Shown here: positions 1 to 62,486 of the stretch, in pieces
Numbering within the stretch: position 1 is the stretch's first letter
How the letters are laid out: each line of letters starts with the position of its first letter
Virus record (IMG/VR): IMGVR_UViG_3300045741_000082
Coordinates: 1 to 62,486 of that record
Direction: 5' to 3' (one strand)
DNA from: a virus
DNA: 62,486 nt
Made by a program: the position numbers and the translations under genes
Notes under the pieces: generated by a model
Told to the model about the DNA's origin: nothing
Databases searched by the model: none
What the model saw: only the letters and a program-made list of their open reading frames with translations

Positions 1-1
1 T

Positions 2-133
2 CTATATACGCTAGACTGTCTTAACCACGATAACAAGTTAATAAGTAAATATTCCCCTATAGAGTTGGATATGTATTGGGAGATAACTGGAGAATATGAC
101 AAAACTGTTAAAATACTATATGGTGCTAAATGA
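2..133 (+). CDS. Small LYG-tagged protein, 5' end outside window
   Basis: The reading frame is open from the window edge and ends in TVKILYGAK followed by a stop. The start lies outside the window. The visible 43 residues match no family I recognise. The C-terminal KILYG is the tag shared by many small genes at 51-54 kb and 59-61 kb, which places this gene in the same class. The stop codon overlaps the start of the next gene (ATGA), so the two are probably translationally coupled. Confidence 0.7.
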   Translation, partial: LYTLDCLNHDNKLISKYSPIELDMYWEITGEYDKTVKILYGAK

Positions 134-405
134 AATATGATTATAATACATTTAAAGAATTGTTTGATGCTCATATTCACTATGCTTATGAGGGTCAATA
201 TGGTTGCAGTTTGGATACTGAAGATCATGTTGTAGAGTGTGCGGCGTTCTATAAGCTCTACCTTAACTCTGACGGTACTGGACAATATAAGACTGAACAC
301 TTTACGTTTGACCCTAGACTGTGGCCTAAAGTAAAACTACTAGTAGAATTACTTACAGAAACACCAGCAGAAAAAATACTATTTAAGGAAATAAAAAAAG
401 GCTAG
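130..405 (+). CDS. Small acidic protein with LYG-type tag (KILF)
   Basis: This 91-residue protein of unknown function starts inside the stop of the preceding gene. It ends in AEKILFKEIKKG, a phenylalanine variant of the shared tag followed by a basic tail. The body (FKELFDAHIHYAYEGQYG, then an acidic and aromatic stretch) does not look like the SH3-like tagged proteins, so the tag seems to be attached to a different fold. The stop codon sits inside an RNA hairpin (400-444). It is the last gene of the left + strand block and faces the end of the late block. Confidence 0.7.
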   Translation: MKYDYNTFKELFDAHIHYAYEGQYGCSLDTEDHVVECAAFYKLYLNSDGTGQYKTEHFTFDPRLWPKVKLLVELLTETPAEKILFKEIKKG

Positions 406-480
406 AATACCAACCTTCCGAGGAGAAGAGGTTAGCATCTAGCCCAAAAACTCCCATCATAGGAGTTGTTTAATTATTTT
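400..480. terminator. Hairpin pair and bidirectional terminator between convergent units
   Basis: Two structures separate the + strand gene from the end of the - strand late block. The first is an outer 7-bp stem (GGCTAGA at 400-406 with TCTAGCC at 438-444) holding an inner stem AACCT/AGGTT. The second is AACTCC/GGAGTT (449-454 with 462-467). On the - strand this second stem is followed by a T-run, as in a Rho-independent terminator. On the + strand the following bases are only moderately T-rich. Termination in both directions is an inference from convergent gene order and structure. Confidence 0.6.
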
Positions 481-483
481 TAC

Positions 484-1923
484 TTATATATTTTCTACTT
501 TAAACGGAATTACTAACTTATACTTACCAGAACCAGTAATACTTGTATCAATTACAGTTTGAGATCCATTAATAGCATCAGATACAGAAGCATTAACATC
601 GGTAGTTGTGAGTTTACCAGACATCTCTAGTTCAACTCTTCCAGTAGAATATTTATCTGGAGCTACTTGGAATGTTATGATTCTATCTTCTGCTTGATCT
701 TCATCATCTTGGTGATCTACTGTTCTTTTGGATTTATTTTCCAAATGTTTTGGACTTTTATCCTGAGAAACATCAATACCTGCATCGCACATTATTTGTA
801 ACATAGGGGTTACGTGTTCAAGATCTACGCTTAATACTTTAACTTTTCTATTGTTCTTGTCATATAAGCTAACTTTACAGTGAGCATCTGGATCTGAACT
901 AGATATTAGAGCAGTTAGGTCTAATTCTATATGAGTCAAAGCAGGAGTTACAACAGGTGTGGAAACAGAGAGCACTCCGCTGCCCACAGATGTTATGGTT
1001 ATGATTTGTGCTGGATTAGCATTAGGAGTAGTAGCTAAGAAGAAATAACGATTAGGGTTTCCTATAGGAGGAAGATTTCCTTGTGTGCCTGGTGGGAAGT
1101 CCTGCCTATAGTAGGTTGTGTTGGCGTTAAGGGGCGCTGGCAATGTTCCAGTACTAGTCAATTTAAGAGGAGTATTATTATCAAGACCTGCAGCAAAAAC
1201 TGGAGTATCCATCAATAACCATCCATGAGGAGTGATCTGATCTGGAGTTCCTACATATGAATAAACAGTATACCCGATAGAATCAGTCAAAGGACCATTA
1301 GTGTATCCTGACACTGACATGAATGGAGACCCTACATTTATTATAGAAGCTGCAATGTTGCTTTTACATCCCTGTAAAGTTAAAGTTACAGATGTGCTAG
1401 TGGTCGTAATAACTGGGGTACAAGAGATTCCAAATGCAGAAAAAGATTGTTGTAGAGTCAACAATTGATTGCCTACTCCTGGGTTCTCTGCAGCACCATT
1501 TTGTAGCCATGCCGCAAAATTATCAACAGTTCCTTGTATAGTATTCGCTGGAACTGGACCTTGTTTCGGAAGACCTGGATATGCTCCCCAAAAAGAAGCA
1601 AAAATACTGTACTGACTTGCTGGAACTTCCCCATTTTGAGTGATACCAAAGCGTAAAGCTACGGAAGTTGCTCCTCCTGATGTCGCAGGAGCAGTAAAAT
1701 TCCAAGTAATGGCTGGAGTAGTCGTTCCTAACACAGCGTCAGAATAAGATCCTACTGACACAGTATTTGAAGACTGAGTTAATTGATCCTTAACAACATC
1801 CTGCGTTCCACCATTTGACATACTAACTACGATATCTTGCTTACCAGATACTTGGGTAGTTGTAATACCTTTTATTGTTTCTGTAGCTTGTGATCCAAGT
1901 ACAGTTAATTTTTTTAATGACAT
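484..1923 (-). CDS. Virion-associated protein, last gene of late block
   Basis: A 479-residue protein of unknown function at the 3' end of the late block. The N-terminal three quarters are rich in Thr, Ser, Gly, Val and Pro in short beta-type segments, as in phage fibre or decoration proteins. Around residues 385-425 is a highly charged linker (KSKRTVDHQDDEDQAEDR), followed by a final beta-rich stretch ending in KLVIPFKVENI. It follows two small coiled-coil genes with short gaps. A role as an accessory fibre or adsorption protein is inferred from position and composition only. Confidence 0.6.
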   Translation of the reverse strand: MSLKKLTVLGSQATETIKGITTTQVSGKQDIVVSMSNGGTQDVVKDQLTQSSNTVSVGSYSDAVLGTTTPAITWNFTAPATSGGATSVALRFGITQNGEVPASQYSIFASFWGAYPGLPKQGPVPANTIQGTVDNFAAWLQNGAAENPGVGNQLLTLQQSFSAFGISCTPVITTTSTSVTLTLQGCKSNIAASIINVGSPFMSVSGYTNGPLTDSIGYTVYSYVGTPDQITPHGWLLMDTPVFAAGLDNNTPLKLTSTGTLPAPLNANTTYYRQDFPPGTQGNLPPIGNPNRYFFLATTPNANPAQIITITSVGSGVLSVSTPVVTPALTHIELDLTALISSSDPDAHCKVSLYDKNNRKVKVLSVDLEHVTPMLQIMCDAGIDVSQDKSPKHLENKSKRTVDHQDDEDQAEDRIITFQVAPDKYSTGRVELEMSGKLTTTDVNASVSDAINGSQTVIDTSITGSGKYKLVIPFKVENI

Positions 1924-1935
1924 TGTAAAATCTCC

Positions 1936-2208
1936 TTATTCTAAGTTATTAATTGATTCTAAAAAATCTTTATCTAAACCAGCAACAGTATCAGCATCCA
2001 ATTTAGATGCTAATAATTTTACCATCTGTTTAAGCTTTTCATTCTTTTCGCTTAAAATGGTTAGAGCTTGAGAAGCCTCTTCATGGCTCATCTTGCTATC
2101 TATCTTAGAATTAAGTATATCCAATGCTGGAAATACTGTTTGAACTATATAATCCAGAACCTCTGAAGATTGCTCTGGATTATAACCACTTATAGGTTTT
2201 TTTGACAT
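1936..2208 (-). CDS. Small coiled-coil virion-type protein
   Basis: A 90-residue protein. After a short N-terminus (SGYNPEQSSEVLDY), residues 30-85 form a heptad-like helix (ALTILSEKNEKLKQMVKLL) ending LASKLDADTVAGLDKDFLES. This ending resembles that of the next gene upstream (LTTKLDNDTGVTDTNY), so the two may be related parts of a virion component. The function is not recognised. Confidence 0.6.
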   Translation of the reverse strand: MSKKPISGYNPEQSSEVLDYIVQTVFPALDILNSKIDSKMSHEEASQALTILSEKNEKLKQMVKLLASKLDADTVAGLDKDFLESINNLE

Positions 2209-2217
2209 ATTATCTCC

Positions 2218-2421
2218 TTATTTAACGGAGTTTATAGTGGCTTGGTAATTAGTGTCAGTTACTCCAGTGTCGTTGTCTAACTTAGTAGTCAAAACTACTA
2301 CTTGTCTTTGAAGTCTCTCTACCTGGGCCAATAAGTCTGCCACCAAACCTGGGCTTGATACTTTTTTGAGCTTATTGGGTTTCAGATTTCTTTTCTTTAA
2401 TGCTGAATTTCCTACTGCCAT
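2218..2421 (-). CDS. Small coiled-coil virion-type protein
   Basis: A 67-residue protein with a basic N-terminus (ALKKRNLKPNKLKKV) and a short helix (LLAQVERLQRQVVVLTTKL) leading to LDNDTGVTDTNY. Similar LDxDTGVxDxxY endings occur in small proteins of many myoviruses near fibre genes; that comparison is from memory and has not been checked here. It lies 9 bp upstream of the 90-residue partner. Confidence 0.6.
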   Translation of the reverse strand: MAVGNSALKKRNLKPNKLKKVSSPGLVADLLAQVERLQRQVVVLTTKLDNDTGVTDTNYQATINSVK

Positions 2422-2432
2422 AAATACCTACC

Positions 2433-2927
2433 TTATTTGTATGATGCTTTAACATCTGAAATTTGAAAACGGCAGTGAATATTAGATTCTAGTGCCCCAA
2501 ATGTTGGAATATCTTCTAATCTTGCTACAGTAGAGCTAATAATAGCTGTTACTTTTAGGTACTTAGCTTTGGCTGAACCTGAGAGTACTCGAACTATATC
2601 GCCTGGTTGTAAACCAATGTCAGCGATGAGTCCAGCGGCCATAGTAAGCTTCATTCCGAAGTCTAATACTCCAAAATCAAATCTTTCTAGGCTTGTGGCC
2701 TTCATCCGTTTAGAGACTTTAGGCTCATAACGAATCATATCAATACCGAAGCTTCTATCCAATCTACGTTGAATCTTTCTTTCCAATTGATATGCTTTTG
2801 GGCTGCGAGCCATAGTTTCTTCACCACGACTCATCTTATCAAAACGATCAAACTCTTGCGTTGCGTGAGCTTTTACGTTCTTAGCTCTTCGATTTATTTT
2901 ATTAACTAATTTTAGGGCTTTTCCCAT
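2433..2927 (-). CDS. Basic protein with C-terminal beta domain
   Basis: This 164-residue protein was not recognised. Residues 1-85 are strongly basic (KINRRAKNVKAH, KIQRRLDRSF) and likely helical. Residues 105-150 contain LQPGDIVRVLSGSAKAKYLK, a pattern typical of small SH3-like barrels. It is separated from the upstream endolysin by a hairpin region (2962-3017). The basic N-terminus would suit nucleic-acid or capsid contact, but that is a guess. Confidence 0.55.
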   Translation of the reverse strand: MGKALKLVNKINRRAKNVKAHATQEFDRFDKMSRGEETMARSPKAYQLERKIQRRLDRSFGIDMIRYEPKVSKRMKATSLERFDFGVLDFGMKLTMAAGLIADIGLQPGDIVRVLSGSAKAKYLKVTAIISSTVARLEDIPTFGALESNIHCRFQISDVKASYK

Positions 2928-2961
2928 ATTATTTTTCCTTTGTACCTTACTGTTGAAAACT

Positions 2962-3017
2962 CTACTAATTCTAGTAGTAGATTAAAGAATGCTAGGTAAA
3001 GCAGCTAGACTATTCTT
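2962..3017 (-). terminator. Hairpins downstream of the endolysin gene
   Basis: On the - strand, AAAGAAT and ATTCTTT (3017-3011 with 2990-2984) form a stem with an inner CTAG/CTAG pairing. It is followed by a second perfect stem CTACTA/TAGTAG (2977-2962). There is no long T-run directly after either, so this is a weak terminator or an RNA processing site between 3021..3425 and 2433..2927. Confidence 0.4.
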
Positions 3018-3020
3018 TTA

Positions 3021-3425
3021 TTATGGTATAAAAAATCTATTTCCACTTTTAGGTGGAACTATTTGAAAATGAGTCCATCCCAGAGTATAATCTGGATGCT
3101 CTAACCAAAGTCCTATATCTTCAAGTAATTTAACATTATTCTGACACCAAGTATCTAATTCACCTTTAGGATCAGATATATCAACTGCTTGACCATATAA
3201 ATGCTTTGATTGCATAGGTATTCTGTTTTGATCAGTAATACCTTTTCTTTTATAAATATCTAAGTGTTCTTGTAAGGACCTATAACCAGAAGTAACAATC
3301 ATAGGTTTTCCATAAGCAATTCTAATTTTGTTTATTTTTTCTAATAAGATCATTAAGTTTCCTTGATGATCTGAAGGTAAGGAATTAAAATCCTTACCTC
3401 CAAGTAATTCTTTTAAATCTATCAC
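3021..3425 (-). CDS. M15-family zinc peptidase (endolysin)
   Basis: A 134-residue peptidase of the M15 type (D-Ala-D-Ala carboxypeptidase or L-Ala-D-Glu peptidase fold). The family signature is complete: SGYRS at residues 46-50, SKHLYGQAVDI at 73-83 giving His75 and Asp82 as zinc ligands, and GWTHFQ with His119 as the third ligand. The length is that of a single catalytic domain with no wall-binding module and no signal peptide. It therefore probably acts on peptidoglycan cross-links after holin action. It sits far from the holin (31.8 kb), so lysis genes are dispersed. Confidence 0.85.
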   Translation of the reverse strand: MIDLKELLGGKDFNSLPSDHQGNLMILLEKINKIRIAYGKPMIVTSGYRSLQEHLDIYKRKGITDQNRIPMQSKHLYGQAVDISDPKGELDTWCQNNVKLLEDIGLWLEHPDYTLGWTHFQIVPPKSGNRFFIP

Positions 3426-3446
3426 ATATTCTCCTCGTATAAATTA

Positions 3447-5030
3447 TTAAACTATACTTGTGATAATTCCATTAGTTACTGTAACTGTTTTTGAATCAAC
3501 TGTTGTAAATGTACCTGAAGCACCATTTGCTGGCGTTACTGTAGCAGCAGACACGTCAGTTGTAACAACAACATTGTTGGCATACACATTGTTCCACTCT
3601 TGTCCAACATCACCTAAATTTTGAACATCATTGTCTAATGGCAATAAATGAACATGGGCTTGCATCGAGCCAGGACCCTGCCAATCTAAAGCCGTGCTTC
3701 CATCCGTAGCTCGAAGCTCTCTGTCTACCCAGCTTAATGCATCCACGTTAGATTGGTCTTTTAAATGCCTATTCTCCCAATTTATTGAATCTTGCCCAGT
3801 TGAATCAAGCATGGCTTTAGCATCCCAATTAAGAACGACGCTTTCTGTTTGCGATAGTAGGACTCGGTTTACCCAATCAACTGACTGCCTTGATGAGTTA
3901 TCAAGGGCTACCCTATTCTCCCAATCTATAGAAGGATTCGCTGATGAGTCGAGCGCAGATCTTGTCTGCCACTGCAATGAGACAACACCACCGGCATCGT
4001 AAAGTGTTCTCCCCGTAATTCCAGAATCATATTTTATAGACAGTGCGCCGCTTGAATCTTTAAGTGAAGACGTAAAACTTAATATTCCTGTTCCATCATT
4101 TTCTATTGTCTGACCTGACGTTCCAGTATCAGGCGGTAAAGTTAATGAATAAGAACCAGAAATGCTATTTAAGGTTTTTATTTCTATATCTCCACCTGAA
4201 GTGCGTAGTTTTAAAGAGCCTCTAACTCCTCCGCCATCTCCGACTACCAACGATTGACCAGGTGATGGAATAATAGTTATATCTGTTGCTGGGGAAACAT
4301 TACCAGCAGTAAGTAATTTTACAAAATTTAACCAACCTAATCCTTGAAGCTGCAAACCAGCAAACTTATTGTCAAACTTAAGCATACCATTACCAAAAAC
4401 ATCAGCAAGAATATGATTGTTCATATCTATGCCTATTTTAGTAGGGTCATAGTTAGATCGAAGTCCACGAGCATTAATAAATTTTGTTGGTAAATTTAAA
4501 TCTTCAGTAATATTAGTAGTAGTCAAATTGCTAAGTGAAGTATTAGCCCCACTTCCACCAGAGGCGGATATAGTAAGATTATTTCCAGAAGGAGTTACGC
4601 TTATTCCTGATCCAGCAACTATAGAAACTGATCCAGTTATGCTATTAACGTCACTTACTCCACCTGAACCACCAGCATTATTTATATCTACATCCAATAT
4701 TCTCCAACTATCATCTTCATAGCCCCAAAGTTCTCCAGCATGAGTACCTTGCTTTATAAATAAAGCGTCTCCTGGTGCTGCCATTCCATCAGAAATTAAA
4801 CCATCTACAGCTAACTCTAATTGTCCTTTATGAACTTTGTATACTCTGTTGTTTAATGATGAGTCTGATAAAGCTGTAAATAAGGCTCTATCTCCTTCTT
4901 CTAAAACAATAGCATCTACTGTTAAGTCTGTAGGTAGATCGCTACTATCAGAATCTAATACAACAACTGCCGCTCTATGATTATAAGAACCTATATCAGG
5001 ATTATTAAATATTCTATTTGATAATTTCAT
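3447..5030 (-). CDS. Tail fibre protein with WxxR repeats
   Basis: A 527-residue protein typical of phage fibres. The N-terminal 110 residues form a probable attachment domain. Next is a Gly/Ser/Thr-rich region (SISASGGSGANTSLSNLTTT), then a shaft. Residues about 340-440 hold five or so units of roughly 21 residues of the form [IVL]-[DNS]-W-x-x-[RK]-x-L-x-D-x-x (INWENRHLKDQ, LSWVDRELRAT). The C-terminus (GTFTTVDSKTVTVTNGIITSIV) resembles other fibre tips. It lies next to the endolysin and a lysine-rich cluster. Receptor binding is inferred. Confidence 0.7.
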   Translation of the reverse strand: MKLSNRIFNNPDIGSYNHRAAVVVLDSDSSDLPTDLTVDAIVLEEGDRALFTALSDSSLNNRVYKVHKGQLELAVDGLISDGMAAPGDALFIKQGTHAGELWGYEDDSWRILDVDINNAGGSGGVSDVNSITGSVSIVAGSGISVTPSGNNLTISASGGSGANTSLSNLTTTNITEDLNLPTKFINARGLRSNYDPTKIGIDMNNHILADVFGNGMLKFDNKFAGLQLQGLGWLNFVKLLTAGNVSPATDITIIPSPGQSLVVGDGGGVRGSLKLRTSGGDIEIKTLNSISGSYSLTLPPDTGTSGQTIENDGTGILSFTSSLKDSSGALSIKYDSGITGRTLYDAGGVVSLQWQTRSALDSSANPSIDWENRVALDNSSRQSVDWVNRVLLSQTESVVLNWDAKAMLDSTGQDSINWENRHLKDQSNVDALSWVDRELRATDGSTALDWQGPGSMQAHVHLLPLDNDVQNLGDVGQEWNNVYANNVVVTTDVSAATVTPANGASGTFTTVDSKTVTVTNGIITSIV

Positions 5031-5263
5031 TATTCTTCCCTTTCACTAGAAGTAGGTGTATGTTGTCTTTCATACTCACTATATGAATGTTGTGGATGAT
5101 CTAATCCAGTTTCATGCATACTATCGTCCTTAATTTTTTTAGTACCTAAACTTTCTCTTTTTTCTTGAGAAGCATTATCTTTATCTGGATTTCTTTGTTG
5201 GTCTGCACTAGGTTTTTTAGTACCTTTTTCTCCCAACTCTTCAGATTTCTTAGTAGCAGCCAT
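5030..5263 (-). CDS. Highly charged small protein
   Basis: A 77-residue hydrophilic protein rich in Lys, Glu, Asp and Ser (KKSEELGEKGTKKPSADQ), ending in a tyrosine- and histidine-containing segment (HPQHSYSEYERQH). Its stop overlaps the start of the fibre gene. It shares composition and a GLDHP/GMDHP-type motif with the next gene, so the two look like diverged relatives. It is probably disordered. The function is not recognised. Confidence 0.6.
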   Translation of the reverse strand: MAATKKSEELGEKGTKKPSADQQRNPDKDNASQEKRESLGTKKIKDDSMHETGLDHPQHSYSEYERQHTPTSSEREE

Positions 5264-5265
5264 AA

Positions 5266-5592
5266 TTAACCTCTACGTTTATAGGAGTCATATCCTTTAT
5301 TCATAGGATGATCCATCCCGTCTTCGTGGTGTTCTTTCTTAGAACTTTCTTTAGACTCATGAGCAGCTTCTTCTCGTTGGTCAGAGAGATCGGCTTCACC
5401 CTCTTTTTTCTTTTTGGGGTCTGGTTGACCTTTGTGTTCTGAAGCTTCTTTTTTGGGGCTTTCAGTTTTCTCATGTTTCTTACTCTCTTTCTTATCTTCC
5501 GACTTGCCCTTCATAAAGGGTGGCATCTTCTTTTCAGATTTGTCTTCTTTTTTATCGGCCTTACTTTTTTCTTTCATTTCTGGTTTTTTCAT
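5266..5592 (-). CDS. Lysine/glutamate-rich disordered protein
   Basis: A 108-residue protein in which Lys, Glu, Asp and Ser make up most of the sequence (EKSKADKKEDKSEKK), with a C-terminal GMDHPMNKGYDSYKRRG. No domain is visible. The start (ATG at 5592) overlaps the stop of the preceding micro-gene as TAATG. It belongs to a run of four Lys-rich small genes at 5.0-6.0 kb that could be internal virion or DNA-binding proteins; this is inferred from charge only. Confidence 0.6.
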   Translation of the reverse strand: MKKPEMKEKSKADKKEDKSEKKMPPFMKGKSEDKKESKKHEKTESPKKEASEHKGQPDPKKKKEGEADLSDQREEAAHESKESSKKEHHEDGMDHPMNKGYDSYKRRG

Positions 5593-5741
5593 TAACTTCT
5601 CCTCTTGTATTCTTTCATTTCTAGCTCTTGTTTTTTAGCTTCTTCTAAATCGTCTTTATGACTGGGGCTTTTGAGTACTTTTACTAGATTTTTATGTTCT
5701 TTTAAAAGTTTCTTTTTAGACATCTTTATTGTATCAGACAT
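5592..5741 (-). CDS. 49-residue lysine-rich micro-protein
   Basis: An open frame fills the gap between the flanking Lys-rich genes and encodes MSDTIKMSKKKLLKEHKNLV followed by a charged helical tail ending EMKEYKRRS. Its stop shares bases with the start of the next gene (TAATG), and the preceding SD-like GAGGAG serves that next gene. Coding is supported by tight packing and composition like the neighbours. The function is unknown. Confidence 0.6.
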   Translation of the reverse strand: MSDTIKMSKKKLLKEHKNLVKVLKSPSHKDDLEEAKKQELEMKEYKRRS

Positions 5742-5742
5742 A

Positions 5743-5988
5743 CTATTTATTCCATTTCTTTGTTGCTTCGCTCATATTAGCTCCACGACGAGATTGATTT
5801 GCCATGTGTTCATGGTCAGAACAATGAATGTCTGGACTACCTTTCTTTTCTTTAGGAACTTTTAGACCTTTCTCTCTAGCCTCACTAAGAGCTATAGCTA
5901 CTTTTTGGGCTTGAGGTCTATCTTCACCCTTCATTTTGTGCATCTTAGCACCAATAGCTTTTTCGGCTTTTTTACTATATTTAGACAT
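5743..5988 (-). CDS. Small basic protein, DUF6496-like
   Basis: An 81-residue protein with MSKYSKKAEKAIGAKMHKMK followed by QKVAIALSEAREKGLKVPK. This resembles a widespread small family (DUF6496 type) with a KAEKKVGKVMHE...AIAIALSEARKKG pattern, recalled from memory. The C-terminal half carries DIHCSDHEH, a possible metal site. Family members are short, basic and found in phages and bacteria without a known role. Confidence 0.6.
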   Translation of the reverse strand: MSKYSKKAEKAIGAKMHKMKGEDRPQAQKVAIALSEAREKGLKVPKEKKGSPDIHCSDHEHMANQSRRGANMSEATKKWNK

Positions 5989-5997
5989 TTCTACTCC

Positions 5998-6186
5998 TTA
6001 GTAAGGTTTGTCATAACTCGTTGGTATTTCTCCAGGTCTTCTTTTACATTGGGTGCAAAATAAAAGACCTTGGAGGTCATAAGTCCATTTGTGTAGTTTA
6101 CAAATTTTAGTACTTTGGCTCTTTTCCTCAAATTTGCCATAGGCAATTACTGCAAATAATATAAGTATTGATAAAAATAAGAACAT
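5998..6186 (-). CDS. Small membrane protein with Cys/His cluster
   Basis: A 62-residue protein. Residues 1-17 are a strongly hydrophobic segment (MFLFLSILILFAVIAYGKF). The rest is soluble and contains CKLHKW and FCTQCKRRPGE, so C/H plus CxxC could bind zinc. It would be an inner-membrane protein with a small cytoplasmic zinc knuckle. It lies inside the fibre region of the late block; the role is unknown. Confidence 0.6.
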   Translation of the reverse strand: MFLFLSILILFAVIAYGKFEEKSQSTKICKLHKWTYDLQGLLFCTQCKRRPGEIPTSYDKPY

Positions 6187-6198
6187 AAAAATTACTTT

Positions 6199-6576
6199 CT
6201 ATGTTGTGGGTTCAGTAGGCCATTGTATAGCAGATACATCTAAATTATCAAGGGATGCTGGATCTGTTTTATATGAATTGGTAATATCCAATAAAGCCTG
6301 TCTGTAAGCCTTAAGTTCATTTTTTTCTTGAGTAGTCCAAGAATTAAGATAGGCTAAATTACACAATATATCTGCTCTTTTTAACTTAGCTTCACGAGCA
6401 GCTCTTATTTCACTTAATTTATCGTTTCTAGAACTGTCTAGTTGCTTACTTGCTATGGTTGCTTGCGCAGCTTCCATTTCCTCTTCTGACACTTCTGTAT
6501 ACCCATTTGGTATAGATCCATCTACGGAGAAAAGAATAACAATGTCATTGTCGGAATTTTTAACTAATTTTTTCAT
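6199..6576 (-). CDS. Tail fibre assembly chaperone-like protein
   Basis: A 125-residue protein resembling the phage tail assembly chaperone family found just after fibre genes. It has an N-terminal beta part (NDIVILFSVDGSIPNGYTEV), a long helix with REAKLKRADILCN, NSWTTQEKNELKAYRQALLD, and a C-terminus ending in SAIQWPTEP. That WP-containing end is typical of the family. The stop/start overlap with the 1643-residue protein suggests it serves that protein. Confidence 0.7.
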   Translation of the reverse strand: MKKLVKNSDNDIVILFSVDGSIPNGYTEVSEEEMEAAQATIASKQLDSSRNDKLSEIRAAREAKLKRADILCNLAYLNSWTTQEKNELKAYRQALLDITNSYKTDPASLDNLDVSAIQWPTEPTT

Positions 6577-9500
6577 TATCCTTCCTCCTCTTCATCAACA
6601 AGTTCACCAAATACTGCTAGGCTCCAATTTTTATCCGTATAGCCAGTGTCAGCGGCATTCCTAATAGCTAACGCAATACTATGATTTGTTTTTAAAGATA
6701 TATTGCCATTCTGACCAGCCCCAAATTGAGCGGAAACGTCATAAATAAATCCAGATATAGCATAATTACTTGAGGTAAAGGGTCTCCTAAAAAATACATC
6801 GTATTGACCAGTTGCTATTTTAACAACTGAAGCTATGTTATAAGATGCTAATACTATGGAATTAGTAGAATCAAACGTTACCCAAGCTTTGGCTTTTCCA
6901 AGATCAACGTTATCCTGTTCCCCTAATTTTGCAACCTCTATTGCGGGTTTAATAGACAAAGACCCATTTTTATAATCTGCAAAGTGAATAGGAGTTATAA
7001 CGTTCATGCCATAAAAAGCAAAAGTATCTGTGGCAGAACTTTTTATTACTTGTATAGTGTGTTGCCCTAATGGAAGTCCAGTTATTTGAAGAGATGATCC
7101 TGCCGTACCACCATCTAACCAAGTAGAAGTCCCTGGAGTCCAAGTAGGTACTGCTCCCCCATTGTATGATACTTGTGCCGCTCCAGTATAGAGTGTTCCA
7201 TCTATAGATATTTTTCTAGTATTAGGAGTTGTTGTATAAGAACTTATTATCTCTATGCCAGTACCAAAAAACGTATATGTTACAGCTTGGTTATTTGAAG
7301 TAGTACTAACATAAAATCCTCTAGTAGTGCTTACGTCCGCAACTTGTTGAACGGTCCAACCACTAGAATAAAAATTTTCTCTCATGGGACTTTTATATAA
7401 AATTCCTTGAGATAATGGAGTTCCTATGCTAGAATCTTGCGTTGTAGATCTAGAATAATCTGCCATTATAAAATATTCATCAATTTCTATTGATCCGATA
7501 GGTATAGACGGTTTTTTAGGTCCGTAAATAATAAAATCAGTTAATCCAAAATCTTGTAATACGGTCGCTGGAGCCGCAAATCTAACTGTATGAGTTCCAT
7601 AAGGAAGATTTGCAACTATTTTTTGTACTCTTTTATCCGCTGTTGCTGTCGTAGGAAGAACAGAGACATTAAGCACTCCATCTATATAAAGACCGACGTT
7701 AGGTATTGTACCTGTTCCTTGATCAGACCTAATTATATCTAATCCAGTACCAACAAAAACTATTGTTAAATTTCCTCCAGTTCCTGCTATAAAAAGAGAA
7801 TCGTTTGTGGTTCCAGAGGCAGCTACGTTATCTCCGATTAAAGTTGTCGTTCCATCATTTAACACAAAATATTTATCAGATGAACCTGTAGACAATCCAT
7901 TAAAATCTCTAGCTCCAGTAGTACCAAACTCCCTCCAATTAATAGTTCTAATTGGATCTTCTGAACTATGATCAGCACTGGCTAGATAAGTAGGGGCATT
8001 TGTTGATGTAGGTTGTAGAATTTTTTGTAAATTGGCTCCATCATAATATACTACTACTCTTCCACCTTTAGTTCCCAATGTTCCAGATATAAATCCAGAA
8101 TCATAAGGAGTTGTTTGTGTGGTTAATAAAGCGGCAGATAGACCATTAGCATAAGCTGTTCCTGGTGGAATAGTTATAGGGGAGCTAGCTTGTACGGTTG
8201 ATGTTTCGGTTATTATGTCAAAGCCATAAACCCCTAAAGGATTAATAGCGGTGTTATTAGTAATCTTTACTGTATTAGATCCTGAAGCTGAAAGTCCAGT
8301 AACAACGCTGGCTGAATTTGATACGCTTGCTATATTCTGAACCACATTTACTGAATACCCAAAACCTCCAATATTAGTATTACTACTGGAATCTGAGGTT
8401 GATGCTCCACCATTAGCGGAAACTAAAATACTATGAGATCCTAAGTGTAGCAGATCTAAAGCTGTACCATTAAACGTAATCTCTACGTATTCTCCTACTA
8501 CGGATGTCTGCGGATATGTTCCACTCGTAGTAGAGACTAGCGTCCAATTTGCTCCAACAAAACGAACTCTTTCATCATCAGATCTCCAAACTGGCTCTCC
8601 GTTAGGACCCTTTTCATTTGGAACTCTTCTGAGATTTTTAAAGCCAACTCTTTCTATTCCATATGCTGGTCTAACGGTTTGATTTGGGTCAAATGTGGTT
8701 CTTTTATTTCCGCTTAAATCTTGAACTGTAATGGCGGTATACGCCGTTCCAGAAGTCAAAGGATTAGGAGACTGAAATGGCTCTGCTACATTAGTCAATA
8801 TATTTTGTATTGCTTGAAGATTTGTACTTGCTCCAGTAGCAGATCCCAATCGAACAGTTTGATTAGGCTCGATAATTTGTTTATGTAATGGTATGTGCAA
8901 ATATCCAGAACCAGATACGTCTACCCTTCTAAATAAAACTATAACGTCTTTATTTGCTTGGGTTTGAGCAGGTATGGCCAAAGTTCCAGACTTATTTAAA
9001 GTCAGAGTTTCACTAGTAGAAGATCTATTGATAGATACCCAAGCACTTTCACCGTTAGATAAACTAATGGGACTATTAGCTATAGATATTGTATGCTGAG
9101 TAATAGTTCCAGATTTAGTGTTTATCACTTCTACAATTATGTTTCCTGGAAAACTTAAGCTAGATCCATCCCAAGTCACTGGATTATCTGATCGCAAATA
9201 CATGCTGCGGTCTTCTTGATTATCCCCAATTGCATCAGTTAACTGACCAGCCCTAGAAGTTAAGGATTCGTTTGCCGTCCCTCTTATACTGGAAGAATAA
9301 CTTGGTTGGCTAGAACTTGTGTCCGTAGCACCTACGTAAGTTAAATTCTGGTCTGACATCTGAGAGTACAAAGTAGATGATTGTCCAGATTTTAATCTAG
9401 TAGAACTAGATCCAACTATAACGTCAGTTCCCTCTCTTCGTGCTATTATTAAAGCATTAGTTGGGATAGTGGATAAAGATCCTACGCTGACAGTTAAGTT

Positions 9501-11507
9501 AGGTCCACCAGCAGTTAAATTAGGTATTACATATGCCGCTTGTAAACTTGAACTAAGAGTTATTGGACTCTGTGTGCTAAATTGAATAGTATTGTCCGTA
9601 TAAGACAGTCCTTTTATTTCTAGGTACATATCTGCTGTAAAAGTTAGTGTTGGTGAGGTCCAAGATACTGTACCGCCGCCTAAAATTTTAACTCCAGCCG
9701 CTGTAGCGGTTTTATATGTAGAATTTAACGTGGAATCTAAAGTGCTTATTGCTGCCACTAAAGAGTTACCGTCTACAACATAATAATTAGAGCTATAATT
9801 AGGGGAGCTATCAGTTTCTCCTGTAGAACCTATAAAAGTTATAAGTTGATCAGAAATCCCATCTCCTATTTCAGTGGTTTCTCCGTCTTGAAGCTCTAAC
9901 CCATTTAAATAAACTTTATTGCTTTTTCTTACTGCCAATACATATTTTTCTTTTGAAAGAGGTACTTTACCTGATCCAAAAGAATCATAATAAATAGTGG
10001 CTGAACCATTAGCAGTTAATGAAGGACTAGTAGTTATGGTGTTGTTCACATCATCTACAGCAGTAATGGTTGCTACAGTTCCTGAAGAGTCCTTCACTAC
10101 ATTTCCAACTAACACGTTACTTAGCGTTGCAGCACTTAAAGTACTAGTTGATCCAAATGCTGTAACGTTTACAGCTAAAGTCCCCTTCTGGATGGCACCT
10201 CCGCTTAAATTTATGTCATAAGCTAAAGAGCCGCCTTCAACTAAAGGAACAGAAGCCGAAGCTATAGTCATGTTTGATCCGTGCGGATTAATCAAAGTTA
10301 ATGCCGAGGACCAAGATAATATCTGAGAAGATAAAGTAAAACCTACAGTACCCCCATCAGTTAATCTTAAACTATGCTTATTATTTATAAATACTTCATA
10401 ATCTTTTAAAGAAGATACACTATTACGTAAATCTACAATACTTGACTCATGTGCTAATAAATTAGTTGAGTGCCAGTTAACTGTAGCTATATTCCAAAAT
10501 AGTTTTCCTTGGGGAGTACCAGTAACATTATCACTTACATACACATCTCTTTTTATAAGTGTATATGGTTTAGTGTTAATGATTTCAGGATTAGGTTGGT
10601 CTGGCTCCTTATCTATTCTAATTATTTCCTGAGTAGATGTTAGTCCAAGGAATATTTGATTTATATGGTAGGAATTTCCATTACTATCTATTAAAGTTCC
10701 ATCTTGAAAAGCTGCTTGCTCTGATGGACTTTTCGGAATTGGATTTCCTCCACCTAAAGAAATGTCATTAGTTATAGTTAATTCTAGATCTCTTCCATCT
10801 ATTTTTTCTGCGCCTGTTACGACACTCAATAAAACCATTTCCCCATTTCCACCTAATGTTGGAGTAATAGTTATTTGGTTAACTAAATTTGGTGAGGAAA
10901 AAGATCCAGTTGATGGAAAATTTGTTACAGATACACTTGCACCATTCTCATCTCTATAAGGAATTGGACTCTCTGTTTGAAGGGCGTCTGGAACTATATT
11001 TATTTTAAATTCTAATCTTATCTTTTGCGCTGTAGATTCTGTTATGTTGGCATTCTGTAAGAAAGGGTCTTCTACTTCAGTTATTAGTTCTTCTGAAGCA
11101 GAAATTACTACTCTGTATAGATTTGTAGGAGTAGTGAGCATATCATTAAATGTTATGATCTTTCCCAAACCACTAGTATCATCGTCTATAGACACACCAA
11201 CTGGTAAAATCCCAGTAGTAAGTATTGCTCCTGAAACTAATTGATCTTTTCCAGACCTCATTTGAAATGGAAGTCCCTTAAACCAAGCTTCTCCAGGCTT
11301 AATCAAAAGTTGATTATTGCTTAGTTTCTCTACTTTCCACGCATCTTCTACAGCTACGTCTCCAATAGTATCTTTAACCATTGTTCTAAGAGCATCTAAA
11401 ATTTCAAGCTCAATATCGGTAGCTTCAGAGGCTAAAAGGTATCTTCCCTCTACAAATTTAGATCTTAGATATCTATTTGCCCTAAATGTATTAAATCTCA
11501 ACGCCAT
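6576..11507 (-). CDS. Large baseplate/fibre-anchoring protein
   Basis: A 1643-residue structural protein, the largest in the baseplate cluster after the 1835-residue repeat protein. The N-terminal 120 residues (FNTFRANRYLRSKFVEGRYL, GEAWFKGLPFQMRSG) resemble N-terminal domains of baseplate-attached fibre networks. Around residue 350 comes LFWNIATVNWHSTNLLAHES, which recurs in such proteins. The rest is a series of beta-rich Ig-like or carbohydrate-binding-like modules, including two related modules near residues 1240-1500 (VFVGTGLDIIRSD and FFGTGIEIISSY). It follows the gpI-like wedge gene, where T4-like phages carry gp10-type proteins. The exact role is inferred. Confidence 0.65.
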   Translation of the reverse strand: MALRFNTFRANRYLRSKFVEGRYLLASEATDIELEILDALRTMVKDTIGDVAVEDAWKVEKLSNNQLLIKPGEAWFKGLPFQMRSGKDQLVSGAILTTGILPVGVSIDDDTSGLGKIITFNDMLTTPTNLYRVVISASEELITEVEDPFLQNANITESTAQKIRLEFKINIVPDALQTESPIPYRDENGASVSVTNFPSTGSFSSPNLVNQITITPTLGGNGEMVLLSVVTGAEKIDGRDLELTITNDISLGGGNPIPKSPSEQAAFQDGTLIDSNGNSYHINQIFLGLTSTQEIIRIDKEPDQPNPEIINTKPYTLIKRDVYVSDNVTGTPQGKLFWNIATVNWHSTNLLAHESSIVDLRNSVSSLKDYEVFINNKHSLRLTDGGTVGFTLSSQILSWSSALTLINPHGSNMTIASASVPLVEGGSLAYDINLSGGAIQKGTLAVNVTAFGSTSTLSAATLSNVLVGNVVKDSSGTVATITAVDDVNNTITTSPSLTANGSATIYYDSFGSGKVPLSKEKYVLAVRKSNKVYLNGLELQDGETTEIGDGISDQLITFIGSTGETDSSPNYSSNYYVVDGNSLVAAISTLDSTLNSTYKTATAAGVKILGGGTVSWTSPTLTFTADMYLEIKGLSYTDNTIQFSTQSPITLSSSLQAAYVIPNLTAGGPNLTVSVGSLSTIPTNALIIARREGTDVIVGSSSTRLKSGQSSTLYSQMSDQNLTYVGATDTSSSQPSYSSSIRGTANESLTSRAGQLTDAIGDNQEDRSMYLRSDNPVTWDGSSLSFPGNIIVEVINTKSGTITQHTISIANSPISLSNGESAWVSINRSSTSETLTLNKSGTLAIPAQTQANKDVIVLFRRVDVSGSGYLHIPLHKQIIEPNQTVRLGSATGASTNLQAIQNILTNVAEPFQSPNPLTSGTAYTAITVQDLSGNKRTTFDPNQTVRPAYGIERVGFKNLRRVPNEKGPNGEPVWRSDDERVRFVGANWTLVSTTSGTYPQTSVVGEYVEITFNGTALDLLHLGSHSILVSANGGASTSDSSSNTNIGGFGYSVNVVQNIASVSNSASVVTGLSASGSNTVKITNNTAINPLGVYGFDIITETSTVQASSPITIPPGTAYANGLSAALLTTQTTPYDSGFISGTLGTKGGRVVVYYDGANLQKILQPTSTNAPTYLASADHSSEDPIRTINWREFGTTGARDFNGLSTGSSDKYFVLNDGTTTLIGDNVAASGTTNDSLFIAGTGGNLTIVFVGTGLDIIRSDQGTGTIPNVGLYIDGVLNVSVLPTTATADKRVQKIVANLPYGTHTVRFAAPATVLQDFGLTDFIIYGPKKPSIPIGSIEIDEYFIMADYSRSTTQDSSIGTPLSQGILYKSPMRENFYSSGWTVQQVADVSTTRGFYVSTTSNNQAVTYTFFGTGIEIISSYTTTPNTRKISIDGTLYTGAAQVSYNGGAVPTWTPGTSTWLDGGTAGSSLQITGLPLGQHTIQVIKSSATDTFAFYGMNVITPIHFADYKNGSLSIKPAIEVAKLGEQDNVDLGKAKAWVTFDSTNSIVLASYNIASVVKIATGQYDVFFRRPFTSSNYAISGFIYDVSAQFGAGQNGNISLKTNHSIALAIRNAADTGYTDKNWSLAVFGELVDEEEEG

Positions 11508-11518
11508 TTTTAATCCTC

Positions 11519-13240
11519 TTAAACTATTGTGAAAATAAATCCTGCTCTAGTACCAAATGGTATGTATTCAGGAAATAACTTGTTTAAAATAATGAATCTA
11601 TCCGCATTTAATGGAGAAAGGACTGCGTAGTCTCCTCCAGGATTTCTATTATTTATCGTTCCTTTTACTGTTATAGTAGTTGCTGTGTTAGACACAACTT
11701 CAAATATATCATTAACTTCTTCAACATTGGGCAACAAAAAAGTTCCAACTAGGCTATTAACTGCACCAAAATTAGCTGTTGAATCTGTCATGGTTGTTGT
11801 TCCACTAGACAAAGAAAATTGAGTACTGGTTCCTATATACAAAGCCACGTTTGGTAGCGTTATAGTAAATTCTCTAAAAGTAAAGAATCCAGGCACAACT
11901 ATTCCTGGAACAGCTTTTAAAAACCTTCCTCCAGTCACAAAGGGATCTTCTTGAACTAATCTTATGTTCAGAGGTCCTATATCTGGGTCTAGAAATCTTA
12001 ATGCGTCGGAATTAGCTAGGGAGTCTTGTATAGCGGAGGAATAATCTCCAGTTCCCTTGGTTATGTCCCAAGTAGTAATCTCTCTAATAAATAGTGCTAT
12101 ACCTTCTTTACTTCCTTTTAACTTCCAAAGCCATAATTGATTTCTGGCTACCCTTCTTAAGGTATCTATGCCTATAGAATATCCTATGGATGGTAAACCG
12201 TTTTGTTCAGATAGAGGCAAAAGAGCCGTAACTAAAATTTTATCTGAATCTTGCAAATTGTAAGTATTTACTAAGCTTTGCAGCTCATTAAACTGATGTC
12301 CAAAAACCTTCATCAAGTCTTGTAGATCTTCAGTAGAGTCTAACTCTCTGTATAGAGTTGGCCACAGATTATATAGTAATTCCCCAAAATTATAATCTTT
12401 AGTGCTTAAAGCCCAATTTTGAGTAGAGTCTGTACTATCAAAGTTAGAAAATTTTGCTTGAGCTACATTTGTTCCTACGGTTTTAGTAAAAATAGTGTAG
12501 TAATAAAATGTATCATCTTCTAGCTTAGTCCCAGATCTAGCTGTTGCTTCAGAAACGGTTCTGTAATTATCTATATATGGTAATGGCTGACTATTATAAT
12601 GGCTGTTCAAAATTGTCATTCCTGGACCTATAACTGGGGTTCCAGATTGCCAGAAGTATACCGTATCTGAAGTATTGCTTTTTATTATGAATTTAGTTCC
12701 TACAGAATCCCTAAATATTAGATTAGCAACTTCATCTTGAGAAAAATCCTTAACCACTAGACTATTGTTATCAATTACTACTAAGTTCTTTATAAATCCT
12801 GATCCAGAAGTAGTTCTTATATCATATTCATAGTTTTCTTGTGGTCTAGACTCTGCCGCAAAATCTGGAAGTACTGTAAAGAATCCAGCAGATGGTGTTG
12901 TATCTAGAGTCAGAGAAGTCGAGGTGTTGCTTAAGATTCTGTGAACTTGACTATTAGAATCCCTCAAAAGTCTTCCATTTAAATTTGGAGATGTGGGGAG
13001 TCCAGTTGGACTAAAAACATTAGTACCGACTATGGTGGCTCCCCTAAATATTTCTGTAGGTCTCACATCAGTAGCTCTGTTTGGAAAGCTACTGTTATAT
13101 AGTTCCTCTGGAAAATGACTAGTTGTTTTAGTAACTATCAGTTCATCAGAGGAGTTATTAAAGTCTAGTGGTGCCTTCCAATTAAGCCCAGTTTGATTTG
13201 GGAGTAATGATTGGGCGGTAAATTCTCTAGCAAGACTCAT
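11519..13240 (-). CDS. Baseplate wedge protein with gpI-like (tail protein I) domain
   Basis: A 573-residue protein. The middle (residues about 285-400) has the tail-protein-I layout: NLWPTLYRELDSTEDLQDLM, then a helix, LLPLSEQNGLPSIGYSIGID, RRVARNQLWLWKLKGSKEGI. The N-terminal part is a beta-rich extension, including a GRLLRDSN...LDTTPSAG module related to modules in neighbouring tail proteins. The C-terminal part is also beta-rich. The position straight after the J-like gene matches the J-I order of myovirus baseplates. It should bind the wedge and carry fibres. Confidence 0.75.
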   Translation of the reverse strand: MSLAREFTAQSLLPNQTGLNWKAPLDFNNSSDELIVTKTTSHFPEELYNSSFPNRATDVRPTEIFRGATIVGTNVFSPTGLPTSPNLNGRLLRDSNSQVHRILSNTSTSLTLDTTPSAGFFTVLPDFAAESRPQENYEYDIRTTSGSGFIKNLVVIDNNSLVVKDFSQDEVANLIFRDSVGTKFIIKSNTSDTVYFWQSGTPVIGPGMTILNSHYNSQPLPYIDNYRTVSEATARSGTKLEDDTFYYYTIFTKTVGTNVAQAKFSNFDSTDSTQNWALSTKDYNFGELLYNLWPTLYRELDSTEDLQDLMKVFGHQFNELQSLVNTYNLQDSDKILVTALLPLSEQNGLPSIGYSIGIDTLRRVARNQLWLWKLKGSKEGIALFIREITTWDITKGTGDYSSAIQDSLANSDALRFLDPDIGPLNIRLVQEDPFVTGGRFLKAVPGIVVPGFFTFREFTITLPNVALYIGTSTQFSLSSGTTTMTDSTANFGAVNSLVGTFLLPNVEEVNDIFEVVSNTATTITVKGTINNRNPGGDYAVLSPLNADRFIILNKLFPEYIPFGTRAGFIFTIV

Positions 13241-13250
13241 ATAAATTCCT

Positions 13251-16200
13251 TTAGTCTACTCCACCGTAGATTTTTATGTCTATATCTGATTCTTTTATTT
13301 GTGGTATTTCATTAAGTCTTATATTAACTATATCATCTGCATATCTTGATGATCGGAAAGTAAAGGTGTCTACTTGCTTATTAGGAATACTTGCTACGGT
13401 TCCTTTTCCTAAAGCAGTTACGTTTGAAGCTGATGTTGGGCTTCCATTAGTAATACCCAAAATAACCGACATCTCATTTTGATCATCGTAGTATCTAGTG
13501 CTTATAGTAGCTCCAGATCCTAAAACAGGAGTTAAGTTGCTCTGTAAAATTACTGATTTTGTACCTTCTACAGAAAATATAGCATCTATTCCATTACTAC
13601 CTGTATAATCAACTCCACCGCCAACAAACTGATTTGGTCCAGTAGTGTGATTAGACCAAGAACTAACTCCATCATATCTAGAGAAAGATCCGTTAGTGTA
13701 AGTTGGAGAACTGTTATCTATGCCTACTAATATCCTATCCCTAATTTCCACAGATCCATAATTTGATGAAGAGGGTGTAGGAGTTGCAGTTATAGCTACT
13801 GGAAAAGTTCCTGTAACTGGATCTTGAATAACTAAGGTATTATTTAAATCGTCTACTGCAGTTATTAAATAATATGTGGGGCTTGCATTTGCATCTCTAA
13901 AATAGTTTCCTGGAACTACTGATCCAAGGCTTACTGGTGATAGATAACTGACGGTTCCATTAATAGAGCTATAAGTAAATCCAACCAAACCTGTATTTGT
14001 AAATGCTATTCCTGTCTGCTCGCTACTTACGTAAGCTGCATCTGGAACTAAAACTAAATGATATTGAGTACCTGCTGAAAGAGTAGGCGGAGTATTAAAT
14101 CCAAAAGATATTTTATTATATCCAGAATATGTTACATTAGTTACCGAAGTAGCATTTGATGTAGCTACTACACTACTTAAATTAGGAAGCCCACCCAAAT
14201 CGTTTACTATCTTGGCAGTGAGGTTTCCTAGAATATTCCCTTCTCTTTTTAAATAAAAAGTAACTACTGCATATAAATCTGTAGTAGGTACTTTAAATCC
14301 TTGAGCTACTTGAGATCCAAGTCCAGAACCATTTAATTGAAACGTAGAACTAAAATTAACTTGATCATAAAATACTGAAGGTTTAGCTTCATTATCTACT
14401 CCAACAATATTTAATATTTGTCCACTAGAATCTATTAATACATACTCTGAATTTACTCCAGATAGATTTGGGGCAGCATTTAGTCTAGCTGTACCTGTAC
14501 CTACGTCATAGGATGATATATCTACGGCTACTCCAAGATTTCCTATAGAGGATTGTAATGAAGATATAGTAAAGTCATCTCCAATAGTACCTATTTGACT
14601 AAACTCACCACCTATAGAATAAACAGTGTTGTCACTGTTAAACTGTATACTAAACACAGTATCTCTAAAGGTAATTTGCTTTCCGCTCATTTTTCTTACT
14701 ATTTTATACTCTCCAGGAACTACTGTAGTAATTCCAGCATCGCTAACAGCAGAAACTGATACTTTTATTGTATTACTATCATTATGAACTATTTCCCAAA
14801 TATTTGTAGAAGCATCAACTAAATAGTATTGTCCAGTAGCATATTGGCCTGGAATAAAAACTTTTGAGTTATCTAATAGGATTCTAGAGCTTAACGCTAC
14901 AGAAGTTCCTTTATCTACGGATAGATCCAGGTTAGTATCTGTTATGCTATCTACAGCTAAATTTGTTGCCTTAGCCTTAATCTTCTTGAAACACTTAAAT
15001 GATTCATAGGTTGTGTTGCCGCTTCTTATTGATCCGTGGGCGCTGGTGGTCACTGTATTGTTTATGGTCAATCCAGAAGATATTGCTATGGTGTTATTAG
15101 TAGTGTTGACTGACAATATTGAAAAGTCTGTTCCAGTACCATCTCTGAATTGGTCTCCTGGAGCTACCGAAGTTAAATTAACTGGAAAAGAATAAGTTAC
15201 GACTCCAGTTCCTGAGTTATATGTAAATCCAACTAAAGACGTATTATCAAATAGTAGGATTCCTCCAGTTCTTGTCTGTACACTACTAGCTGCCAATAAC
15301 CACTCTGTTTCTGAAATATTCGGAAAGATAGTAACGTCGCTAGTTTTATATCTTGTTAAAAATCCTTTAACTCTCTGTTCGACTCTAGGTCTATAAGACA
15401 GTCTCTTTATCTCAAATCTCTCTATTCCAGAAATAGTTTCTATTATGTTATTTATATCTTTTAATAGTATTTGTTCTGAAAACTTTATTCCAGATCCCTT
15501 AGCTCCTCCAGTACTCAAACTGAAAAAATTAGTTATTGCTTTTATCAAAGAAGACTTAACTGTACTTTTACTTGCTGTATCTGAAATAAAAACTTCTAAG
15601 CCTATTAAAGTATCTATTCCAAAAGCATCTCTTATCTGAAATTGAACAGTTACTGTTTTCCTTCTATCTATAAAACTACTAAGTCTATTTTTTAATATAG
15701 GATTATCTGATATTTGTGGTATTCCAGAACCTTGAGGAACTACATATATATTTAGATCTACTCCAGGATCAGTATTGTTAATCTCTGTCGAAGCTGTGAA
15801 TACTTGACTAAAATTAGCTATTAATATGTCAGAATAGTCTTGTTCAGATACCGCTCTTTCTAATGTTCGTAAACTAGCTGGAATAAGTTCTCTAAGTTGG
15901 TCTATGGATTGTTGGTCTGCTCCCCCAGAAAACTCTGAGTTATTGGTAACAGCAGTAACTGCAGGCAAAGAACTAACTAAAGTTGTTAATGACTGCTTTG
16001 CTATATTACCAGCAGATCCTCCACCAGTTCTGTAAGTAATAGATATTACCTCTCCTGGTTGAAGCTTTCTACCAAAAATACCATCTCCAAAAGACACATA
16101 AGGAGTGTCGTCTGGTCTGGTTCCTACAGAAAATACTCTTCCTCCACCACCAATAACAACTCCTAAAGAGTCAAATACTGCTGGCATATCTGTACCATTA

Positions 16201-16826
16201 TTTTTTAGAAAACTATCTACTAAAGTGTATGAATTTCCGCTAACAGTTAGTTGAGGGGTTATATCTCCAGGAATTAAGTTGGTTAGATCCCTAATTACAT
16301 TAGGACCTCTCAAATCAAATTCCTCTGATTGTAGACCTTCAGCTACGAACTGCTCAGTTACTATTTCTCCTTGCAGTACACTGGCATTTATATCTCCAGC
16401 AGCAATAGCAGTAACAGCAGTAGTAACAAAAAACGGTTGTCCGTCTGAAGACTGTACTTTAAATCCTCTCGGAATAGTTACTGGGCCAGTTACAGTAAAT
16501 GTAGCTACACCAGAAGAACTGGTAGCTGTAGCTGGAACATAACCAAACTGTTTAGCTATCAATTCTATAGCACTTCTTGTAGAAGCAGTTTGTAAATATG
16601 ATTCTGTGGCTTGATTATCAAAATAAAAGAATAGAGAGTCTGCTATGTATGAAACTATTTCTAGCCAAGTTCTGCTAAAACTATCGGCGTTAAAATCTGT
16701 CCATAACCTGTTTGCACTAGTTCCTGGACCATAGTTCACATTAGCAAAGGCGATTATAGCATCAACAGTGCTGTTAAAGTCTTTTAAAATATAATCTATG
16801 TCTCTATTTGTAGTAATATTTGCCAT
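13251..16826 (-). CDS. Baseplate wedge protein, gpJ/gp6-like
   Basis: A 1191-residue protein. Residues about 1-470 fit the Baseplate_J family: the N-terminus DRDIDYILKDFNSTVDAIIA-type helix, FATEIT-like middle with VATFTVTGPVTIPRGFKVQ, then PDDTPYVSFGDGIFGRKLQPG, SGGADQQSIDQLRELIPASL and RTLERAVSEQDYSDIL. The C-terminal 700 residues are an extension of beta modules, two of which repeat the pattern LVGFTYxS...G-(D/N)-x-F-R-D. The wedge protein forms the ring round the hub in contractile tails. It overlaps no gene and lies 10 bp after the gp25-like gene. Confidence 0.85.
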   Translation of the reverse strand: MANITTNRDIDYILKDFNSTVDAIIAFANVNYGPGTSANRLWTDFNADSFSRTWLEIVSYIADSLFFYFDNQATESYLQTASTRSAIELIAKQFGYVPATATSSSGVATFTVTGPVTIPRGFKVQSSDGQPFFVTTAVTAIAAGDINASVLQGEIVTEQFVAEGLQSEEFDLRGPNVIRDLTNLIPGDITPQLTVSGNSYTLVDSFLKNNGTDMPAVFDSLGVVIGGGGRVFSVGTRPDDTPYVSFGDGIFGRKLQPGEVISITYRTGGGSAGNIAKQSLTTLVSSLPAVTAVTNNSEFSGGADQQSIDQLRELIPASLRTLERAVSEQDYSDILIANFSQVFTASTEINNTDPGVDLNIYVVPQGSGIPQISDNPILKNRLSSFIDRRKTVTVQFQIRDAFGIDTLIGLEVFISDTASKSTVKSSLIKAITNFFSLSTGGAKGSGIKFSEQILLKDINNIIETISGIERFEIKRLSYRPRVEQRVKGFLTRYKTSDVTIFPNISETEWLLAASSVQTRTGGILLFDNTSLVGFTYNSGTGVVTYSFPVNLTSVAPGDQFRDGTGTDFSILSVNTTNNTIAISSGLTINNTVTTSAHGSIRSGNTTYESFKCFKKIKAKATNLAVDSITDTNLDLSVDKGTSVALSSRILLDNSKVFIPGQYATGQYYLVDASTNIWEIVHNDSNTIKVSVSAVSDAGITTVVPGEYKIVRKMSGKQITFRDTVFSIQFNSDNTVYSIGGEFSQIGTIGDDFTISSLQSSIGNLGVAVDISSYDVGTGTARLNAAPNLSGVNSEYVLIDSSGQILNIVGVDNEAKPSVFYDQVNFSSTFQLNGSGLGSQVAQGFKVPTTDLYAVVTFYLKREGNILGNLTAKIVNDLGGLPNLSSVVATSNATSVTNVTYSGYNKISFGFNTPPTLSAGTQYHLVLVPDAAYVSSEQTGIAFTNTGLVGFTYSSINGTVSYLSPVSLGSVVPGNYFRDANASPTYYLITAVDDLNNTLVIQDPVTGTFPVAITATPTPSSSNYGSVEIRDRILVGIDNSSPTYTNGSFSRYDGVSSWSNHTTGPNQFVGGGVDYTGSNGIDAIFSVEGTKSVILQSNLTPVLGSGATISTRYYDDQNEMSVILGITNGSPTSASNVTALGKGTVASIPNKQVDTFTFRSSRYADDIVNIRLNEIPQIKESDIDIKIYGGVD

Positions 16827-16835
16827 TATTTCACC

Positions 16836-17249
16836 CTATGAAAAAGATAGTGAGGTTCCTGCTCTAAAAGGAAAAACCAAGTTTAAAGCCGTATCAGTAT
16901 TGTTTACTATAAATTGAATATTAAATGTTATCAATCCAGTATTTTCATTTACAGTACTATCTATGTTAGTTAAAGTTACTCTGGGTTCAAAATTCTCTAT
17001 AGCGGCTTGTATTGAAGCTTTTCCTGCTTCTGCCGCAACTTCTAAATTTTCCCACACTTGTTCTCTTAAATGACATCCAAAATCTGGTCTATTAACTCTT
17101 TCTCCAGGAATAGTAAGTAATAATTGTTGTATGTCCTGAAGTAATAGATTCAATCCAGATATTGGCTGGAATGTTCCATTTATGGGAAAACCTAAATCAG
17201 ATCCTAGTCTTTCATTTAAACTTTGAGTTGCAGATTTTAATTTAACCAT
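16836..17249 (-). CDS. gp25-like baseplate wedge protein
   Basis: A 137-residue protein of the gpW/gp25 family. Visible marks are DLGFPINGTFQPISGLNLLL, the TIPGERVNRPDFGCHLREQV segment that contains the family's conserved EPR-like core, and IEPR-like ENFEPRVTL. It joins the sheath initiation layer to the baseplate. It starts at the stop of the upstream gene (shared base) and precedes the J-like gene, the normal order. Confidence 0.9.
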   Translation of the reverse strand: MVKLKSATQSLNERLGSDLGFPINGTFQPISGLNLLLQDIQQLLLTIPGERVNRPDFGCHLREQVWENLEVAAEAGKASIQAAIENFEPRVTLTNIDSTVNENTGLITFNIQFIVNNTDTALNLVFPFRAGTSLSFS

Positions 17250-17845
17250 TATGATATTACTCCTACTCCTGCTCCAGATCCGCCAGAAGGAGTTCCAGAG
17301 GGAGATCCTACTATAACTACGGTTCCTGTAGCAGAGTTTAAAATTTCAGTAACTATACCTGTGGCTATTACATTACTTAAGACGGTCCTATTAGATCCTA
17401 CTGCTCCAGCAAGACTAAGTTGAGAGTCTATATTGTTTTTCATTTCTGTAATAGATACTGGTATTGATCCTATAACTATTGTTCCGACTCCAGCAAAAAC
17501 TGGAGTATGAGTTGATGTTAAAGTTGCTGAAGAACTTAGATGCGTAACTACAGCATTCATTATTGCCATTAAAAAATTGTTTGCATTTACTCCAACTGAA
17601 GGCATTATGGAAATTGAAGTAGAAGTCATATTAGTTGGGTTTAATCCAGTTAATCCTACTCCACTACCTGCCCCAAATCCAGGAACACTTCCTGCATCTA
17701 GAGTAGCAAAAGATTTTCCAGAAATGCTCATGACTATTCCTGCAGCTATAGCATTAGAGAATATGGTTCTGTTAGATCCATTAGCTCCATATCCAGCTAA
17801 ATTTGAATCTATTAATGAACCTAATGTGGGTGCAGAAAGAGACAT
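17249..17845 (-). CDS. Baseplate-region protein with internal duplication
   Basis: A 198-residue protein between the spike and gp25-like genes. Two halves repeat: residues 12-40 contain IDSNLAGYGANGSNRTIFSN and residues 135-165 contain IDSQLSLAGAVGSNRTVLSN, each followed by [VA]IA[AT]GIV. The N-half adds a glycine-rich FGAGSGVGLTGL and the C-terminus ends in a Gly/Ser tail. I have no firm family name. Its position suggests a small spike- or hub-associated protein. Confidence 0.65.
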   Translation of the reverse strand: MSLSAPTLGSLIDSNLAGYGANGSNRTIFSNAIAAGIVMSISGKSFATLDAGSVPGFGAGSGVGLTGLNPTNMTSTSISIMPSVGVNANNFLMAIMNAVVTHLSSSATLTSTHTPVFAGVGTIVIGSIPVSITEMKNNIDSQLSLAGAVGSNRTVLSNVIATGIVTEILNSATGTVVIVGSPSGTPSGGSGAGVGVIS

Positions 17846-17848
17846 ATT

Positions 17849-18616
17849 TTATCCTGACTTTACTGTGGTCACTCCAGTTGTTGGGTATCCAAAAATACTG
17901 TCTATTACTGGATCAGTAGTAGTTGTTAAGACGTTTCCAGAAGAACCATTTAAAGTTATTTGTTGAGCAGATATTTTTGCATTTCCAGAACAAACAACAT
18001 TGCAGTCGGCTCCTGCCGTTACGTTAACTGTTTGTTTAGCATTTATTGTTATTTGGCCGCTGGAAGAATCTATCGTTATACTAGAGCCATCTCTAGATTC
18101 TATCAAAATCTTTTCTAATCCATGATCTGGATCATCCATTATATGTATTTTGTATGATTTGGTATCAGATTCATCATGTGGTGCTGTAGTAATTCTGATC
18201 CCTCTTCTCAAAGTAGTCAAATCAGTGTCTTTGGGTGAATTGGTTGGATTGGATATCCCATCATCCAATTCTATTAAATGTCCAGAAGGGGTATATAAAC
18301 CTCTATTTGTAGGAACATTTCTATCACTAAATGCTATAGGTATGTTTGCTTTTCCTGGATAACCTATAGTTAGATTTCCGTGTGCTATAGGAAACTCTGG
18401 CTCCCCACTATCACATTCTACGTAAACTATATCTCCTATAGAAGGTACGTCAAATTGTCCAGGAGAGTGCAGATAAGGAACCCACACTGTTTCTCCTAGT
18501 ATTGGATGATCTATTAATATTCTTCCTTTGTTAGCTGGGTCTCTGTTGTCAAGTACCTTAGCTTTAGATCTTTCAGAATACCTATGTCGTCCATAATTAT
18601 CTTTAGTTCTAAACAT
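17849..18616 (-). CDS. Baseplate central spike, gp5-like OB-fold protein
   Basis: A 255-residue protein. The N-terminus carries the gp5/gpV-type OB fold: KAKVLDNRDPANKGRILIDH, TVWVPYLHSPGQFDVPSIGD, YVECDSGEPEFPIAHGNL. Residues about 150-235 form a repetitive beta prism (SITIDSSSGQITINAKQTVN, VNVTAGADCNVVCSGNAKIS), the usual trimeric spike body. No lysozyme domain is present, unlike T4 gp5. The spike sits under the hub and pierces the outer membrane. Confidence 0.85.
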   Translation of the reverse strand: MFRTKDNYGRHRYSERSKAKVLDNRDPANKGRILIDHPILGETVWVPYLHSPGQFDVPSIGDIVYVECDSGEPEFPIAHGNLTIGYPGKANIPIAFSDRNVPTNRGLYTPSGHLIELDDGISNPTNSPKDTDLTTLRRGIRITTAPHDESDTKSYKIHIMDDPDHGLEKILIESRDGSSITIDSSSGQITINAKQTVNVTAGADCNVVCSGNAKISAQQITLNGSSGNVLTTTTDPVIDSIFGYPTTGVTTVKSG

Positions 18617-18624
18617 AATAATAC

Positions 18625-20286
18625 CTACTTAGATTGTTTGGATTGCTTGAACTTATTGTCTTTATATTCATCCATTACTTTTGTTTGATCGTCTCCAAAT
18701 GTTGAGCTTGTTTTCTCTACATTTAAAACTCTTATAGCAACAAAGTCATCCCCACTTTGAGTTCCTGTAGGGAGTGCTACTCCGCCTGAAGCGACCATTT
18801 GTGACATTCCGCTACAACGACAAGAATACCCACTTGAGTCTATACTGTGAGTTACAGAAATAACTCTGTATTTTCCGCTATATCTTATTCCTATACCAGC
18901 AATCTCCATAACTCCAGGTATTAACTTAGTATATCCTATAGTGTTAAAATCTATGTGAATCATCTTGGCATTTTTTGCGGTTAACACTTTAGATCTATCT
19001 TCTATATTAGCTTGGGACGTTGCTGGACTGTTGTCTACTATTCCTGTTGTTCCTCCGTTGGCTACTTTTTCACTTATCCCTTTAGCGGCAGGATTTGCAT
19101 TATTTCCTGTAGGATCAGTAGGAACAGCCTGTTCTTTTTTATTTACAGAAGTGTTGTATTGGGTTAAAACCTCTCTACCAACTCCATCATCTACAGATTT
19201 CTCATTTCCGTTTTCATCTATAGTTTTATTTGATGTTCCTAACATACCACCAAAATCAGCATTAACGGTTATACTTTTTAATATGCTTCCAGGTCCTTTC
19301 CAGTGAAGTAATTCTTTATCGGATACTATTACGTTTTTCTCAAAATCAGCATATTTAATGAATATAATAGTTTCTTTTCCAGAAGTGGGATCTAAAAGTA
19401 TTTCGTAATAACATCCAGAGTTTGCAGCTAACTTTTTCATAAATTGATGAAAGCTCTCTCCAGCTAACCACATTTTTTGGTGTCCATCTATTACGTCATA
19501 AGGTAAATTAGTACTGACTATAGCTGCCATACCTGCATCTTTAGCTATCTTTTTAATTAAGGCATCTGTTTTTACATCCTTAAAATCTATAATAGAATCG
19601 TTAGCTTTAGAGGTTATCTTTCTTTCTCCGAACACTACAGCTTTTTTTGTAGCTGTTTGATCAGCTAAGGAAGTAAAAGATAATCCAGTAATTGTGGTTC
19701 TTGGCATACCTTCTTGTGGGAATTCAGTGTTGACGACTTGTATTATCATCATAACACTTCTTACAGAAGAGCGGTCTTCAAGATACCCCCAAGTTACTTT
19801 AATTTTATTCCTTTCTTGAAACAGGAATAGGGGTGCTTTATCTTCGTACTTATATTTTCTGGTTGTGTCGTTATTTACAACGTTTTTTTGTATAGTATTA
19901 TCTACTTTTCCTTCTTTCTTTTCTTTGTCAGTCAAGAAAGTTATTCCATGAGCGCCACTAAATCTTAAATCAGTTATTAATCCTGATCTATTAGTTAGCG
20001 ATCCAGCTATATCTAGATCTACTTTTTCTCCTTCATTTGGAACTTGGTATAATCCAGAAGTTCCTGCTCTATAATCTGGGGATGCTGGTTCTCTTGAACC
20101 TTCAACAAAAGTTATAGATATGCTAGATGGTGTTGTGTGGTCATCCACCATCATATTTTCTATTATTTCAACCTTTTCCACCAATCTTAATATATGATGG
20201 GGGAGTTTTGCTGTTCTCTTCCAAGAAGGGTCTCCTACTGTAATTTCATAGAATGGGGTCTTGAATTTACGATAGTCGGCGGCCAT
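18625..20286 (-). CDS. Baseplate hub protein, gpD/gp27-like
   Basis: A 553-residue protein upstream of the spike gene. It fits hub proteins by size, position and features: an N-terminal FYEITVGDPSW-type beta domain, a middle with MWLAGESFHQFMKKLAANSG typical of the late-control D fold, and a late segment with SGKYRVISVTHSIDSSGYSC that many hub proteins carry. The C-terminus is a charged tail (DEYKDNKFKQSKQSK). It would form the trimeric platform between tube and spike. Confidence 0.75.
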   Translation of the reverse strand: MAADYRKFKTPFYEITVGDPSWKRTAKLPHHILRLVEKVEIIENMMVDDHTTPSSISITFVEGSREPASPDYRAGTSGLYQVPNEGEKVDLDIAGSLTNRSGLITDLRFSGAHGITFLTDKEKKEGKVDNTIQKNVVNNDTTRKYKYEDKAPLFLFQERNKIKVTWGYLEDRSSVRSVMMIIQVVNTEFPQEGMPRTTITGLSFTSLADQTATKKAVVFGERKITSKANDSIIDFKDVKTDALIKKIAKDAGMAAIVSTNLPYDVIDGHQKMWLAGESFHQFMKKLAANSGCYYEILLDPTSGKETIIFIKYADFEKNVIVSDKELLHWKGPGSILKSITVNADFGGMLGTSNKTIDENGNEKSVDDGVGREVLTQYNTSVNKKEQAVPTDPTGNNANPAAKGISEKVANGGTTGIVDNSPATSQANIEDRSKVLTAKNAKMIHIDFNTIGYTKLIPGVMEIAGIGIRYSGKYRVISVTHSIDSSGYSCRCSGMSQMVASGGVALPTGTQSGDDFVAIRVLNVEKTSSTFGDDQTKVMDEYKDNKFKQSKQSK

Positions 20287-20288
20287 AT

Positions 20289-20606
20289 TTACTCCTGAAG
20301 ATCTTGTATAGCTTCTAAAACTCTATCCAAAGCTGGTATTCTTAATACTTGACCCAACTTTAAATCAAACAAAGGGTTTCTTATTCCATTAAATTCGTAT
20401 ATTACCCACCAATATTCTGGGTTTCCATAAAATGTTTGAGCTATCAGATCTGGTCTTTTTAGAACCTCTTGAGTTACCTCAAAAAATGTATCCCCTTGGT
20501 CTGGAGATAAATTTATTGGTCTTCTAAGTAGAATAAATTGCTTATTACTTCTGTTAGTAGTAACTATAGCCCTACTATATCTAGAGGTTTCTTTAAAATT
20601 AGCCAT
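20289..20606 (-). CDS. gp53-like / LysM-like baseplate protein
   Basis: A 105-residue protein with FYGNPEYWWVIYEFNGIRNP, the family signature of gp53-type wedge proteins, followed by FDLKLGQVLRIPALDRVLEA, which is LysM-like (G-x-x-L-x-I-P). It lies 2 bp downstream of the tube-adaptor gene and 3 bp upstream of the hub gene. A structural role connecting tube end and hub is inferred from family and order. Confidence 0.8.
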   Translation of the reverse strand: MANFKETSRYSRAIVTTNRSNKQFILLRRPINLSPDQGDTFFEVTQEVLKRPDLIAQTFYGNPEYWWVIYEFNGIRNPLFDLKLGQVLRIPALDRVLEAIQDLQE

Positions 20607-20608
20607 TA

Positions 20609-21373
20609 TTATTCCTCATTAGGATTAAACCTTAATCTATCAAAAGATCTTATATTATACTGTACGAGAGTAAATGTTACTGTAGCTTCCATAGGAGCTA
20701 AATTAGATAACTGCTTGGTTATACTTATCTTTAGATCCGTAAGGACCCAAACATCGTGCTTATTTGTTATCCTATTTCCATATCTCAGTTTAGCTACACC
20801 AGACCCAGCTAATAAAACTAGCAATGGTGGACTTGATTTTAATCTCTGAGGAACACCCTTCCCATTCGGATCTGAATATGTTGGATATAATAAAGATCTA
20901 TAGTAATCCAGTCTATTAGATATGTCTAATACTTCAGTATTTTTAACTAACTCTGAATTTCTTGGAGGGGGTATCTGAACTTTAAACAACTTTACTGCAA
21001 AGTCAGCAACAGCTTCTTTAACATTTTTAACTTTAGCTTTATCAGAGTTCTTTTCAGATTCTACTATTGTATAGTCTGATGTGTCCGTTGTAACTAGTGC
21101 ATCAAAGGTAAGTGTTCTTGCTCCTGAAGATATCCATTGAAATATTGGATCACTCTGACCTGGAACTTGGTTTTGTACCCAATTGGATGTTTTAGTTTCG
21201 TTCCAAGCAGATGGATTTAGAACAAATACTCCTAACGGATCACTTATTATATTTCCAGAGATATCTACTCTAAACAGTGCAGCTTTTTTCAACGCACTGT
21301 CCATGTCTGTTTGAGGATTTCCCAAATTTGACAAGTCTGCAGATTTTGACTTTGGAGTTTGCTTTACAGCCAT
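20609..21373 (-). CDS. Tail tube terminator/adaptor (CIS tube-like)
   Basis: A 254-residue protein between tape measure and gp53-like genes. It has FVLNPSAWNETKTSNW, FQWISSGARTLTFDALVTTD, then PPPLLVLLAGSG-like and the closing APMEATVTFTLVQYN. The pattern 'FNP...Y...S...F.W.....LSF.L..DT' belongs to the contractile-injection-system tube-adaptor family often fused to LysM. Here the LysM-like part is a separate gene (20289..20606). Confidence 0.7.
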   Translation of the reverse strand: MAVKQTPKSKSADLSNLGNPQTDMDSALKKAALFRVDISGNIISDPLGVFVLNPSAWNETKTSNWVQNQVPGQSDPIFQWISSGARTLTFDALVTTDTSDYTIVESEKNSDKAKVKNVKEAVADFAVKLFKVQIPPPRNSELVKNTEVLDISNRLDYYRSLLYPTYSDPNGKGVPQRLKSSPPLLVLLAGSGVAKLRYGNRITNKHDVWVLTDLKISITKQLSNLAPMEATVTFTLVQYNIRSFDRLRFNPNEE

Positions 21374-21378
21374 ATTAT

Positions 21379-23685
21379 TTACCCTCTTTGACCTGCTCTT
21401 AGAGAAGTTTGTCTTCTTTTAGTTTCATTCACGAGTTCTTGTAAATTTTTAGATTCATCAAACGCTTTTGTTAGCATGTTTTGAAAGTTCATGAATTCTT
21501 CTGGACTTATTAATGATCCTCCAGAAGAGTCTGCTTTAAGGGCATTTTGAACAGCTTCTTGCATGTTAGCTCTGTCTGCTACATTCATGCTCTTCATTTG
21601 TTCGCCTAGAGTTTGTATTATTGCTTCTTGTTCGTCTGGGGTAGTTGGTACACTTACTGCTGTTTGTTTTCCGCCAGTATCTCTGCTATTTAGTTCATTT
21701 AGTTTATTTTGATTTTTAATGAAATTCGCTGACGTTTCTCCACCAACTAAATTATCCAGTTTAAAAAACATTCTTTCCAGTAATCCGCCCTCAAAACCTT
21801 CGTCAGTCTTTCCCATAAACGTGGGACCAAATTTATCTATTAAGGTTCCTATAGCATATCCTACTGCCCCAGCAGCTACTACAGCAGCGACTGGACCTAA
21901 TGCTGGACCTAGTGCTCTTATAAGAAGCGAAGAACCTGCTTCCATAGCGGAGGTTATTCCTCCATATAATAGCGATGCTCCACCCTTTAAAGCTTCATAT
22001 ATAGCTGTTCCAAGACCAAATATCTTTCCTTTTGGATTAGTAAATATTTCTGCTAAAAAACTACTCTTAAGAATAAAATCTTGTACTTTAGCTCCAAGTT
22101 TTTCTAGTAGAGGTTTAAAAAAACCTTCTACTCCTGGAATCTTACTCAAAATAGATCCTGCAGCTATCGTATATATAGGGTCTGTTGCACTACCTGTTGG
22201 ACCTGATCCTTTTCCTCCACCAAACATTCCACCAATAATAGGTATTTTTGATAGTAGTCCTCCAGCCATTCCAAATAGTTTTTTTCCTAGGAATATTCCT
22301 CCTAGTACTCCACCAAGAATTAATGCTGCTCTTTTTACCTTATCAAAATCACTAAGAGTATTTGTGGTCCACCAAGTAGTCCACTTTTTAACTCCCTTTA
22401 GACCGTCATTCATTGTGCCAAATAGTTTACCTACTACATTGTCTACCTTTACTGCTGCCCAACTGATAAAGTCTGCTATATCCTTAACAGTAGTCTTAAC
22501 TGTTACTATAGCCGCAGCTATAAAGTCCACAAATCCTAGAATTCCGTTATCAGCAAGCAGTTTCTGAGTAGCCGCACTTATCTTAGACATTCCTGTTTCT
22601 GGATCAAAGTTGCTTACTAATTCATATATACCCTTAAAAAAGGCTCCAAATATTCTTAGTTTAGCTAGTGGTCCTTCTGCCTTAGCAGACAATCCCACAA
22701 AAGCTGCGGTGACTGCAAGAATAGCTGTTGCCATCCCAGGAAATCCCAATGGAGTGAAACCTAGAAGCTTTACTAGCAATTTCATAGTTCCTAAAGAGGC
22801 GAAAACAGCACTAAAAGCTCCAGCTAAAGCTAAAATAGTTTTTACTAAAAAAACAGTTTCTTTATCTGTTCTAGTTATGTTATCAACAATCTTATTAAAA
22901 CTTTGAATTAGTGGTAACAGTTTCTCTAATAAAGGCCTTACAGCATTTCCTAATAATACTCCGATGTTTCGAGTCAAATTGTTATAAGCCTTTCCAGTGT
23001 AGTCTATGACTTCTCCTAGACTCATGAAAGCAAACATCTGTCCTTGTACTCTTTTGTTAATAGCTCCCATAACAACGGCCATAGCTTGTTGTTTAGCTAT
23101 AACTCCACCCATAGTACCACCAGCTTTGGCAGTAACGGCTTGTAGAGCCATGAATGCAGGATCAGATCTTCTCATGATCCCTAATTCTTCTAACTTCGCT
23201 ACGTTACCATCAGTAACTGCTTGGGTTAACCCCTCAATCACTTCTGTAGAGTCTTTGCCAGCCATTCTTCCAGCTACGGCAAATTTAGCTATTGTGTCTG
23301 CGGTGTCTTCTAAACTATGAGTAATACCTAAATTACTTAATTGAAGCCCAGACTTCATTGCAGTCATTTCATCAACGACTACGTTTGTGCTCCCCTCTAA
23401 AGCTTGTATAAACTTACTTTTAGGTCCAACTTGTCTTTCAAATTGAGTAGATACTTTATCCAGTTCTGCCCCAATCATTAGAGATTCTTTTAGTTTACTG
23501 AACCCCTTAGCAAATAGTCCTATAAAGGCAAACGTACTAAATAAAGTTTTATTAAATTGCCATATATCCGCAGTAGAATCTTTAGCTGCTTTACCAGTAT
23601 TTCTAATGCCTTTTTGAACATTATCTAATGGTTTTGTGGCTCCGTCTTTGACGGTAATAACAACTTGTATATTTGTACGTGCCAT
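21379..23685 (-). CDS. Tape measure protein
   Basis: A 768-residue protein with the usual tape measure layout. The N-terminus (VVITVKDGATKPLDNVQKGI) precedes helical regions. Several hydrophobic segments occur at about 275-345 (TILALAGAFSAVFASLG, MATAILAVTAAFVGL) and 590-620 (ALGPALGPVAAVVAAGAVGY). At the usual ratio of about 0.15 nm per residue it predicts a tail of roughly 115 nm. It follows the frameshifted chaperone gene, as expected. Confidence 0.85.
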   Translation of the reverse strand: MARTNIQVVITVKDGATKPLDNVQKGIRNTGKAAKDSTADIWQFNKTLFSTFAFIGLFAKGFSKLKESLMIGAELDKVSTQFERQVGPKSKFIQALEGSTNVVVDEMTAMKSGLQLSNLGITHSLEDTADTIAKFAVAGRMAGKDSTEVIEGLTQAVTDGNVAKLEELGIMRRSDPAFMALQAVTAKAGGTMGGVIAKQQAMAVVMGAINKRVQGQMFAFMSLGEVIDYTGKAYNNLTRNIGVLLGNAVRPLLEKLLPLIQSFNKIVDNITRTDKETVFLVKTILALAGAFSAVFASLGTMKLLVKLLGFTPLGFPGMATAILAVTAAFVGLSAKAEGPLAKLRIFGAFFKGIYELVSNFDPETGMSKISAATQKLLADNGILGFVDFIAAAIVTVKTTVKDIADFISWAAVKVDNVVGKLFGTMNDGLKGVKKWTTWWTTNTLSDFDKVKRAALILGGVLGGIFLGKKLFGMAGGLLSKIPIIGGMFGGGKGSGPTGSATDPIYTIAAGSILSKIPGVEGFFKPLLEKLGAKVQDFILKSSFLAEIFTNPKGKIFGLGTAIYEALKGGASLLYGGITSAMEAGSSLLIRALGPALGPVAAVVAAGAVGYAIGTLIDKFGPTFMGKTDEGFEGGLLERMFFKLDNLVGGETSANFIKNQNKLNELNSRDTGGKQTAVSVPTTPDEQEAIIQTLGEQMKSMNVADRANMQEAVQNALKADSSGGSLISPEEFMNFQNMLTKAFDESKNLQELVNETKRRQTSLRAGQRG

Positions 23686-23692
23686 AGTTTAT

Positions 23693-24609
23693 TTACTCTC
23701 TAATTTTATTTATTACGTTATCTTTATATGCCTGCTTGAGTAACTTTCTTTGTTGCCAACTTAGCCTATCTACTTCGCTAGGTGGCCATTGCCATATTTG
23801 ACCAAAAAAGGCATAATCCTCCAAGAGATCTTGGTCATGGCTTACGAAGAAGTACTCTTGAAGCCCTTGGTAGGGTAGAAAAAAGAGGGATCATACACAT
23901 TAAGTTTATACTCAAATTCTTTTTTACAATTTGTGCATTCTGTTATAACGTCGGTGTCTATGCTTCCTTCTAGTTTAATATTTTCAGCAAAATTATTTAA
24001 ATCCATAATATCGGTTACTGGCATTTCTGATAAATCTGCAGAAGTAACCTTAGACTTATCTCCCATTCTCTTTATGGACAAGGCTAGAGTAGTGGTAACA
24101 AGTTCGTCTTGTTTTCCAGTGGCCATTTTTACAGCATCAAAAAGATCCTTTAAGTATAAAGGCTTTAACTCTACTTCTATCTTACTCTTTGTAAGCATTA
24201 TAGTTCTACTAGAGCTATTCATCATATCTGCTAAAGACATTACATCTAAATCTAGCTTATCTAAATCTATTCTAAGATCTTTATTCAGATGTTTACAGTG
24301 TGGGCATTCTGAGTCGTGGTAGTATTTTGGTCCAAATGTGTTTTCTCTGATTCTTAGTAAAATAGTTTCTAGGTCTCCTACTGGAAGTTTATTTATAGCT
24401 TCTTTTAGGTTTCCTTGCCAAGCTAGGCCATGCTCTGTTTCTAGAGATTTAACTAGATCTTCTAGAATTTTAGGAACGTGTCCTATATTCCCTATTACTA
24501 GTTCTTTGTTTGATAAATAGTTCTGTTGTTTTCCTCTAAGTTCATCGATGCGAGCCATATTAAAATGATCTCCGCCGTCTATTAACCCGTTAGGTAATTT
24601 GATAAGCAT
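23693..24609 (-). CDS. Frameshifted tail assembly chaperone (-1 fusion product)
   Basis: If ribosomes slip back one base at TTTTTTC (in phase as TCT TTT TTC), 244 residues of the zero frame are joined to 61 more codons: LPYQGLQEYFFVSHDQDLLE, then DYAFFGQIWQWPPSEVDRLS, ending in DNVINKIRE and a TAA at 23693. The extension is rich in Trp, Tyr and charged residues and has no stop until 8 bp before the tape measure start. This matches the G/GT-type chaperone pairs known between tube and tape measure genes in many phages. The total would be 305 residues. Confidence 0.75.
23842..24609 (-). CDS. Tail assembly chaperone, zero-frame product (zinc-ribbon type)
   Basis: A 255-residue protein between tube and tape measure genes. 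It has two Cys pairs, ECPHCKHLN near residue 105 and TECTNCKKEFEYKL near residue 230, as in the T4 gp26-type baseplate/tail assembly family. N-terminal KLPNGLIDGGDHFNMARIDE is also typical. The zero-frame product ends in PTKGFKSTSS. A slippery heptamer lies 11 codons before the stop (23884-23878), so this gene probably also makes a longer product. Confidence 0.75.
   Translation of the reverse strand: MLIKLPNGLIDGGDHFNMARIDELRGKQQNYLSNKELVIGNIGHVPKILEDLVKSLETEHGLAWQGNLKEAINKLPVGDLETILLRIRENTFGPKYYHDSECPHCKHLNKDLRIDLDKLDLDVMSLADMMNSSSRTIMLTKSKIEVELKPLYLKDLFDAVKMATGKQDELVTTTLALSIKRMGDKSKVTSADLSEMPVTDIMDLNNFAENIKLEGSIDTDVITECTNCKKEFEYKLNVYDPSFFYPTKGFKSTSS
23878..23884 (-). promoter_or_regulatory. 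-1 ribosomal frameshift slippery site TTTTTTC
   Basis: The heptamer T TTT TTC is in the X XXY YYZ phase with the upstream gene (codons TCT TTT TTC). It lies just before the zero-frame stop and at the start of an overlapping -1 open frame, which runs from here to 23693. No downstream pseudoknot was worked out. Confidence 0.75.
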
Positions 24610-24632
24610 ATATTTCTCCTCTTTTTATGCTA

Positions 24633-25190
24633 TTAAAATCTTCTAATAAGCCGCTTGAGAATATCTGTAGGATCGAGAGGGTTTGTATCTGGGGTACTTG
24701 AAATTACCTCAAAACTCTCATAACTCAACACTAATCTTTCCATGCTCAGTGTATCGTCTGTATCCGAAGAAAAATCAGAAGCAGGTTTATATTCTGTGGG
24801 AAAAGCATTATATAAAATATAAGTTTTTACTGCTCTTCCTGCTCTATCTAAATGTTTTATAATAACCGTTTTTCTGTATTCAATTGGTGGTTGTGTTGGG
24901 AATCTTCCGTCATTAACAACTCTAAACCCTCTAATAAAATCAAAATAAGACATAGCCCATTTATGAAAATTTAGATCTGAAGTCACACCTCTCTGTAAAG
25001 TTACAGGTCGATACTCTACAGTATCAACTATATTTTTAGGGAACAGGTGATTTCCGCCTTCATGGTACTTATTGATGTTTAAAGATACAGAAGGAGTTTC
25101 ACAAGAAGAGAAACCTAATCTAGTGAAGCCATCTATCTCTACTGACCATCTGAATTTATCTAATGGGTCTTTGTTTGAGGGACGAGCCAT
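24633..25190 (-). CDS. Tail tube-like protein, third paralogue
   Basis: A 185-residue member of the gp19-type tube family. It shares the layout of its two upstream neighbours: an N-terminal MARPSNKDPLDKFRWSVEID, GFTRLGFSSCETPSVSLNI, VTLQRGVTSDLNFHKW, VIIKHLDRAGRAVKTYILYN, and AFPTEYKPASDFSSDTDD then LSMERLVLSYESFEV. It may be a minor tube protein or an initiator/terminator ring next to the baseplate. The sequence is clearly diverged from 25911..26480. Confidence 0.8.
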   Translation of the reverse strand: MARPSNKDPLDKFRWSVEIDGFTRLGFSSCETPSVSLNINKYHEGGNHLFPKNIVDTVEYRPVTLQRGVTSDLNFHKWAMSYFDFIRGFRVVNDGRFPTQPPIEYRKTVIIKHLDRAGRAVKTYILYNAFPTEYKPASDFSSDTDDTLSMERLVLSYESFEVISSTPDTNPLDPTDILKRLIRRF

Positions 25191-25199
25191 TTTTACTCC

Positions 25200-25862
25200 T
25201 TATCGACTGAATGGCAACTGTTCTGTAGCCAATTCTCCGATATTTTTTAGGATTTCTTTTCCAAAACCCTTTATTCCACCATCAAGTTCTAAAAATAGTT
25301 CATATGTTAAAGACAATTCTTCTATAAGCTTTTCTTCAGCCTGTGAATTTAAATCATCTCCTGGTTTATAAGAAGTAGGCCAAGAGTTAAATAGATACCA
25401 TCCTTTTACTGGATTTCCTTCTCTATCTAAAACTTCAATAACAACATCTTTTCTAAAGTTTTCACTTTGTCTTGGTCCTTTTCTAACGCTACCCGCCAAC
25501 TCATTAGCTACTCCTAGTAGAACTAACTCGTCATTTACAAGTCTTAACCAATCATATAAATCTCTATTTTGAGTTACTCCCCTTTTTAGGGTTATTGGTT
25601 CGTATCTAACTAATCCTGGTGTTTTTTGAAATCTGTAGCCATCAGTGTTTTCTCTATAAGGTATTTCCGAGATAGTAGTTCTTGGTAATCCAACTTCACT
25701 AAATCCCATTCTTACTAATACAGAAAAATTCTTTGCTACCGTATCGGCACTTGATAAAGCTCCAACTGTTTCTGCAATCCCATTTAAACTAGGACTTACA
25801 GCAATCACACTTATTCTAAATCTGAACTTTTCTAGTGGATCTTTTGATGAACTTCTTGCCAT
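25200..25862 (-). CDS. Tail tube-like protein, second paralogue
   Basis: A 220-residue tube-family protein. The start at 25862 (ATG preceded by GAGAGG) is chosen because MARSSSKDPLEKFRFR matches the N-termini of the two paralogues; a longer frame to 25904 would run through a terminator hairpin. It has YEPITLKRGVTQNRDLYDW, VIEVLDREGNPVKGWYLFNS and WPTSYKPGDDLNSQAEE. It is longer than the main tube by an insertion near residues 100-130. It lies behind a terminator, so it is likely expressed less. Confidence 0.8.
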   Translation of the reverse strand: MARSSSKDPLEKFRFRISVIAVSPSLNGIAETVGALSSADTVAKNFSVLVRMGFSEVGLPRTTISEIPYRENTDGYRFQKTPGLVRYEPITLKRGVTQNRDLYDWLRLVNDELVLLGVANELAGSVRKGPRQSENFRKDVVIEVLDREGNPVKGWYLFNSWPTSYKPGDDLNSQAEEKLIEELSLTYELFLELDGGIKGFGKEILKNIGELATEQLPFSR

Positions 25863-25870
25863 AATACCTC

Positions 25871-25902
25871 TCAAAAGAAAGGAGAGGGTTTTATCCCCCT
25901 CC
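25871..25902 (-). terminator. Terminator after the main tail tube gene
   Basis: On the - strand, GGAGGGGG (25902-25895) pairs with CCCTCTCC (25888-25881) round a six-base loop, followed by TTTCTTTT. It sits between the first tube gene and the second paralogue and would lower expression of the latter. This fits the greater need for the main tube protein. Confidence 0.75.
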
Positions 25903-25910
25903 AATCAAAA

Positions 25911-26480
25911 TTAATAACCGCCTGAAACAGCTTTCTCAGCATTACCTGTAATAGCTTCTTCTTTAAAGTCTTCATAAGCCAAAGTCAATTGTTCCATTGA
26001 CTTATCTCCGTCCTCACCTGCGTTCAGGTCTGAACCTGGAACGAAGTGCATAGGAAATGCATTATAAAGAGTCCATTGACGAGCAGTGTTACCTTCTCGA
26101 TCAAGCAATTTAATTGTTACGTCTTTTTTATAGTTGTTTAGAGCAGCTTTACCACGAGCAGCTAAAGCCTCACGGCCAACATGTCCTGCTGTAGGTTTGT
26201 GAACTGCGCTTATCCACTTATAAAACTCTCCGTTTTTATCTTCTATGATGGTTCCTCGACTCATAACAACGTCTTCCATAGTGCTTAAACCAGCAGCTAC
26301 TTGACTGATGTCTGGATCAATACCTTCACGATAACTAATTTTAGTAGTAGCTCGTTTAGGCATCTGAATGTCGTGGAAACCTAGTCTTACCAAAGCGGTT
26401 ACTTCAGAACCGTTTCCAGCACTCCAACTAACAGAGAATCTAAATTTTTCTAATGGATCAACTTGTGAACTTCTTGCCAT
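25911..26480 (-). CDS. Major tail tube protein
   Basis: A 189-residue protein directly downstream of the sheath gene, the normal place for the major tube. It has DPLEKFRFSVSWSAG, LVRLGFHDIQMPKRATT, VVMSRGTIIEDKNGEFYKW, VTIKLLDREGNTARQWTLYN and AFPMHFVPGSDLNAG. It is followed by a strong terminator, consistent with high expression. Its DNA is visibly less AT-rich than most neighbours, like the sheath and capsid genes. Confidence 0.85.
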   Translation of the reverse strand: MARSSQVDPLEKFRFSVSWSAGNGSEVTALVRLGFHDIQMPKRATTKISYREGIDPDISQVAAGLSTMEDVVMSRGTIIEDKNGEFYKWISAVHKPTAGHVGREALAARGKAALNNYKKDVTIKLLDREGNTARQWTLYNAFPMHFVPGSDLNAGEDGDKSMEQLTLAYEDFKEEAITGNAEKAVSGGY

Positions 26481-26498
26481 AAATTTATATCTCCTTTA

Positions 26499-27941
26499 TT
26501 ATGCGGTTGGAAGTGGGAATTCAAGGGCGACTTCGATAAATCGAACAGCTTTATTTGGCTTAATTTGAACTTTAACTTTTAAAAGACCCAAATCCAAGTC
26601 ACTTTGAGTGGCTTCTACTGATGCTACTCGAAACTGTTGAGCTTCTTGTAAACCAGCAGGAAATAAATGGATATTGTTTCTTAAAAACGCTTCAATAGCT
26701 CGTGAAACCTGTTCTTGAGTATCTGGAGAAAAGTTTTCCCAAAGGAAACTTCTTAGTCCAACTTCAAGAGAAGCTTTAATATACTGAACTGATCTCATAA
26801 CTTGAATAAGTTCTTCATCAGGAGTATAAATTGGGCTTGAACCAGATTCTGCTGTATATCCACCAAATATAACACTGCCTGCACCAGGAAATGATGTTAT
26901 TCTGTTGATATAATTTTTTCTTAATGGTTCTGCATCCAGTCTTTCTGAAATACTAATTTCTAGTCCAGAAATACCAGCTACTGCAGCAAACCTAATACCA
27001 GCAGGGGCATGAGATACTCCGCCAATTGCTATATTAGAATCTATTCTGCCCATAACTCCAGCTACGTGACCTACAGGGTCAACTGAAACCAAAGCTCCAG
27101 GTGCCGCCATAGAAGAGCGATCTAAAAGTACCAAATTGTTAAAGTACCAAGCTGCTACACGAGAAGGATTATTAATAACTTTCTCTTTATAAGTAACCGC
27201 TGATGGAACTTCAATAGTAATAGCATCTGATGCTGCTAATGTACCCAAACTAACTACGGTAATTTGATCTAAACCGTCATTTACTGCAGAAATAACTGCC
27301 TGAAATGCTCCAGCTTTCTTAACAATCATTCCAGCTTTTACTGCTGATAGATTAAGAGTTGGAAGTTGTAGTGTGTTTGTGCTAATAGACGTAATGGTTG
27401 TTGAAATCAATTGAACATCTTTATTAGCTTTCTTAATATCACGAGGAACAGCCATTAACGAGAATACTGTAGACAATGTTGCCCCAAATTCTGTTCTAAC
27501 TGTTTCGCTGTAATCGATCAACGCAGGTTGTACTAAATACGCAAGGTCTAAGGGTAATCCAGGAATACACACGAGATTTACATCATCTTGTGTATCCAAT
27601 GCTCGCAGACCAGAGCCTGCTGTAGCGTTACCAATGAAATTTAGCGCAGTAGAAGTACCAACATGCACTATAATTGCTGTTTTACCAGATCCACCGTTAT
27701 CAAAATAACCTTGGATTGCATAATATGCATCGTTTGCAATATCGTCTGGTCCACCAAAAATAGCTTCGAAGTCAGCAAGTGTCGTTACTCTTGTGGGAGT
27801 ATTGACAGGAGCACTCATAAAACTAGTACTGATTAAAAAAGCAGTAATAGAAGTAGATGCTCCAGGAACTTGGATGACGCCGATTGGTTGATCGAATACT
27901 TGAACCCTTTCGGGTCCTATAGTTGTATTCAATAATGACAT
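26499..27941 (-). CDS. Tail sheath protein
   Basis: A 480-residue sheath protein. The N-terminus GPERVQVFDQPIGVIQVPG is followed by domain IV-type TRVTTLADFEAIFGGPDDIA. The C-terminal domain carries FLWENFSPDTQEQVSRAIE, FLRNNIHLFPAGLQEAQQF and VKVQIKPNKAVRFIEVALEF, the conserved sheath core that links subunits through beta strands. An inserted region near residues 170-260 distinguishes it from short sheaths. Confidence 0.9.
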   Translation of the reverse strand: MSLLNTTIGPERVQVFDQPIGVIQVPGASTSITAFLISTSFMSAPVNTPTRVTTLADFEAIFGGPDDIANDAYYAIQGYFDNGGSGKTAIIVHVGTSTALNFIGNATAGSGLRALDTQDDVNLVCIPGLPLDLAYLVQPALIDYSETVRTEFGATLSTVFSLMAVPRDIKKANKDVQLISTTITSISTNTLQLPTLNLSAVKAGMIVKKAGAFQAVISAVNDGLDQITVVSLGTLAASDAITIEVPSAVTYKEKVINNPSRVAAWYFNNLVLLDRSSMAAPGALVSVDPVGHVAGVMGRIDSNIAIGGVSHAPAGIRFAAVAGISGLEISISERLDAEPLRKNYINRITSFPGAGSVIFGGYTAESGSSPIYTPDEELIQVMRSVQYIKASLEVGLRSFLWENFSPDTQEQVSRAIEAFLRNNIHLFPAGLQEAQQFRVASVEATQSDLDLGLLKVKVQIKPNKAVRFIEVALEFPLPTA

Positions 27942-27955
27942 TTATTTATCTCCTT

Positions 27956-29401
27956 TTAATCGGATAATATATTTCCAGTATTTGTGTCTTCGATACCAAC
28001 GTTAATATCAGTAACTGCTGTAATTTCACGGGCTTCTTCAAGTCTATCGACCCAAAATTGTACCCAAAATGTAAACTCGTGAACCCAGTATTGAGATCCC
28101 TCAACATCTTTGGTTACGTGGTCAACGAAATTAAACATGAAGAGCTTAAACTCTGCATTACTGACTATTCTAGAGCAGTTAGAAATTTTGTACGTATCTG
28201 GAACTACGTCTTGTAAAACTAACTCATTTGTTGATATTTTGTCTTTTATCACAGATACAAATGGTCTTTCAAATCCTTCTCCATCAGGTCTTTTGGTGGG
28301 ATTTAAATCATCAAATATGAAAACATTGTCTCCGACATTGAAGTTTGAATTGTCGCCAACTTGTATCGTATTGCTTCCTCCGCTAGTAACATCAGCAGTT
28401 AATGTCTGGTCTGCACTCAATGCCGATCTAACTATAACTGGTAAGGCTGTTCTGGGAGGATTAAACTCTTCCCAAATCCTATTTATGATGTCTCTATGAT
28501 TCTGTCTTGTCTTAGAATCTATTCTTATGAGGTAATAGGCGTCTAGCGGTATAGCTGGACTTATTCCTGCATAAGAAGAGGAAGCTTGTGTGTTGCATTC
28601 CCCAGCAGTCAAAACTGGCTTTGAAGGGTCCATTACTATATATTTAACCAAACTTAGATCTGTATTTCTCAATACGTTTCCTGATCTGGTTATCATTGAT
28701 CCAGAGGCCGAACTCGGAGCAATGCTGCCGTCAATAGTAATTTTTCCTTGGGGTGCATTAACTGCAGTAATATTAAAAACATTACTTGCAGAATCTTTAA
28801 ATTGATCTCCAACTATTACTGTAGATAGATCAACTGCTGAACTGAACGTTATTTCTCTAGTATTAGAATCTATGTTAAAACTAGGCAAATTTTCTGCTAT
28901 TACGTTAGAAACGAATATTGAATGGTCGCCTAGTGGATCTATGGTAATAGAGGAAATCTTATAAGTTCCTTTATTATTACCTTCTAATAATCTAATTAGA
29001 TATCCTACTTGAACTTTTCTTATTTGAAATATTGTAGTAGTTATTGTGTTTCCAGGAGCGGAGATTAAAGCTCCTCCAGAAATAACTATTTCAAAGGCTT
29101 TAGGAGAGAATTTAACTGGGGTTACAACCCACTTTCCATATTCTGGAACAATTCTACCGCTAAATCTATCTTCACGAGTTTTCATCAATCTTATGAAAAA
29201 ATGGGGGTATTCTACTCCTCCAGCATCGGCACTAGAATCGTAATATTCTGCCTCTATTGTAGTTTTTACTAACTCTCCTGACAAAGGATCATAAGTCTCT
29301 TTTAAAACAGTTCTATCTAAGGTCCTGTTACTATGGGTAGTAATACGTCTTACTTCCCTAGATAAGGATTCTTCTATATCTTTAAAGATAGTTACTGACA
29401 T
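27956..29401 (-). CDS. Tail completion/neck protein candidate
   Basis: A 481-residue structural protein directly upstream of the sheath gene. The N-terminus has VTIFKDIEESLSREVRRITT and HFFIRLMKTREDRFSGRIVP. Residues about 180-235 hold a beta module (VIVGDQFKDSASNVFNITAV) that recurs in baseplate proteins of this phage. The C-terminal third has FVDHVTKDVEGSQYWVHEFT and FWVQFWVDRLEEAREITAVT. Its position suggests a tail terminator or neck subunit, but I do not recognise the family with certainty. Confidence 0.6.
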   Translation of the reverse strand: MSVTIFKDIEESLSREVRRITTHSNRTLDRTVLKETYDPLSGELVKTTIEAEYYDSSADAGGVEYPHFFIRLMKTREDRFSGRIVPEYGKWVVTPVKFSPKAFEIVISGGALISAPGNTITTTIFQIRKVQVGYLIRLLEGNNKGTYKISSITIDPLGDHSIFVSNVIAENLPSFNIDSNTREITFSSAVDLSTVIVGDQFKDSASNVFNITAVNAPQGKITIDGSIAPSSASGSMITRSGNVLRNTDLSLVKYIVMDPSKPVLTAGECNTQASSSYAGISPAIPLDAYYLIRIDSKTRQNHRDIINRIWEEFNPPRTALPVIVRSALSADQTLTADVTSGGSNTIQVGDNSNFNVGDNVFIFDDLNPTKRPDGEGFERPFVSVIKDKISTNELVLQDVVPDTYKISNCSRIVSNAEFKLFMFNFVDHVTKDVEGSQYWVHEFTFWVQFWVDRLEEAREITAVTDINVGIEDTNTGNILSD

Positions 29402-29404
29402 GTA

Positions 29405-30487
29405 TTACCTCAAGCTTTTTTCAGCTAAATCTACTATAGAATCTACTAGAGTTTTTATCCAATCTTGTTCATTAGATATCTGCCAAAGATCTGCTTCTTC
29501 TTTTATCTTATCTTGAAAGTTAGCATAATCTTTAACTGTTTCATCATAAGTTGAAACTAATGTGTAAAATGTACTATCCTCTTTGATAGTTTTTTCTAGT
29601 TTTAAATTTCTTATAAGCTTAACTATATTGTTGTATGACTCTACTGTAGGTGATAAGTCTTTCTTTTGTTTTAGATCGTCTATCTTGTTGAATATCTCAT
29701 TTGATTGAGTATTGTTCTTACCAACCCTACTATATATGTGTTTAGCTTCGTCATAGTCACCTTCTTTTAGCTTTTCTATGACATCAGTTATATTTATAAA
29801 ATCTCTTTTTATTACGTCTAAACCTTCTTTTAAAAGGGTCCAATCTGCAAATCCACGCTTATCTCTATGACTATCCCATTTATCACTAGATTTAACTGTA
29901 TTTCCAGCTTCCCTACTACAAACTACCTTAACGAATCTGGACATATCTATTCCAGGATTAACATAGTAATTAGCTTTCCCATTATTGTCTATGAATACAA
30001 ACACAGCGTTATTATAGTAATTAAGGGCTTGGTTGTACTGAGATTCAAAGGAATCTGCTTCTCCTATAGGAAGTCTTAGATTAACTCCTGATGACATTCT
30101 GCTGGTTGGTGCGCCGTTTAACTGATCTATTTTACTGGCTCCATCAGTTACTCTATTCGATATAACTGCTAGTTTACCATCAGCTAAGGTATTATAGTCT
30201 TTAGTTTTAGATACCTTAGTTAAGTCTACTCCAGTTAAATGTTTTATAAGTTCTTCATCAGATTTTCTTACTTTAATTTGAGTGTCGGTTAAATTTTGAT
30301 TTTTAACCTCTAAAACAGATTTTTGATCATTATTTAGCATTACTAATAGTTTTTCTTTTAGATTAGCTAAATCTAGAGTTAATCTGGAATCCAAAGATTT
30401 ATCTATAATCTCTGGTTTCATTTTTTCTTTTATCTTTGTTATTCCTGCTAAAGCTTTTTCATAATCAACAGAAATTTTAATAGACAT
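29405..30487 (-). CDS. Helical structural-region protein, unknown
   Basis: A 360-residue mostly helical protein between the neck candidates and an HNH gene. Notable parts are an N-terminal helix (YEKALAGITKIKEKMKPEI), a central compact region (YNNAVFVFIDNNGKANYYVN, MSRFVKVVCSREAGNTVK) and a helical C-terminus ending SIVDLAEKSLR. The central region resembles minor head-tail proteins in composition only. No family is assigned. Confidence 0.5.
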   Translation of the reverse strand: MSIKISVDYEKALAGITKIKEKMKPEIIDKSLDSRLTLDLANLKEKLLVMLNNDQKSVLEVKNQNLTDTQIKVRKSDEELIKHLTGVDLTKVSKTKDYNTLADGKLAVISNRVTDGASKIDQLNGAPTSRMSSGVNLRLPIGEADSFESQYNQALNYYNNAVFVFIDNNGKANYYVNPGIDMSRFVKVVCSREAGNTVKSSDKWDSHRDKRGFADWTLLKEGLDVIKRDFINITDVIEKLKEGDYDEAKHIYSRVGKNNTQSNEIFNKIDDLKQKKDLSPTVESYNNIVKLIRNLKLEKTIKEDSTFYTLVSTYDETVKDYANFQDKIKEEADLWQISNEQDWIKTLVDSIVDLAEKSLR

Positions 30488-30496
30488 ATTATCTTC

Positions 30497-31084
30497 CTAC
30501 AAAATCTTATTGTATTTCTTCATATTGTCTTCTGCCCACAATGGTTGAAGGTTAGTATAATGGCAACACAATTTAAGATCTCTTTTATTAACTAAATTAA
30601 ATGAACTTAAAGGTTTTATATGATCTATATGCCATTTTCCATAGTTACTCCAAGACATACCTGATTGGAATTTAGATTCTAAGTATAATTTGAAGTTCTC
30701 TATTGAACATCCTAAATTATTAACAGCAGAGCCTTTTTTAGAACTATTTTTTAGGGCTTGTCTTAATCTAGATCTTAATATATGCTTTAAATAACTAAGT
30801 GTTCTATTTTTAATTTGTTTTTGTTCCCAAATTTTTCTTTTTTCTCTTATTTTATCTCTATTATTTCTATAATAAATCTTCTCACTGTTTTTTACTTTAC
30901 TCAGATTATCTAATCTATACTTTTTAGATCTAGAAATTTCTTTTTGTCTATTATCTTTATAATAGCTCTTCTTTTTTGTTAGAATTTTATTTCTATTTTT
31001 ATGGTGATATTCTTTATTATAACAGGTTTTACATTTTTTCTTACAAAAAATTGGTTTTAAACAAGAGCATATATTACTATCCAC
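30497..31084 (-). CDS. HNH homing endonuclease (zinc-finger type)
   Basis: A freestanding HNH endonuclease of about 195 residues. An open frame continues to 31177 inside the upstream gene. I favour the GTG at 31084, which overlaps the upstream stop (GTGGATAG) and puts the Cys cluster CSCLKPIFCKKKCKTC at the N-terminus. After a long basic helix, the nuclease core is YGKWHIDHIKPLSSFN and CCHYTNLQPLWAEDN. The same architecture occurs at 55159..55653. It probably nicks an uninvaded copy of this locus and spreads by recombination. Confidence 0.8.
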   Translation of the reverse strand: MDSNICSCLKPIFCKKKCKTCYNKEYHHKNRNKILTKKKSYYKDNRQKEISRSKKYRLDNLSKVKNSEKIYYRNNRDKIREKRKIWEQKQIKNRTLSYLKHILRSRLRQALKNSSKKGSAVNNLGCSIENFKLYLESKFQSGMSWSNYGKWHIDHIKPLSSFNLVNKRDLKLCCHYTNLQPLWAEDNMKKYNKIL

Positions 31085-31835
31085 GTCCCATTGGGATTCC
31101 TTGCATAACTCCTCTTCTTTTCTCAACTGCAAGAATTCTTTCATATTCATTTCTCCAAAAAAGTAGGTTCTGATCACTTACAGAACTTCCATCCTCTCCA
31201 CGACTAGCTAATAGGATAGTATATATAGTGTAGTAAACACAAAATAGTCTATTATTAGCAGTATTGCCTCTAACTTGACTAAGATTTAATTCTTCTCTTA
31301 GTCTGTGTGAAGCATCTCTTATATGATCTTCTATGATCAAATTTCTAGTCTCTATATCTTTTCTATAAGCTTCAGGAAGATAAGTATCAATATTAAATTT
31401 TTTCTTTCTTACGTCATCTACAGTTGCATAGGTAGAAGTTAATGTTCCGATCATCCCAGCCATAGGAATAACTGTAAACCATTCATCTCCAAAATTAAAT
31501 TGTTGTCCACCAAGAATTCCTTGATAACTTATGATATAATTATCTAATGGAGTCAGTCCAGCAGGTATGCTCCAAGTAAATTCGTACTCGAAATCTTGTC
31601 CTGGGACCAATGCTCCTGTTAAAGTAGCTATGGTCTCTGGAACTGGCGTATTTCCTGAATTCAAAAAGGCTGGTTGTAAAATCTTAGCATTTGGTACTGT
31701 TGCGGTATCGACCTGAGTAGGCCTACCGTCGTTAGTAAAAATTGTCTTAAATTTTACGGTCGTGCCTTTAACAAAGACATAGGAATCTTTTGGTTCAGTT
31801 CTTGTGCCTGCTACTGAACTTATAACTCTAGACAT
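31077..31835 (-). CDS. Head-tail connector/neck protein candidate
   Basis: A 252-residue protein. The N-terminal half is an Ig-like beta domain (VKGTTVKFKTIFTNDGRPTQ, YEFTWSIPAGLTPLDNY). The C-terminal half is helical (TVDDVRKKKFNIDTYLPEAY, IEDHIRDASHRLREELNLS, NLLFWRNEYERILAVEKRR), which resembles gp6-type head-tail adaptors. The gene lies between the lysis cassette and the tail genes. The adaptor role is inferred from helix pattern and position. Confidence 0.55.
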   Translation of the reverse strand: MSRVISSVAGTRTEPKDSYVFVKGTTVKFKTIFTNDGRPTQVDTATVPNAKILQPAFLNSGNTPVPETIATLTGALVPGQDFEYEFTWSIPAGLTPLDNYIISYQGILGGQQFNFGDEWFTVIPMAGMIGTLTSTYATVDDVRKKKFNIDTYLPEAYRKDIETRNLIIEDHIRDASHRLREELNLSQVRGNTANNRLFCVYYTIYTILLASRGEDGSSVSDQNLLFWRNEYERILAVEKRRGVMQGIPMGRG

Positions 31836-31838
31836 AGA

Positions 31839-32261
31839 TTACCTCTTCTTTTTTGGTTTATTCTTCTGTGGATATGATTTTTTATTTTTATCGTTAGACG
31901 ACCCTAGTTTTTCTAGAATCAAACTTACTATATCTTCTCCAGCTACTGTGCTAGCATTCTCTAATATAGACTTAAACTCTACCATTCCTACAACACCTGC
32001 AACTATTTTAGTTACGGGCAACAACCCATTTAAAATGTAGGTTTCTAACAAGAATCCACTAATCACAGTTAATTGATAAATTAACATCTTAGATATAGTT
32101 CTTCTCATTGCGGCGGAGTTTATATTTTCTCCTCTTTTAGAAGCTGCCCACATCCCAGTTATCATATCTATAAATACAAGTACGCCTACAGTAATTAACA
32201 CCATTTGTATTGGAGCCAAAGCTGCTACAGATGCTACTGCTAATCTTTTTACCCATTCCAT
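31839..32261 (-). CDS. Holin, phage holin 4 (toxin-secretion type) family
   Basis: A 140-residue membrane protein with the family signature: a hydrophobic helix (IQMVLITVGVLVFIDMITG), then MWAASKRGENINSAAMRRTI, further membrane segments to about residue 100, and a long basic soluble tail (KKSYPQKNKPKKKR). Such holins form inner-membrane lesions that release endolysin. It follows a 45-residue membrane peptide whose stop lies inside the holin start region. Confidence 0.8.
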   Translation of the reverse strand: MEWVKRLAVASVAALAPIQMVLITVGVLVFIDMITGMWAASKRGENINSAAMRRTISKMLIYQLTVISGFLLETYILNGLLPVTKIVAGVVGMVEFKSILENASTVAGEDIVSLILEKLGSSNDKNKKSYPQKNKPKKKR

Positions 32262-32386
32262 TTGTATTTCTCCAATAAAACCAGAATATACAACCCTATT
32301 ATAAGAGTCGTATTAATCCATAATAACCAGTTTATCCTCGGTTTTACTGGTAATTTATTCTTAGTATTTCTATCTAATCTTGCCAT
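32249..32386 (-). CDS. 45-residue membrane peptide overlapping the holin start
   Basis: An open frame fills the gap between the amidase-like gene and the holin. It encodes a basic N-terminus (MARLDRNTKNKLPVKPR) and one membrane helix (LLWINTTLIIGLYILVLLEK), ending YKWNG. Its last codons overlap the holin start in another frame. The form would suit a small accessory holin or antiholin, inferred from size, topology and coupling. Confidence 0.6.
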   Translation of the reverse strand: MARLDRNTKNKLPVKPRINWLLWINTTLIIGLYILVLLEKYKWNG

Positions 32387-32394
32387 AAATATTC

Positions 32395-32883
32395 CTATAC
32401 TTTTGTCATCAAAAACGCATAAATATCTGAAGGATCTACTAAATTAGGATCTTTATCTGTCCATTTTCCATAAACTTCTGTTAGAATATCGTACATCCAC
32501 TCTGAACAAATTATGCCGCCTCTTATGGGGTTCTTTTTAATTTTTATTCCTATTTTAGACAGCACGTCAACCATAAATATGCCTAATAACTGAAAATAAC
32601 CATAATTAGCACCAGAATTATTGTGGCAGTTAGTGACTACTTCTAAAAATAACTCATCTGAAATTTGTAAAGGAAACTCTTTTACCACAGTACATTCGCT
32701 ATTAAATATATTCTCGCTCATGTATCCTAAGCCATGTCCTGTAGCTTGATGAATAGTTTGATCTTTATACCAAGGCTCTTGAAATTTGAGATATGTGTGG
32801 GAGAAAGGTTTTCTCATAAACCAAGAAATTAGTTTAGAACCTATTTTTCCGCTGCAAGAAAATCCTATGTATATTGTTTTCAT
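32395..32883 (-). CDS. Permuted papain-like (YiiX/NlpC-P60 type) hydrolase
   Basis: A 162-residue protein matching the permuted NlpC/P60 superfamily in which the catalytic His precedes the Cys. His29 lies in KPFSHTYLKF and Cys126 in RGGIICSEWMYDIL. The C-terminus DPSDIYAFL is also typical. It may cut peptidoglycan, amide or thioester bonds. Its place next to the holin suggests a cell-wall role, though members of this fold in phages have other reported or presumed jobs. It overlaps the upstream gene by one base. Confidence 0.7.
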   Translation of the reverse strand: MKTIYIGFSCSGKIGSKLISWFMRKPFSHTYLKFQEPWYKDQTIHQATGHGLGYMSENIFNSECTVVKEFPLQISDELFLEVVTNCHNNSGANYGYFQLLGIFMVDVLSKIGIKIKKNPIRGGIICSEWMYDILTEVYGKWTDKDPNLVDPSDIYAFLMTKV

Positions 32884-33308
32884 TAGTATAATGCCTTGTG
32901 TAACCTATAGTTTACTGCCACTTGAACATCCGTGTTCCCTACAGAGGCATAAATAACTCTAAGATACAAATTTGCTAGTATTTTTGCTGGATAGTATAAA
33001 TTTTCATCTAATTGCTGTTGAGCATCAGATCTCATGTACCAATCGGTTAAATAAGTCCCTAAAATCTTATTTTCTCCATATCCAAGTATGTTATCAATAT
33101 CTATCACTTGAAATGTAGCTTTATCGCCAAAAGTAGCGGCATCAGTTCTAAGTACACCTCCAGTAATAAAGCAGTCATCTGTCATCTTTAAATCTATACT
33201 AACCGTTGTTCCTGCTGGAACGGTCTGCATTTTTCCTCTTCCATTAGCGTTTACATTAGCTGAAGAGAATTGACTAATTTGAGTTAATTTAAGTTGAGAA
33301 TTTTGCAT
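32883..33308 (-). CDS. Virion protein, probable partner of the repeat protein
   Basis: A 141-residue beta-rich protein with TVPAGTTVSIDLKMTDDCFI, FQVIDIDNILGYGENKILG and a closing VQVAVNYRLHKALY. It starts 1 bp after the stop of the 1835-residue repeat protein. No family is assigned. The composition suits a capsid decoration or fibre-cap protein. Confidence 0.55.
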   Translation of the reverse strand: MQNSQLKLTQISQFSSANVNANGRGKMQTVPAGTTVSIDLKMTDDCFITGGVLRTDAATFGDKATFQVIDIDNILGYGENKILGTYLTDWYMRSDAQQQLDENLYYPAKILANLYLRVIYASVGNTDVQVAVNYRLHKALY

Positions 33309-33309
33309 A

Positions 33310-36300
33310 TTATTCCTCAGTCCATTCTACTGATATGTTGAAGCTTCCACCAGTAATTGTTACTCCGTTTAAATTAACTGAAAGTACTTGAGATGTTCCT
33401 CTTAAAACGATTGCTTGAGAGTTTCTGACTCCAAAATCCGTTATAAATTCGTCTGAGTTTGCTACAGTAGATCCTACAAAAACTTTTCTTGCTTTCATGG
33501 TTCCTACCGTATTTCCTAATGTTGGATTTAGTGTGTAGGCTCTAATCGTGGCGCTTCCAGCAGCACTGTTTGAATCATGGGGTATTACTGTTGGTGATGT
33601 GCTTGTGCCTGATGAATTTGCTGTGCTTCTTTTAATTAAAGCCACGTCTATCTGTCCAGAGGTAGTTTGGGTTGCAGTGACAGTTATTCTTGATACTCTT
33701 ACGGTTTTGCTAGCAGAGCCTGTAATAGTGAATAAGTCTGTACATGACGCTACTGGAACTAATCCCACAATAGAAGCGGAGTATGTGGCTTTTAATCCGT
33801 CATTTAAAGATACTCCGAAATTTGGGCTTACCGCTACAACTAACGCTGGATCAGTAGTGGCTGGAGCAGTTGATGAAGCTTTTACAGCCGCTGTGTTGGT
33901 TCCGTCATTAATCTTAGTTGTCTGGGAACCAAGGGTAGTTTGGTTAGCAGAAGTTGCCGCACCTGTAGGTAACGGTAAAGAAGAAGCAGATACAGGCTGT
34001 GTAACTGCAGATCCGTCAACTTTTAAACTTCCAGAAGAGTTAATCTGCAAGTCTCCACGTTGACCAGTAGTAAATGTGGGGGCAGATGAATTGTATATTC
34101 CTCCAACTTTAACTGGAGCGCCTATATCAGTAGAGCCAGAAGGAACATTACCCATTGAAAGAGTGTAAGAGCCAGCATCTTTAGTATCAGCACTTAAATA
34201 GCATATATTTTGTCCAGAAGTAAAAGCACTTACTCTTACTCGTACAGCAAATGCTTGACTTGATGATCCAGATTGATCACCTAGAGAAACTATAAAAACA
34301 CCAGAAGTATTGGTCGATGTTCCAGCAGCACCAAGTTGAATGTTTCTAGTAAGATCAGTTGTGTAATTGCTAGTTACCCATGTTCCTCCATCACCAGACA
34401 CTTCAAATATTAATGTACCCACCAAAGGAGATCCTGTTGGTACAATAACTATTTTTACGCTGTTCATTCCAGCAACATTCATACTACCAGTAGCGTTTAG
34501 AGCATTCAAAGATCCAGCAGCATTCATTCCTTGAAAATTTACAAATGCTGCACCGACTTGATTTAATGCTAAGGGAAATGACTGTCCTTTAACAGCAGAA
34601 GGTGTAGTCCAATTTGAACCAGCGGCATAACCAACATAACCATTGGCTAAAGTTCTCATGTTACCGTTGGTATCTAAAGAGTATGGAGCTGTAGTTTGAT
34701 TTACATAAGTAGGCGCACCACTATTAACAGTTCCAAACGACATTACTCCTTTTGTAGTTCCAGAAACATAAGTGTCGCCTTGAACATGTTGCTCATTCCC
34801 ACCAAATGACGTAATTTGATTACCTGAACTATCATAAATTGCAACGTCGAGAACTTGATGATTTGCTCCGCTAGCAGTTGAAGTTACATCAGACGCCGTT
34901 GTAGTACCTTTAGCTCCACCACGAACCACTGACTTTTGTGTTCCATCTGTAAGTGAAGTTAATTTTGTATCGATACTAGATAAAGAAGTATTTCCTGTAG
35001 TCTGAAGAGCTGAAGTTGCTGCACCTGTTGGGAGAGAAACTGTACCGCTTATATTATTGATGTTCCATGTTCCGCTTTGTGAAACTGGAATTGCACTCTG
35101 ATCAGTAGGCAGTACGACTCTTAATGTTTGGGCAGTTGTTATTCCACTATTAAAATCTGCTACACCAGATGTGTTACCTATTTGAGAAGCAGTTCTCAAA
35201 GCACCAGTGGCAATACCATAATTATTGTTTAATTTTCCATCAATAGATGAAAGAGAGGTGTTTCCTGTAGTCTGAAGAGCTGAAGTTGAAGCTCCAGTAG
35301 GTAAACTAACTGTCCCAGAAATATTATTAATGTTAAGCTTACCAGTAGTATCAACTGAGATTGATTGGATATTAGTCCCATCATCTCCCATCATTAAATT
35401 ACCAGTAGCTGTTCCACGAGCAGCTCCATCAGCATACTGCTGACCGCCAGTTGATCCACCAGTTACGTTTACGTTTAATGAACCGCTAGTAGAAGTAATT
35501 GATGTACCAGAACCATCTTGCATCTTAGCAACTGTTCTTAAATCACCTGCAGTAGTTGTAGATAAAGGATTCGACGTTGCAGTAGTGTATGTTGGTGCAG
35601 CAGAAGTTGTAGCAGATAATATTAAATTACCTTTTTGTCCAGCAGTAGTTGAAGCTTGAGCTAAAGATAAATTATCTGTATTAGTCTTAATAGAGGCTAA
35701 GTTACCACCAGATTCAAGAGCGAGGAGGCTAGTATTGAGGTTTGTACCAGCATTTGCTGTTACTTGACCTATGGAGTTAGTTCCAGTTGGAAGTGCAGCA
35801 ACAATACGACTCACATCTACTAACAAACCGTTGGCAATCGATCCACGAGCACGATCCCAAGTAGTACCATTAAAACTATATAATTCTGATGCTGCTTTAA
35901 TTAATCCACTTGATCCTGTAGGGACAGTATCGGCATTATCTGCGTAAGGACCAATTACAGTACCGTTTATTCTTAATTCACCGACGGTAGTTAAACTAAG
36001 AGGACTAGTTTGGCCGCTGGTATAGATAGGAAAGCCTGTAGTTACCGCACCCTGCATCAAGGTTCCAGTTTGGCCAGCGGTTGTTGATGCTTGAGCTACG
36101 GCTGTAGCAGGAGAAATTTCTGTACCAGAAGAATCTCTTAAGTTAACATGCAGTCCACGTTGAGCCGTTAAGCGCAAAGCGCCAGTCGTACCTGCAGTCA
36201 AGGCTGGAGAGGTGTCTTGGTATACGCCGCCAACAGGTTGCTCAACGCTTGTGCCGTAAGTAAATGCAGATTTATCTGCGATACCTGTTTCAATTTGTAT

Positions 36301-38817
36301 CGAGTCGCCTTTAATATTTACATCAAGTGCTCCACCAGTAGAAGTGATCGCATTACCTGAGCCATCTTGATTCCTTACAGACCAGGTTCCAGATTGAGAG
36401 GCTGGAATAGCTGTTTGATCGGTTGGCAATACAACTCTTAGAGTCTGTGCATTAGTGGTTCCAGCATTAAAAGATGCTGCACCAGTAGCATTACCTATTT
36501 GTGCTGCTGTTCTGAGTGTATTAGTACCAACAGTACCATAATTGTTGTCATTAGATAAAGTTGCAGAAGTAGTAGTTATTAATCTACCACTTGAATCCAA
36601 CTGCAAAGAAGATTTCTGGCCATTTGTTAGTGTAGGTAAAGCAGTAGTATACACTCCTCCAACATTCCAGTTGTCTGCACTAGACTGTTTTACATATACA
36701 TAACTTTGAATACCAGTAATTAAAGAGGCATCTTCTACAGCAGACATATTTATAGTTGCTGAACCAGAAGTTATTGTATTAGCTCTAAGCCTTACTTCAG
36801 TAAATCCAGCTACGTTAGCTTGATATAAAGCATTGGTATCTAGAGGTGAATAGTTTTGTCCATCAGCTAAGAAAATATTTATGGCAGAAAAAGGTTCCCA
36901 TGTTCCACTATTTATTCTACCTTCCATTTGAATGTAGCCAGTCCAAGTACCAGTAACATCTATTAATAGAGTACTTTTACCATTAGTATTTAATACTAAA
37001 GTTCCAGAACCAGTTAAGCTCCCAGAAGTTGTTACTGCACTGCTTGACACTGTTAATGATGGTTGATCAGTAGGCAAAACTACTCTTAAAGTTTGTCCAG
37101 TAGTTACTCCAGATCCAAAATCCGCTGATCCAGATGCATTTCCCAATTGGGCAGCAGTTCTTAAAGCAGATGTTGCTGCACCAAAGTTATCTGCTAACTT
37201 CCCATCGATTGACGATAAAGAAGTATTTCCAGTCGTTTGTAGGGCAGAGGTTGAAGCTCCAGTAGGTAACGCAATTGTTCCAGATATGTTGTTTATGTTC
37301 CAAGTTCCAGATTGAGAAGCAGGGATTGCTGTTTGGTCTGTAGGAAGAACTACACGAAGAGTTTGAGAACTAGTAGTACCTGCACCAAATGAAGCTGCGC
37401 CTGTAGCGTTTCCTATCTGTGCCGCAGTTCTTAAAGTATTAACTCCAACAGTACCATAGTTATTATCATTAGATAGGATAGCTGATGTGGTTGTGATTAA
37501 ACGTCCACTAGAGTCAAGTTGTAATGCTGCTTGTTGGCCATTTGTTAAAGATGGTGCTAACGTGTTATATACACCTCCAGCTAAATCTGACTTAGAGGCT
37601 GCAGTACCTGCTCCAACAGAGCCTTGGGTATTTTTTACTGTATTATCTAAAGCTAAACCAGTTGTATTAGTAATTATAGAAGATAAACTACTGTTTGTAG
37701 TAGTTAATTTAGTATCTATACTTGATAGAGATGATATTTCTGTAGCTTGATTAGCGGCTGTTGCTGCTCCAGTAGGTAATGGTAAACTGGTAGCTGAAAC
37801 TGGTTGAGTAACAGCAGAACCATCAACTTTAATTCCATTAGCTGTAGTAGTAACTTTTGTGTTCAAAGCACTTAGAGTGGCTTCTGTAGCTACTCCTGCT
37901 ATAGTGCCTAGGTTAGCTGTTACAGTTCCAGATACTGGTACTGGAGTGGCCCTTAGTTGAGTGTCTGTTAACGGTCCAGTTACTGCTATTGGAGAGGTGA
38001 GTTTACTATCTATAGAAGCTAAACTAGAATTTGCAGTTATTTGATTTGCTGATGTAGCTAAACCAGTAGTGTTGGTAATCAATGTACCTAGATCTGTAAT
38101 CATAGTAGATTGATTTGACGCCGTAGCTGCATTTGTGGGCAAAGGAACTGTACCAACTATAGTAGTTTGTTGAGTTCCATTTGTTTGATTAGCTAAAATA
38201 GAGGATAGATCACTGTTAGTTGTAGTTAGCTTAGAATCAATACTAGATAGTGAGCTATTTGCTGTAGTTTGGTTTGCAGACGTTGCTGGTGATATTTCTG
38301 CACCAGAAGAGTCCCTTAAATTAACATGCAATCCACGATATTCAGTGAGTCTTAATGCTCCTGTAGTTCCTGGTGCTAAGTTCGGGGAGGTATCTTGATA
38401 TACTCCGCCGACAGGTTGTTGTACTCCAGCTCCATATGAAAAGCTAGACTCGTCAACTACTCCTGTGTCTATTTGAATAGAATCGCTCTTTATGTTAACG
38501 TCTAATGCTCCTCCAGTTGAGGTAATAGAATTACCAGAACCATCTTGCATTTTGGCCGCAGTTCTAAGATCTCCAGTTGTATTAAGAGATAAAGGGTCTG
38601 TTTGACCATTGACGTATGTTGGGGCTGAAGTTGTTACCGCACCTTGTACTAGTAATCCAGTTTGTCCAGAAGTGCTTGATCCTTGAGGAACTCCTACTGT
38701 GACTGGTGTTCCAGGACTTATTGCCACAACTAAAGCTGGATCTGTAGCTACGGCTGGAGTTGATGGTTGTTTAACCACCGCCAGTGTTGTATCTACTCCT
38801 GATTGAATAATTGCCAT
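33310..38817 (-). CDS. 1835-residue repeat-rich virion protein
   Basis: A very long protein built from recurring units. One is TxAxNQTTxxSSLSSIDxKL (many copies), another LPTGAATSALQTTGNTSLSS, others QSGTWNINNISGT, LRVVLPTDQ(T/S)A(I)P, GALDVNIKxDSIQI and KVDGSAVTQPV. The C-terminal about 150 residues form a distinct beta domain (SKTVRVSRITVTATQTTSGQ, ending GSFNISVEWTEE). Similar repeat proteins are seen in phage capsid or tail fibres. It lies between the capsid genes and the lysis cassette, so a head fibre or long side fibre is plausible. Near-identical repeats make it a recombination hot spot. Confidence 0.65.
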   Translation of the reverse strand: MAIIQSGVDTTLAVVKQPSTPAVATDPALVVAISPGTPVTVGVPQGSSTSGQTGLLVQGAVTTSAPTYVNGQTDPLSLNTTGDLRTAAKMQDGSGNSITSTGGALDVNIKSDSIQIDTGVVDESSFSYGAGVQQPVGGVYQDTSPNLAPGTTGALRLTEYRGLHVNLRDSSGAEISPATSANQTTANSSLSSIDSKLTTTNSDLSSILANQTNGTQQTTIVGTVPLPTNAATASNQSTMITDLGTLITNTTGLATSANQITANSSLASIDSKLTSPIAVTGPLTDTQLRATPVPVSGTVTANLGTIAGVATEATLSALNTKVTTTANGIKVDGSAVTQPVSATSLPLPTGAATAANQATEISSLSSIDTKLTTTNSSLSSIITNTTGLALDNTVKNTQGSVGAGTAASKSDLAGGVYNTLAPSLTNGQQAALQLDSSGRLITTTSAILSNDNNYGTVGVNTLRTAAQIGNATGAASFGAGTTSSQTLRVVLPTDQTAIPASQSGTWNINNISGTIALPTGASTSALQTTGNTSLSSIDGKLADNFGAATSALRTAAQLGNASGSADFGSGVTTGQTLRVVLPTDQPSLTVSSSAVTTSGSLTGSGTLVLNTNGKSTLLIDVTGTWTGYIQMEGRINSGTWEPFSAINIFLADGQNYSPLDTNALYQANVAGFTEVRLRANTITSGSATINMSAVEDASLITGIQSYVYVKQSSADNWNVGGVYTTALPTLTNGQKSSLQLDSSGRLITTTSATLSNDNNYGTVGTNTLRTAAQIGNATGAASFNAGTTNAQTLRVVLPTDQTAIPASQSGTWSVRNQDGSGNAITSTGGALDVNIKGDSIQIETGIADKSAFTYGTSVEQPVGGVYQDTSPALTAGTTGALRLTAQRGLHVNLRDSSGTEISPATAVAQASTTAGQTGTLMQGAVTTGFPIYTSGQTSPLSLTTVGELRINGTVIGPYADNADTVPTGSSGLIKAASELYSFNGTTWDRARGSIANGLLVDVSRIVAALPTGTNSIGQVTANAGTNLNTSLLALESGGNLASIKTNTDNLSLAQASTTAGQKGNLILSATTSAAPTYTTATSNPLSTTTAGDLRTVAKMQDGSGTSITSTSGSLNVNVTGGSTGGQQYADGAARGTATGNLMMGDDGTNIQSISVDTTGKLNINNISGTVSLPTGASTSALQTTGNTSLSSIDGKLNNNYGIATGALRTASQIGNTSGVADFNSGITTAQTLRVVLPTDQSAIPVSQSGTWNINNISGTVSLPTGAATSALQTTGNTSLSSIDTKLTSLTDGTQKSVVRGGAKGTTTASDVTSTASGANHQVLDVAIYDSSGNQITSFGGNEQHVQGDTYVSGTTKGVMSFGTVNSGAPTYVNQTTAPYSLDTNGNMRTLANGYVGYAAGSNWTTPSAVKGQSFPLALNQVGAAFVNFQGMNAAGSLNALNATGSMNVAGMNSVKIVIVPTGSPLVGTLIFEVSGDGGTWVTSNYTTDLTRNIQLGAAGTSTNTSGVFIVSLGDQSGSSSQAFAVRVRVSAFTSGQNICYLSADTKDAGSYTLSMGNVPSGSTDIGAPVKVGGIYNSSAPTFTTGQRGDLQINSSGSLKVDGSAVTQPVSASSLPLPTGAATSANQTTLGSQTTKINDGTNTAAVKASSTAPATTDPALVVAVSPNFGVSLNDGLKATYSASIVGLVPVASCTDLFTITGSASKTVRVSRITVTATQTTSGQIDVALIKRSTANSSGTSTSPTVIPHDSNSAAGSATIRAYTLNPTLGNTVGTMKARKVFVGSTVANSDEFITDFGVRNSQAIVLRGTSQVLSVNLNGVTITGGSFNISVEWTEE

Positions 38818-38828
38818 GTAACTCTCCT

Positions 38829-39167
38829 CTATTGACCTATAAAATAATTAAACTTAAGATATCCAGAAATTGGGCCATTAAATGGTTGACATACCCAATA
38901 TGCTTGTATAGTAGTTGGATTTAAAACTATTGCTGTAACTGTAACTTGATCCATTTCGGCTTCATCCATTAACGTCCCTTTACCAGTATATGGACCTACA
39001 GCTTGCTGTATCATAACTGGTTTTCCAGGAACTAAATCTGTTCCACTTATCTGGAAGTGTCCAGAATATTGAGCAGGTTCCACACACACTAGAATTTCTA
39101 CCGTAGTTATTGGTATATTCTCTGCATCTGGTATATCTGATATTGGTGGAATTGGTATTCTAGCCAT
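38829..39167 (-). CDS. Small virion-region protein
   Basis: A 112-residue protein. The start at 39167 is preferred because it overlaps the upstream stop as TAATG with GGGAGA upstream, and it gives MARIPIPPISDIPDAENIPI. The body is beta-rich (HFQISGTDLVPGKPVMIQQ, VTVTAIVLNPTTIQAYWVCQ). It is unrecognised and probably a structural partner of the flanking repeat proteins. Confidence 0.55.
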   Translation of the reverse strand: MARIPIPPISDIPDAENIPITTVEILVCVEPAQYSGHFQISGTDLVPGKPVMIQQAVGPYTGKGTLMDEAEMDQVTVTAIVLNPTTIQAYWVCQPFNGPISGYLKFNYFIGQ

Positions 39168-40057
39168 TATGGAATCTCCCACAATATAACTTCATAATTA
39201 GTACCATTATTATTGGTATCTACTTTAAATGTATTAAAAACTCCAGCAAAATACCTAGAACTTCCACGAGGTATAGTAGTTTTCTTAGTGCCGCCATCTA
39301 TAGTAACATAAAGTACATCTGATGGATCATTCTGATTAGCTCCTCTATGAGGATTAAAAATAAATGCTAATTGAATTTTATTAGTTAAACTCAATGTATC
39401 TGGAGATCCTGCCGTAGCTACAGCACTTTCAAAATGAGTAGGAACTATATCTGGATCTGCATTAATAACTGGAAGAGGATTATTATTATCTATAGCTTTT
39501 CCATCACTATTATGAAGAGCTACATCTAACGCATGAACGTCATTGTCAGTTACAGAAGTTATCCTATTAGTTTGATTTGAATCAACTGGAGATGTACTTC
39601 TTGTGCTTCCTACTATTCCTATATTATCTGGTTTGGGATTTGTTGTGCCGTTGTAAACCCCATCAATATTAATTTGATCTACGTTTACATTTAGTGACCC
39701 ATTTGGATTTACAACTACTGTGTTGGTTCCATCACTTATTGCTATATTGTCACCATCAGCAGCATCTGACTCTATGTTTACATCTAAGGAGCCATCTGCA
39801 TTAACTTTCATCTTATTGCCAGTTGTGGCATCTACAAGATGAACAGAGTCTCCATTAGGATCTACTCCATTTAAATCTACATTTACTTCCCCTATAGTTG
39901 CAGAAACTTGTGCGTCTACAGCTAATCTTCTTACGCCATTTACATCTTCTATACAATCTATGGGATCACCAGTATGGTGACATACTAATGTGACTCCTTG
40001 AGTAACCCCTTTAGGATTAAACTGTGATCCAGATGATCTATGTGATTTTGTTCCCAT
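39167..40057 (-). CDS. Virion protein with NADGSLDVN repeats
   Basis: A 296-residue protein. Its middle repeats the theme VNADGSLDVNIES and VNPNGSLNVNVDQ, the same GxLDVN theme seen in the 1835-residue protein, so both may build one fibre or decoration. The N-terminus has TLVCHHTGDPIDCIEDVNG. The C-terminal domain ends in TKKTTIPRGSSRYFAGVFN and YEVILWEIP, like small beta caps. Confidence 0.6.
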   Translation of the reverse strand: MGTKSHRSSGSQFNPKGVTQGVTLVCHHTGDPIDCIEDVNGVRRLAVDAQVSATIGEVNVDLNGVDPNGDSVHLVDATTGNKMKVNADGSLDVNIESDAADGDNIAISDGTNTVVVNPNGSLNVNVDQINIDGVYNGTTNPKPDNIGIVGSTRSTSPVDSNQTNRITSVTDNDVHALDVALHNSDGKAIDNNNPLPVINADPDIVPTHFESAVATAGSPDTLSLTNKIQLAFIFNPHRGANQNDPSDVLYVTIDGGTKKTTIPRGSSRYFAGVFNTFKVDTNNNGTNYEVILWEIP

Positions 40058-40060
40058 AAA

Positions 40061-40195
40061 CTAAGTCCCAAGTGCTATTACTAGCATATAAAATACTACT
40101 ATAGAAAAAATAAAAAAAAGCCCCATTTTAAGTTTAACTTTGTGATCTTTTTTACCACCTTGTATTAACCTAAGTTTTGGAGCTTGTTTATTCAT
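40061..40195 (-). CDS. 44-residue single-span membrane peptide
   Basis: An open frame between two larger genes encodes MNKQAPKLRLIQGGKKDHKV and then a hydrophobic helix (GLFFIFSIVVFYMLVIAL). The start shares its first base with the upstream stop. The arrangement (basic N-terminus, one helix) predicts N-in topology. The function is unknown. Confidence 0.55.
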   Translation of the reverse strand: MNKQAPKLRLIQGGKKDHKVKLKMGLFFIFSIVVFYMLVIALGT

Positions 40196-40770
40196 TAGAA
40201 TTTACCTTCTTTTTTTAATTTGGCTAGTTCTGCAGATACTTTTTGTTTCATTTCCCATTTTTCTTTTTTTGGTATAAATCTAGGAACATCTATTCCTAAT
40301 TCTAGAAGTTTGGGTTCTTCTAAAATGTGCCTCAAACAATACCCACTAGGGCTGTGCTCTAAAGCTTTTTCTTTGCAGAGATCGTTTCTTACAGTATTAT
40401 AGCTACACAATTTTTGTTCAACTATGTGCTTTATTTCTTCTTGAACTTTCTTTTCTTCCTTTTCCTTATGAAGTTCTTTTTCTAATTCTTTCATATAGTG
40501 AGTATATACTTCTACTCCATATACTATTTTAACATCATTGGGTTTAGTTATAAAAGATAGTTTTCTGAGAAATGTCAAAGGATATTCTTCCGATGCCTTT
40601 AATACTGGTATTCTTTTTAAATCCTTGTAAGTTTTGCTATTTTTTTCTACTACAGCATAACTGTTTCTAAATTTTATTCCGTTAATTGTGTAATTAACTC
40701 CACGAAGTGTGTGTTTTAATACTACAAAATCTCTGTCTCTACCAGATGATACTGTTGTCCAAACGCTCAT
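40195..40770 (-). CDS. Unknown protein with coiled coil and Cys/His motif
   Basis: A 191-residue protein. It has a beta-type N-terminus (RDFVVLKHTLRGVNYTINGI), a charged coiled coil around residues 90-118 (YMKELEKELHKEKEEKKVQE), then a possible zinc motif (LCSYNTVRNDLCKE with SGYCLRH) and a basic helical end. The position just after the capsid gene would suit a head vertex or neck protein, but I cannot assign one. Confidence 0.5.
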   Translation of the reverse strand: MSVWTTVSSGRDRDFVVLKHTLRGVNYTINGIKFRNSYAVVEKNSKTYKDLKRIPVLKASEEYPLTFLRKLSFITKPNDVKIVYGVEVYTHYMKELEKELHKEKEEKKVQEEIKHIVEQKLCSYNTVRNDLCKEKALEHSPSGYCLRHILEEPKLLELGIDVPRFIPKKEKWEMKQKVSAELAKLKKEGKF

Positions 40771-40771
40771 T

Positions 40772-41188
40772 TTAATCTCCTTTTAGCTCTTCTAAAATAG
40801 ATTCTATTCTATTATTAGTAATATTCTGTAAATATTCTCTATTTAATTTTTTTATGTCGGCTAATTTATGATGATTAGGACATAAAACTATTGCATTTTG
40901 TAATGTATTTTCTCCACCTTCCATAAATGGGATTATATGATGCACATCACAGGAAGCCTCTTGCCACCCACATAACATACATTTATTAGAAAATGTTTCT
41001 TTGACAGACAAAGACCAATTAGTACGATCTTTATAGTTAAAAGTAAAATTGCCTAATTTAAAATTGTTATTTTTCTTATATGTTTTATTAGTTTTTCTAT
41101 ATGAGGTATAATGAGTATTGCAAAACCCTTTAGCATGATGCTTATTTTTACACTCTTTATGATTGCAATGATCCTGAATAAATCTCAT
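40772..41188 (-). CDS. HNH homing endonuclease next to the capsid gene
   Basis: A 138-residue protein. Residues 8-26 hold a small Cys/His cluster (CNHKECKNKHHAKGFCNTH), as in AP2/zinc-finger-linked homing enzymes. The HNH core is complete: CMLCGW (70-75), CDVHHIIPF (80-88), LQNAIVLCPNHHKLAD (96-111). It lies between the capsid terminator and an unknown gene and is freestanding. Confidence 0.85.
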   Translation of the reverse strand: MRFIQDHCNHKECKNKHHAKGFCNTHYTSYRKTNKTYKKNNNFKLGNFTFNYKDRTNWSLSVKETFSNKCMLCGWQEASCDVHHIIPFMEGGENTLQNAIVLCPNHHKLADIKKLNREYLQNITNNRIESILEELKGD

Positions 41189-41198
41189 ATAAATCCTA

Positions 41199-41233
41199 TA
41201 AAAAATAGTGGGGGGGTCTTTCGACCTCCCACT
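41199..41233 (-). terminator. Strong Rho-independent terminator after the capsid gene
   Basis: On the - strand, AGTGGGAGGTC (41233-41223) pairs with GACCCCCCCACT (41218-41207) round a GAAA-type loop, followed by ATTTTTT. It is the clearest terminator in the window and separates the capsid gene from the HNH gene and genes further downstream. Confidence 0.9.
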
Positions 41234-41244
41234 AAGTATTAAAA

Positions 41245-42576
41245 TTAGTTACCTAATCCTAAAACGTCACTCATGCGAGCTAGAGAAAGTCTATTGTAGA
41301 GATCAAATCCACAATACCACTTCATTCTATACTGATAAGCATTTTCGTTTTCACGAGGACCAACATACTCTAGTTTCAAACCAGCGTTGTTAGAGGAAGT
41401 AAATCCTACAACACCTTTCAATTCGCCCCAAGCACCACAATAGATGCTAGAACCATCGATACGCTCTGAAACCATAGCAGAAGCAACACCAGCAAAGTTG
41501 CCGCCATCAAGTGGCAAACGACTTTGTTGAGCATTGTTTTCTGGATCAAAGAAAGTACCAGAACTAGTTACAGTCAATGCGCCAGCAGTGTTGGCTGTGA
41601 TTGGATAACGGTACATAATACCATCAAGACCACGAATCAAAAGATTCTTGGCATTTCCTGTTCCAACAGTTGCTTCTGGGTCTGCAGACATTGTAATGGC
41701 TGAAGGACCTCCGATTGAAGAAACTGAAAGAGTAACTGAGTTAACTGGTTCTGCCTTAGAGATGAAGTCATTACGGAAAACCGCAATGTCTTGATACATA
41801 AGAGTTGGTTTAGCATTACCAAGACCCTGCATTTGGATCTGAGTAGCGTCCGTACCACCACCTGTGTTACGCAACAATGTGCGAAGTGTACGCAATTCAC
41901 GAGAGTTCATCATAATGAAGTCTGGTTTTGCGCCAGTAACACGGTCAATCATAGCATCTAGATCTTCAAGTGTATATACACGACCTGCAAGACCTTGGCG
42001 AGCAGAAGATGGATCATCTTCAACAAGAGCCTCAGTTTGAGTTGGTTGGCCACCATTGTAAAAAGGGTGGTTAACGTCATCAACGTTTCCTGATTCTGCA
42101 TCAAGGATATTCTTCATACCATTGAAACGATCAGCAATGCCGATAGGACCATTATTAGCTTGAGTGAGTGGGCCGCTCAAACGTTTAGCATTAACAACTG
42201 CATTCATATAAATACGAGCAATTTGTTTTGCTTTTGCAGAAATCTGAACTTGAAGTTGATCATTAGTTTCAGAAAACTGATCTTCGATTTGACCGTCAAT
42301 GATAATATCAGCGATAATAGCTGAAAGGTTTACGTTAACGGGTTCGAAGCTAGCTCCGCCTTGATATTTAGCTTGATTCAAATTTGAACCAGGTTGAGCA
42401 AAGTCTGCTTTAGCGAGGCGCTTCTCACGTGTAAATGTATAAGCCAAGCCTTCAAAAACTACGAATGGAAGGTATTTAAACCATTCATCAACAGTTACGA
42501 TGTCGGCTACGATGCCTTCTACCAACAAGTTGTTAGTTAGAACTGCGGCATCTGATAATGAAATTACTTGAGCCAT
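41245..42576 (-). CDS. Major capsid protein
   Basis: A 443-residue protein with the position (after portal and scaffold-like genes) and form of an HK97-fold capsid protein: an N-terminal arm (MAQVISLSDAAVLTNNLLVE), PFVVFEGLAYTFTREKRLAK, EDQFSETNDQLQVQISAKAK with the spine-helix-like YMNAVVNAKR, FIMMNSRELRTLRTLLRNTG, and a C-terminal YQYRMKWYCGFDLYNRLSLA. Codons are visibly less AT-rich than in neighbours, and a strong terminator follows. Both fit very high expression. No prohead protease gene is visible nearby. Confidence 0.85.
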   Translation of the reverse strand: MAQVISLSDAAVLTNNLLVEGIVADIVTVDEWFKYLPFVVFEGLAYTFTREKRLAKADFAQPGSNLNQAKYQGGASFEPVNVNLSAIIADIIIDGQIEDQFSETNDQLQVQISAKAKQIARIYMNAVVNAKRLSGPLTQANNGPIGIADRFNGMKNILDAESGNVDDVNHPFYNGGQPTQTEALVEDDPSSARQGLAGRVYTLEDLDAMIDRVTGAKPDFIMMNSRELRTLRTLLRNTGGGTDATQIQMQGLGNAKPTLMYQDIAVFRNDFISKAEPVNSVTLSVSSIGGPSAITMSADPEATVGTGNAKNLLIRGLDGIMYRYPITANTAGALTVTSSGTFFDPENNAQQSRLPLDGGNFAGVASAMVSERIDGSSIYCGAWGELKGVVGFTSSNNAGLKLEYVGPRENENAYQYRMKWYCGFDLYNRLSLARMSDVLGLGN

Positions 42577-42593
42577 TTAAAAATTCTCCTTAA

Positions 42594-43538
42594 TTATTTT
42601 GTTCTGAATACATTGTTAGGAGTACCAGACTTAATCTGCTTGAGAGCTTCGCCTATTTTTTGTGAAGAGTTCATCTTCATTCGGCGATCCATCTCAGCTT
42701 CTTTGAGCCGCTCATTACTAGACCGAGCGCCGTCACTAGCACCTGGGACGCTATGATTAACAACCACAGTTTTGTCCTCAAACATGCCTCGTAACTTTGC
42801 TTCTTGTATAATTGTTAGAGCTTCTCGTGGGTCTTCTGCACCCTTTACTATGTATTTAGCCAAATCCTGATATGTTTCAGGAATTTTGCTTAGTTCTTCT
42901 TGGATTCGATTTTGATAAATCTGCTTTTGTGCTTCAACATCAGCTAAAAAACTACTCAATTTAGCATCTTTTTCGGCAAGTTGCTTTTGGTATTCTCTTT
43001 CTTTAGCTTCCGCAATAGCTTGAATTTCAGCTACCTTAGCTTCACGATGAGCTAGCCTTTCAGCTAAATCTCGTTTTTTATCTTCTTGTTCGGCTTTAAT
43101 CCGTTCAAGCTCTTTTTGGGCATTAGCCAATGGCTGCATGTCCTCTTGAAGTTTTTGTAACCTAACTTCGTTTTCACGAGCAAGTCTATCAATCTGTTCC
43201 TGATATTTTACTCTGTAAGCTTTATTTTCTTCTCTGAGTTTCTTGATTTCCTTCATTTTGGAATCATCAGTCCACTCTGAATTTTGACCTCCAGTAGGCT
43301 CTTCCATACTAGAAGCTGACTTTGGGGTTTGACCCGATTCAGCACTAGAAGTCGCAGTAGTTTCGGCAGAATTTTCCTGAGACTTTTTACCGCCAAGCTT
43401 GGCAAGTAAGTCGTCGCCTCTACCATGTTCGCCAGTAGAGGTTCCAGCACTTGCTGTAGCTTTTTGTGGTTCTGATGCATTACCAGCCCCTTCTACTGAA
43501 TTTGATTTCTTCCCCATTGTGTTCAATAAATCTGACAT
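42594..43538 (-). CDS. Scaffold-like coiled-coil protein
   Basis: A 314-residue protein upstream of the capsid gene. Residues 1-85 are Ser/Thr/Gly/Ala-rich and likely disordered (EGAGNASEPQKATASAGTST). Residues 90-240 are a long coiled coil (MKEIKKLREENKAYRVKYQE, NAQKELERIKAEQEDKKRDL). The C-terminus is charged and ends GTPNNVFRTK. This is the normal pattern of a head scaffold. It would be removed without cleavage or by an unseen protease. Confidence 0.75.
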   Translation of the reverse strand: MSDLLNTMGKKSNSVEGAGNASEPQKATASAGTSTGEHGRGDDLLAKLGGKKSQENSAETTATSSAESGQTPKSASSMEEPTGGQNSEWTDDSKMKEIKKLREENKAYRVKYQEQIDRLARENEVRLQKLQEDMQPLANAQKELERIKAEQEDKKRDLAERLAHREAKVAEIQAIAEAKEREYQKQLAEKDAKLSSFLADVEAQKQIYQNRIQEELSKIPETYQDLAKYIVKGAEDPREALTIIQEAKLRGMFEDKTVVVNHSVPGASDGARSSNERLKEAEMDRRMKMNSSQKIGEALKQIKSGTPNNVFRTK

Positions 43539-43575
43539 TTTCTTCTCCTTGCTAGCTCTACTAGCTTAGAATTAT

Positions 43576-43932
43576 TTATCTATAGCCTCCGTCCAGAATA
43601 TCTGGAACGGTGCCAACGCCTTTAAGCGTGTTTGCTAATCCATCTCTCATCATTTTTTGTTGATAAGGATTATCATACTTTGACTCTTCTACCTGGATCA
43701 GTGGTCTAAGAGTTATTTCTTTTATAAGTCCTGGATCAAAAGCAGTAACTACTGGAGTGCTCATAGAAAACGGTACTTTTTCAGAAATACTTAATTTCCA
43801 TTCTCCAACTAGCTTTTTCCAACTTTCATAACATTTGTCGTAACTGTTTTCACTAATACAACGAATGTGTTGATCATCGTGCCTTAGAATCCAAACCTCA
43901 TAAATTTGTTTTTTCTCCTCGGTTTTCGACAT
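43576..43932 (-). CDS. Small head-region protein
   Basis: A 118-residue protein overlapping the portal stop (shared base). It starts with KQIYEVWILRHDDQHIRCIS and ends with VGTVPDILDGGYR. The charged N-terminal half and the portal-scaffold position suggest a minor head protein, but no family is recognised. Confidence 0.55.
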   Translation of the reverse strand: MSKTEEKKQIYEVWILRHDDQHIRCISENSYDKCYESWKKLVGEWKLSISEKVPFSMSTPVVTAFDPGLIKEITLRPLIQVEESKYDNPYQQKMMRDGLANTLKGVGTVPDILDGGYR

Positions 43933-45680
43933 TACTTCTCCTCTTCTTTCTTAGGATTCTTTGCCCTCTTATCCATATTTTTACCAGGCTGTTTAGAGCT
44001 TTCCTCTGAATGCTTGGCTTTATTATCGATTTTAGGTTTAGGAACATCTGCTCCTGAATTTTGAGGCGGTGGCGCTCCATTAGGACCTAATCCATGTTCC
44101 TGCAATGTAGCTCCAGTTTGTGCCTGCAATTCTGTATCAAATTCTGTTTTATCCTGTCTATCTTTTCTACGTTTTTTGATTAGCTTCTGAATTTCACTTT
44201 CGCTCATGTGTGGATACAATTTACCAATAATATGTGTATCTTCTGTATCCAAGAGCTTGGCTTCCATCATTAGATCTTCTTTTTTCGTTTTAGGATCTAC
44301 AGTAAAATCTGGAATTTTATAAGTAATATCTAATTCTGCATTTTCTGAAAATTGTCTATCTGCACCCTTATTGTGGTGGGTATTCCAAAGCTTTTTAATT
44401 ATTTGAAATAATTGTTGCTCTCTCTCTTTAAACAGTCTAGATCGTCTTACGTTATCTTCTATAACTCCGATCTTTTCCATCATTGCTGCAAAACCTGATG
44501 CTGCAGTCTGTTGCTCATATTTTGGCCTTAGTCCGTGATTTATTCTAACCATATCGGTAATAGAATGAATTGTCTTAACTAAACCTACAATATCCGCAGA
44601 AGGATGAGCAAATTTAAAATCTCCTTTTTCTCCAACAGCAACAGCAGTATCTGGACCAAGACTCATACCTAACATAGCTGCGTCAGCATTCCCATCTCTA
44701 AAGATACCAAATCCTGAATCAAACGTTCTGTATTGTCCTGAAGCTCCTATACCACTTACTCCACCTAATCCACCAAATCTAGACTGTGCTGCACCGCCTT
44801 TTAATTGATTATAGTCATCTACTGGTCTTCCTTGTCTCAGTGAGGTAGATCTCTCTACTCCCTTAACAACAGGTACTCCGAATGACTGAAATTTAGCAAT
44901 GTGATTCAAGTCAGTAATTCTCATATTAATTGCGTGATTAGCATATATGAGAGGTTCATTAATAGGTAAAAAGTAGTAATGTGCTGGATCGGAATTAAAG
45001 AATGGTACTGCTGGTATCATTCCATAAGGATTTTTTACTTTGAATCCATTTTGTTTCTCATCGACTATTACGTGAGAATCTGGACTCCAATAAATCCTGT
45101 TAACTCTTCCTAACTCAGTTACGGTCCCTACTTCATTATAAGTAAGGCCTTTACTGGCTCTGGCATCATTTAACCCGTAGTTAGAAGGGCTTGGTATTGA
45201 GGCGGCTACTCCACCTCCAGATATACTTCCACTTTCATGTGCCCATCCACCAAACTTTGTACCAAATCCTATTAATAGTTCGGTAATGTAGTAAGGAGAA
45301 GCTCCATGACGAATGTCATATACTCCACCATGCATAATGTCTAATTGTACTCTTCCGCCTTGATTATCTTTAACTAGCTGTCCAGTGTCTGGATCTACAA
45401 AACTGACTTTAACTAGAACTGTTCCTAATAGTCTCGTCCAACGATCCAGTTTATCCATAAGCATCAGATATCGACTACTTTGTTGAATTTCTTCCCAAAG
45501 TTCTTGGTCTTCTTTTAAAAGTTTTCCTTTTTCGTCTACAACTTGATATATTGGAGATTCTTGATATAAGATAGAAACTTCATCAATGATTTCTTTTGTA
45601 AAATTCATTGGTAAAATTTGTTGTTTTTCTGGATTTCGAAATTGCCTTACTAGGTCTAACCAAACAAATTCATCTTGTCG
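43932..45680 (-). CDS. Portal protein, exon 2
   Basis: The main part (582 residues) of a 627-residue portal protein. The open frame continues upstream of the ATG at 45608 with RQDEFVWLDLVRQFRNPEKQ to the intron border at 45681. Portal-like features are IDEVSILYQESPIYQVVDEK, the LMLMDKLDRWTRLLGTVLVK helix, ITDLNHIAKFQSFGVPVVKG and the C-terminal RRSRLFKEREQQLFQIIKKL region, followed by a charged tail. The portal forms the dodecameric DNA entry vertex. Exon 1 is at 46563..46697. Confidence 0.85.
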   Translation of the reverse strand, partial: RQDEFVWLDLVRQFRNPEKQQILPMNFTKEIIDEVSILYQESPIYQVVDEKGKLLKEDQELWEEIQQSSRYLMLMDKLDRWTRLLGTVLVKVSFVDPDTGQLVKDNQGGRVQLDIMHGGVYDIRHGASPYYITELLIGFGTKFGGWAHESGSISGGGVAASIPSPSNYGLNDARASKGLTYNEVGTVTELGRVNRIYWSPDSHVIVDEKQNGFKVKNPYGMIPAVPFFNSDPAHYYFLPINEPLIYANHAINMRITDLNHIAKFQSFGVPVVKGVERSTSLRQGRPVDDYNQLKGGAAQSRFGGLGGVSGIGASGQYRTFDSGFGIFRDGNADAAMLGMSLGPDTAVAVGEKGDFKFAHPSADIVGLVKTIHSITDMVRINHGLRPKYEQQTAASGFAAMMEKIGVIEDNVRRSRLFKEREQQLFQIIKKLWNTHHNKGADRQFSENAELDITYKIPDFTVDPKTKKEDLMMEAKLLDTEDTHIIGKLYPHMSESEIQKLIKKRRKDRQDKTEFDTELQAQTGATLQEHGLGPNGAPPPQNSGADVPKPKIDNKAKHSEESSKQPGKNMDKRAKNPKKEEEK

Positions 45681-46562
45681 CTTTTGTTGTGGACTATATC
45701 TTCAACTAAGTAACTAGTTGCTTCGCTTTCTCGATGAGGGCATCCATTCTATATTTTTCATATAGATTAGGATATCTAGTATCATATTTTAGGTCTATTT
45801 TATAGAGCATACAAGGTATTATGTAATCTTTTATAATTTCTCTAAATTTTGCAAAATTAGTGGAGTTAAATTCTATGTAGAACTTTTTTCCACCCTTTTT
45901 AAAGCAATTATAAATTTTTATATCTATATCCCATACTTCTTTAAAATATTGTTTAATTATAAGATGTTCTTCATAAGAAAAACTTAATGACCAGATTCTT
46001 GCTCTTCTACTTAAGTACTTAGATCTGTCTTTTGGAGATGTCTGTAAACATAGTTGACCATCGTCCATGTACCAAACAGCTAAACCTAATGGATTTAACT
46101 TGTTTAATAATTCTCTAGTTACTTTTTTAGTGCCATTTGGGTAAAATTTTTCTCTTAACTTGTCAAAGTAAACTAGACAATTTGTGTTTAATTGCCAATC
46201 TTCTCTAGGAGTTTGTCTTATATTTACAGTTACTGGGTGTATTTGGAGTAGTATTTTTTTCTTAAACTCTAACAATTCTTTCTGCTCGTTACAATGACTG
46301 CACTTAAAGTAAGCAGTATGAGTAACTTTTTTTTTAATTATTGACGAGTCTCCTAAAACAGTACCTACCACAAATGCATCTAACTCTGAACTTCTTAAAC
46401 TATTTATGTTCACTAAAGGTTTCCCTTTCTATTAATATGATATTAAACTCATTAGTCTCTGAACCTTATATAACATTTCTATTATATCTTGGCTGCTGAT
46501 TGTTGTCAATGGACAATTTCCAGCAATTAACGAAGTTTAAAGAGGGCCGATTTAATTGGTTA
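45681..46562 (-). other. Group I intron interrupting the portal gene
   Basis: All conserved elements are visible on the - strand. P1: exon end GAGGGT pairs with GCCCTC (46547-46542), leaving a U.G pair at the 5' splice site. P: AATTGCTGGAAA (46528-46517). Q: AATCAGCAGCCAAG (46501-46488). R: GTTCAGAGACTAA (46464-46452). S: AAGATATAGTCC (45702-45691). The last base is G (45681). A possible P10 pairs exon 2 CGA with TCG beside the guide. Splicing joins codon GGT to CGA in frame. The 882-nt intron carries a LAGLIDADG gene. Confidence 0.9.
45706..46413 (-). CDS. Intron-encoded LAGLIDADG homing endonuclease
   Basis: A 235-residue protein read from a GTG at 46413. Two LAGLIDADG-type helices are visible: LDAFVVGTVLGDSSI (residues 11-25) and PLGLAVWYMDDGQL (108-121), each with its acidic residue (D22 and D118 region). 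A CSHC pair (residues 38-41) is also present. The enzyme would cut intronless portal genes and make the intron mobile. The frame lies fully inside the intron, between the R and S elements. Confidence 0.85.
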   Translation of the reverse strand: MNINSLRSSELDAFVVGTVLGDSSIIKKKVTHTAYFKCSHCNEQKELLEFKKKILLQIHPVTVNIRQTPREDWQLNTNCLVYFDKLREKFYPNGTKKVTRELLNKLNPLGLAVWYMDDGQLCLQTSPKDRSKYLSRRARIWSLSFSYEEHLIIKQYFKEVWDIDIKIYNCFKKGGKKFYIEFNSTNFAKFREIIKDYIIPCMLYKIDLKYDTRYPNLYEKYRMDALIEKAKQLVT

Positions 46563-46697
46563 ACCCTCATAAAATGCTAAAGCAATCTCTGTAATCCACT
46601 GCCTGTAATATACATCTTCGTAAAGATATACTCCTACAGAACTCAATCCTCCTAATCTGCTGATTGGGTGATTGGCGATTCCAAGATTAAAACTCAC
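46563..46697 (-). CDS. Portal protein, exon 1
   Basis: Forty-five codons starting with GTG at 46697, preceded by AAGGAGG at a good distance. They encode MSFNLGIANHPISRLGGLSS, then VGVYLYEDVYYRQWITEIAL and AFYEG. The frame meets a stop just after the splice site and is in phase with exon 2 once the intron is removed. The N-terminal segment belongs to the portal and would be missed if the gene were started at the ATG at 45608. Confidence 0.85.
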
Positions 46698-46753
46698 TTA
46701 TTCCTCCTTATCCTCTAGATAATGGATCAACTAGCTCTTCTAGTTAATTAGAT

Positions 46754-46912
46754 AAAAAATGTGGGGTCAGTTTTCGTTCCACATACATCTTGCGATTGCG
46801 GGAACCCAACGTACGCCTAATACCGTACTGACCGTGTGGGGAGTAGTTATCAACAGAACTACAATTCCGTTTACTTAATAACTTAGGTCCATCACTGTTT
46901 GTAGCCACCACA
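46754..46912 (-). ncRNA. Structured RNA candidate upstream of the portal gene
   Basis: This non-coding stretch is richer in G+C than its surroundings and full of perfect complements on the - strand. A 5' domain is closed by TGTGG (46912-46908) with the first CCACA (46841-46835 region) and holds CTACAA/TTGTAG. A second domain is closed by GGTCA/TGACC (46833-46829 with 46769-46765) and holds hairpins GTACG/CGTAC and GTTCC/GGAAC. It ends in CCCCACATTTTTT. The 5' TGTGG could pair with either of two CCCCACA copies, like a switch. Function is inferred; it may be a leader element or a separate small RNA. Confidence 0.5.
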
Positions 46913-46917
46913 AAAAA

Positions 46918-47190
46918 TTAAACTTCTGTTTCTCCAACTCCGCCGCTTTTTGGAAGAGTGTGCTCAGTTCCCTCATTTACACCTTTTACTCCAGGAGGAG
47001 CGTCTTGTGTAGGGAGAGCTTTTTTCTTAGTAGTGGGGGCTTTTGATTGCATTCCCTCTTCTTTAGAATAAGCTGGTTCTTTGTGTTGCATTGAAGGTTC
47101 TGTTTTTGGCGCATCAGATTGAGCGTCCTCATCTTGTTTATATGATCCAGGACGTGGTGCTTTCATACCTTTACTTTTATATGCCATCAT
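46918..47190 (-). CDS. Small hydrophilic virion-region protein
   Basis: A 90-residue disordered, charged protein (APRPGSYKQDEDAQSDAPKT, KEEGMQSKAPTTKKKALPTQ) ending GGVGETEV. It lies between the terminase group and the structured RNA. Composition resembles the Lys-rich cluster at 5-6 kb. Function not recognised. Confidence 0.55.
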   Translation of the reverse strand: MMAYKSKGMKAPRPGSYKQDEDAQSDAPKTEPSMQHKEPAYSKEEGMQSKAPTTKKKALPTQDAPPGVKGVNEGTEHTLPKSGGVGETEV

Positions 47191-47202
47191 TTTAAATACT
47201 CC

Positions 47203-47484
47203 TTATTTTTTCTTTTTGCCTTTATATAACATTTCTCTATCTAATGCTGCTGTTGGTTTTAGTCCTTCTGAAGCAACATCTAAGAAGCTTGAGCTAGGAT
47301 TTTGTTCTTTTGCAGCCTTAAACCAATTTGCAGTAGCTTCTTTTACGGTCATAGCTGGTTTTCCATCTAACATATTAGATTTACCAGCTCCTTCTGGAGG
47401 AGCTACCTCTTTCATTTTATGTTGTTGACCAACAAGATTAGTAATCTCTTTTACAGTCAACTCTTTTTGCTTTTGTTTTTTCAT
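47203..47484 (-). CDS. Small virion-region protein with LYKG-like end
   Basis: A 93-residue protein. The ATG at 47484 overlaps the upstream stop as TAATG with AGAGGA upstream, so it is preferred over the longer frame to 47511. It has KQKQKELTVKEITNLVGQQH and ends in ALDREMLYKGKKKK. That end resembles the LYG tag but is too different to claim membership. Confidence 0.6.
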   Translation of the reverse strand: MKKQKQKELTVKEITNLVGQQHKMKEVAPPEGAGKSNMLDGKPAMTVKEATANWFKAAKEQNPSSSFLDVASEGLKPTAALDREMLYKGKKKK

Positions 47485-47711
47485 TATAAAAGTCCTCTTT
47501 TTGTTAGCCAATCTACGGCAAACTCATTAACTTTTTCAAATCTCTCTAAATTAGACAAATCCTTATAATCTGAGTTGTACATGGCCCCAGAAAATTCTGA
47601 GTAGATGGCAGCATATAAAGCGGAAATAACATCAGTTGCCTGTGCTTCTGGCTTTAGTTTACTTTTATCTATACAGAACATCTTATTTTTTCTATATATC
47701 AATTTTTCCAT
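47484..47711 (-). CDS. Small protein, unknown
   Basis: A 75-residue protein (LIYRKNKMFCIDKSKLKPEA, then VISALYAAIYSEFSGAMYN, and FAVDWLTKRGLL). It is a compact helical protein sharing start/stop bases with both neighbours, so it is likely co-translated. No family recognised. Confidence 0.55.
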   Translation of the reverse strand: MEKLIYRKNKMFCIDKSKLKPEAQATDVISALYAAIYSEFSGAMYNSDYKDLSNLERFEKVNEFAVDWLTKRGLL

Positions 47712-48022
47712 TATAGTGCTACCAAATGTAGTCTTCCTGCTCCACCAGTTCTAGTAACTCTTACAACTCTAACCAAGTGAGTATTATAAGTTAGTGGCAC
47801 AGTAGCCGTGAAAGCAGTTGACCCATAAAAATCAGTACCATTTGTTGAAAATTCTACTGTACCAGCCAAAGTACCGTCTGATTGAATCGTTACCTTTTCT
47901 GATACGTTACTTAGTTCTATCACTTCACTTGTGTTTGACGCATTTAGCAAATCAGTCAGTTCTAAATCCCCTACTAATGTAGGTTGTCTTACTTTCCTTG
48001 CTTGAGCTTTAGAAATAGCCAT
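47711..48022 (-). CDS. Small beta-rich virion-type protein
   Basis: A 103-residue protein with DLELTDLLNASNTSEVIEL followed by VTIQSDGTLAGTVEFSTNG and HLVRVVRVTRTGGAGRLHLV. This pattern of single-domain beta protein appears in capsid decoration or vertex proteins, inferred only. It overlaps the terminase stop by one base. Confidence 0.55.
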   Translation of the reverse strand: MAISKAQARKVRQPTLVGDLELTDLLNASNTSEVIELSNVSEKVTIQSDGTLAGTVEFSTNGTDFYGSTAFTATVPLTYNTHLVRVVRVTRTGGAGRLHLVAL

Positions 48023-49644
48023 TAAATAACTCCTTTTACGACACTAAAATGCTGACCAGTATCGTGAAATAAATAAACCATCAAGTATCTTAAGGCATCT
48101 AATAACCCTTCATACCCTTCTGGTGTTTCATCGTAATCTTCTTTAAGGCTTCCGTTCTTACCCCTTTTAAATACTGCAGTACTTAAAGCATAAATAGTAT
48201 TAACACAATTTCTTGTAATAAATAATTTAGGTCTTTTTATGTGCTGCTTATTTTCATCAGTAAGTGGTTTTCCTTTTTGATCAAATTGTGGAAATTCTAA
48301 CCACAACCTTATCATATTTGCTCCAGTTTCCCTGTCTTGCTTAAGTCCTACTGGCCTTCTATCTTTTCCTAAAACAGCTTCAAAATCATCCCAAGCTGTT
48401 CTACCATTTAATTGAACCTGATCTCCAGAAATATCTGCTATGATGTCATTGCACCTTATATGGTGTTGTTTAGATATCTCTTTTAATTCAGACTTCCAAA
48501 TACTTATTGCTTGCTTAGTTAAGTCTTTTTCTTTGTCTATTATCTGCTGTGCTTGCATGTAGCTTGAAGTGTGTGGCGTAAATCTTTCATCGAAAATCAC
48601 CACATCTCCATACTTATTAACTTGTGCAAATATTGTACTAGCTGGTTTAGCAAAGTTGTGATCACAAGCAGCATATACTGGTCCTTCATCAGGATGCCAT
48701 ATATAATCTATAACATTCGGAAATCTATTAAAATCTGTTTCTTCTACTAAAAATCCAGGAAAACAACTATCAGAAACCGCCTCAAAATCTGCAAGATATT
48801 CTTGCTTAAATTTAACCAGCTTTCCAGACAATGCCGCTCTTCTGTACGCCGAATCTATTTCTTCCTTTGATTTTTCTGCACTTGACGATAGTAATGGATT
48901 ATCATAACTTGTTCTTTGAAAGGAACTCCATTCTGTCATATCGTTACTTACTTGAGCTTCTTCATCGAAGGTAATAGATACTTTCCCTTCTCGCTGTTTT
49001 TTTCCAGTTTGCCCATACAAAAATAACTTGTAGAAACTATTTTTTCCTCGTGGAGTACTGATAAATATAGCACTACCACTTTTATCCATCAAAGTTGGAG
49101 TTAGCATTTGAGTCCAGATATCTTCAAGAGAGGGGTTTAATGCCGCCTCATCCACAATGACTAGATCGTTTGCTTCCCCTGCCAAGCTATCTACGTTCTC
49201 CATAGATTTAGCTTCCAGAACAGAACCCCAAGGAGTCTCTAAATAATAGTCTCCTTTTTGGTTACGTGCTCTTCCCCCTCCAGGTTTTCCTGGACGAATA
49301 ATCTTTAATTGAATAACTAAGATATGATATAGTTCTCTAAACACCTTTTCGCACAAACTATAGTCAGGGGCTACTATCCACACCCTTCTATTCATTTGCA
49401 TTAGTACAGCTAAAGCTATCAAGGAGGTTAGTAGAGTTTTTCCCCATCGTCTTCCACAAGCTAGAGTTTTAAATCTAGCTATGTCTTTGATGACTTCTAA
49501 GTGTCCTTCATGTAAAGGCTGTATAAGCTTTCCTTGACTAGTTCTTACCTTGTTGTCACACAAATATTTAGCCAAACCTTCTATATCCAATTCATGGATT
49601 CTTAGAGGTTTACCTTCTACGTTAAACTGTTCTATTTGTGACAT
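48022..49644 (-). CDS. terL: Terminase large subunit
   Basis: A 540-residue DNA packaging motor. The ATPase domain has Walker A ACGRRWGKT (residues 62-70) and Walker B LVIVDEA (161-167), followed by a SAIFISTPRGKNSFYKLF coupling region (191-208). The nuclease domain has the first acidic residue in VYAACDHNFAKPAST (D328), a second region IIADISGDQ (about 402-410) and a late YEGLLDALRYLMVYLF. It is complete and lies 26 bp downstream of the small-subunit candidate. Confidence 0.95.
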   Translation of the reverse strand: MSQIEQFNVEGKPLRIHELDIEGLAKYLCDNKVRTSQGKLIQPLHEGHLEVIKDIARFKTLACGRRWGKTLLTSLIALAVLMQMNRRVWIVAPDYSLCEKVFRELYHILVIQLKIIRPGKPGGGRARNQKGDYYLETPWGSVLEAKSMENVDSLAGEANDLVIVDEAALNPSLEDIWTQMLTPTLMDKSGSAIFISTPRGKNSFYKLFLYGQTGKKQREGKVSITFDEEAQVSNDMTEWSSFQRTSYDNPLLSSSAEKSKEEIDSAYRRAALSGKLVKFKQEYLADFEAVSDSCFPGFLVEETDFNRFPNVIDYIWHPDEGPVYAACDHNFAKPASTIFAQVNKYGDVVIFDERFTPHTSSYMQAQQIIDKEKDLTKQAISIWKSELKEISKQHHIRCNDIIADISGDQVQLNGRTAWDDFEAVLGKDRRPVGLKQDRETGANMIRLWLEFPQFDQKGKPLTDENKQHIKRPKLFITRNCVNTIYALSTAVFKRGKNGSLKEDYDETPEGYEGLLDALRYLMVYLFHDTGQHFSVVKGVI

Positions 49645-49670
49645 ACTCTTGCTCTTCTCAAATGTGTCGA

Positions 49671-50264
49671 TTAAGATTCATTCTTCTTTTTGCCGTGAAG
49701 GATATTGTTAATCTCTCGATACACTTCAACAGACTTATTATCAACTTCCATTTTTTCTGAGTAATCTCCACTAAGAGTTAACCAGATTTTGGCAGCAGCA
49801 TCAGATTTATCTATGGCCCTTTCTCTCAAAGACTCGATAACCTTAGCTCGTTTCTGTGCAGTAAACAATCCGTCTGCTCTTACATATCCCCAAACAGCCT
49901 CATCCCAACCCTCTTTTTTAACCCATTCTCTAACAGACCTCATTGTAGGTATACTTTTTAAAAGTATATCTTTTGATACTTCATCATCTGTGTAGCGAGT
50001 TTCAATTAGTTGTTTCAACTCTTCTACCATCTCAGTTAATGGAGGTAAGCTCTTTGGGTTAACTATAGTGTGAGCAGCCATAATTTCTTGTAGCAACTCC
50101 TGAGTCAACGTCCAGTTAGAATTTTTATTCGAAAGTTTTTTAACATTGTGATAGGCTTCTACTTGGGCTGCAGATTTCTCTATAGCCTCATTTTTATATA
50201 GCCTTAAATGTTCTCCAGAACTATCTTTCTTTGTGCTTTGATCTTTTTTGTCGTCTTCGCTCAT
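49671..50264 (-). CDS. terS: Terminase small subunit
   Basis: A 197-residue protein next to the large subunit. It has a charged N-terminus, a helical core with MRSVREWVKKEGWDEAVWGY typical of a DNA-binding helix-turn-helix part, and a C-terminal IWLTLSGDYSEKMEVDNKSV, close to the ending of many small terminases. It would recognise the packaging site and regulate the motor. Family assignment rests on position and this ending. Confidence 0.75.
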   Translation of the reverse strand: MSEDDKKDQSTKKDSSGEHLRLYKNEAIEKSAAQVEAYHNVKKLSNKNSNWTLTQELLQEIMAAHTIVNPKSLPPLTEMVEELKQLIETRYTDDEVSKDILLKSIPTMRSVREWVKKEGWDEAVWGYVRADGLFTAQKRAKVIESLRERAIDKSDAAAKIWLTLSGDYSEKMEVDNKSVEVYREINNILHGKKKNES

Positions 50265-50361
50265 ATTGATCTACCTTGCTAGTGTCAACAACTATCTTTG
50301 ATCTAAGTTTGTTGTTAGATAATACAGCAGCTTTCTTAAGAGTTACTGTCTTCTGTTTCAT
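50221..50361 (-). CDS. 46-residue basic micro-protein bridging zinc-ribbon and terminase genes
   Basis: An open frame fills the gap between the zinc-ribbon gene and the small terminase and overlaps both ends. It encodes MKQKTVTLKKAAVLSNNKLR, then VVDTSKVDQYERRRQKRSKH and KER. Coding is supported by gap filling, a basic composition and absence of another gene there. It might bind DNA; this is inferred from charge. Confidence 0.5.
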   Translation of the reverse strand: MKQKTVTLKKAAVLSNNKLRSKIVVDTSKVDQYERRRQKRSKHKER

Positions 50362-50563
50362 TCTTCTTAGCTTTCTTTTGAAATTTTTTATCTAAAACTT
50401 CTTCTTTTGGTACTTCCACAATCAAAGACTCTGGAGACTTTTGAAAACTAGTGTTGCATTTTTTGTTCATGCACCGCTTAGGTTTAAGGTCTGCCCATTC
50501 CTCTCTTATTGAAGTAGTCCACCCACAGTTCTTGCAAGTGTACTTAATCTTGTTTCCTACCAT
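50336..50563 (-). CDS. Zinc-ribbon protein
   Basis: A 75-residue protein starting at ATG 50563 (preceded by GAGGAG, itself within the longer frame). The ribbon is YTCKNCGWTTSIREEW and KRCMNKKCNTSFQ, giving CxxC and CxxxxC. The C-terminal half is charged. It may be a small regulator or packaging accessory, since it lies upstream of the terminase genes. Confidence 0.65.
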   Translation of the reverse strand: MVGNKIKYTCKNCGWTTSIREEWADLKPKRCMNKKCNTSFQKSPESLIVEVPKEEVLDKKFQKKAKKNETEDSNS

Positions 50564-50686
50564 TTGTTTTCTCCTCAAAACGTAAGTAGGATATATCTAT
50601 TTTTGAAATAATTAATAAGCGTCTGTCCAAGTTTCCTTTTTTGTTATGTAAACAATTAATAAGGTTGAAAAACTACTGACTATAAC

Positions 50687-50998
50687 TTAATGTATTCCTT
50701 CATGAATATATCCTACTTTATTATTTTCTATACTCGTATAAACAACTGATCCATCTGGTAGGTCCATTCTATAAATAACCGATAAGCCTAAACGTGAACA
50801 CTCATTTTTTACGAGTGAGTACTGTTCTTTTGTTAAAGGTTGTCCGTGGTCAGTAAGAGTAGGTACTATCTCATACTTATCTGTTCCTGCCAGGATTTTA
50901 AAGAAATGGTCGTCAAACTGCTCGTTTTCTTCCACCAGCTTGTTAAATTGCTCTTCTGATAACTCTTCGGGTTTGTTGGGTTTTTTAGGTGTTGACAA
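50687..50998 (-). CDS. Small protein, TTG start
   Basis: A 103-residue protein read from TTG at 50998 with GGGAG upstream. It has PKKPNKPEELSEEQFNKLVE, then DHFFKILAGTDKYEIVPTLT and YRMDLPDGSVVYTSIENNK. It lacks the LYG tag. It is the first gene after the promoter-like motif at 51021-51042 and may start the late block. Function unknown. Confidence 0.6.
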   Translation of the reverse strand: MSTPKKPNKPEELSEEQFNKLVEENEQFDDHFFKILAGTDKYEIVPTLTDHGQPLTKEQYSLVKNECSRLGLSVIYRMDLPDGSVVYTSIENNKVGYIHEGIH

Positions 50999-51020
50999 AG
51001 TTGCTCTCCCGTATATATCT

Positions 51021-51042
51021 ATATGTATATACTAAGTAAACG
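51021..51042 (-). promoter_or_regulatory. Promoter-like motif, copy 1 of 3
   Basis: On the - strand the sequence reads GTTTACTTAGTATATACATA. It lies upstream of the TTG-start gene 50687..50998 and just after the last tagged gene. Two further copies lie at 52087-52107 and 53891-53912, always in a gap upstream of a - strand gene. The -35-like TTKACT is not at 17 bp from a good -10, so a phage-specific promoter or activator site is more likely than a plain sigma-70 promoter. Confidence 0.55.
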
Positions 51043-51285
51043 TTAACCGTAAAGAATTTTCGTCATTTTTGTTATTTTTTCTTCTGGAATGATCTTTCCT
51101 AGCTGTTTTAGCCTATCTTTATGTATTGCCCTAATGTATTGGTGGTCCCATCTTCCATAATAGTCTACGTTAGCATCGTAACTCTTTATATCATAATATA
51201 TTCCAGTATCGTCTACATATACGTCTATGATTCTAAATAGTTGTTTTTGTTCAGTTAATAAGAAATCCCCTACATTAATTTCCAT
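51043..51285 (-). CDS. LYG-tagged small SH3-like protein
   Basis: An 80-residue protein with INVGDFLLTEQKQLFRIIDV, a short beta barrel-like pattern (G-D-x-x...Y-x-I-x), and the tag MTKILYG at its end. The start codon lies inside the tag codons of the upstream gene. It is the last gene of the array; here the tag uses TAC for Tyr and holds no start codon, as expected when no gene follows closely. Function unknown. Confidence 0.7.
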   Translation of the reverse strand: MEINVGDFLLTEQKQLFRIIDVYVDDTGIYYDIKSYDANVDYYGRWDHQYIRAIHKDRLKQLGKIIPEEKITKMTKILYG

Positions 51286-51601
51286 ACAATACCTTCATAG
51301 TTTTCTTATTAGCTTCAACCTTTTTTAGGAAATCTGGACTAATTTCTAACAGTACCTCATCTCCAATATAACCCACACGAGACACATATAACTTATTAGA
51401 GTTAAATAAAGACGGCCCAACAACCTCAAATAAGGACTTAAGGAAGGTACATCTAACTATCTCACCATCTGCAAAATCCTCTAATATGTTGCTAGTAGAC
51501 AACTTTTTATACATTTCTGGGCTTTTTCGTATATTAGCTTCTGCTATACTTATTACCATCTGATCGTCATCACTTATCGTCATTTCCTTTATCTTTCCCA
51601 T
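51275..51601 (-). CDS. LYG-tagged small protein
   Basis: A 108-residue protein (KEMTISDDDQMVISIAEANI, then DGEIVRCTFLKSLFEVVGPS) ending TMKVLYGN. Its tag DNA reads AAGGTATTGTATGGA-like across the codons and supplies the ATG of the next gene (51285). Its own ATG (51601) is inside the tag of the upstream gene. Body unrecognised. Confidence 0.7.
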   Translation of the reverse strand: MGKIKEMTISDDDQMVISIAEANIRKSPEMYKKLSTSNILEDFADGEIVRCTFLKSLFEVVGPSLFNSNKLYVSRVGYIGDEVLLEISPDFLKKVEANKKTMKVLYGN

Positions 51602-51824
51602 ATAACACCTTTATAGCCTTTACAGAGGCTTCTGAGTTGTACTTGGCAAGAAGACCTTCCCTAACCATTAACTGCCTTGGGTAGGCCGTTTTATCGCCTT
51701 TTAGGACTATCCCACAAACGTAAGGGTCTGACGGTATCTGAGGATTTAGCATGTGTACTGTTTTTACCACATATATCCTATTTTCGTAGAATACAAGGTC
51801 TCCAATATCAAACTTACTATCCAT
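51570..51824 (-). CDS. LYG-tagged small SH3-like protein
   Basis: An 84-residue protein (KFDIGDLVFYENRIYVVKTV, then VCGIVLKGDKTAYPRQLMV) ending AIKVLYGKDKGNDDK. Start at 51824 lies in the tag of the upstream gene. Its own tag contains AAAGGTGTTATATGG, with SD-like AAAGG six bases before the ATG of the next gene (51601). The G-D-x-V...Y-V-V-K-x-V pattern indicates a small SH3-like barrel. Confidence 0.75.
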   Translation of the reverse strand: MDSKFDIGDLVFYENRIYVVKTVHMLNPQIPSDPYVCGIVLKGDKTAYPRQLMVREGLLAKYNSEASVKAIKVLYGKDKGNDDK

Positions 51825-52047
51825 ATAGCACCAATAGGGTTAAAAGTCTTTTTTTATCAGTTATCTCTTTAGCTTTGTCTATTTCAATATTTATGGTATG
51901 TCTGTCTAAGATAAGCTCAAATAGGTTCAATCTATGCTTTCTTAAGGGTATACACTCAAAATATTCTTTACATTCGCTTAATTCGTTATAACCTATTCCA
52001 ACTACAATGTAGATGTCGCTTTGATATTCAATAAACCTAAATTTCAT
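51817..52047 (-). CDS. LYG-tagged small protein
   Basis: A 76-residue protein (FRFIEYQSDIYIVVGIGYNE) ending LLTLLVLYG. Its start ATG is in a copy of the sequence found at the tag junction of 52385 (19 identical bases), although no complete gene ends there. The tag overlaps the next gene's start (51824). An SD and a hairpin precede it (52060-52078). Function unknown. Confidence 0.7.
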   Translation of the reverse strand: MKFRFIEYQSDIYIVVGIGYNELSECKEYFECIPLRKHRLNLFELILDRHTINIEIDKAKEITDKKRLLTLLVLYG

Positions 52048-52060
52048 ATAGTAATTTCAA
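52042..52060 (-). other. Vestigial tag junction (19-bp repeat of 52380-52398)
   Basis: The - strand reads TTGAAATTACTATATGAAA, identical to the junction at 52398-52380. In the tag frame it would encode L-K-L-L-Y-E, but there is no usable start codon upstream, only a promoter-like motif and a hairpin. It looks like the remaining 3' end of a lost tagged gene, kept because it contains the start of the next gene. Confidence 0.6.
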
Positions 52061-52107
52061 GCTCTTATGAGAGCCTCCTACAATACTATATGTATATACT
52101 AAGTCAA
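52060..52107 (-). promoter_or_regulatory. Promoter-like motif copy 2 with hairpin leader
   Basis: The - strand reads GTTGACTTAGTATATACATA and then GTAGGAGG, followed by a perfect hairpin GCTCT-CATA-AGAGC before the start codon at 52047. The hairpin separates AGGAGG from the ATG (27 bases), so it may bring them together or block initiation. The motif is the same as at 51021 and 53891. Confidence 0.5.
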
Positions 52108-52385
52108 CGGTTATAAAGTATTTTGATCGTCTTTATTACGCTATTTAATTCGTTTCTGTGTATTTTAGTTAGGCACGGCTCAAATAGAAACGGGACCTTT
52201 ATAGGCGTTTTTGCCTCATAGCTTAGGCATTTTAGGGAATAGGTAGATTCTGATAAAGAAATTACTTCCCCCACCCAAACAGTAGGTATATTTTGAGCTG
52301 GTTTTAATTGGACTATTAATACGTCTCCAACCCTATGCCTAGCCTTTTTCGGCATGGGCCACCTAGCTCTTTTATTAGGTTTCAT
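52104..52385 (-). CDS. LYG-type small SH3-like protein
   Basis: A 93-residue protein (KARHRVGDVLIVQLKPAQNI, VWVGEVISLSESTYSLKCLS) ending TIKILYNR. The start lies in the tag DNA of the upstream gene. It is the last gene before the promoter-like motif at 52087; its tag (CTT TAT AAC) contains no ATG, as expected at an array end. Function unknown. Confidence 0.7.
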   Translation of the reverse strand: MKPNKRARWPMPKKARHRVGDVLIVQLKPAQNIPTVWVGEVISLSESTYSLKCLSYEAKTPIKVPFLFEPCLTKIHRNELNSVIKTIKILYNR

Positions 52386-52683
52386 ATAGTAATTTCAATG
52401 CTTTAGAAGGTTCCAATATTTCTATTAAGTCCTTGTGAATCAAGTAATTAAATCTAAATATGGACAAATCCCCATTTACTACAATAGCCAAAGCCAACAT
52501 ACACGTCATGGCGTCTGAGATGCCACTTGAAGAGTTGTAGAAGTCTCTATCTACTACTTCAGCTAATGTTCCCTTCTCGATTTCTATGTGCTCGTTTGTA
52601 TAGTCGTGGGGGCCTCCGTAAAAAGAGTATTGCCTCTTAAACTTAACAATATCTCCTATTTTCGGTAGTTTAGCTAATTTCAT
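52375..52683 (-). CDS. LYG-type small SH3-like protein
   Basis: A 102-residue protein starting at ATG 52683, where the start overlaps the stop of the upstream gene (a longer frame to 52716 is less likely). It has KLPKIGDIVKFKRQYSFYGG and ends ALKLLYET. The tag DNA (19 bp, shared with 52042-52060) contains the ATG of the next gene at 52385. SH3-like pattern: I-G-D-I-V-K-F. Confidence 0.7.
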   Translation of the reverse strand: MKLAKLPKIGDIVKFKRQYSFYGGPHDYTNEHIEIEKGTLAEVVDRDFYNSSSGISDAMTCMLALAIVVNGDLSIFRFNYLIHKDLIEILEPSKALKLLYET

Positions 52684-52903
52684 TAGGGTCCTTTTTAAAC
52701 AGGAGGTTAAAAGCATCTGTTTCTTCGTCCATCATAACTTCCACATCATCGACCTTCATGGGCAAACCGATCTTATCGACTCCTTTGTGTCCAGTACTGT
52801 GATTTACAGGCTTACATATTAGTAATTCTCCAATGATATTAACTACTTCGTAGATCTCATTGGTATTCTTAGCCCTTACTATGTTCTTTATCTTTACTTC
52901 CAT
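52670..52903 (-). CDS. LYG-type small protein (LLF variant)
   Basis: A 77-residue protein (VKIKNIVRAKNTNEIYEVVN, LLICKPVNHSTGHKGVDKIG) ending AFNLLFKKDPNEIS, a weak variant of the tag. Start at 52903 lies in the upstream tag. Its stop overlaps the next gene's start (NEIS against MKLAK). Function unknown. Confidence 0.65.
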   Translation of the reverse strand: MEVKIKNIVRAKNTNEIYEVVNIIGELLICKPVNHSTGHKGVDKIGLPMKVDDVEVMMDEETDAFNLLFKKDPNEIS

Positions 52904-53105
52904 AAAGTACTGTCCCTGCTAGGCATTTGGTCATTAAGTGACCTTGGTGGTGAGGTATTAATCCTGTATTAACTGATCCTATTATTTTGAATAGGATTCC
53001 TCTTTCTGTTATGTCCGTGACTATTGCCTTAATGTGTTGATATCTCTGGTCTATTGGCTCTATTACGTCTCCGACCTTATAGTTTATTGGTGGTATATCT
53101 TTCAT
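52869..53105 (-). CDS. LYG-tagged small SH3-like protein
   Basis: A 78-residue protein (INYKVGDVIEPIDQRYQHIK) ending AGTVLYGSKDKEHSKG. The pattern Y-K-V-G-D-V-I marks the SH3-like type. Its tag (CTT TAT GGA) carries the ATG of 52903. Function unknown. Confidence 0.7.
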   Translation of the reverse strand: MKDIPPINYKVGDVIEPIDQRYQHIKAIVTDITERGILFKIIGSVNTGLIPHHQGHLMTKCLAGTVLYGSKDKEHSKG

Positions 53106-53108
53106 CGC

Positions 53109-53456
53109 CTACCGAGACACTTTCTTGCTACTATCGGGTAACGCTTCCAGTGAGCACTGGGCGCTTCGCTCCCCAGCTCGGTTAGAACTCATCAAATCCA
53201 TACTATTGTCTTTCTTATCATACAATACCTTAATGGCTGGATTACAAGGCTCATATCTACTATGAACTATACTTTGACCTAACCATATTGGACTATCAGT
53301 ATAACCATTACTAGTATTTCTAAGCCTATAATGTCTATAAGGATAACTTGTAAAGGATGATACTTCCTCTATTTCTATTATCTCATATATTGCAGTTGTA
53401 CTCAGTTTACGAATCTTATCGCCCATCTTATACTTAAACTTATCAAAATCAATCAT
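53109..53456 (-). CDS. LYG-type small protein with GC-rich C-terminal extension
   Basis: A 115-residue protein (FKYKMGDKIRKLSTTAIYEI) with the tag PAIKVLYDKKDN at about residues 75-86, followed by a 28-residue extension (SSNRAGERSAQCSLEALPDS) encoded by an unusually GC-rich, hairpin-forming stretch (53130-53190). The extension seems to be a later addition. All other family members end within a few residues of the tag. Confidence 0.65.
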   Translation of the reverse strand: MIDFDKFKYKMGDKIRKLSTTAIYEIIEIEEVSSFTSYPYRHYRLRNTSNGYTDSPIWLGQSIVHSRYEPCNPAIKVLYDKKDNSMDLMSSNRAGERSAQCSLEALPDSSKKVSR

Positions 53457-53461
53457 GATTG

Positions 53462-53689
53462 TTACTTTCTCTTCGAGAGTTCTTGTCGGTTTTGGTTAAA
53501 TAGGATTTTGGTAGCTTTTTTATTTTCTACTTTTACTAAGTCCTTACGATCATTCCTTAAAAATACGTCATATACTGATAACTCTTCTATTTTCTTAGTA
53601 TTTTTATTGATATACAGAGTTTTCTGTTCTAATAGGTCTGGTAGTATATTAGTCTCATCTATCACATATCTGCCTTCCTTTTTACTCAT
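53462..53689 (-). CDS. LYG-type small protein (KILF variant)
   Basis: A 75-residue protein (EGRYVIDETNILPDLLEQKT, SVYDVFLRNDRKDLVKVEN) ending ATKILFNQNRQELSKRK. It is the first gene of the - strand array after the non-coding hub. A TTAGG sequence precedes the ATG. The body differs from the SH3-like members. Function unknown. Confidence 0.65.
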   Translation of the reverse strand: MSKKEGRYVIDETNILPDLLEQKTLYINKNTKKIEELSVYDVFLRNDRKDLVKVENKKATKILFNQNRQELSKRK

Positions 53690-53744
53690 ATATAACCTAA
53701 ACCTTTACAATTGTCAAATATATCTACAGTTTTTTTCTGTTGGA

Positions 53745-53764
53745 GGGAGGGACTTTAGGGAGGG
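53745..53764 (+). other. G-quadruplex motif
   Basis: Four GGG runs occur as GGGAGGGACTTTAGGGAGGG, matching G3-N1-G3-N6-G3-N1-G3. In DNA this AT-rich it is unlikely by chance. It lies in the non-coding hub beside an inverted repeat. Confidence 0.6.
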
Positions 53765-53890
53765 TGGTATACTACTATATAATCAACAGATTATAACTTC
53801 AGTATAGTATATCACCCTTTTCTATTGCGCTTAATTCTTTTTGAGAATTAAGCTTATATCACCTTATTATATAATACTGAATTCATATTC

Positions 53891-53912
53891 TTTATGTGTA
53901 TATACTAAGTAA
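53891..53912 (-). promoter_or_regulatory. Promoter-like motif, copy 3 of 3
   Basis: The - strand reads GTTTACTTAGTATATACACA, nearly the same as copies 1 and 2. It lies about 200 bp upstream of the first - strand tagged gene (53689), leaving a long structured leader. Confidence 0.5.
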
Positions 53913-53928
53913 ACTTTAAACATAGTTC

Positions 53929-53957
53929 TTGATATTTTACTAAAAGTAGGTTACTAT
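53929..53957 (+). promoter_or_regulatory. Candidate sigma-70-type promoter
   Basis: TTGATA (53929-53934) and TACTAT (53952-53957) are 17 bp apart on the + strand, upstream of the + strand tagged genes starting near 54090. The -10 box is imperfect. Confidence 0.4.
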
Positions 53958-54089
53958 TTGAAATTATAGGGTTATTTCTTAAAATATTTATTTTTAGTCA
54001 TATCCTCTAGTATAACTGATACTTATAATAAGTGTAAGTTACTATAAATGTAAGTATGAGTTTATTAACTTTAAGTAGAGGTAAATCAA

Positions 54090-54299
54090 ATCAAATATAG
54101 TGGAGAGTATAAATTATATAAAGATTTGTACGTAGTCAATAAAAGAATCTGTAAAGTCTATTTGCCGCCTTTATTTATGGAAGGGGATAAGTATTACTGG
54201 ATTTATTATGTTGACAATGGGGACGTTTCTATAGTAAAAGAAAAAGATCTGAAGCTTCTAGATAAAAAGATTAGTAAGGTGTTGTATGGGAAGAAATGA
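54090..54299 (+). CDS. LYG-tagged small protein with unclear start codon
   Basis: The frame (ISKVLYGKK at its end) is open from a stop at 54072 but has no ATG, GTG or TTG near its start. AGAGG at 54077-54081 lies eight bases before an ATC at 54090, which gives IKYSGEYKLYKDLYVVNKR and fits the length of relatives (69 residues). A TTG at 54126 is a shorter alternative. The tag DNA AAGGTGTTGTATGGG carries the ATG of the next gene. Start choice is uncertain. Confidence 0.55.
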   Translation: MKYSGEYKLYKDLYVVNKRICKVYLPPLFMEGDKYYWIYYVDNGDVSIVKEKDLKLLDKKISKVLYGKK

Positions 54300-54606
54300 T
54301 ATTAAAATAGGTGCTCTATTTATAGTAGAATATAATGATAGAAAGTATCTAATAGAGTTAATTGCTAGTGATGTATATACTCATAGTTACTATTGTTATG
54401 ATCATATAAATGATACTTACATTACTGCTCATATTAGTGATTTTGATGATCCTAATTTAAGATTACCTACTAAAGCTGAGTTATTGCTTTATAAGAATAA
54501 AGATAGACATAATGTTTATATGAAAGATGGATTTACTTATAGTTATGGCTATAGTCTTGATGGTTTTCCTTGTAATACTAAAAAAGATGGTAAAAATGAA
54601 GTATGA
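54286..54606 (+). CDS. Small SH3-like protein with diverged tag
   Basis: A 106-residue protein starting inside the tag of the upstream gene. It has DIKIGALFIVEYNDRKYLIE, an SH3-like start, then a diverged internal tag-like KAELLLYKNKDRHN at about residue 66, followed by about 30 more residues. Its stop overlaps the next start. Function unknown. Confidence 0.65.
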   Translation: MGRNDIKIGALFIVEYNDRKYLIELIASDVYTHSYYCYDHINDTYITAHISDFDDPNLRLPTKAELLLYKNKDRHNVYMKDGFTYSYGYSLDGFPCNTKKDGKNEV

Positions 54607-54823
54607 GGTTGGAGATTATTTAAGGCTAGGAGTTGATACATACATATATTTTAAAGTAATTGAAGTTAAAGAAGATAGATATGTTCTTAAACGATGTATA
54701 TCTGACGGTAAAACTATAGTAGCATTATTTGTTACTATTGATAGATTAAGTACTATTTGTAAAGTTAGTAAAACTGAAGTGTTATTAAATAGTTTTAATA
54801 GGAGGTATAAATGGATGAGTTAG
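54596..54823 (+). CDS. Small SH3-like protein with diverged tag
   Basis: A 75-residue protein; the start at 54596 (overlapping the upstream stop) gives MKYEVGDYLRLGVDTYIYFK, an SH3-like start, so the longer frame to 54527 is rejected. It ends KTEVLLNSFNRRYKWMS, in which TEVLLN occupies the place of the tag. An AGGAGG lies inside its end and serves the next gene. Confidence 0.6.
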   Translation: MKYEVGDYLRLGVDTYIYFKVIEVKEDRYVLKRCISDGKTIVALFVTIDRLSTICKVSKTEVLLNSFNRRYKWMS

Positions 54824-55137
54824 AAGGTAAGGTATTAGTAGCTAAACCAGGTAAGCAAAAGGAGTTTGAAGAGGCTATGGCTAATACAGTCAAAATAGCT
54901 CAAGGTACTCTTGGCTGGAAAGGACAAGCTGAGATGATGTGGGAAATAGGTGCTGCTGAAGTTATGTTTGGTATTAAAACTAAAAGTAAGAAAAAGGGTG
55001 TAGTTCAATTAGAAGATATGATTAGACAAGCTTACTTACAAACTATAATGGATAATGCAGAATGGGTTCCTGAAGAGCAAGCTAAAGGTAGACATCAGGC
55101 CAATAAGATTCTGTTTGGTGAGAAAGACCAAAAATAA
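54811..55137 (+). CDS. LYG-type tagged helical protein
   Basis: A 108-residue protein preceded by AGGAGG. The body is helical (KQKEFEEAMANTVKIAQGTL, VQLEDMIRQAYLQTIMDNAE) and not SH3-like, yet it ends HQANKILFGEKDQK. This shows the tag is carried by different bodies. Function unknown. Confidence 0.7.
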   Translation: MDELEGKVLVAKPGKQKEFEEAMANTVKIAQGTLGWKGQAEMMWEIGAAEVMFGIKTKSKKKGVVQLEDMIRQAYLQTIMDNAEWVPEEQAKGRHQANKILFGEKDQK

Positions 55138-55158
55138 ATTTTTTTTAAAATTTTTAGT

Positions 55159-55653
55159 TTAGCTATTATTTTTATTACTTTTTTTAAGGTTATCCCTTGC
55201 CCACTTTGGTTGTAAATTTGTATAGTGACAAGCTTTCTTAACCTCTTCTGGGTTATTAAGATCGAACCAAGATAAAGGAGTTTTGTGATCTATATGCCAT
55301 TGACCATAATTATCTAGAGTCATATCTGGTTCAAATAAGTTGGTAATATGTTTTAGAAATTCACTATAAGTGCAACCTAAGTATTTAATTGCAGAAACAT
55401 CACTTAATTGCTTTTTCCATATGCCTCTAGCCCGTCTTCTCAAATTATTTCTAATTCTTTGCTCAGGCCTTTTATTGCTCTTTGCTATAGATCTTCTATA
55501 GGATTCTGAGTTGGCGTATCTATTTGGTCTATGCCTTTTATTATCACAGGTTTTACACCTACTCTGTATTCCATTAGATCTAGAAGAACATCTATAAAAT
55601 TCTTCTTTGGATTTCTTTTCATTACATGTAAAACAAGTATATAAAGATTTCAT
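55159..55653 (-). CDS. HNH homing endonuclease (zinc-finger type)
   Basis: A 164-residue protein with N-terminal zinc pairs (TCFTC and RCKTC), a basic linker, and HNH core YGQWHIDHKTPLSWFD (His120, Asp122, His123) and ACHYTNLQPKWARDN. It has the same layout as 30497..31084. It lies convergent to the + strand tagged genes and is a likely mobile insertion. Confidence 0.85.
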   Translation of the reverse strand: MKSLYTCFTCNEKKSKEEFYRCSSRSNGIQSRCKTCDNKRHRPNRYANSESYRRSIAKSNKRPEQRIRNNLRRRARGIWKKQLSDVSAIKYLGCTYSEFLKHITNLFEPDMTLDNYGQWHIDHKTPLSWFDLNNPEEVKKACHYTNLQPKWARDNLKKSNKNNS

Positions 55654-55892
55654 AAAGAAATAATATCATCTGGTGGGGTTAGTGTCAATCGATTTTAAAA
55701 TTTTTTTAAAAATTGAGAAAGAGGGTTAGTACCCCTGGAGGGGTTAGGGGAGGTGACGTTTTTTGACCGTATCCCCTTCTGCAACAATCGTGCCAATGTC
55801 TCATTTTGATACATAATACGGATGTCTCATAATGATAAAAAAGCCCCTGTACCAGAACGATACAGAGGCCAAAGACATGGGGGAATGTCTTA

Positions 55893-56090
55893 TTATGACA
55901 CAGATGGGGTTGTCTGTGCCAATTTGATACACTGTTCTAGTTCATTTACTTCAACCAATTTTGTGTTATATTGTGCCTTAAGTGTTTCAAGTTGCAATTG
56001 TGCTGTATTGAGACGTGCTTCAATTTGAGACAACTGAATTTTCTTAGTGTTTAATTTTGATACATTAAGTTCTACATTAAATTTTCTCAT
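55893..56090 (-). CDS. Small coiled-coil protein
   Basis: A 65-residue protein with a heptad-like body (IQLSQIEARLNTAQLQLETL, then YNTKLVEVNELEQCIKLA). GGAG precedes the ATG, and the start codon lies inside a copy of the 15-bp motif (56084-56098), so translation or transcription may be controlled there. Two more copies are in the coding region. Function unknown. Confidence 0.6.
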   Translation of the reverse strand: MRKFNVELNVSKLNTKKIQLSQIEARLNTAQLQLETLKAQYNTKLVEVNELEQCIKLAQTTPSVS

Positions 56091-56154
56091 AATGATACTC
56101 CTATTATTTTAAATTAAGGCTATACCACAATAGTATAGCCTATGTTATTATGTA

Positions 56155-56397
56155 TTATGCAGTTGTAACTTTGGATCGAATAACTGCTTTCTGCTTTCTG
56201 ATATATCGAGCCACTGTCTCAAATCGAGTATATTGACCTGTTAATGCTTGAATAATGCCTACTACTGATTGTGCATAATCATTTGATGCAGCATAACCCA
56301 ATGTGATAAGCCAAGTCTCACCACGAGTCTCAATATGAGACTTTACTACTTCTTTTACTTGAGTACCTATTGATTGTTTATTGTTTATGTTATACAT
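56155..56397 (-). CDS. Small helical protein
   Basis: An 80-residue protein (NKQSIGTQVKEVVKSHIETR, LITLGYAASNDYAQSVVGII, YTRFETVARYIRKQKAVIR). The C-terminal half could be a DNA-binding helix bundle, but no family is recognised. A perfect copy of the 15-bp motif (56327-56341) lies in its coding DNA. Confidence 0.55.
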   Translation of the reverse strand: MYNINNKQSIGTQVKEVVKSHIETRGETWLITLGYAASNDYAQSVVGIIQALTGQYTRFETVARYIRKQKAVIRSKVTTA

Positions 56398-56726
56398 TTT
56401 ATTTCCCCTTGTTATAACTCACTTAATTGTGAATCATACTTACTACTATTGCATTATGAATGCCAACAATAGCTCAGTGAATTCAATAGTCTCAGTATGA
56501 TATTATGTTGAACTTATATACACTATTATGAGATTTTCTACTTATATTAGTAGTTTCAATAGGTTAAGTCACTGTAGAACTATTAGTCACTTTACATAGG
56601 TTTGACATACCATAATGATACGTTATCCGGTGTTGAGTTATGGTCTATAGGTATATAATCCGGAAACTGTATTATATTGAGACTGGAATAGGATTTGCAC
56701 CTATACCAGCCTGTATTGAATTTAGA
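56398..56726. other. Gap with 15-bp motifs and a composite repeat
   Basis: No gene is visible. The region holds motif copies at 56489, 56607 and 56669 and a composite ATAATCCGGAAACTGTATTA (56656-56675) related to those at 58047 and 58119. Confidence 0.5.
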
Positions 56727-57404
56727 TTACTTGACTTTTGCCCAATTTGTATTGGTATAGGACTTTTGGCCATGATACACTAGACCTATTTTATTATTCG
56801 GTCCTAGTGCAGCTACTAGATCGTCATTAGTTGCATCGGTATAACCTGCAGCCAACAGGTCAGTCTCAGATGGAAACACTTTGGAGTGTCTATGATTGAT
56901 ACAATCAATAAGGTGATCTTGCTTGCCACCGAAACTATATATCAGTCTAAAGTTATTAGGTATATTGCCATTATAAGACAACTCATTAAAAATCTGTATC
57001 ATTTTGGTATAGGCATAGAATCTCACATCGAGACACTTCTCAATAATCTCAATCCAAGACATGGCATAATCTTTGCTATAGAAGTCACCAGAATCATGTA
57101 TCCTTATGAGACACTTATTATCTTTTACTTGGGATTTCATGTATTTAAGTCTTATTTCGGCCACCATCAAATCAACAAAATTCTCGTTTTGAGTCAACTT
57201 AAGTCTTTCTTCGTAGGCATTCACTACATTCCCAAAACGATACGTACCACTTCGAGCATAGCAGCCTGTAGCGCAAACCCCTGCCATTGGACACGTCTTA
57301 AGTCCTGTATTAGACAAGAATGCAGGTATACCGAAGTTATACACGTCTATTCCATTTTGAGACGATTTTTTCATTTTCCCGTTTTGGGTCAATATACTAC
57401 CCAT
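56727..57404 (-). CDS. GP88-family phage protein
   Basis: A 225-residue protein of the phage gp88 type. The conserved Cys cluster is KTCPMAGVCATGCYARSGTY (residues 37-56; Cys38, Cys44, Cys48), followed by LIRIHDSGDFYSKDYAMSWI and RFYAYTKMIQIF. These match the family pattern as I recall it. The cluster may bind metal. Its biochemical role is not established. Its start codon lies in the VIYG codons of the upstream gene. Confidence 0.8.
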   Translation of the reverse strand: MGSILTQNGKMKKSSQNGIDVYNFGIPAFLSNTGLKTCPMAGVCATGCYARSGTYRFGNVVNAYEERLKLTQNENFVDLMVAEIRLKYMKSQVKDNKCLIRIHDSGDFYSKDYAMSWIEIIEKCLDVRFYAYTKMIQIFNELSYNGNIPNNFRLIYSFGGKQDHLIDCINHRHSKVFPSETDLLAAGYTDATNDDLVAALGPNNKIGLVYHGQKSYTNTNWAKVK

Positions 57405-57582
57405 ATATCACCTCAACTTCCGATTTTAAGTATAGTTCTTCACCAGTATCATAGGCCACTTCGAAGTGAGCTGATGATTCACCACAACATCCTATGCCAT
57501 TGGCAGGATGCATACAATAAGGACAAACTTCAATTTCCTCAATGATATCAGCTACATGTAGTTTAATCTTATTCTGTCTCAT
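57397..57582 (-). CDS. Small zinc-binding protein ending in VIYG
   Basis: A 61-residue protein with VCPYCMHPANGIGCCGESS, a CxxC...CC zinc site. It ends SEVEVIYG, a variant of the tag; the DNA GAGGTGATATATGGG carries both an SD-like GAGG and the ATG of the GP88 gene. Its own start overlaps a copy of the 15-bp motif (57576-57590). Confidence 0.65.
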   Translation of the reverse strand: MRQNKIKLHVADIIEEIEVCPYCMHPANGIGCCGESSAHFEVAYDTGEELYLKSEVEVIYG

Positions 57583-57583
57583 A

Positions 57584-57775
57584 TTAAGCCACCTTTCTAT
57601 TATCGTTATTAAATTTAATAATTAGTAGTTCTATTATGCAATCTTTAATAGTAGACCTATGAACTGATAGTTGCCCCAATATTTTAAGACTAGCATTGGG
57701 TCCTCTTGCTAGTTCCTTCGCTGTAAGAGACTCGTTATACTTTAATAATTTGTCCAGTTCTATTAGTGTAAGCAT
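57584..57775 (-). CDS. Small protein, possible helix-turn-helix
   Basis: A 63-residue protein (LIELDKLLKYNESLTAKELA, GPNASLKILGQLSVHRSTIK). The pattern SLTAKELA...SLKILGQLSVHRSTI suggests a small DNA-binding fold, but this is weak. It lies 1 bp upstream of the zinc protein. Confidence 0.5.
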   Translation of the reverse strand: MLTLIELDKLLKYNESLTAKELARGPNASLKILGQLSVHRSTIKDCIIELLIIKFNNDNRKVA

Positions 57776-57842
57776 TGTATTTCCCCTCGTTATATTATTA
57801 CTATACTCATCGGTTTATTATTAAATAACTTTAATTAATTAT

Positions 57843-58049
57843 TTAATATTTACATAATTGTATGTTATGCAGTATAGGTGCCAATCTCATATTGATATTT
57901 GTATGTAATTTCAAGCAGTTATATAATGTTTCAATAGTAGAATTTGTATAACTTTTAGTCAATTTAAGCATTATTAGTAATATAGTAATAATATCATATA
58001 CTTGTAGGCTGTATGAGTTATATACGATTTGACAGTCATTTTGAGACAT
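57843..58049 (-). CDS. Questionable small ORF
   Basis: A 68-codon frame (MSQNDCQIVYNSYSLQVYDI). Its ATG lies in a copy of the 15-bp motif, and there is no good SD. The composition (Ile, Leu, Tyr, Asn-rich) is close to what AT-rich non-coding DNA would give. It may be real because two other genes here start within the motif. Confidence 0.3.
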   Translation of the reverse strand: MSQNDCQIVYNSYSLQVYDIITILLIMLKLTKSYTNSTIETLYNCLKLHTNINMRLAPILHNIQLCKY

Positions 58050-58588
58050 AATCCGTAAGCTGTATCATTTTAGGACTGGCACGGTCCTTGCATGGGGTAT
58101 TCTTAGTGTCAATTTGATACAAAATCCGGAAGTTGTATCATACTGAGATGGCATGCCTATTGCATCTGTACTGTATTGAGGCGGCCCACACTAATACGTC
58201 TCATAACGATATTGGCATGAATAATGCATATAGCAATATCTATGCCATGTCTCATATTGAAACGTCTCAATTTGAGATGTCTCATAATGGGGTTGTCTCA
58301 TAAAGGGACTAAAAGAGCTAAATTCCTATAGAAAAAATTATTACTATATGTAATATATGGAGTAAGTATGTGTTATTATTGGATTATTTGTATATTTATT
58401 GTTATAAATTGTGTAAATAGTAGTAATATTAGTGGTTTATGTGTTATTTTTAGTAATAATTGTAAATTTATTAGGAATAACAGGGGTTTGAGTGAAACCG
58501 TAGTTCTTTTAGACAATTGTAAAATGACCTTAATTCTCATTATTCCTCAATATATACAACAACTTACACAAAAACTATCCTACATACC
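58050..58588. other. Gap with composite repeats and tandem motif cluster
   Basis: No convincing gene is visible. The left part has two composite elements (58033-58076 and 58106-58149) and further motif copies, ending in four tandem copies at 58249-58309. The rest (58310-58588) is very AT-rich; an open frame at 58368 is not supported by an SD or composition. Confidence 0.5.
58249..58309 (+). repeat. Four tandem 15-bp motifs
   Basis: Copies start at 58249, 58264, 58279 and 58295, spaced 15, 15 and 16 bp: GTCTCATATTGAAAC, GTCTCAATTTGAGAT, GTCTCATAATGGGGT, GTCTCATAAAGGGAC. The left half is constant and the right half decays. It lies upstream of the + strand micro-gene array. Confidence 0.75.
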
Positions 58589-58708
58589 ATGTCAAATATA
58601 TCAACACCTTATATCGTGTATATTACTTATAAACATGGCACCAAATATGCATATAGTTTACCGTATGGAAAACAAGCCTATATTAAATCTAAGGGGGGTA
58701 TAAAATGA
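58589..58708 (+). CDS. 39-residue micro-protein
   Basis: A short frame encodes MSNISTPYIVYITYKHGTKY, then AYSLPYGKQAYIKSKGGIK, tyrosine- and lysine-rich. Its stop overlaps the next start (ATGA), and GGGGGG inside its end is the SD of the next gene. Its own SD is poor. Function unknown. Confidence 0.5.
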   Translation: MSNISTPYIVYITYKHGTKYAYSLPYGKQAYIKSKGGIK

Positions 58709-58944
58709 TCTTAATGGACTTAAATAAGAGAGAGTTAATAAAGAATAAGCTACACAAAGATAAACTACCTAAATACTACTTTAGCCTATACCTGTTATAT
58801 AGGCTTAACGACTCTATTTATGTTATAGGCTATAATGACATTGACATTATCATTAGGTTAGAGAGCATATTTAAAGCATCTAACAGAGAAACGGCAGTTA
58901 CTAGTAGCTATCCTTTTGAAGTAATGGATTGGAGTACAAAATAA
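58705..58944 (+). CDS. Small basic/aromatic protein
   Basis: A 79-residue protein (DLNKRELIKNKLHKDKLPKY, YLLYRLNDSIYVIGYNDIDI) ending FEVMDWSTK. It is preceded by GGGGGG and starts on the previous stop. No tag is present. Function unknown. Confidence 0.65.
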   Translation: MILMDLNKRELIKNKLHKDKLPKYYFSLYLLYRLNDSIYVIGYNDIDIIIRLESIFKASNRETAVTSSYPFEVMDWSTK

Positions 58945-59063
58945 ACATATTAAACTTGTTAAACGAACACAATGCAGAACTAGGACTTAAACCCTTAGTA
59001 GTAGAACAGCCACCAGAACCTATTGAAACTATTAACGAAGAAGACCAAGAGGCAATAGAATGA
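58929..59063 (+). CDS. 44-residue acidic micro-protein, TTG start
   Basis: A frame open from TTG at 58929 encodes MEYKINILNLLNEHNAELGL, then KPLVVEQPPEPIETINEEDQ and EAIE. It overlaps the end of the upstream gene and its stop overlaps the next ATG. Its acidic, Pro-containing composition differs from AT-rich noise. AAGAGG near its end is the SD for the next gene. Confidence 0.5.
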   Translation: MEYKINILNLLNEHNAELGLKPLVVEQPPEPIETINEEDQEAIE

Positions 59064-59275
59064 TAATATCTAAGTACATAACCATCAACGATACCATAAT
59101 AGACACTACTAATATAACTAGTGTAACCTATATACCAGAAACAGGCCCTACTGATGAGTACGACTATAACAGTAGAATGTGCGTAGTATTCAATAACGGT
59201 TATACTGTATCTATCCACTGTACTGAGAAACAGTATAATGACCTACGAATACATCTAGGAGCTTTTTTTATATGA
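59060..59275 (+). CDS. Small beta-rich protein
   Basis: A 71-residue protein (ISKYITINDTIIDTTNITSV, RMCVVFNNGYTVSIHCTEKQ) preceded by AAGAGG. The pattern resembles small beta-sandwich or antirestriction-like proteins only in composition. Stop overlaps the next start. Function unknown. Confidence 0.65.
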   Translation: MIISKYITINDTIIDTTNITSVTYIPETGPTDEYDYNSRMCVVFNNGYTVSIHCTEKQYNDLRIHLGAFFI

Positions 59276-59406
59276 TTAACTCTATTAAGTACTTTCTATT
59301 CTGTTTACTTATGGCTACTGTTATGGTGTGTTTGGTGTGGCCGACTGTCATCTCGGATATATTGCTTTACAGATTTAAGGGTTACATTAACAAAGAGAAT
59401 AACTAA
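59272..59406 (+). CDS. 44-residue single-span membrane protein
   Basis: The frame encodes MINSIKYFLFCLLMATVMVC, LVWPTVISDILLYRFKGYIN and KENN: one membrane helix and a basic/charged tail. The start overlaps the upstream stop and the stop overlaps the next ATG (TAATG). GGAG lies ten bases before the start. An early membrane-acting peptide is plausible. Confidence 0.6.
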   Translation: MINSIKYFLFCLLMATVMVCLVWPTVISDILLYRFKGYINKENN

Positions 59407-59630
59407 TGCTTAAAATAGGCCAGTTTCCAATAGGTTATCAATTTAAAGAGGAAATCTACCCTAAAGAAGTGATAATGACAGTTATTGGATACGATTCACT
59501 ACACCATTCGTACAGGATTAGGTGGGTAGAACATGATGGAAAAGTTGCTGTAGGTCCTTATTACTCACACGAATATATAGCTACCAAAGAGCCAGTTGAT
59601 AAGAACTATAAACTACTATATGGAGTTTAG
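59406..59630 (+). CDS. LYG-tagged small SH3-like protein
   Basis: A 74-residue protein (LKIGQFPIGYQFKEEIYPKE, YRIRWVEHDGKVAVGPYYSH) ending NYKLLYGV. The tag DNA includes ATGGAG, whose GGAG acts as SD for the next gene starting at 59633 rather than supplying the start. Function unknown. Confidence 0.7.
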   Translation: MLKIGQFPIGYQFKEEIYPKEVIMTVIGYDSLHHSYRIRWVEHDGKVAVGPYYSHEYIATKEPVDKNYKLLYGV

Positions 59631-59632
59631 TT

Positions 59633-59872
59633 ATGAAAATAGTAACTGAAAGTCAAGCTTGGGATATGATAACTAGAAGCCTTATAGATACTAGTAGAGA
59701 GACATTAGTAAATATTATAATTGGTTATTTACGAGAATATGGTGATAGTACAACAGGTAAATTTACAGTATCGGGATTAGCTAATGTATTAGAAAGTCTT
59801 TTTGATGATAAGTTTAAAGTTGTGGCTGATTCTAGTGCAGCCCATATCTTATATAATGATAAGAAGAGTTAA
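59633..59872 (+). CDS. LYG-type tagged helical protein
   Basis: A 79-residue helical protein (TESQAWDMITRSLIDTSRET, FTVSGLANVLESLFDDKFKV) ending AAHILYNDKKS. The body is not SH3-like. Start preceded by GGAG. Function unknown. Confidence 0.7.
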   Translation: MKIVTESQAWDMITRSLIDTSRETLVNIIIGYLREYGDSTTGKFTVSGLANVLESLFDDKFKVVADSSAAHILYNDKKS

Positions 59873-59874
59873 CT

Positions 59875-60093
59875 GTGTATAAATTAGGTGATTGCTTTAG
59901 AAACAAACACACAGGCCATCTAGTTGAAATCATTGAGGTTCATACCACATTTGATGGCGTTAACTACTATACTGTAAAGAAGTTAAACAAACCCACTATA
60001 CAAACATTTCAAGTTAACTACTCGTTATTACAAAATAATTACGAAAAAAGCAACTTGGCACAGGTCTTGTATAGTAATAAGAGTAACAAGTGA
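59875..60093 (+). CDS. LYG-type small SH3-like protein, GTG start
   Basis: A 72-residue protein from GTG at 59875 with AAGAG upstream: YKLGDCFRNKHTGHLVEIIE is a clear SH3-like start, and it ends LAQVLYSNKSNK. Function unknown. Confidence 0.7.
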   Translation: MYKLGDCFRNKHTGHLVEIIEVHTTFDGVNYYTVKKLNKPTIQTFQVNYSLLQNNYEKSNLAQVLYSNKSNK

Positions 60094-60100
60094 GGTTATT

Positions 60101-60334
60101 ATGAAAATCCAATTAAGTGCAAAATGTAGCGATCTATTTAGTTGCTCTGTAACTGATAATAAAGACAATCTATTAGTTGATGGTTATGATGGATATGTGC
60201 CAGCATTTATGCCAGATGAGCATTATGGCGACTACGTAATACTTGATATTGACGTTAAAACAGGTCAAATCCTTAATTGGAGAAAAGATGCTGAAAAGTT
60301 AGTAAGACAATTCATTAAAGAAGAGACTAAATAA
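60101..60334 (+). CDS. Small acidic beta protein
   Basis: A 77-residue protein (KIQLSAKCSDLFSCSVTDNK, VDGYDGYVPAFMPDEHYGDY, VILDIDVKTGQILNWRKDAE). No LYG tag. It is preceded by GAGG. The GQILNW part recalls a family of small phage and plasmid proteins, without a known function. Confidence 0.65.
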   Translation: MKIQLSAKCSDLFSCSVTDNKDNLLVDGYDGYVPAFMPDEHYGDYVILDIDVKTGQILNWRKDAEKLVRQFIKEETK

Positions 60335-60343
60335 GAGTTTATT

Positions 60344-60487
60344 ATGAATATATTAATACAAACCACACTAACTCTATTACTATTAAGCTTATCTATATTT
60401 GCTATAGTGTTATTAATACCATATTTTCCCTTATTCATACTTATATGGGCTATAAGCCAATATGTAACAGGAGCACAGCACAAATGA
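60344..60487 (+). CDS. 47-residue single-span membrane protein
   Basis: The frame encodes MNILIQTTLTLLLLSLSIFA, then IVLLIPYFPLFILIWAISQY and VTGAQHK, one or two close membrane helices. AAGAG precedes the start. Stop overlaps the next ATG. Function unknown. Confidence 0.6.
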   Translation: MNILIQTTLTLLLLSLSIFAIVLLIPYFPLFILIWAISQYVTGAQHK

Positions 60488-60570
60488 ATAGATTTAAAGT
60501 CAATTGTATTAAAATACAACTATATTTACAGTCTTATATGAATTTCTTACGTAAAAGAGATTCTTTATGA
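60484..60570 (+). CDS. 28-residue micro-protein
   Basis: A very short frame (MNRFKVNCIKIQLYLQSYMN, FLRKRDSL) linking two membrane peptides by overlapping starts and stops. GGAG lies ten bases upstream. It may be a coupling peptide rather than a functional protein. Confidence 0.4.
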   Translation: MNRFKVNCIKIQLYLQSYMNFLRKRDSL

Positions 60571-60680
60571 TTAAAAGAGTATTCAATACGTTAGTTCTTA
60601 TTTTAGGGTGTTATTTGTTGTTGGTGGCGGTTTCTTTAACCATAAACTTAATATACTTATATTTTAAGTATTTGTTTTAA
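60567..60680 (+). CDS. 37-residue single-span membrane protein
   Basis: The frame encodes MIKRVFNTLVLILGCYLLLV, then AVSLTINLIYLYFKYLF, one membrane helix with a basic N-terminus. Start overlaps the upstream stop. Function unknown. Confidence 0.55.
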   Translation: MIKRVFNTLVLILGCYLLLVAVSLTINLIYLYFKYLF

Positions 60681-60690
60681 GAGGTATTTA

Positions 60691-60909
60691 ATGGGTTTTA
60701 TTAATAGTAATGATAGTTATGGTATTTGGTACGATAGAGATAACGTAAAGCATTATGGATTAATAGGACTATACGATAGTGATACTGATCTAGTAGAGTT
60801 TATTATGCTACCTGACTACAAACGAATTATTATATCAATTGACAGTATTGATTTAGTACAATGTCCAATAGAAAAGAAAGCAATTAAGGTATTATATGAA
60901 AGTAAGTAA
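60691..60909 (+). CDS. LYG-tagged small SH3-like protein
   Basis: A 72-residue protein (GIWYDRDNVKHYGLIGLYDS) preceded by AAGAGG and ending AIKVLYESK. The tag DNA AAGGTATTATATGAA carries both SD-like AAGG and the ATG of the metalloprotease lipoprotein. Function unknown. Confidence 0.7.
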   Translation: MGFINSNDSYGIWYDRDNVKHYGLIGLYDSDTDLVEFIMLPDYKRIIISIDSIDLVQCPIEKKAIKVLYESK

Positions 60910-61339
60910 ATTATTAATACTATTGACTTTAATACAAACAGCTTGCACTCCGATTGGAAAACCATTAATGCCAAGAACAAATCCTTTGGTAGTACCTTAT
61001 GTTAAACAATGGGAAAATATAACTAATAGAAAGCAGCACACACCAATTATAATAGGTACAGTAAGTGATGAATTTTTTGGTATTTGTTATAAGTCTAGCG
61101 ACCCTTATTATAATATTATTATTCTTAATAAAAACTTTTTCTATGGTTTAGATAGTACTGAAAAATTAGAATTAGTTATGCATGAGTTAGGACACTGTGA
61201 TTTGGGTTATGAGCACAATAGTAAACCTGCATTAATAGATGGTTGTCCTTATAGTATAATGAATGCTTATCTATTTAATTCATCATGCTTTAATGCTGAT
61301 TATGATCATTATATAAGTGAATATTTAAATGAAGAGTAA
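60896..61339 (+). CDS. Zinc metallopeptidase-like lipoprotein
   Basis: A 147-residue protein. The N-terminus (VSKLLILLTLIQTACTP) is a lipoprotein signal with Cys17. The motif MHELGHCDLGYEH (residues 95-107) gives HExxH plus a third His, and SIMNAYLF (120-127) resembles a metzincin Met-turn. It would be a membrane-anchored zinc protease in the periplasm. Such a protein in a phage may modify the cell surface, exclude other phages or aid lysis; this is inferred. Start lies in the upstream tag. Confidence 0.75.
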   Translation: MKVSKLLILLTLIQTACTPIGKPLMPRTNPLVVPYVKQWENITNRKQHTPIIIGTVSDEFFGICYKSSDPYYNIIILNKNFFYGLDSTEKLELVMHELGHCDLGYEHNSKPALIDGCPYSIMNAYLFNSSCFNADYDHYISEYLNEE

Positions 61340-61387
61340 AATGTTAAGAGTTACAATAAAACAAATAACCTATAAAGGAGAGTTATT

Positions 61388-62486
61388 ATGAAAAGAATGA
61401 TAATTAGTTTAGCGGTATTGGCTGCTATTGGATGTTCGCCAAAGAAGGAAAAGGTAAGAATAGTAAATGGCAAAGATGGTACAAATTGTTCTACCGAAGC
61501 TGCAGTAAATGGAGTTTCTATCAAATGTGGAGATAGTGAACCTTTAACAGTTACCAATGGTAAAGATGGTGCTAAAGGTGATCAAGGTCTTAAAGGAGAC
61601 AAAGGCGATAAAGGAGATCAAGGTTTTACAGGACTAACTGGTTCTGTAGGTGCCACTGGAGCACAAGGTATTCAAGGCGTAGCTGGTACTAATGGTAAAG
61701 ATGGAGTTAATGGTAAGAATGGACTAGATGGTAAAAATGGGTCTCATGTTTATTCAGCTAATAGAAATCCTTTAGTAACTGATTCTGGAGCTAATGATGA
61801 TGTGTTTATAAATACAGTTACGTTTGATTTTTATCAAATGGTGGCTGGAGTTTGGACACTTAAAGGAAACATGAAGGGTTCCAATGGTTTAAATGGTAAA
61901 GATGGAGCAACTATTTATAGTGCCAATAGGCCACCAGTAGACACAGAAGGTTCTAACAATGATCTATTTGTTGACAATACTACTTTTAACTTTTATCAGA
62001 AAGTAAATAATATGTGGGTACTTAAAGGAAATATCAAAGGCGCTAAAGGAGATACTGGTAGTCAGGGTATAGCTGGTACTAATGGTTCTAATGGATTAAC
62101 AGGTGCAACGGGAGCTAATGGGGCGGTAGGCCCTCAAGGTCCTAAAGGCGACACAGGTAGCGTTGGCCCAACTGGAGCTACTGGCCCTAAGGGTGCAACT
62201 GGAGATGTCGGTCCTCAAGGCCTTATTGGTCCTCAAGGCCCTGCAGGTACTAGTGGAGCAAACTTCACAGAATATACATTTGCTGCACAAAAAGTTTGTT
62301 ATAAAATCAATGATCTATATTTTTTGCAAGAAAGTACTTCTATTAAGGTATTTAGTGATAGTTTATGTAAGACTCAAGTTGCAGCACTTCAAGGTGATGA
62401 TGTGACTCTATATCATAATAAAGTACTGTATGTCGGAGATGAAATTGTTAATGATGTGAATTACTCTCAAGCAAAGATGGCTATTA
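61388..62486 (+). CDS. Collagen-like lipoprotein, 3' end outside window
   Basis: At least 366 residues, open to the window edge, preceded by AGGAGAG. A lipoprotein signal (MKRMIISLAVLAAIGCSP) gives Cys16. Then follow collagen-type G-x-y repeats (GDQGLKGDKGDKGDQGFTG) in three blocks, separated by two copies of a 40-residue module of the form YSANRxP...GxNxDxF...TFxFYQ...W-x-L-K-G-N. A Cys-containing globular domain begins near residue 300. A surface-displayed trimeric lipoprotein is expected. Confidence 0.8.
   Translation, partial: MKRMIISLAVLAAIGCSPKKEKVRIVNGKDGTNCSTEAAVNGVSIKCGDSEPLTVTNGKDGAKGDQGLKGDKGDKGDQGFTGLTGSVGATGAQGIQGVAGTNGKDGVNGKNGLDGKNGSHVYSANRNPLVTDSGANDDVFINTVTFDFYQMVAGVWTLKGNMKGSNGLNGKDGATIYSANRPPVDTEGSNNDLFVDNTTFNFYQKVNNMWVLKGNIKGAKGDTGSQGIAGTNGSNGLTGATGANGAVGPQGPKGDTGSVGPTGATGPKGATGDVGPQGLIGPQGPAGTSGANFTEYTFAAQKVCYKINDLYFLQESTSIKVFSDSLCKTQVAALQGDDVTLYHNKVLYVGDEIVNDVNYSQAKMAI

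What the first reader, a model, noticed from the sequence alone, without database searches (positions are those of the whole stretch)
51043..60909. A C-terminal tag K-[VI]-L-[YF]-[GND] shared by about eighteen small proteins with different bodies
Clear members end at 133, 405, 54299, 55137, 59630, 59872, 60093 and 60909 (+ strand), and at 51043, 51275, 51570, 51817, 52104, 52375, 52670, 52869, 53109 and 53462 (- strand); 57397 is a variant. Most have an SH3-like body (Y-x-x-G-D...), but 54811..55137, 59633..59872 and 130..405 do not. A tag kept across unrelated bodies suggests a shared docking, targeting or degradation signal. I know no described system with this tag.
Basis: partly seen in the sequence, partly recalled or inferred. 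Interest (0 to 1): 0.9.

Follow-up and report, generated by a model that had tools for sequence, protein, structure and literature searches.

The report
Shared C-terminal tag on phage proteins
Dozens of otherwise unrelated small proteins in a group of uncultured tailed phages all end in the same short, lineage-specific peptide, probably an address tag that docks them onto a common partner nobody has identified.

Summary
Nine of the 18 listed proteins carry the strict K-[VI]-L-[YF]-[GND] peptide; the rest are near variants. The window is a fragment of an uncultured myovirus-like phage. In its relatives the tag (consensus T-[EK]-[LA]-x-[KE]-[VIA]-L-Y-[GE]) marks up to about 40 small proteins per genome: 258 of 1162 small genes against about 12 expected (including about 15 TerS hits and near-duplicate contigs). 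Large structural and replication proteins lack it.

Bodies are mostly not detectably related (171 clusters, 137 singletons): SH3-like, zinc-ribbon (DUF6011, DUF7685), alpha/beta. One untagged ortholog stops where the tag would begin. Codon use shows selection on the peptide; in about a third of cases the same DNA also starts the next gene. Each lineage has its own dialect (KAxKVLYG, GELxEAIYE, EWxEILYG), shared by non-homologous bodies. Two sister genomes lack it but share a different tag (DTIxYMKxxK / DTIxxLKxLK); two others have none.

Best reading: a short C-terminal docking motif for one co-evolving partner, working like the T4 capsid-targeting sequence or T4 clamp-binding tails without meeting either definition. 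The partner is unknown. Degron, DNA-element and end-of-one-fold readings are disfavoured.

The parts
2..133 (+). partial tagged gene (cut by the window start), ends TVKILYGAK
   Evidence: translation
130..405 (+). tagged gene with alpha-beta-beta-beta-alpha body (weakly PC4-like); tag AEKILFK at 367-387; ortholog in G022 has the body without the tag
51043..51285 (-). tagged SH3-like gene; tag MTKILYG at 51046-51066 (TAC GGT, no overlapping start codon)
51275..51601 (-). tagged gene; tag TMKVLYG at 51281-51301; its TATG holds the ATG of 51043-51285; orthologs end KVLYD, KILYD, KALYD and, in G004, TELFKAIYG
51570..51824 (-). tagged SH3-like gene; tag AIKVLYG at 51597-51617; linker before the tag varies in length among orthologs while LYG is invariant
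51817..52047 (-). tagged gene; tag TLLVLYG at 51820-51840; aligned with six orthologs, body 30-39% identical, tag kept
52104..52385 (-). tagged SH3-like gene; tag TIKILYN at 52110-52130
52375..52716 (-). tagged gene; tag ALKLLYE at 52381-52401; overlapping start codon of 52104-52385
52670..52903 (-). tagged gene; variant tag AFNLLFK at 52694-52714
52869..53105 (-). tagged SH3-like gene; variant tag AGTVLYG at 52899-52919; overlapping start codon of 52670-52903
53109..53456 (-). tagged gene; tag AIKVLYD at 53217-53237 followed by 36 residues
53462..53689 (-). tagged gene; tag ATKILFN at 53495-53515
54126..54299 (+). tagged gene; tag ISKVLYG at 54270-54290; overlapping start codon of 54286-54606
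54286..54606 (+). gene with an internal tag-like AELLLYK at 54475-54495, followed by 37 residues
54811..55137 (+). tagged gene, body without SH3-like signature; tag ANKILFG at 55099-55119
57397..57582 (-). doubtful member, EVEVIYG at 57400-57420 with an overlapping start codon of the next gene; not recovered by the PSSM
59406..59630 (+). tagged gene; tag NYKLLYG at 59604-59624
59633..59872 (+). tagged gene, body without SH3-like signature; variant tag AAHILYN at 59837-59857
59875..60093 (+). tagged SH3-like gene; variant tag LAQVLYS at 60055-60075
60691..60909 (+). tagged gene; tag AIKVLYE at 60880-60900; overlapping start codon of 60896-61339

Best explanation
The peptide is a genuine, modular C-terminal short linear motif: an add-on of about 10 residues, probably a short amphipathic helix, carried by many otherwise unrelated small accessory proteins of one phage genome. 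Its likely job is to dock all of them onto one common partner that co-evolves with the tag, probably a phage-encoded hub. A prime candidate for the hub is a procapsid or core component that loads them into the virion; the alternative is a replication or transcription complex. Each variable body would supply a different activity. Shown here: the tag is real, selected as a peptide, present on unrelated bodies, separable, and lineage-specific. Inferred: that it docks, that there is one partner, that the partner is phage-encoded, and what the partner is.
For: Enrichment: 258 of 1162 small genes against about 12 expected, consensus T-[EK]-[LA]-x-[KE]-[VIA]-L-Y-[GE]; the six matches in proteins of 220 residues or more look like chance or LAGLIDADG motif matches. 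Motif-free search: G001 LYG 19 vs 0.4, G011 LxxAxY 25 vs 0.7. Not one family: 171 body clusters, 137 singletons; DUF6011, DUF7685 and weak L7/L12 bodies. Separable: the G022 ortholog of 130-405 stops where the tag would start; AlphaFold puts the core of that body at pLDDT 65-79 and the tag at about 36-42 as a detached short helix; linker length varies before an invariant LYG. Peptide-level selection: where the tag is not used as a start site, Tyr is TAC 41 / TAT 60, identical to background 40/60. Co-evolving partner: tags of non-homologous proteins are more alike within a genome (15.6) than between genomes (11.8); shuffled-label difference sd 0.25, maximum 0.72, observed 3.8. Orthologs differ in tag by genome (KVLYG in the window, ELFKAIYG in G004). 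A second tag type occupies the same place in sister genomes G018 (13 proteins) and G022 (about 19).
Against: No partner was found. A mirror-tree ranking of 16 shared, mostly structural families gave no stand-out (best partial r 0.32, TerS), and dialect distance tracks phage phylogeny (r 0.67), as simple vertical drift would. Two related genomes of 95-112 kb (G020, G021) show no detectable tag, so the system is dispensable. Concerted change within a genome could in part reflect cassette turnover and gene conversion. The AlphaFold model of the SH3-like example was too poor (pLDDT 50) to say whether the tag packs on the barrel.
Confidence: 0.6

Rival explanations
1. Specific form of the best reading: the tag is a capsid-targeting signal. 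Tagged small proteins are loaded into the procapsid and injected with the DNA, like the diverse internal proteins of T-even phages that share only a capsid-targeting sequence.
For: Same logic as T4: a highly diverse set of small defence proteins with only a conserved targeting sequence (PMC3012670). Tagged sets are variable accessory genes. The window array 51043-53689 lies upstream of, and in the same direction as, TerS, TerL and the structural genes. The G011 dialect EL-x-E-A resembles a T4-type protease site (own knowledge).
Against: The tag is C-terminal. No prohead protease of family S78 was found in 12 records; S77 also gave no match but its control did not ring. In G001 many tagged genes lie among the replication genes. 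Scaffold and capsid genes are also present in tagless G020 and G021, and neither the capsid protein nor 42594-43538 co-varies with dialect beyond phylogeny.
Confidence: 0.25
2. The tag binds a sliding clamp or RNA polymerase, like the interchangeable C-terminal tails of T4 gp43, gp55 and gp33, tethering nucleic-acid-binding bodies to replication or transcription complexes.
For: Short C-terminal motif after a variable linker, as in T4 (PMC2988020). Many bodies look nucleic-acid-binding (SH3-like, zinc ribbons, weakly PC4-like).
Against: No beta clamp in 18 records, with controls ringing; no T4-type clamp match, control uninformative. DNA polymerase A, helicase-primase and ligase of G001 are untagged. 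Lineage dialects do not suggest a conserved host partner.
Confidence: 0.2
3. The tag is simply the C-terminal structural element (last helix) of one highly diverged SH3-like family.
For: GD-type SH3-like signatures are enriched among tagged proteins (78 of 198 vs 66 of 559 untagged), and the tag usually follows the presumed last strand.
Against: 120 of 198 lack the signature; tagged zinc-ribbon and alpha/beta bodies exist; the untagged G022 ortholog; genome dialect overrides body; linker length varies.
Confidence: 0.12
4. The conserved sequence is a DNA or RNA element (Shine-Dalgarno plus overlapping ATG, or a cassette-recombination junction) and the peptide is a by-product.
For: In 79 of 244 tagged genes the Tyr-x codons TAT-GNN hold the start codon of the next called gene. 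In that subset Lys and Glu prefer AAG and GAG (SD-like) and Tyr is always TAT.
Against: In the subset not used as a start, Tyr and Phe codon use equals background and Lys is close to it, while the peptide consensus is the same. Tags with TAC, TTT or TAT-AAC hold no ATG. The reading frame is constant.
Confidence: 0.03
5. The tag is a degradation signal that makes the small proteins short-lived.
For: Four of the tagged relatives of 97-115 kb encode ClpP-like proteases.
Against: Up to 37 residues may follow the tag, which a C-terminal degron would not tolerate. ClpP-like genes do not track the tag: present in tagless G020, not found in tagged G022.
Confidence: 0.06

Closest known systems
T4 capsid-targeting sequence (CTS) of internal proteins
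   Same: One short address peptide shared by diverse small accessory proteins with unrelated bodies (PMC3012670)
   Different: T4 CTS is N-terminal and removed by the prohead protease (own knowledge); here the tag is C-terminal, no S78 protease was found, up to about 40 carriers per genome, lineage dialects; virion packaging untested
T4 sliding-clamp-binding C-termini of gp43, gp55 and gp33
   Same: Short C-terminal docking motif after a divergent linker, shared by proteins with different bodies and interchangeable in T4 (PMC2988020)
   Different: Three carriers of known function in T4; here no phage beta clamp was found and the DNA polymerase is untagged
Encapsulin cargo-loading peptides (own knowledge)
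   Same: C-terminal short peptide on unrelated cargo proteins, docking to an HK97-fold shell
   Different: Few cargos per system, no phage particle; partner here unknown
C-terminal degrons such as ssrA (own knowledge)
   Same: Short C-terminal peptide acting in trans on any body
   Different: Needs the free C-terminus; here long extensions follow the tag in some members

Membership tests
T4-type capsid-targeting sequence | N-terminal position on the cargo | tested here: not met
   the tag is C-terminal in all members
T4-type capsid-targeting sequence | prohead protease (S77 or S78) encoded | tested here: inconclusive
   no S78 match in 12 records with controls ringing; S77 no match but control silent
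T4-type capsid-targeting sequence | carriers packaged in the virion and injected | not testable with these tools
   needs virion proteomics
T4 clamp-binding C-terminal motif | sliding clamp encoded by the phage | tested here: inconclusive
   beta clamp PF02767 absent from 18 records; T4 clamp PF02916 no match but control silent
T4 clamp-binding C-terminal motif | the replicative DNA polymerase carries the same tail | tested here: not met
   G001 DNA polymerase A ends SIPLVAEPIIADNWGEAK
C-terminal degron (ssrA-like) | recognition residues at the extreme C-terminus | tested here: not met
   up to 37 residues follow the tag
Single SH3-like protein family | all tagged proteins share one homologous body | tested here: not met
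   171 clusters; DUF6011, DUF7685 and alpha/beta bodies
DNA-level regulatory or recombination element | nucleotide conservation beyond what the peptide requires | tested here: not met
   Tyr and Phe codon use equals background and Lys is close to it where the tag is not a start site; met only in the start-site subset

The most novel reading that the evidence does not exclude
This phage group runs a lineage-specific C-terminal address code: up to about 40 small effector-like proteins per genome, with interchangeable bodies, are recruited by one co-evolving phage-encoded receptor through a short tag that can diverge into dialects and was at least once replaced by a different tag (LYG type versus YMK/TLK type).
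Probability: 0.4. Interest if true: 0.9.

Novelty: new variant of a known kind. Interest (0 to 1): 0.78.

Why it matters
Most small phage genes have no assigned function. A shared tag assigns dozens of them per genome to one system at a stroke and gives a handle (the last 12 residues) to find their common partner. If they are packaged or recruited as a set, the tag would predict effector and counter-defence candidates directly from sequence, and the dialects would allow the receptor to be found by co-evolution. It also shows one stretch of DNA used twice, as a peptide tag and as the next gene's ribosome-binding site and start codon.

Tried and rejected
DNA-element and overlapping-start explanation: rejected by the codon test. 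Sliding clamp: no beta clamp in 18 records; T4 clamp search uninformative. TerS as a tagged protein (its tail REINxILHxK scores well with the PSSM): set aside, because it does not follow the dialects and a similar tail is also kept in tagless G021. ClpP or degron: no correlation with the tag. Receptor by presence and absence or mirror tree: no stand-out. AlphaFold of the SH3-like family: pLDDT 50, uninformative. Profile searches of two tagged families in viral contigs failed for lack of conserved stretches. tblastn of two tagged bodies in 50,697 phage records found nothing; Pfam and PHROGs place only a few of 85 bodies. Host search with the capsid profile in 84,980 genomes found nothing. Literature searches found no description of such a tag. 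The PC4-like resemblance of 130-405 (Foldseek E 0.06) was not confirmed by sequence and is only a lead. Membrane-targeting helix (MinD-like, own knowledge): disfavoured because the G011 dialect carries conserved acidic residues.
Full report
WHAT WAS CLAIMED AND CHECKED. Nine of the 18 fit the strict pattern K-[VI]-L-[YF]-[GND]; the others are near variants, and 57397 is a weak one. The tag is close to the C-terminus but not bound to it: 1-11 residues usually follow the Tyr/Phe, 36 in 53109-53456 and 37 in 54286-54606. In the window 15 of 70 small genes match a short regex in the last 25 residues against 1.5 expected from shuffles, and none of 24 large genes does.

WHERE IT COMES FROM. The window is a 62,486-base IMG/VR virus record with no annotated host. 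It has tail sheath, capsid, portal and large terminase genes. It has no near relative among 50,697 phage records: no megablast match to a 10 kb structural stretch, capsid protein at about 30% identity, terminase at about 29%. Related metagenomic contigs, several of 95-117 kb, were found with the terminase, capsid and TerS proteins and fetched whole or nearly whole. G001 encodes a family A DNA polymerase, helicase-primase, ligase and ribonucleotide reductase.

THE TAG IN RELATIVES. An iterated PSSM gives the consensus T-[EK]-[LA]-x-[KE]-[VIA]-L-Y-[GE]. It finds 258 of 1162 small genes (under 220 residues) where shuffles set at a 1% rate give about 12. Six matches in proteins of 220 residues or more look like LAGLIDADG motifs or chance. 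The 258 include about 15 TerS matches and near-duplicate contigs (G012 of G001, G016 of G011, G007 of G003); without TerS and with a higher cut-off 235 remain. Because a PSSM trained on its own hits is circular, a motif-free test was run: all gapped three-residue patterns in the last 20 residues against shuffles. It rediscovers the tag in G001 (LYG 19 vs 0.4), G005 (9 vs 0.5), G011 (LxxAxY 25 vs 0.7), G006 (LYG 10 vs 0.5) and others; G009 and G010 are too small to stand out. Phages immuto, Effie and PaMx28 show nothing of the kind.

NOT ONE FAMILY, AND SEPARABLE. Tag-stripped bodies form 171 clusters with 137 singletons. About 40% (78 of 198) show an SH3-like GD signature. Others contain DUF6011 (E 6e-9), DUF7685 zinc ribbons (E 1e-4 and 2e-3) or, weakly, an L7/L12 C-terminal domain (E 0.0026, below the family's cut-off). 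The 130-405 family is the clearest case: five orthologs, four with the tag and one in G022 whose protein stops where the tag would begin. AlphaFold gives that family an alpha-beta-beta-beta-alpha body with its core at pLDDT 65-79 and a detached short tag helix at about 36-42. In the 51570 family the linker differs in length while LYG is invariant. Across 52 ortholog pairs the tag core is 58% identical and the body 34%.

PEPTIDE, NOT DNA. In 79 of 244 tagged genes the Tyr codon and the following G form TATG, the start codon of the next called gene, often with AAGG or GAGG upstream. That could make the peptide a by-product of a translation signal. Splitting the tags settles it: where the tag is not a start site, Tyr is TAC 41 / TAT 60 against a background of 40/60, Lys is AAA 28 / AAG 22 (p = 0.11), and the peptide consensus is unchanged; where it is a start site, Tyr is TAT 68 of 68 and AAG and GAG are enriched. 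Leu codons do differ mildly from background (p = 0.001), but are spread over all six codons. The peptide is selected as a peptide, and the packed arrays additionally use its DNA to start the next gene.

DIALECTS. Window and G001: K-A-x-[KE]-V-L-Y-G. G006: E-[LM]-x-[KE]-V-L-Y-G. G009: E-W-x-E-I-L-Y-G. G004: T-E-L-x-K-L-L-Y. G011: G-E-L-x-E-A-[IL]-Y-[EG]. Among pairs with no detectable body homology, tags are more alike within a genome (15.6 BLOSUM units) than between genomes (11.8); the difference of 3.8 compares with a permutation sd of 0.25 and maximum of 0.72. Orthologs also differ by genome: the 51275 family ends KVLYGN in the window and TELFKAIYGKK in G004. Dialect distance follows phage phylogeny (r = 0.67), so dialects are inherited and drift in concert across many genes.

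A SECOND TAG. More distant genomes with about 60-64% capsid identity lack the LYG tag. G018 instead has L-[ED]-[TP]-[IL]-x-Y-M-K-x-x-K on 13 small proteins (YMxxxK, 13 vs 0.5). G022 has [TVP]-I-x-x-L-K-x-x-K on about 19 (IxxLxxxK, 19 vs 2.3). Some of these bodies look like zinc ribbons by their cysteine spacing. G020 and G021 have no clear tag. A shared C-terminal tag is thus a recurrent property of this phage group, and the sequence used can change.

HOW IT MOST LIKELY WORKS. A short motif, kept across unrelated bodies, separable, uniform within a genome and drifting between genomes, is what a docking site for one co-evolving partner would look like. I favour a phage-encoded partner because dialects follow the phage. 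Two precedents work this way: the T4 capsid-targeting sequence shared by diverse internal defence proteins (PMC3012670) and the interchangeable clamp-binding C-termini of T4 gp43, gp55 and gp33 (PMC2988020). Neither membership test is passed: the tag is C-terminal; no S78 protease or beta clamp was found, while the S77 and T4-clamp searches had silent controls; and the polymerase is untagged. The degron reading conflicts with long C-terminal extensions, and ClpP-like genes do not track the tag. No receptor candidate emerged from presence and absence or distance correlation.

LIMITS. Genes were called by a greedy longest-ORF rule. Contigs are metagenomic and their completeness is unknown. The dialect test removes pairs with BLAST-detectable body similarity (E below 1) but cannot exclude deeper homology. 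Everything about the partner and the function is inference.

Noticed in passing
window 45706-46413: LAGLIDADG endonuclease gene (Pfam E 7e-31) between the large terminase and portal genes.
   Followed up: no
window 49671-50264 and relatives: TerS ends in a conserved REIN-x-[IL]-[IL]-H-x-K tail that resembles the tag; a similar tail is also kept in tagless G021 and it does not follow the dialects.
   Followed up: partly
window 55800-56100 and 58030-58310: Dispersed imperfect repeats (GTCTCATTTTGATACATAATACGG-like) in stretches with little convincing coding sequence between the tagged gene arrays.
   Followed up: no
window 61340-62486: Collagen-like Gly-X-Y repeat protein running off the window end.
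   Followed up: no
window 60896-61339: Small, probably secreted protein with a HELGHC metallopeptidase-like motif, starting inside the tag of the preceding gene.
   Followed up: no
G001, G002, G003, G004, G018, G020, G023: Each record matches the ClpP/SppA-fold protease family twice.
   Followed up: partly
L043:3573-3998 (G001): Tagged protein with a weak match to the ribosomal L7/L12 C-terminal domain.
   Followed up: partly
L048:3134-4594 (G001) and relatives: VWA/DUF2201 metallopeptidase-like gene conserved across the group, including tagless genomes.
   Followed up: no
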